Assembly: GCA_005879655.1 (NCBI GenBank)
Contig: VBJK01000110.1
Coordinates: 8,211-25,015, forward strand
Length of the DNA: 16,805 bases
Direction of reading: 5' to 3'
DNA from: Chloroflexota bacterium
GTDB lineage: Bacteria; Chloroflexota; Ktedonobacteria; Ktedonobacterales; Ktedonobacteraceae
The position numbers and the translations under genes were made by a program. The notes beneath the pieces are model-generated. The model made no database searches. It saw only the letters and a list, made by a program, of their open reading frames with translations, and had not been told where the DNA came from. Below, one piece after another: positions 1 through 16,805 of the stretch; position 1 is the first letter of the stretch; each line of letters opens with the position of its first letter.

Positions 1-1
1 T

Positions 2-120
2 CTCAAGGCTCTTTATATGCAAGGTGCTGAGATTGACTGGTCTGAGCTGTATGGACAAGAGCAATATCGTTGTGTCAGCTTACCCCCGTATGCCTGGCAG
101 CGTGAACGGCTCTGGCCTGA
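2..120 (+). other. Post-AT linker of an upstream PKS module (partial)
   Basis: Encodes the typical end of an acyltransferase didomain: IDWSELY followed by SLPPYAWQRERLW, the post-AT wrap-around linker that precedes the next domain. The catalytic part of the AT, and any KS, lies upstream of the window. Only about 30 residues separate this from the ACP, leaving no room for a ketoreductase or dehydratase. Confidence 0.85.
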
Positions 121-3100
121 CTGGTTGGACATTGAGGAGATCAGTACACCACCAGAAGAACGCGCTCCCGCTCCACACCGTTTACATCTGTCCAGTCCTA
201 ACAAGATTGAGATTAGCGGACGAGAAGTCGTCGATGTCTTGACAGATCTGTGGGCAGATGTGCTAGGGCTGGAAAAAGTGGACGCAGGCGCTAGTTTCTT
301 TGCATTAGGCGGACATTCCCTCCAAGCTCAGCGCCTACTGACATACATACGAGAGGTATTGCAGGTAGAACTTACACTCAAAGATATTTTAACCGCACCC
401 ACACCGTCTGCATGCGCTGTACTCATCAGGCGGGCACAAGAGTTGGGGGCAAGTCGCACAGGGGACGTACTGATTGAGCCTGATCCCAAGCATCGCTATG
501 AACCATTCCCTACCACCGATGTTCAGCAAGCCTACTGGGTAGGACGCTACGCCGCTGAGAGTGGCAATGTGGGTAATCATGGCTATATCGAAGTGGAAGC
601 CACTGATCTGGACTTTGAGCGGTTCGAGCGAGCTTTACGACGCTTGATTGAGCGGCATGATATGCTGCGAGCGGTGATCTTGCCTGACGGACAGCAACAG
701 GTCCTTGCCCAGGTTCCGCTCTTTGAGTTGAAGATTGTGGATCTGCGCGGGCAAGAGTCTCAGATACAAGTTGGTCAGTTGGGGCACATACGCCAGACTT
801 TGGACCATCAGATCCTCCCGGTCGAGCGGTGGCCTGCCTTTGCATTGTGGATCTCACTCTTAGACGAGCAGCACGTTCGCCTCCACCTGAGCATAGAATC
901 CATCTTTGTTGATGCATGGAGCATGAATACGCTGATCCATGAATTTATCTGTTTGTACTACGAGCCAGATCTCTTGCTGCCTGCACCGACTCTCTCCTTC
1001 CGCGACTATGTACTGGCTGAGGTGTCTCTGCGTAACAGCGTCGCGCATCAACGTGCGCGTGACTATTGGCTTGAACGCCTCTCTTCTCTGCCACCAGCTC
1101 CTCTTCTGCCACTGGTCCCCGAAAACGAGAGAACATGGCAGCGACCGCATTTTGTGCATCGGGAGGCCAGACTAGAGAGAGCGCATTGGCAACAACTCAA
1201 GGCCCATGCAGCAAAAATTGGCGTGACGCCTTCTGGGGTCCTACTGACTGCATTTGCTGAGGTTATTGCAAGATGGAGTAAGACAGCTCACTTTAGTCTG
1301 AATTTAAGTACGTTCAATCGCTTATCCTTACATAGAGAGGTGAATGAGATTGTAGGTGATTTCACCTCCTTACTGGTGCTCGCCGTTGATCACACGTCAC
1401 CTGCTACATTTGAAAACCGTGCCAGATGTATGCAAGAGCAAGTATGGAAGGACCTGGATCATTCTTCCTACAGTGGCATAGCCGTGTTAAGAGAATTGGT
1501 CAAGATGCAGGGAGAGGGCTTCAGTGCGATCATGCCCATTGTCTTTACCAGTCTGCTCATTACCGATACGACTAATCCCTTACCCCCACCCTGGGGAAAA
1601 ACGCTTTATTGTGTAAGCCAGACTCCCCAGGTCTGGCTAGATCATCAAGTGCTTGAGACGGGAGGAGAGCTTGTCTTTCACTGGCAGTCTGTTGATGCTA
1701 TGTTCCCGTCAGGTCTCATCGATGACATGTTTGAAGCTTATTGCCAGTTGCTCCAAGACCTGGCAATTCGGCAGGAGCGCTGGTCACAGGCAGTGAGGGA
1801 TATTCTACCAGAGCACCAGCGTGCCTTATTTGCACAGGTAAATGCAACCGAGGCCCCTGTTTCAGATAAACTGCTACACACATTGTTTCACGAGCAGGTG
1901 GCACAGCGGCCTGATCAGTTAGCCGTCATGTCTGCAACCCGTTTGTTAACCTACAAGCAAGTTGCTACTGGGGCACTGCAACTGGCCCATCAACTGCGAG
2001 CATGGAGGGTTCGTCCTAATCAACTGGTGGCAGTAGTGATGGAAAAAGGCTGGGAACAAGTCGTTGCCGTGCTTGGCATCTTGCACTCAGGGGCTGCATA
2101 TCTTCCTCTTGATGCCAGTCTGCCCAGAGAACGCCTATGGTATCTGCTAGAAGATGGACAAGTGGAGGTGGTAGTCACCCAGTCGTGGGTTGATAGGCGA
2201 ACTGCATGGCCAGAGCATGTGAAGCGCATTTGGGTGGATAGCCTTGATCTAGATGAAGAAGATATCCCAGAGTTAAAGTCTCTGCAACATCCCACTGATC
2301 TGGCCTACGTGATCTACACTTCTGGCTCTACCGGAGTGCCGAAGGGCGTCATGATTGATCATCGGGGAGCAGTCAATACCATCCTGGACATCAACCGACG
2401 CTTTGCTATCAACAGTGCTGATCGCGTGCTCGCACTCTCTGCCCTGAACTTTGATCTGTCAGTCTACGATATCTTTGGTCTGCTGGCAGCAGGCGGAACT
2501 ATCGTCCTCCTCAACGAGAAAATACTACGAGATCCGGCCTCTTGGCTCAGAATGATCGAGCAAGAACAGATTACGATTTGGAACACCGTGCCAGCTCTCA
2601 TGCAAGTGCTTGTCGAATATGTCGAGGCCCATTCTCGTAGAGCAGGATCAGACACAGGGCCTACCCCTATAAGCCCCTTCCCTGAGCATCTGCGCTTAGC
2701 TCTGCTGGGTGGAGACTGGATACCACTCACTTTACCGGATCGCCTCAAGCAGCTGTATCCTCACATCGAAGTAATCAGCTTAGGCGGTGCCACGGAAGCA
2801 TCTATCTGGTCTATTCTCTATCCAATTGAGACGCCAGATCATGCCCATAAACCGTGGTCTTGCTCCAGCATTCCCTATGGCCGCCCCATGGATAACCAGC
2901 AGTTCTTTGTACTCAACGATGACCTCGTAGCATGTCCGGTCTGGGTACCAGGGAGACTGTATATTGCTGGAATCGGTTTAGCCAGAGGGTACTGGCGAGA
3001 TGGGGAAAAGACTCTGGCCAGTTTCTTCGAGCATCCACGAACTGGCGTGCGGCTCTATCGTACAGGCGATCTGGGACGCTACTTGCCCGATGGGACCATC

Positions 3101-6100
3101 GAGTTTCTCGGACGTGAAGACTTCCAGGTTAAAGTGCAGGGTCATCGCATTGAGCTGGGGGAGATCGAGGCAACGCTCGTTCATCATCCAGCTATCCAGG
3201 AAGCTGTAGTTATAGCGCTTGGAGAAAACCTGGACGAGAAGCGCTTGGTTGCCTGTCTGGTCAAGAAACCAAGCTATGCTCTCACAACTGATGATGTTCG
3301 CCATTTTCTTGCGCAACGCCTGCCGAGTTATATGGTACCTACGAGTCTCCTGTTTCTGGATGCGTTGCCACTCTCACCTAACGGAAAGGTGGATCGGAAA
3401 GCTCTCTCTACTCAGGCATCATCTTTGCAAAGACCCGAAGCAGTGGATACGGGACAGGCGTCTGGCACTCTCTCTGCCCAGAAATCTGCTCTGGTCGCGC
3501 AGATTACAGAGCTGATAGCAGGTGTCCTCAAAGTCGAGCGGATAGATCCTACGCGAAATCTCCTGGAATATGGGGCAACTTCTATGAATATCTTCCGCAT
3601 TGCCAATTTGCTGGAGAGTCAGTTGCATATCCATCTGGAGTTTAGCCAGTTGTTCCGCCTTTCGAGTATCAATGCTATTGCTGCATTTTCAACCTCCAAT
3701 TCAATCTCCAATCAGAGAAAGGACACTGGCTCCGTAAACCTCCCGCGAGGAAAAGAATACACAGCAAATCCTAACGAGTCAAGTGGAAATGCACTAGCAC
3801 TCACATCAGAGGTGGGGAGAAACCATATCTCAGCTTCTTCCAATCTCATCCTCGATCCGGTAGCGCGAGAACGCTTTAAGAGCACGCAACCAGGATTGCG
3901 CCATGTGAGAAGTACAACACCTGCGGTGCAGCTCATGGTGCCAGAGCTGAAAAATGGGATCTTGCATCAGTATGCCGAACGTCGTAGCGCTCGCACGTTT
4001 CTCCAGCAACCTCTTTCTTTCAGGCAGTTCAGCGCACTGCTGGGATGTTTGCGGCAAATCACACTTGGGGGGAAGCCCAGGTACCAGTGGGGGTCTGCGG
4101 GCGGTCTCTATCCAGTACAAGCGTATGTCTATATCAAGCCTGGACGCATAGAGGGATTTGATGATGGCATCTATTATTATCATCCTGTGATACATCAGCT
4201 CTCATTGATCACGCCTCTTGTGCAGCTTGAGGGGGAGGTTTTTGGCTTTGCCAATCAGCACATCTTTGAGCAAGCAGCGTTTGTGCTGTTCCTGATTGGT
4301 CAGATGAAAGCCATGGAGCCGCTGTATGGAGAGTTAAGTAGAGACTTCTGCCTGCTTGAGGCTGGTGAAATCGTGCAACTGCTAGAGATGTCTGCCCCTG
4401 GACATCAGATAGCTCTTTGCCAGACAGGCGGGATCGGTTTCAAGAAGATCGAGCACCTGTTCGCTTTGGAGGAGGGGAGTATTTATCTCCATAGCTTGCT
4501 TGGTGGAGCATTAGATGTCAACACACAAGATACCGCACCAGATCCTACCCAACTCTATGAGCCTTTCCCTATCACCGATGTGCAACAAGCTTACTGGATT
4601 GGTCGCAACACCACGTTTGAGCTGGGTAGGGTAGGCAATCATGGCTATATAGAGGTTGAAGCGGTCGATCTAGATTTAGCACGTTCACTGCTCATCTTAA
4701 GGCAGTTGATTAAGCGACATCCCATGCTGCGTGCCATTATGTTGCCAGATGGGCAGCAGCAGATCCTTGAGCATGTTCCCCCCTTGTGTATCGCGTATAG
4801 CGATCTTTCGGGACTCAAGCAGCAGGATATGGCCACACAACTGGCGCACATCCGAGAGGCCATGGATCATCAGGTCTTTGCCGTTGAGCAGTGGCCCGCG
4901 TTGGAAATCCGTCTCTCACGTCTGCACAAGCGCTGCATCAGGATACACATCAGTATAGAATCCCTCTTTGTCGATGCCTGGAGTATACGTATCCTGATCC
5001 AAGAGTTTATTCACTTGTATCACGAACCGGAGCTACCTTTGCCCCCATTAGCACTCTCCTTCCGGGATTACGTCCTGGCAGAACTCCGGCTACAGGATAC
5101 GGAGTTGTACCGACGTTCACGAGACTATTGGGCTGCACGTCTTGCAGACCTTCCAGCAGCACCGGAACTGCCATTGGCCATCGATCCAGCAACGCTGTCC
5201 CGACCACGCTTTGTCCACCGCGAAGCACGCATCGAGGCGGAGTTGTGGCAACAGTTGAAAGCCCATGGAGCACGAGCTGGACTTACGCCGTCCGGGATCT
5301 TATTGGCTGCATTTGCAGAGGTACTGACGGTATGGAGCAAGAGTCCGCGCTTTTGCATCAATCTCACCACGTTTAATCGTTTGCCATTGCATGAAGAGGT
5401 GAATGCTCTGGTGGGAGATTTTACCTCATTACTCATGCTAGCTGTCGATAACTCTCTGCCTGCTAGCTTTGCGCAGCGGGCAAGGAACTTGCAAGAACAA
5501 ATGTGGCGTGATTTCGACCACCGCTACTATAGTGGTGTGCGCGTCTTACGCGATCTAGCTCGCCTGCGTAGAGAAAGAGACAGACCCCTTTCCACACAGG
5601 CCATGATGCCAGTCGTCTTCACCAGTTTGTTGGCGGAGGTGTCAGCTCAGAAGCATCCTGCCCCCTGGCAAGAAATCATCTATTGTGTCACGCAAACTCC
5701 TCAGGTCTGGCTCGACCATCAGGTATTAGAAGAAGGCGGGAATCTCCTGCTTTATTGGCAGGCTGTTGAAACACTCTTCCCCCCCGGCCTTTTGGATGCG
5801 ATGTTTGAAGCGTATACAAGTTTCCTGCACAGGCTGGCTACAGATGATGAGCTTTGGCAAGCTCCTTCCTGTGAACTGCTACCCAATTCACAGCTTGCTC
5901 AATGGGCCTCGCTTAACGCCACCGAAACGGCCTTTCCAGAGGGCCTGCTGCACAGTTTTTTCCTGGAGCAAGTTGCAAAGAGGCCCAGGCAACTGGCCGT
6001 GGTTTCTACAAAACGAACCCTGACCTACCAGCAAACTCTGCACGAGGCTATGGTTTTGGGGCACAAGTTGAGGCAATTGGGAGCATGCCCGAACCAACTA

Positions 6101-8704
6101 GTGGCGGTAGTCATGGAGAAGGGATGGGAGCAGGTTGTGGGAGTCCTGGCCGTCTTGCTCTCTGGAGCAGCTTATCTGCCAATCGATCCCAGGCTTCCCC
6201 AGGAGCGAGTAACCTGGCTGCTAGAGCATGGACAAGTGGAATTTCTCTTGACTCAATCGTGGCTTGATAAGCGAATTGCATGGCCAGAGGATGTACAACA
6301 CATCTGTGTGGATAGCCTTGATCTGGATCAAGAAGAGGTCAAGAGACTTAATCCTGTCCAAAGTCCAGATGATCTGGCCTATGTGATCTACACTTCTGGC
6401 TCTACTGGATTGCCCAAAGGAGTGATGATTGACCATCGAGGGGCTGTCAATACAATTTTAGATATCAATCAACGCTTTGGCGTCAGCAGCATGGATCGTG
6501 TGCTCGCGCTCTCGGCCTTAAACTTCGATCTCTCAGTCTACGATATCTTTGGTCTGCTAGCAGCGGGAGGAACAATTGTTGTGCCGCCTGAAGAAAGCTT
6601 GCGAGATCCTGCCGCCTGGCTGGACCTGCTTGTACGAGAACGGGTAACGATCTGGAATACCGTCCCGGCACTATTACAGATACTTGTAGACTCTATAGAG
6701 CTAACTAACTCGCTATGGCAACAAACAAGCCTGAGACTGGTCCTGCTGAGCGGAGATTGGATACCATTGCCCTTGCCAGAACAGGTAAAAGAGCGTCTGC
6801 CAGCTCTCCAGGTGATAAGCCTTGGAGGCGCAACGGAAGCCTCGATCTGGTCCATTCTCTACCCTATCCATGCCACCCTCCCATCCTGGAAAAGCATTCC
6901 TTACGGCAAGCCCATGCGCAATCAGCGTTTGTTCGTCTTGAATCATATGCTAGAGCCTTGTCCGATATGGGTTCCCGGTCATCTCTATATTGGTGGTGTT
7001 GGCCTAGCCATGGGCTACTGGCGCGATGAGGAAAAGACACAAGCCAGTTTCTTCCACCACCCACTCACCGGGGAGAGACTCTATCGCACAGGCGATCTGG
7101 GTCGCTATCTGCCAGATGGCAATATCGAATTTCTTGGTCGAGAGGATTTCCAGGTCAAAATACAGGGCCACCGCATCGAACTAGGAGAGATCGAGCGAAC
7201 GCTGTCATGGCATCCAGCAGTGCAAGCTGCAATTGTCACTACCATAAACGATCCTCATGGTCATAAACGTTTGCTGGCTTACGTCGTCTTGCGAGAATCC
7301 GCAGAGACGGGGCAGCCGCAAGAGACGGTCCCTGCGGACGAAATGTACGATGATGCGTTGTCCCATCTCGCAGTAGGGTTCGGCCAAACAAGCATACGCC
7401 AGGAGATAGATAAACGACTGGTCATTGATGTGGCGCATCCTACAAACCATCCAGACACGTTGCAAGCGCATAGAGAACGTCTCAGTTATCGGCAATTCTT
7501 GCCAGAGCCAATCCCCTTCTGGCAGTTCAGTGCTTTCCTGAGCACCCTCAGCCAGGCCGAGCTTGAGGGGTTGCCCAAGTACCGCTATCCTTCTGCTGGT
7601 GGCATCTATCCAGTCCAGACCTATCTGGCGATTAAAGCGCAGCGTGTCGAAGGAGTTCCAGGAGGAATCTACTACTATAACCCTCAATCATCTCAGCTGG
7701 TCATGCTTGCAGAGCATATGCACCCTGACTCCGGTATTCATGCTCCGATCAACCAACCCATTTTCGATGAGTCCGCATTCTCGCTCTTTCTGATTGGAGA
7801 TTTGACGACCATCTCTACGCTCTACGGGGAATCTGCTAGAGACTTTTGTCTGCTTGAAGCGGGATATATGGGCCAATTACTGATGATGACAGCAGTGCAA
7901 CAACACATAGGACTCTGCCCGGTGGGGGGCCTGAATTTTGAGCCGATACGCGCTTCATTTCTGCTGACCGAGCGCCATCTCCTGCTACACACCTTGCTCG
8001 GTGGGCGCGTCGATCCTGGCCGCAGTACCGGCTGGTCATTTTTGCCAGGCAACAAGACAAATGTTGCAGGCGAGGCAAGCAGAGAATTGGCACCAAGCAC
8101 AAACCCTACCATGACAGGACAAACAGGCAGGCTTGCTTCGCCAGTCACCATCGCCATGCTATACACATTCTTGAAAGAGAAACTACCGGAGTATATGCTG
8201 CCCTCAGACATCATGGTATTAGAGAGTCTGCCTCTTACAGCAAATGGGAAAGTAGATCGCAAGAATTTACCAGTACCGCAGACCCCATCCAATAGGCCAG
8301 GAACAGAGTATAGAGCACCGATATTAGAGTTAGAGCGGACAATAGCAGCCGTATGGCAAGAGGCGCTCGGTCATGAGAAAGTGGGTATCGACGACAACTT
8401 CTTTGATTTGGGAGGCAATTCTCTGCTGATGGTTCGAGCCTATGCCAGGCTCCGCAAGATACTTGACTGCGATCTCTCAATCATTGAAATGTTTTTTCAG
8501 TATCCAACTATTCACACACTGGCAGAGTTTCTCACCCAAAGGGTTGAACAGCAGGTTCAGCCTTCTCCCCCTCATGATGTAGAGCAACCGCAGCGCACCG
8601 AGAGGCGCAAAGTATCTCGCCAGCGGGAAAGGTTGACTAGACTTCGTCACCGTGCTTCGGTGGCAGGCCCAACTCACACGGAAAGGGACAGGCAAGATGC
8701 ATGA
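2..8704 (+). CDS. Hybrid PKS-NRPS: (AT)-ACP-Cy-A-PCP-Ox-Cy-A(Ox)-PCP, bithiazole-forming; 5' partial
   Basis: Cytosolic megasynthase, 2900 visible codons, reading frame open at the left edge; the ATG at 17 lies inside a PKS post-AT linker and is not the start. Domain order by nucleotide: PKS post-AT linker 2-120, ACP 209-445, Cy1 488-1800, A1 1855-3415, PCP1 3484-3690, Ox1 about 3900-4510, Cy2 4541-5870, A2 5920-8280 with Ox2 inserted at about 7440-8020, PCP2 8318-8540, basic tail to the stop. Each Cy condenses the upstream acyl thioester with cysteine and cyclises it to thiazoline; each Ox (FMN) oxidises it to thiazole. Together the two modules predict a bithiazole on a polyketide chain. No KR or DH lies between the AT remnant and the first ACP, so the upstream beta-keto group should be unreduced. 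The stop overlaps the next PKS gene, which would take over the chain. Function is confident from motifs; substrate assignment is inference. Confidence 0.95.
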   Translation, partial: LKALYMQGAEIDWSELYGQEQYRCVSLPPYAWQRERLWPDWLDIEEISTPPEERAPAPHRLHLSSPNKIEISGREVVDVLTDLWADVLGLEKVDAGASFFALGGHSLQAQRLLTYIREVLQVELTLKDILTAPTPSACAVLIRRAQELGASRTGDVLIEPDPKHRYEPFPTTDVQQAYWVGRYAAESGNVGNHGYIEVEATDLDFERFERALRRLIERHDMLRAVILPDGQQQVLAQVPLFELKIVDLRGQESQIQVGQLGHIRQTLDHQILPVERWPAFALWISLLDEQHVRLHLSIESIFVDAWSMNTLIHEFICLYYEPDLLLPAPTLSFRDYVLAEVSLRNSVAHQRARDYWLERLSSLPPAPLLPLVPENERTWQRPHFVHREARLERAHWQQLKAHAAKIGVTPSGVLLTAFAEVIARWSKTAHFSLNLSTFNRLSLHREVNEIVGDFTSLLVLAVDHTSPATFENRARCMQEQVWKDLDHSSYSGIAVLRELVKMQGEGFSAIMPIVFTSLLITDTTNPLPPPWGKTLYCVSQTPQVWLDHQVLETGGELVFHWQSVDAMFPSGLIDDMFEAYCQLLQDLAIRQERWSQAVRDILPEHQRALFAQVNATEAPVSDKLLHTLFHEQVAQRPDQLAVMSATRLLTYKQVATGALQLAHQLRAWRVRPNQLVAVVMEKGWEQVVAVLGILHSGAAYLPLDASLPRERLWYLLEDGQVEVVVTQSWVDRRTAWPEHVKRIWVDSLDLDEEDIPELKSLQHPTDLAYVIYTSGSTGVPKGVMIDHRGAVNTILDINRRFAINSADRVLALSALNFDLSVYDIFGLLAAGGTIVLLNEKILRDPASWLRMIEQEQITIWNTVPALMQVLVEYVEAHSRRAGSDTGPTPISPFPEHLRLALLGGDWIPLTLPDRLKQLYPHIEVISLGGATEASIWSILYPIETPDHAHKPWSCSSIPYGRPMDNQQFFVLNDDLVACPVWVPGRLYIAGIGLARGYWRDGEKTLASFFEHPRTGVRLYRTGDLGRYLPDGTIEFLGREDFQVKVQGHRIELGEIEATLVHHPAIQEAVVIALGENLDEKRLVACLVKKPSYALTTDDVRHFLAQRLPSYMVPTSLLFLDALPLSPNGKVDRKALSTQASSLQRPEAVDTGQASGTLSAQKSALVAQITELIAGVLKVERIDPTRNLLEYGATSMNIFRIANLLESQLHIHLEFSQLFRLSSINAIAAFSTSNSISNQRKDTGSVNLPRGKEYTANPNESSGNALALTSEVGRNHISASSNLILDPVARERFKSTQPGLRHVRSTTPAVQLMVPELKNGILHQYAERRSARTFLQQPLSFRQFSALLGCLRQITLGGKPRYQWGSAGGLYPVQAYVYIKPGRIEGFDDGIYYYHPVIHQLSLITPLVQLEGEVFGFANQHIFEQAAFVLFLIGQMKAMEPLYGELSRDFCLLEAGEIVQLLEMSAPGHQIALCQTGGIGFKKIEHLFALEEGSIYLHSLLGGALDVNTQDTAPDPTQLYEPFPITDVQQAYWIGRNTTFELGRVGNHGYIEVEAVDLDLARSLLILRQLIKRHPMLRAIMLPDGQQQILEHVPPLCIAYSDLSGLKQQDMATQLAHIREAMDHQVFAVEQWPALEIRLSRLHKRCIRIHISIESLFVDAWSIRILIQEFIHLYHEPELPLPPLALSFRDYVLAELRLQDTELYRRSRDYWAARLADLPAAPELPLAIDPATLSRPRFVHREARIEAELWQQLKAHGARAGLTPSGILLAAFAEVLTVWSKSPRFCINLTTFNRLPLHEEVNALVGDFTSLLMLAVDNSLPASFAQRARNLQEQMWRDFDHRYYSGVRVLRDLARLRRERDRPLSTQAMMPVVFTSLLAEVSAQKHPAPWQEIIYCVTQTPQVWLDHQVLEEGGNLLLYWQAVETLFPPGLLDAMFEAYTSFLHRLATDDELWQAPSCELLPNSQLAQWASLNATETAFPEGLLHSFFLEQVAKRPRQLAVVSTKRTLTYQQTLHEAMVLGHKLRQLGACPNQLVAVVMEKGWEQVVGVLAVLLSGAAYLPIDPRLPQERVTWLLEHGQVEFLLTQSWLDKRIAWPEDVQHICVDSLDLDQEEVKRLNPVQSPDDLAYVIYTSGSTGLPKGVMIDHRGAVNTILDINQRFGVSSMDRVLALSALNFDLSVYDIFGLLAAGGTIVVPPEESLRDPAAWLDLLVRERVTIWNTVPALLQILVDSIELTNSLWQQTSLRLVLLSGDWIPLPLPEQVKERLPALQVISLGGATEASIWSILYPIHATLPSWKSIPYGKPMRNQRLFVLNHMLEPCPIWVPGHLYIGGVGLAMGYWRDEEKTQASFFHHPLTGERLYRTGDLGRYLPDGNIEFLGREDFQVKIQGHRIELGEIERTLSWHPAVQAAIVTTINDPHGHKRLLAYVVLRESAETGQPQETVPADEMYDDALSHLAVGFGQTSIRQEIDKRLVIDVAHPTNHPDTLQAHRERLSYRQFLPEPIPFWQFSAFLSTLSQAELEGLPKYRYPSAGGIYPVQTYLAIKAQRVEGVPGGIYYYNPQSSQLVMLAEHMHPDSGIHAPINQPIFDESAFSLFLIGDLTTISTLYGESARDFCLLEAGYMGQLLMMTAVQQHIGLCPVGGLNFEPIRASFLLTERHLLLHTLLGGRVDPGRSTGWSFLPGNKTNVAGEASRELAPSTNPTMTGQTGRLASPVTIAMLYTFLKEKLPEYMLPSDIMVLESLPLTANGKVDRKNLPVPQTPSNRPGTEYRAPILELERTIAAVWQEALGHEKVGIDDNFFDLGGNSLLMVRAYARLRKILDCDLSIIEMFFQYPTIHTLAEFLTQRVEQQVQPSPPHDVEQPQRTERRKVSRQRERLTRLRHRASVAGPTHTERDRQDA
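209..445 (+). other. ACP domain of the PKS segment
   Basis: Carrier fold with the phosphopantetheine site LGGHSL; the Ser codon is 317-319. It presents the polyketide acyl chain to Cy1. All usual features are intact. Confidence 0.92.
488..1800 (+). other. Heterocyclisation domain Cy1
   Basis: Condensation-superfamily domain of the Cy type: it starts with YEPFPTTDVQQAYWVGR and has the late motif QTPQVWLDHQV near 1618-1650, both diagnostic of Cy. The signature at 896-922 reads ESIFVDAWS, i.e. ExxxxDxxS, with Glu where the family normally has the first Asp of DxxxxDxxS. There is no HHxxxDG condensation motif, as expected for Cy. Confidence 0.9.
1855..3415 (+). other. Adenylation domain A1, cysteine-like specificity
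   Basis: Core motifs visible: A2 GAAYLPLD, A3 YVIYTSGSTGVPKG (from 2306), A4 FDLSVYDIF, A7 YRTGDLGRY, A8 VQGHRIELGEIE, A9 LPSYMVP and A10 NGKVDRK. Aligning to PheA by eye, the specificity residues are D235 (2453-2455), L236, Y239, N278 (2582-2584), L299, G301 (2708-2710), L322 (2780-2782), I330, W331, K517 (3386-3388): DLYNLGLIWK. The known cysteine code is DLYNLSLIWK, so one position differs (Gly for Ser at 301). Cysteine is the likely substrate given the adjoining Cy and Ox domains. Unlike A2, this domain is not interrupted. Confidence 0.88.
3484..3690 (+). other. Carrier domain PCP1 (GATSM type)
   Basis: Helical carrier domain in which the pantetheine site reads YGATSM instead of the usual GG(H/N)SL; the Ser codon is 3581-3583. 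It lies between A1 and Ox1 and should hold the first thiazoline/thiazole intermediate. Confidence 0.82.
3740..3799 (+). repeat. Linker direct repeat, copy 1 (before Ox1)
   Basis: A 60-base block in the PCP1-Ox1 linker, paired with 15805-15864 in gene 3 without gaps: 46 of 60 bases match by my count, including a perfect 22-base run (3777-3798 against 15842-15863). Peptide here is LPRGKEYTANPNESSGNALA; 14 of 20 residues match the other copy. Weaker similarity extends upstream to about 3719. It is not found before Ox2. Confidence 0.85.
3900..4510 (+). other. Thiazoline oxidase domain Ox1 (after the PCP)
   Basis: Nitroreductase/SagB-like FMN oxidase fold: RRSARTF (about 3978-4000), then GSAGGLYPVQAYVYI (about 4091-4135), GIYYYHP, and SRDFCLLEAGEIVQLL. 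It dehydrogenates the PCP-bound thiazoline to thiazole. It is placed downstream of PCP1 as a free-standing domain, whereas Ox2 is embedded in A2. Confidence 0.86.
4541..5870 (+). other. Heterocyclisation domain Cy2
   Basis: Close paralogue of Cy1, beginning YEPFPITDVQQAYWIGR and ending with TQTPQVWLDHQV. The signature at 4958-4984 is ESLFVDAWS, again ExxxxDxxS rather than DxxxxDxxS. It joins the first thiazole to the second cysteine and cyclises it. Confidence 0.9.
5920..8280 (+). other. Adenylation domain A2 (cysteine) interrupted by Ox2
   Basis: N-terminal part with A3 YVIYTSGSTGLPKG (from 6380), A4 FDLSVYDIF and A8 IQGHRIELGEIE up to about 7310, then the Ox2 insertion, then A9 LPEYMLP and A10 NGKVDRK (about 8140-8280). 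Specificity residues by eye: D (6527-6529), L, Y (6539-6541), N (6656-6658), L, S (6749-6751), L, I, W, K (8249-8251), i.e. DLYNLSLIWK, the established cysteine code. The insertion site between A8 and A9 is the one described for epothilone EpoB-type modules. Confidence 0.92.
7440..8020 (+). other. Thiazoline oxidase domain Ox2 (inside A2)
   Basis: Same FMN-oxidase family as Ox1: RERLSYRQF, PSAGGIYPVQTYLAI (about 7589-7635), GIYYYNP, ARDFCLLEAGYMGQLL. It is inserted between A8 and A9 of A2 and oxidises the second thiazoline. The flanking linkers are polar and low in conservation. Confidence 0.88.
8318..8540 (+). other. Carrier domain PCP2
   Basis: Standard carrier domain with DLGGNSLL; the pantetheinyl Ser codon is 8420-8422. 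It carries the bithiazole acyl chain for transfer to the KS of the next protein. Confidence 0.92.
8541..8701 (+). other. Basic C-terminal tail, possible docking segment
   Basis: About 54 residues after PCP2 rich in Arg, Gln and Glu (for example RTERRKVSRQRERLTRLRHR). Such charged, probably helical tails at the C-terminus of PKS/NRPS proteins commonly mediate docking to the next subunit. No defined docking family is recognised by eye, so this is inference. Confidence 0.45.
8681..8687 (+). promoter_or_regulatory. Ribosome binding site for the KS-AT-KR-ACP gene
   Basis: GAAAGGG lies nine bases before the ATG at 8697, inside the end of gene 1. It decides the start: the alternative in-frame GTG at 8652 has no comparable site and would overlap gene 1 by 53 bases. 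The same heptamer precedes gene 3. Confidence 0.6.
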
Positions 8705-11700
8705 TGCAATAGTATCTGAGACAGACATTGCGATCATAGGGATGAGTTGTCGCTTGCCTAGCTGCAAAAATATACACGAGTTCTGGCAAAACTTACAAGA
8801 GGGGAAAGAGTGCATCGCTCAGCTATCAGAAGATCAATTGCGGGCATCACTCTTAAAATATTACGGCTCGATACCAGAGAGCGAGCTTGCATCCTGGCTC
8901 AATGATCCCAACTACGTCAGGGTTGCAGCAAGGTTAGAAAATATTGACTTATTTGCCGCCACGTTTTTTGGCTATAACCCAACCGAAGCAGAATTGATAG
9001 ATCCTCAGCAACGTATTTTCCTGGAGTGTGCCTGGGAGGCACTGGAAGATGCTGCCTATAATCCTGAAACCTATAAGGGCCTGATCGGTGTCTACGCTGG
9101 TTCAGAGCTGAATATGTACTTCCATGGCCTACAGGCGGATACCATTCCTTCTGCCAGTGGACTCTTGAGAGTCATGAGCAATGCCAACGACTACCTGACC
9201 ACGCGTGTTTCTTACAAGCTCAATCTGCAAGGGCCGGGCATGACTGTACAAACTGCCTGCTCAACCTCCCTAGTAGCGGTTCACGTGGCCTGCCAGAGCT
9301 TGAAAAGTGGTGAATGCGACATGGCTTTAGCGGGGGGTGTGGTAGCTCGCCCAATACAAGAAATGGGCTATTTCTATCAAGAGGATGGTTTCCTTTCTCC
9401 CGATGGGCATTGCCGACCGTTTGATGCTAAAGCGCAAGGAACTCTTTTCGCCAATGGTGGCGTCGGTATTGTCGTCTTAAAGCGTCTGGCGGAGGCACTG
9501 GCGGATGGCGATAACGTTTATGCAGTCATTAAGGGTTCAGCAACGAACAATGATGGGAGATTGAAAGCGGGCTATAGCGCTCCCTCCATTGGCGGTCAGA
9601 TGAAAGTGGTTTTAGAGGCTATGGCGGTAGGTGATATTGATCCCGCATCCCTTAGCTATATTGAGGCACATGGAACGGCAACCCCACTGGGAGATCCCAT
9701 TGAGATTGCTGCACTTACTCAGGCATTTCGTACCAGAACTCAACGCAAAAATTTCTGTGCCATTGGAGCACTCAAATCCAATATGGGACATCTGGGGGCC
9801 GCAGCAGGGGTGGCTGGACTGCTCAAAACGTGCCTGGCACTCAATCATAAAATGATCCCTCCCAGCCTGCATTATGAACAGCCTAACCCGCAGATAGATT
9901 TTGCCAACAGTCCCTTTTATGTGAACACTCAACTCACCGCATGGACGACTTCTACACTGCCACGCCGTGCCGGAGTGTGTTCTTTTGGCATAGGGGGAAC
10001 CAATGCACATGTCATTCTAGAAGAAGCTCCAGATTGGTATGTAGCACAGGATCGGCGCAAAGCACAAGCCCTACCATCCTGGCAGTTGCTCATCCTTTCG
10101 GCGAAGGCAAGCTCGGTATTGGAGCACATGAGTGTCAATCTGCTTGACTACTTAAAAAATCATCCTGAGCTGCATCTGGCAGACCTCGCTTTTACCCTCC
10201 AGGTTGGTCGTCAAGCCTTTCCTCATAGACGCATATTAGTTTGTCAGACCATTGCAGATGCTGTGCACCAACTTGAAGCGCAACAAGGCATTTTCTCCGT
10301 CGCACCTGCTGGGGAGCAGCAAGTTGTTTTCATGTTCCCCGGTCAGGGACCGCAATATGTAAACATGGGACGAGAACTCTACGAGACAGAACCACCCTTT
10401 CGAGAACAGGTTGATCTGTGCGCTATGCTCTTAGTCCCGCACCTGCATGCTGATCTGCGCACAGTTATCTATCCGCCCACAGGAGAGGAAGAAGCAGCCC
10501 AGAAACAGTTGGATCAGATGGCGCTAGCCCAACCAGCTCTCTTTGTGATCGAATATGCTCTGGCTCAACTATGGATGCAGATAGGAGTTCGTCCTGCGGC
10601 CATGATTGGCCATGGCATTGGCGAATATGTGGCGGCTTGTCTGGCTGGTGTGTTGTCTCTGCAAGATGCCCTCTTGCTTGTCACCTTACGCGGCCAACTG
10701 ATGGATCAACTGGCCGATGGTGCTATGCTGGCCGTTTCCTTGCCCCAGGAGCAGATCCTCCCCTTACTTAACGCCCAGCTTTCTGTGGCGGCCCACAACA
10801 GCCCGACCGATTGTGTCGTTTCGGGTCCGGGCGATGCTCTTCTTCACTTGCAAAATGCTCTGGGTGAGCAAGGGATTGCCTGCCGACTGCTCCATGTTTC
10901 GCATGCCTCCCACTCTCAGATGGTCGAGCCACTCTTAGCACCATTGAGCAATGCCGTAAAAAAGCTGAGTCTGCACCCTGCCAAGGTCCCCTATATTTCC
11001 AACGTTACTGGAAAATGGATCACTGAGCGGGAAGCAACTGATCCTGAGTATTGGGCCAAGCACTGGCGTCAGACGGCGCTCTTTGCCGAGGGCATGCAAC
11101 TGCTGCTCGACTCTGCCAACATGGTCTTGCTTGAGGTAGGGCCGGGACATTCCTTATCGACTCTGGCTCGGCGGATGGAGGCCGCAGGGATGGGGCCTGA
11201 CCGTGCCCCTACGGACCATATCATCCTGCCTTCTCTGCGTCATCCTCAAACCCAAATCTCAGACCGTGGCTTTTTGCTCAATACCAGTGGGCAGCTCTGG
11301 TGTGCGGGGGTAATCATCGATTGGTCCCAACTCTACGCTGGTGAACAACGCCGTCGTATTCCTCTGCCCACCTATCCCTTTGAACGGCAACGTTACTGGG
11401 TCTCCCCCATCATGGCATGCACGGGAGCAAACCCTGTCCCTACGGCCCCCACACAAAGTCATCAGGGGCCTTCCTCGATGCAGTTGCGCAAAGAGCCAGA
11501 CCTGACCCAGTGGTTCTCCGTTCCTTCTTGGAAACGTTCTCCATTGCCCGCTTCCCTCTCCAAACAAGCCGCATGCAAAGCCTGCTGGCTTATCTTTATA
11601 GACTCTGTGGGATTGGGCTTCCAGCTGGTCAGCCATTTGCGAGGACAGGGGGACATGGCCCTTACAGTGCGTGTGGGAACGCAATTTGGCAAGATGAATG

Positions 11701-13529
11701 ATTGGGAGTACACCATTCGTCCCGCTAGCCGAGAGGACTATGACACGTTGCTCAAGGACATAAACGCACGTGGTATAGTCCCTACGCGTATTGTCCATAT
11801 GTGGCTGGTGATAGCAATGGACCACATACAAGCGGGACTCGACTATTTCGAGACAGCTCAGACACTTGGCTTCTACAGTCTGCTCTTTCTCACACAAACT
11901 CTGGGTGAACAAGGGAGCGAGCAGCCGCAAGAGATAGCCATCATCTCCAATAATTTGCAAGAAGTAATGGGCGGGGAAGTACTTTGTCCGGCAAGAGCAA
12001 CAGCCTTAGCAGTAGGCAAAGTCGCTCCCCATGAGTACCCACATATCACCTTCCGCAGCATTGATATTGTTCTCCCTATGGCCATCGGACAGGGGCAAGG
12101 CACCATCCCAACAGCCTCGATGGAACTGGCCTGGGAGCAATTGGTTTGCCAAATCATCGCCGAATTGAGATGGAGGTCTTCAGATGTCACGGTTGCTTAT
12201 CGTGGACCCCATCGGTGGGTTCACTGTATAGAGTCTGTGCCACTACCTCCAGTCGCAGAAGAGCAGCTTCCGCTGAGGCAACACGGAGTCTACCTGATTA
12301 CCGGAGGTTTAGGTGGCATTGGCCTGGCACTGGGCGAGTATCTGGCCCGTCAGGTGAATGCGCGCTTAGTCTTGACGGGACGTACGGCTCTACCTGCACG
12401 TGAAGAGTGGGATCGCAGGCTGGCCGTCGCTAATGAACAGGATGCAGTGGCAAGTAAAATACGCCAAGTACAGAGGCTAGAGGAGTCAGGCGCTGAAGTA
12501 CTCGTGGTGAAAGCCGATGTGGCAGATCTTGAGCAGATGCAGACTGTGATCTCGCAGGTACGTCAGCGCTTTGGGGATTTGCACGGAGTTATTCATACAG
12601 CAGGTACTCCCGGTGGAGGGCTAATCCAACTGAAAACGCCAGCCATAGCGGCAGGAGTTCTGGCCTCAAAAGTGAAGGGGACGCTGGTGCTTGAAGCTGT
12701 CCTCAAAGATCTGCACCCTGATTTTCTCGTGCTCTGTTCCTCACTCACTGCTCTCACAGCTGAACCGGGGCAAGTAGATTATTGCGCAGCTAATACCTTT
12801 TTAGACAGCTTTGCCTTTTACCATACTGCCCAACAGAAAGTTAAGACCATCTCGATTAACTGGGATACCTGGCAAGAGGTAGGTATGGCCGTTAATACTC
12901 TCAAACCCTATAAAAACTCTCATCGCTACAACGCTCAAATACGACAGCGTCTGCAAAATGGCATATTACCGCCAGAGGGAGTAGAGGTATTCAGGCGTGT
13001 CCTGATCAACAGCGCGCTTACTCAAGTCATCGTCTCGACCGATGGCGTCCTGGCCAGATTGAAGCAGACTGAAGCGCTCCAACGCACCGGACTACAAGAT
13101 CGAGATGATGAGCCTGTACCGCACTTGACAGCAAGCAGTGCGGAGCAGCGCCCAAATTTGCAGACACCCTATGTCGCTCCGCAAAACGAAACGCAACGGC
13201 AAATTGCAACTATCTGGCAAAGCCTCCTTGGCATCGAGCAGATCGGCATTCATGATAATTTCATAGACCTTGGTGGTCATTCTTTACTTGGCACGAAGTT
13301 GATCATACGTTTGCGCGACACCTTCCACGTTGACATCTCATTACGTACGCTCTTTGCAGAACCTACTGTGGCAGGTCTCGCGCTCGTTATCCTGCAAAAG
13401 AATGCTGAGCGCATTGACGATGCACGCTTGTTACAAGACCTTGCAGACATAGAGCACCTGACTGATGATGAGGTGCAAGCACTCCTCGCCGCTGATAGCC
13501 AGCAGACAGAAAGGGCGCAGAACATATGA
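8697..13529 (+). CDS. Modular type I PKS, KS-AT-KR-ACP, with AT active-site Ser replaced by Gly
   Basis: 1610-residue single-module polyketide synthase that should take the bithiazole chain from PCP2, extend it by two carbons and reduce the beta-keto group to hydroxyl. Domains by nucleotide: KS 8724-10030, KS-AT linker, AT 10320-11270, post-AT linker to 11405, KR 11500-12900, ACP 13165-13395, acidic tail. KS has TACSTSL, EAHGTAT and the downstream His; KR has TGGLGGIG and Ser/Tyr/Asn; ACP has LGGHSL. The AT has GHGIG where GHSxG is required, so it probably cannot load an extender itself. There is no DH, ER or methyltransferase: the 880 bases between AT and the KR Rossmann core fit the KR structural subdomain. 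Start chosen at ATG 8697 for its ribosome binding site and the 8-base overlap (ATGCATGA) with gene 1; the stop overlaps the next ATG by four bases, implying translational coupling. Confidence 0.95.
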   Translation: MHDAIVSETDIAIIGMSCRLPSCKNIHEFWQNLQEGKECIAQLSEDQLRASLLKYYGSIPESELASWLNDPNYVRVAARLENIDLFAATFFGYNPTEAELIDPQQRIFLECAWEALEDAAYNPETYKGLIGVYAGSELNMYFHGLQADTIPSASGLLRVMSNANDYLTTRVSYKLNLQGPGMTVQTACSTSLVAVHVACQSLKSGECDMALAGGVVARPIQEMGYFYQEDGFLSPDGHCRPFDAKAQGTLFANGGVGIVVLKRLAEALADGDNVYAVIKGSATNNDGRLKAGYSAPSIGGQMKVVLEAMAVGDIDPASLSYIEAHGTATPLGDPIEIAALTQAFRTRTQRKNFCAIGALKSNMGHLGAAAGVAGLLKTCLALNHKMIPPSLHYEQPNPQIDFANSPFYVNTQLTAWTTSTLPRRAGVCSFGIGGTNAHVILEEAPDWYVAQDRRKAQALPSWQLLILSAKASSVLEHMSVNLLDYLKNHPELHLADLAFTLQVGRQAFPHRRILVCQTIADAVHQLEAQQGIFSVAPAGEQQVVFMFPGQGPQYVNMGRELYETEPPFREQVDLCAMLLVPHLHADLRTVIYPPTGEEEAAQKQLDQMALAQPALFVIEYALAQLWMQIGVRPAAMIGHGIGEYVAACLAGVLSLQDALLLVTLRGQLMDQLADGAMLAVSLPQEQILPLLNAQLSVAAHNSPTDCVVSGPGDALLHLQNALGEQGIACRLLHVSHASHSQMVEPLLAPLSNAVKKLSLHPAKVPYISNVTGKWITEREATDPEYWAKHWRQTALFAEGMQLLLDSANMVLLEVGPGHSLSTLARRMEAAGMGPDRAPTDHIILPSLRHPQTQISDRGFLLNTSGQLWCAGVIIDWSQLYAGEQRRRIPLPTYPFERQRYWVSPIMACTGANPVPTAPTQSHQGPSSMQLRKEPDLTQWFSVPSWKRSPLPASLSKQAACKACWLIFIDSVGLGFQLVSHLRGQGDMALTVRVGTQFGKMNDWEYTIRPASREDYDTLLKDINARGIVPTRIVHMWLVIAMDHIQAGLDYFETAQTLGFYSLLFLTQTLGEQGSEQPQEIAIISNNLQEVMGGEVLCPARATALAVGKVAPHEYPHITFRSIDIVLPMAIGQGQGTIPTASMELAWEQLVCQIIAELRWRSSDVTVAYRGPHRWVHCIESVPLPPVAEEQLPLRQHGVYLITGGLGGIGLALGEYLARQVNARLVLTGRTALPAREEWDRRLAVANEQDAVASKIRQVQRLEESGAEVLVVKADVADLEQMQTVISQVRQRFGDLHGVIHTAGTPGGGLIQLKTPAIAAGVLASKVKGTLVLEAVLKDLHPDFLVLCSSLTALTAEPGQVDYCAANTFLDSFAFYHTAQQKVKTISINWDTWQEVGMAVNTLKPYKNSHRYNAQIRQRLQNGILPPEGVEVFRRVLINSALTQVIVSTDGVLARLKQTEALQRTGLQDRDDEPVPHLTASSAEQRPNLQTPYVAPQNETQRQIATIWQSLLGIEQIGIHDNFIDLGGHSLLGTKLIIRLRDTFHVDISLRTLFAEPTVAGLALVILQKNAERIDDARLLQDLADIEHLTDDEVQALLAADSQQTERAQNI
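8724..10030 (+). other. Ketosynthase domain
   Basis: Starts TDIAIIGMSCRLP and ends GTNAHVILEEAP. Catalytic Cys codon 9258-9260 in TACSTSL; His codons 9669-9671 (EAHGTAT) and 9789-9791 (SNMGHLGAAAG). All three catalytic residues are intact. NPTEAELIDPQQR is typical of KS domains that accept NRPS-derived chains, a weak inference. Confidence 0.94.
10320..11270 (+). other. Acyltransferase domain lacking its nucleophile
   Basis: Complete AT fold: MFPGQGPQYVNMG, the nucleophile elbow MIGHGIGEYVAACLAGV, RGQLMDQL, AAHNSPTDCVVSGP, and the VSHASHS motif with the catalytic His kept (10911-10913). The codon 10614-10616 is GGC (Gly) where Ser is needed; AGC to GGC is a single transition. Everything else is well preserved. 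HASH at 10902-10913 is intermediate between the malonyl (HAFH) and methylmalonyl (YASH) signatures, so the original extender cannot be called with confidence. Confidence 0.88.
11500..12900 (+). other. Ketoreductase domain (structural plus catalytic parts)
   Basis: Structural subdomain from about 11500 (VPSWKRSPLP), then the NADPH-binding TGGLGGIG at about 12299-12322, catalytic Ser 12741-12743, Tyr 12780-12782 (VDYCAAN) and following Asn. The LDD motif of B-type KRs is absent (AGTPGGGL in its place), which leans to A-type stereochemistry but is weak evidence. Predicted active. Confidence 0.88.
13165..13395 (+). other. ACP domain of the PKS module
   Basis: Carrier domain with DLGGHSLLG; pantetheinyl Ser codon 13281-13283. 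It is followed by a short acidic tail with DIEHLTDDEVQALL, a helix of the kind often found between a terminal ACP and the next subunit. Confidence 0.92.
13509..13515 (+). promoter_or_regulatory. Ribosome binding site for the C-A-MOx gene
   Basis: GAAAGGG, identical to the heptamer before gene 2, ten bases before the ATG at 13526. It supports the start that overlaps the gene 2 stop as ATGA. Confidence 0.6.
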
Positions 13530-13864
13530 GCAATGTTCCCCAGCGTATCGCTACGCTTTCACCTCAGAGGCGTGAGCTTCTTTTACGCCGCTGGAAAATG
13601 AGAGAGCAGCAAGATGTCTTGCAACAAGGCGAGGAACAAGAGCAGGGGCAAGTTCCACTCCTGCTAGCATATGATCGCACCGCCTCTACACACTTTCCGC
13701 TCTCCTTTGCGCAGCAGCGGCTCTGGTTCTTGGATCAGTTGGAGCCAGGGGATACGGCGTATCTTCTCCCTGGGACTTACCAACTATGCGGTCTCTTAGA
13801 TGTCCAGTGCTTTGAGAAAAGTGTAGTGGAGCTGGTGCGCAGACATAGGTCATCCATCCTGTGA
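13526..13864 (+). CDS. NRPS condensation domain, N-terminal fragment ended by a frameshift
   Basis: 112 residues. After a polar N-terminal region (LSPQRRELLLRRW, typical of the leader ahead of a C domain) comes the C1 motif LSFAQQRLWFLDQLEPGD and then FEKSVVELVRRH. In an intact condensation domain this runs straight on as RRHE.LRT.F (motif C2). Here the frame leaves the family after RRH, reads SSIL and stops at 13862-13864. The matching C-terminal part of the same domain resumes one frame over, at 13849. It overlaps the PKS stop by four bases. This is best read as the 5' piece of a broken gene rather than a genuine small protein. Confidence 0.85.
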   Translation: MSNVPQRIATLSPQRRELLLRRWKMREQQDVLQQGEEQEQGQVPLLLAYDRTASTHFPLSFAQQRLWFLDQLEPGDTAYLLPGTYQLCGLLDVQCFEKSVVELVRRHRSSIL

Positions 13865-14960
13865 ACCCCCCAGGACAACCACAAGCCCCTTCCCTGCTAC
13901 CAGTCATTGACCTACAAAGGCTGAATCAGCAGGAGAGAGTAGCACAGCAGCTGCGCCTGGCCACACAAGAAGCTCAGCACCCCTGTGATCTGGAGAACGG
14001 ACCATTACTACGTTTCCACTTGCTCCGTCTAACAGATCAGCAGCATATCTTGCTTCTTACCCTGCATCATATTATCTCTGATGGCTGGTCAATGGATATA
14101 CTGCTCCGCGAACTGAGCGAAGTGTACAGTGCTTTTATTCAGGGGCAATCTCCAACTTTATCTGCGTTACCAATCCAGTATGTAGACTATGCACTCTGGC
14201 AACGACAGTGGCTTGAGGGCGAGGTCCTACAGAAACAGCTTGACTACTGGAAGCAGCAATTAGTGGGGGCACCACCGATGTTAAGCCTGCCTACCGATCG
14301 ACCGCGACCACCAGTACAGACCACCAGGGGCACTCAGCAATCGTTGCTACTCTCTGCTGATCTGCTGCAACAACTCAGGGCCTTGAGTCGAGCTGAGAAT
14401 GTCACGCTGTTTATGATCGGCCTAGCGGCTTTTCAAGTCTTGCTGATGCGCTACAGTGGAGAGCCAGACATTGTCGTGGGTATTCCCACCGCCAATCGGT
14501 CACAAAGGGAGCTAGAAGGCTTGATTGGCTTTTTCGCTAATACATTAGCGTTGCGCACAGATCTGTCGGGTAATCCCAGCTTCCAAAGTCTCCTCAGTCG
14601 CGTGCGAGAGGTAGCCTTTGAGGCTTATGCGCATCAAGACCTGCCATTTGAAAAGTTGGTGGAAGAACTAGCAATAGAGAGGGATTTGAGCCGTCATCCA
14701 CTCTTGCAGGTCTTCTTTACTTTACAGAACACCCCCCTCGCAGGTCTGGCGCTGCCGGGCATCTCCTGCCATCTGATAGAGCCTGAGACGCTAACAGCCA
14801 GATTCGATCTGAGCTTACTGCTTGTTGAGATGGAGCAAGGGCTGCTGACAGTAGCAGAGTACAATACAGATCTGTTCAACGAAGCAACTATTACCCGGCT
14901 GTTGGGCCACTGGCAGGTCCTCTTAGAGGGGATTGTGCGTAATCCAGACCAGCCCATCGA
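13694..14960 (+). other. Condensation domain, split across two frames
   Basis: C1 (LSFAQQRLWFLDQ) is in frame 2; C3 HHIISDGWS (14065-14091), C4-type YVDYALWQRQWL, C5-type GIPTANRSQRELEGLIGFF, and HQDLPFEKLVEEL are in frame 1. HHxxxDG is intact. Motif C2 is missing through the deletion near 13847. The domain should condense the ACP-bound polyketide with glycine; as it stands it cannot be translated in one piece without a frameshift. Confidence 0.85.
13843..13851 (+). other. Deletion/frameshift junction in the C domain
   Basis: The frame-2 codon CAT (His of RRH, 13844-13846) is followed by AG and then GTC ATC CAT CCT (from 13849) in frame 1. In intact C domains about 16 residues of the ESLRTTF...GQPVQ type lie between RRH and the VI.P segment. 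AG can be the remnant of a CAG (Gln) codon. The net loss is therefore 3n+1 bases with n about 15, estimated from family length. Frame 1 has TAG at 13846-13848, directly before the resumed frame. Confidence 0.75.
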
Positions 14961-16805
14961 AACGCTTCCCCTACTTACAGCATCAGAAATGCATCGACTC
15001 CTGACGGAGTGGAACAACACAGCTAGCAATATCCCATACGACCTTTGTCTGCACCAACTCATCGAACAGCAGGTCGCACAAACGCCGCACGCCATTGCTG
15101 TGATCTGCGAGCAGGCTGGAACAAACCATAATCCTCACGTTCTCACCTATGGTGAACTCAATGCGCGGGCCAATCAACTGGCTCATCGTCTGCGTGCGCT
15201 CGGCATCGGCTCTGATAAGCCGGTCGCAGTCTGTATGGAACGTTCACTGGAACTGCTAGTAGCACTCCTAGCCATTCTCAAAGCCGGGGGGGCCTACATA
15301 CCGCTCGACCCCGCTTATCCGACAGAGCGTTTAGCTTGGATGCTCACAGATGCCCAACCCACTGTCGTGCTCACTGAGCAACGTTTCCTGGCACATCTGC
15401 CCAATCATGGACAGTTGACGCTCTGTTTAGATCAGTTTGCAGAAGTCTGGACCTCCCGCCCGCAGGGCAACCACAAGAGATTGCCCTGTGCGCACGGGTC
15501 TAAGCAAAGTCGCACCAATCTCGTAAACACAACACTGCCAGACCATACAGCCTACGTGATCTATACCTCAGGCTCGACCGGGACTCCGAAGGGAGTGATG
15601 GTCAGTCACCGCAATGTAGTGAACTTCTTGCGCGGCATGGACGAGCACATTGAGGCATCAACCCCAGGCATCTGGCTGGCAGTCACCAGTATCTCGTTCG
15701 ATATCTCCGTCTTGGAATTGTTCTGGACGCTTACACAGGGTTTTCAGGTCGTTCTCCTTTCAATCCCCAACGGGTCGTCGGAAAAGGGCATTGGCTTCCA
15801 CTGGCTCCCCGCAGGGCGGGTATACATACCAAATCCGAATAAGTCAAGTGGAAATGCACTAGCCTTTAGCCTGTTTTATTTTGCCAACGATGCTGTAAAG
15901 CAGACAACTGCGGATGGCTATAAATTGCTGCTTGAGGGCGCAAAGTTTGCCGATACTCATGGTTTTCAGGCGCTGTGGACACCGGAACGGCACTTTCATG
16001 AGTTCGGTGGACTCTATCCCAATCCTGTTGTCACCAGCGCCGCTGTGGCAGCGGTGACACAACACATCCAGATTCGGGCTGGCAGTGTGGTCTTGCCCTT
16101 GCATAATCCCATCCGTGTAGCAGAGGAATGGGCAGTCGTCGATAACCTCTCACATGGGCGTGTGGGTATCGCCTTTGCCTCTGGCTGGCACACCAACGAT
16201 TTTGTCTTTGCCCCTAATAAGTATGCCGAGCGTCGAGAGATTATGCAACAGGATATAGAGACGGTACGCAAGCTGTGGCGCGGTGAAAGCATCACCTTGC
16301 AAGGGGGAACGGGCAAGAGTATCGAAGTGAAGACCTTTCCACGACCAGTTCAAGCAGAACTCCCCGTCTGGATCACCAGTGCGGGCAGTCCTGAGACGTT
16401 TCGCTTAGCAGGAGAAGCCGGAGTGAATGTGCTCACACACCTGCTTGGTCAAGATCTGGACCAACTGGCCGCCAAAATTGCTGTGTATCGAGCAGCATGG
16501 CACCAACATGGGCACGATGCACAAGGCAAAATCGGTAACATCACCTTGATGCTCCATACCTTCATTGGCACCGACCTGGAAACAGTTCGTGAAACGGTTC
16601 GTCAACCCTTTCGTGCGTACTTGAGAAGCTCGGTTGATCTTCTCCAGCCACTTGCTCGCAGTCTGGGGCTGGATATCAATGCCGATACCTTTCATGAGGA
16701 TGATATGCAGGCGTTGCTTGATCATGCCTTTGTACGCTACTTTGAGAGCAGTGGGCTGATGGGAACTGTTGACTTCTGTCTCCCCATAATTGAGAGCTTG
16801 CAGAC
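13849..16805 (+). CDS. NRPS C(rest)-A-MOx, glycine-type, amide-forming module; frameshifted 5' end, 3' partial
   Basis: Open from 13849 to the right edge (985 codons, no stop). It has no convincing start of its own: GTG 13861 and ATG 14092 lack a ribosome binding site, and the latter falls inside the catalytic motif. Contents: remainder of the condensation domain with HHIISDGWS (14065-14091), A-domain core 15040-15780 through motif A4, and a luciferase-like FMN monooxygenase (MOx) from 15865 to the edge. The visible specificity residues D, I, L match the glycine code DILQLGLIWK; the rest lies downstream. In the myxothiazol MtaG type of module, a glycine A-MOx-PCP hydroxylates the glycine alpha carbon and the chain is released as a primary amide. 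Together with 13526-13864 this is one gene broken in its C domain. The long intact frame implies a recent lesion or a sequence error. A5-A10, PCP and any TE are beyond the window. Confidence 0.9.
15040..15780 (+). other. Adenylation domain A3, N-terminal part (A1-A4), glycine-like
   Basis: A1 LTYGELNARANQLA, A2 LKAGGAYIPLDP, A3 YVIYTSGSTGTPKGV (from 15553), A4 SFDISVLELFWTL. Specificity residues: D235 15700-15702, I236 15703-15705, L239 15712-15714. DIL is how the glycine code begins; the other seven positions lie beyond the MOx insertion and outside the window. Confidence 0.82.
15805..15864 (+). repeat. Linker direct repeat, copy 2 (before MOx)
   Basis: Partner of 3740-3799. Peptide here is LPAGRVYIPNPNKSSGNALA, ending right where the MOx fold begins (FSLFYFA). 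It includes the perfect 22-base run 15842-15863. It lies at the junction between motif A4 of A3 and the inserted monooxygenase. Confidence 0.85.
15865..16805 (+). other. Luciferase-like FMN monooxygenase (MOx) domain inserted in A3; partial
   Basis: Bacterial luciferase-type TIM-barrel monooxygenase of the kind embedded in NRPS A domains: FSLFYFA, WTPERHFHEFGGLYPNP, IRAGSVVLPLHNPIRVAEE, VDNLSHGRVGIAFASGWH, TSAGSPETFRLAGEAG and LTHLLGQ. It uses reduced FMN and oxygen. In glycine-specific A-MOx modules it hydroxylates the alpha carbon ahead of amide release. About 313 residues are visible and the domain is nearly complete; A5 should follow just beyond the edge. Confidence 0.9.

Follow-up and report, generated by a model that had tools for sequence, protein, structure and literature searches.

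Two similar linkers in a Ktedonobacterales synthetase cluster are probably in-frame insertions of a mobile repeat with an antisense promoter-like site and a CRISPR-repeat-like end

The synthetase genes and their two similar blocks

The window, i.e., the whole stretch of 16,805 nucleotides that was analysed, has a domain order (positions 2-16805) of two nitroreductase-containing NRPS modules, a KS-AT-KR-ACP PKS module and C-A-MOx, which we take to resemble that of myxothiazol-type clusters. The first NRPS reading frame gave profile matches to two condensation, two A, three PCP and two nitroreductase (Ox) domains. The domain reading of the earlier note was confirmed, with the luciferase-like MOx (PF00296) in an A-domain protein and the nitroreductase domain twice in the first protein. 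Each of the two NRPS frames contains one copy (A or B) of a repeat, which was scored with R1, a sequence-only model built from an alignment of 18 copies that include both copies of the window. The features are as follows:

2..8704, plus strand: open NRPS reading frame that hosts copy A (ORF and profile matches; 2,900 codons, open at the window start)
3696..3798, no strand assigned: copy A (R1, 56.7 bits), read in frame as NSISNQRKDTGSVNLPRGKEYTANPNESSGNAL between PCP1 and Ox1
3700..3722, minus strand: CRISPR-repeat-like end of copy A, degenerate (alignment; hairpin without its GGG arm)
3754..3782, minus strand, antisense to the gene: promoter-like site of copy A, TTGACT-N17-TATTCT (spacings of 16-18 allowed)
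3777..3798 and 15842..15863, no strand assigned: 22-base perfect run (sequence comparison)
13861..16803, plus strand: open NRPS reading frame C-A-MOx that hosts copy B (ORF and profile matches; runs off the window)
15753..15862, no strand assigned: copy B (R1, 76.7 bits), in-frame translation LSIPNGSSEKGIGFHWLPAGRVYIPNPNKSSGNAL, located between MOx and the first half of the A domain
15758..15774, minus strand: CRISPR-repeat-like end of copy B, TTTCAATCCCCAACGGG on the plus strand, with 17 bases identical to part of the G021 array repeat
15819..15847, minus strand, antisense to the gene: promoter-like site of copy B, TTGACT-N17-TATACC (consensus scoring)
15880..16623, plus strand: MOx, luciferase-like monooxygenase (PF00296; profile match)

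The similarity that the earlier note had described was reproduced in all its figures. In an ungapped alignment, the blocks 3740-3799 and 15805-15864 have 46 of 60 bases in common, 14 of the 20 encoded residues are identical (LPRGKEYTANPNESSGNALA and LPAGRVYIPNPNKSSGNALA, respectively), and the longest exact run common to both is the one of 22 bases. Repeated 22-mers occurred in none of 200 single-base shuffles of the window, and the remaining repeated 22-mers of the window itself start at 2309-2463 and 6383-6537, inside two paralogous A domains. The extent given for the blocks was nevertheless too short. A repeat search gave a longer match of 81 bases at 73% identity (3718-3798 and 15783-15863), and in cmsearch nearly all of the 115 positions of R1 were covered by both window copies, which makes the true length about 105 bases. 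R1 gave no third window copy at E values of 0.001 or below, and at that sensitivity the claim that the second nitroreductase domain lacks the block holds. Another product of the repeat search, an inverted match of 19 bases (7784-7802) within the region of the second nitroreductase, was rejected as an element copy because, by eye, it does not extend as the element.

Within-cluster recombination or gene conversion, by which one linker would have been copied onto the other, could account for the 22-base identical run. However, the two copies are only 73% alike over 81 bases, each of them matches the family over nearly the whole of R1 (though both are among its 18 seeds), and many donors would be available where copies are frequent, so that this origin has a very slight chance of being the right one.

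Dispersal and probable insertion of the repeat

The 20-mer GTCAAGTGGAAATGCACTAG was found in one genome of the genome_contigs collection, that of Dictyobacter aurantiacus (order Ktedonobacterales), at the end of a GntR-type gene. With up to three mismatches it occurred in 12 of 47 Ktedonobacterales genomes, including 23 copies in G021 and 12 in G028; the reversed 20-mer, used as a control, gave none in these two genomes and five over all 47. With R1, at least 139 places were found in 13 of the 47 genomes (at least 76 in G021, at least 24 in G028, at least 13 in G036, and one to five in each of ten others), and these counts are lower bounds because the best 79 candidates per genome were scored. 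In a sample of 400 genomes of the phylum, nine matched R1 at E 1e-4 with the best nine candidates per genome scored, and all nine are Ktedonobacterales. A longer variant (L158) gave matches in two of six genomes, with upstream flanks that are alike. Rfam gave no match at the gathering threshold across 15 sources, viral contigs contained no exact match of the 20-mer, and the plasmid collection gave no match when queried with the region of copy A. The element is short, multicopy, dispersed and without a transposase gene, as MITEs are, and no autonomous partner element was found.

The set examined further comprised 126 copies, that is, the 139 R1 places minus 12 that were not fetched and minus the half copy L121:2080-2132; the weak match L199:1267-1347 (E 0.096) was also left out. 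Sets of 56 are the near-complete copies outside the window with both ends judged covered. When the two window copies were added to the 126, seven of the 128 had 60 or more open codons to the left and to the right, namely the two of the window, L160, and L069, L096, L156 and L202, of which the last four have open frames around the copy that are candidate genes only. Evident coding insertions number three of the 128, all in NRPS genes; outside the window this leaves one of 126 copies deep in an evident gene, an NRPS read in the same frame. Among the first 65 copies, 14 overlapped an ORF model (from a simple caller) with fewer than 60 codons on one side, and 51 lay outside all models. The models that flank these 51 copies both ran in the direction of the element in 28 cases, both against it in 10 and in mixed directions in 12, the remaining one being unassigned. 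In a search for a transposon that would have the two halves of the element as its ends, the partial (half-element) matches lay between ORF models or at their edges. In 13 of the 56 near-complete copies, the left junction coincides with the in-frame stop codon (TAA or TAG) that closes an upstream frame of 100 codons or more; in four, the right junction coincides with a stop codon of this kind on the opposite strand.

As an explanation of the two blocks, the earlier note had offered either a recombination footprint or a transferable linker cassette that plugs flavin domains into megasynthases. Both window copies do precede a flavin domain. However, the block is absent from all 120 A-MOx homologues among the matches listed (alignment, by eye), it does not appear at the Ktedonobacterales loci L122 and L123, and the PCP-Ox side gave the same result in six close homologues (P0121 and P0123-P0127). 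Flavin domains therefore occur without the block in proteins with the same PCP-Ox or A-MOx order. The motif patterns of the linker were met in none of 240 homologues, other copies are mostly outside long frames, and one lies within an A domain that has no flavin domain near it. The flavin cassette was rejected on the A-MOx and PCP-Ox homologues without the block, and we give it almost no probability; what stands of the proposal is the footprint, as that of a mobile repeat.

The copy away from a flavin domain (L160) lies in an NRPS A domain of G034, taken as Ktedonobacter robiniae on account of an identical protein, between the motifs GPTE and GRPIAN. This stretch spans 78 residues in K. robiniae, compared with a median of 36 and a next longest of 50 in the 65 of 120 listed proteins with a readable pattern, K. 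robiniae included. The copy adds about 42 residues and has TTA at both edges; homologues of the site read PLGRP or similar. To judge from these alignments, the site suits an insertion with a 3-base duplication. Over the 56 copies the signal of target-site duplication was weak (2 of 28 positions, p = 0.021 and 0.022, uncorrected). The element ends read YTA-RTTTCAATC or YTA-RTTGCAGTATCC at the left and TGCA-YTA at the right, and terminal inverted repeats are short at best, YTAR and then (T)TGCA, clearest in L008, L010 and L160 (by eye).

For the window copies, the comparison was made with P0001, an A-MOx protein named as Chloroflexi and 73% identical, and with the PCP-Ox homologue P0123. Together with the spread of the element, P0001 points to a Ktedonobacterales relative as the source of the window. 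The linker from VVL to AFSLF has 35 residues with copy B and 22 in P0001, and the distance from NAIAA to the next shared block is 50 residues with copy A and 29 in P0123 (hand counts). Since these gains are smaller than the element length, roughly 22 native residues at copy B and roughly 12 at copy A would have been lost or have drifted. By this comparison neither copy is a clean insertion, part of the native residues being missing. The perfect run stops just before MOx because the right end of the element (GCA followed by CTA) falls there, and the codons beyond, L-A-F-S-L, look native beside P0001.

The three in-gene copies share one frame (NPN.SSGNAL or KPNTSSVIAL). This frame is stop-free in 36 of 85 copies, the three in-gene ones included, and the other two frames are so in 51 and 13, and the common frame is therefore no strong sign of a selected peptide. 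As regards the host genes, 81 positions at the start of the C-domain profile have no counterpart in the C-A-MOx open frame. C-domain-like sequence lies upstream of this frame, at 13529-13861, in another frame (one frame by eye). The gene may be frame-broken, or the record in error. The NRPS frame of K. robiniae (L160 1991-4780) stops early past the A-domain region, without a PCP match. Because of the incomplete C domain at copy B and the early end in K. robiniae, the host genes may be decaying in two of three cases, if their records are not in error; the frame that hosts copy A is unbroken over its 2,900 codons. The synthetase insertions look tolerated rather than useful.

The antisense promoter-like site and the CRISPR-repeat-like end

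Most copies have in common the blocks GTCAA and AGTATA, which on the minus strand are TTGAC and TATACT, about 17 bases apart. With the best site taken in each of 58 copies, the spacing was 17 in 42, 16 in 11 and 15 in five; in copy A, an equally scoring site with a spacing of 15 was chosen when spacings of 15-19 were allowed. On the minus strand, 45 of 56 copies had a best site with at least 9 of 12 consensus bases; this score was reached by 5 of 56 on the plus strand and by 24 of 280 shuffles. Both window copies score 9 of 12 on the minus strand. The 22-base run shared by the window copies, read on the minus strand, comprises the upstream edge and the -35 region of this site. The site reads outward through the left end of the element. 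This likeness to the consensus predicts a conserved sigma-70-type promoter antisense to the synthetase.

The left end itself resembles CRISPR repeats. The left-end pattern of a variant repeats every ~75 bases in G032, where it is a CRISPR array with a 37-base repeat and with cas10, cmr3 and cmr1 within a few kilobases. More arrays with related repeats were found in G013, G021, G024, G025, G026, G028, G037 and G038. Read in the direction of the promoter, the array repeats end in ATTGAAAC or ACTGAAAG and similar, presumably the usual type of crRNA handle. In G028 (L243 1076-9783), a type III-B operon with the order Cas10-Cmr3-Cmr1-Cmr4-Cmr5-Cmr6 is followed by a SAVED-PDDEXK-type effector, and arrays lie on both sides. 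In G026 (L246, 2024 onward), an array of CTTTCAGTATCC repeats is followed by TTTCAATCCCCAATGGGTTCAGCAGGCCATTTAGCC-like sequences near the G021 repeat type, the two types adjoining.

The 126 copies and the two window copies were compared, whole and unselected, with six array repeats. The G021 repeat was strictly best for 63 of 74 copies from G021 and for both window copies, versus none of 52 from other genomes (23 in G028, 13 in G036, 3 in G046 and 13 others). The G021 copies scored a mean of 21.9 with the G021 repeat, versus 12.1-14.4 with the other repeats and 11.6-12.3 with shuffled ones, and the window copies 26.5 versus 11.0-16.5. For the G028 copies, the repeats of G038 and G013 (32.4 and 29.4) gave higher scores than the repeat of G028 itself (20.2). 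An earlier test on copies with a left end recognisable by an author-written pattern agrees with this result. By sequence comparison, copies resemble the repeat type of their lineage.

The CRISPR likeness spans ~24 of 37 bases, after which a gap of ~10 bases is needed. R1 matched four of 11 array loci searched, singly and at E 0.011-0.76, and arrays of the same type occur in genomes without an R1 match (G013, G024, G025, G037 and G038). With respect to RNA folding, an RNAalifold consensus of 18 copies contained no pair over the whole element, and among eight copies folded singly the two of the window were like shuffles (z -0.25 and 0.16) and two others had z < -2. A hairpin was tested in 26 left ends of the CAGT type, with gapped, tandem and TTTCAATC-type ends left out. 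Its inner helix was 97.1% paired with 10 cells changed on both sides, a value as high being reached in none of 500 shuffles, and its outer helix was 76.9% paired. Pairs with two-sided change and further pair types, two of the five measures, were not above shuffles (224 and 115 of 500). Nine of the ten two-sided changes are one C-G to U-A difference, which may be a single event, and this position varies likewise between arrays.

These data bear on a MITE-like repeat with an outward promoter, in which the CRISPR likeness would have arisen by convergence or chance and no CRISPR machinery would take part. A likeness of only ~24 bases plus a hairpin, R1 matches to 4 of 11 array loci and a whole element without a consensus fold would all agree with it, and the size, the dispersal and the YTA flanks fit a MITE. 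However, the likeness tracks the lineage (63 of 74 copies versus 0 of 52), and the variable C-G/U-A position of the hairpin varies between the arrays too. We consider chance likeness unlikely, though not negligible, and prefer a repeat-like end related to CRISPR repeats.

Another layout to be compared is that of omega RNAs, in which the scaffold lies at the element end and the guide in the flank. A non-autonomous relative of IS200/IS605 TnpB/IscB elements would have this same layout, its outward RNA being an omega-RNA-like guide scaffold and not a crRNA mimic. The stop-codon junctions (13 left versus 4 right of 56) suggest the oriented insertion that such an element would show, and COG0675 transposases are reported to be by far the most frequent among the over-represented COGs of K. 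racemifer (PMC3236041). The end of the element, however, resembles the repeats of arrays near III-B cas genes in G028 and G032, which makes a TnpB/IscB relative quite improbable beside a CRISPR-repeat-like end.

On the leader side of two arrays (L241 4871-4915 and L243 10171-10215), a promoter-like TTGC.T-N17-TATACT is separated from the repeat by 11 bases, and by eye these sequences are loosely alignable with the tail of the element. R1 gave no match to the leaders of L241 and L243, and descent of the element from a CRISPR leader is for that reason only a hint.

Proposed explanation and comparison with known systems

We hypothesize that the two blocks of the window are independent in-frame insertions of a mobile Ktedonobacterales repeat of ~105 bases, with an antisense promoter and a CRISPR-repeat-like end. 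The dispersal, the homologues without the block and the K. robiniae insertion with its TTA edges argue for independent insertion, and we regard the hypothesis as a whole as likely. The parts differ in strength: a mobile repeat is very likely, the identity of its left part as a promoter plus a CRISPR repeat is probable on sequence likeness, and a working guide or decoy RNA made from the element is a possibility that we rather doubt.

Read in its own direction, which is the reverse of that of the synthetase, the element would be a small transcription unit of a promoter and one degenerate CRISPR repeat, with the repeat part ending in ...ATTGAAAC or ...TACTGAAA. Since the unit would consist of a promoter and then one repeat at the element end, its RNA would continue into the neighbouring DNA, which would take the position of the spacer in a crRNA. 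That the unit is transcribed, that Cas6 processes the RNA, that Cmr is loaded with it and that any effect follows are steps that we infer. The element seems to insert at YTA or YTAR, in many cases where a gene has its stop codon. Its two landings in the window would have been in interdomain linkers, where a stop-free frame turned it into a linker of 33-35 residues, probably without a function of its own. Tentatively, and with some reserve, it can be proposed that a promoter with one CRISPR repeat became a mobile element with at least 70 copies in one genome. The gene end next to each landing site would then serve as the spacer of a crRNA-like antisense RNA loadable by type III-B (Cmr) complexes. 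Operons could be tuned by many such self-directed guides, or Cas proteins titrated by a decoy, and the element would sometimes be translated in an NRPS.

If this is true, CRISPR repeats exist outside arrays as a dispersed, mobile and self-promoting unit in free-living bacteria, and three topics that are usually separate would be linked, i.e., MITEs, solitary CRISPR repeats and megasynthase domain linkers. Whether type III complexes make use of guides from flanking genes could then be studied across a genome as a natural experiment, and there is a warning in it that what is taken for a 'conserved linker' of an NRPS may be the debris of a repeat. Dispersed CRISPR-repeat elements of such a kind were not found in the literature as covered by titles and the openings of abstracts, with most subscription journals outside the coverage. 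For K. racemifer, 601 annotated transposase genes and 7 CRISPR repeats are reported (PMC3236041).

Among known small repeats, ERIC, Correia/NEMIS and RUP, as described in PMC2229807, are likewise ~105-130 bases long with TA-containing ends, lie mostly outside genes and have no room for a transposase gene. Unlike them, the element has a conserved outward promoter-like site, a CRISPR-repeat-like end and weak terminal inverted repeats. MITEs can be fused in frame into genes, and this is most striking for the Rickettsia palindromic elements, which likewise are small dispersed repeats in frame in protein genes (PMC10969869, PMC2229807). In contrast to these, a long stable stem-loop was not found in the window copies, which fold no better than shuffles, and coding insertions are rare (3 of 128) and all in NRPS genes.

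The CreA guides of CreTA modules carry degenerate repeats and are likewise degenerate CRISPR-repeat-like sequences outside arrays. The element differs from CreA in its many copies and in having the flank, and not a fixed spacer analogue, after the repeat (PMC8501985). The solitary repeat units or RNA anti-CRISPRs (SRU/Racr) of viruses and prophages (PMC10651486) likewise have one CRISPR-repeat-like unit downstream of a promoter-like site. The element has a comparable likeness to the CRISPR repeats of the host lineage over ~24 bases, and its repeat-like part lies just downstream of a promoter-like sequence, recognised by sequence likeness in 45 of 56 copies at 9 of 12 or more. Unlike SRU/Racr as presented there (PMC10651486), it is dispersed in tens of copies in one genome, is mostly outside long frames, appears to be mobile and has extra bases in the repeat-like part.
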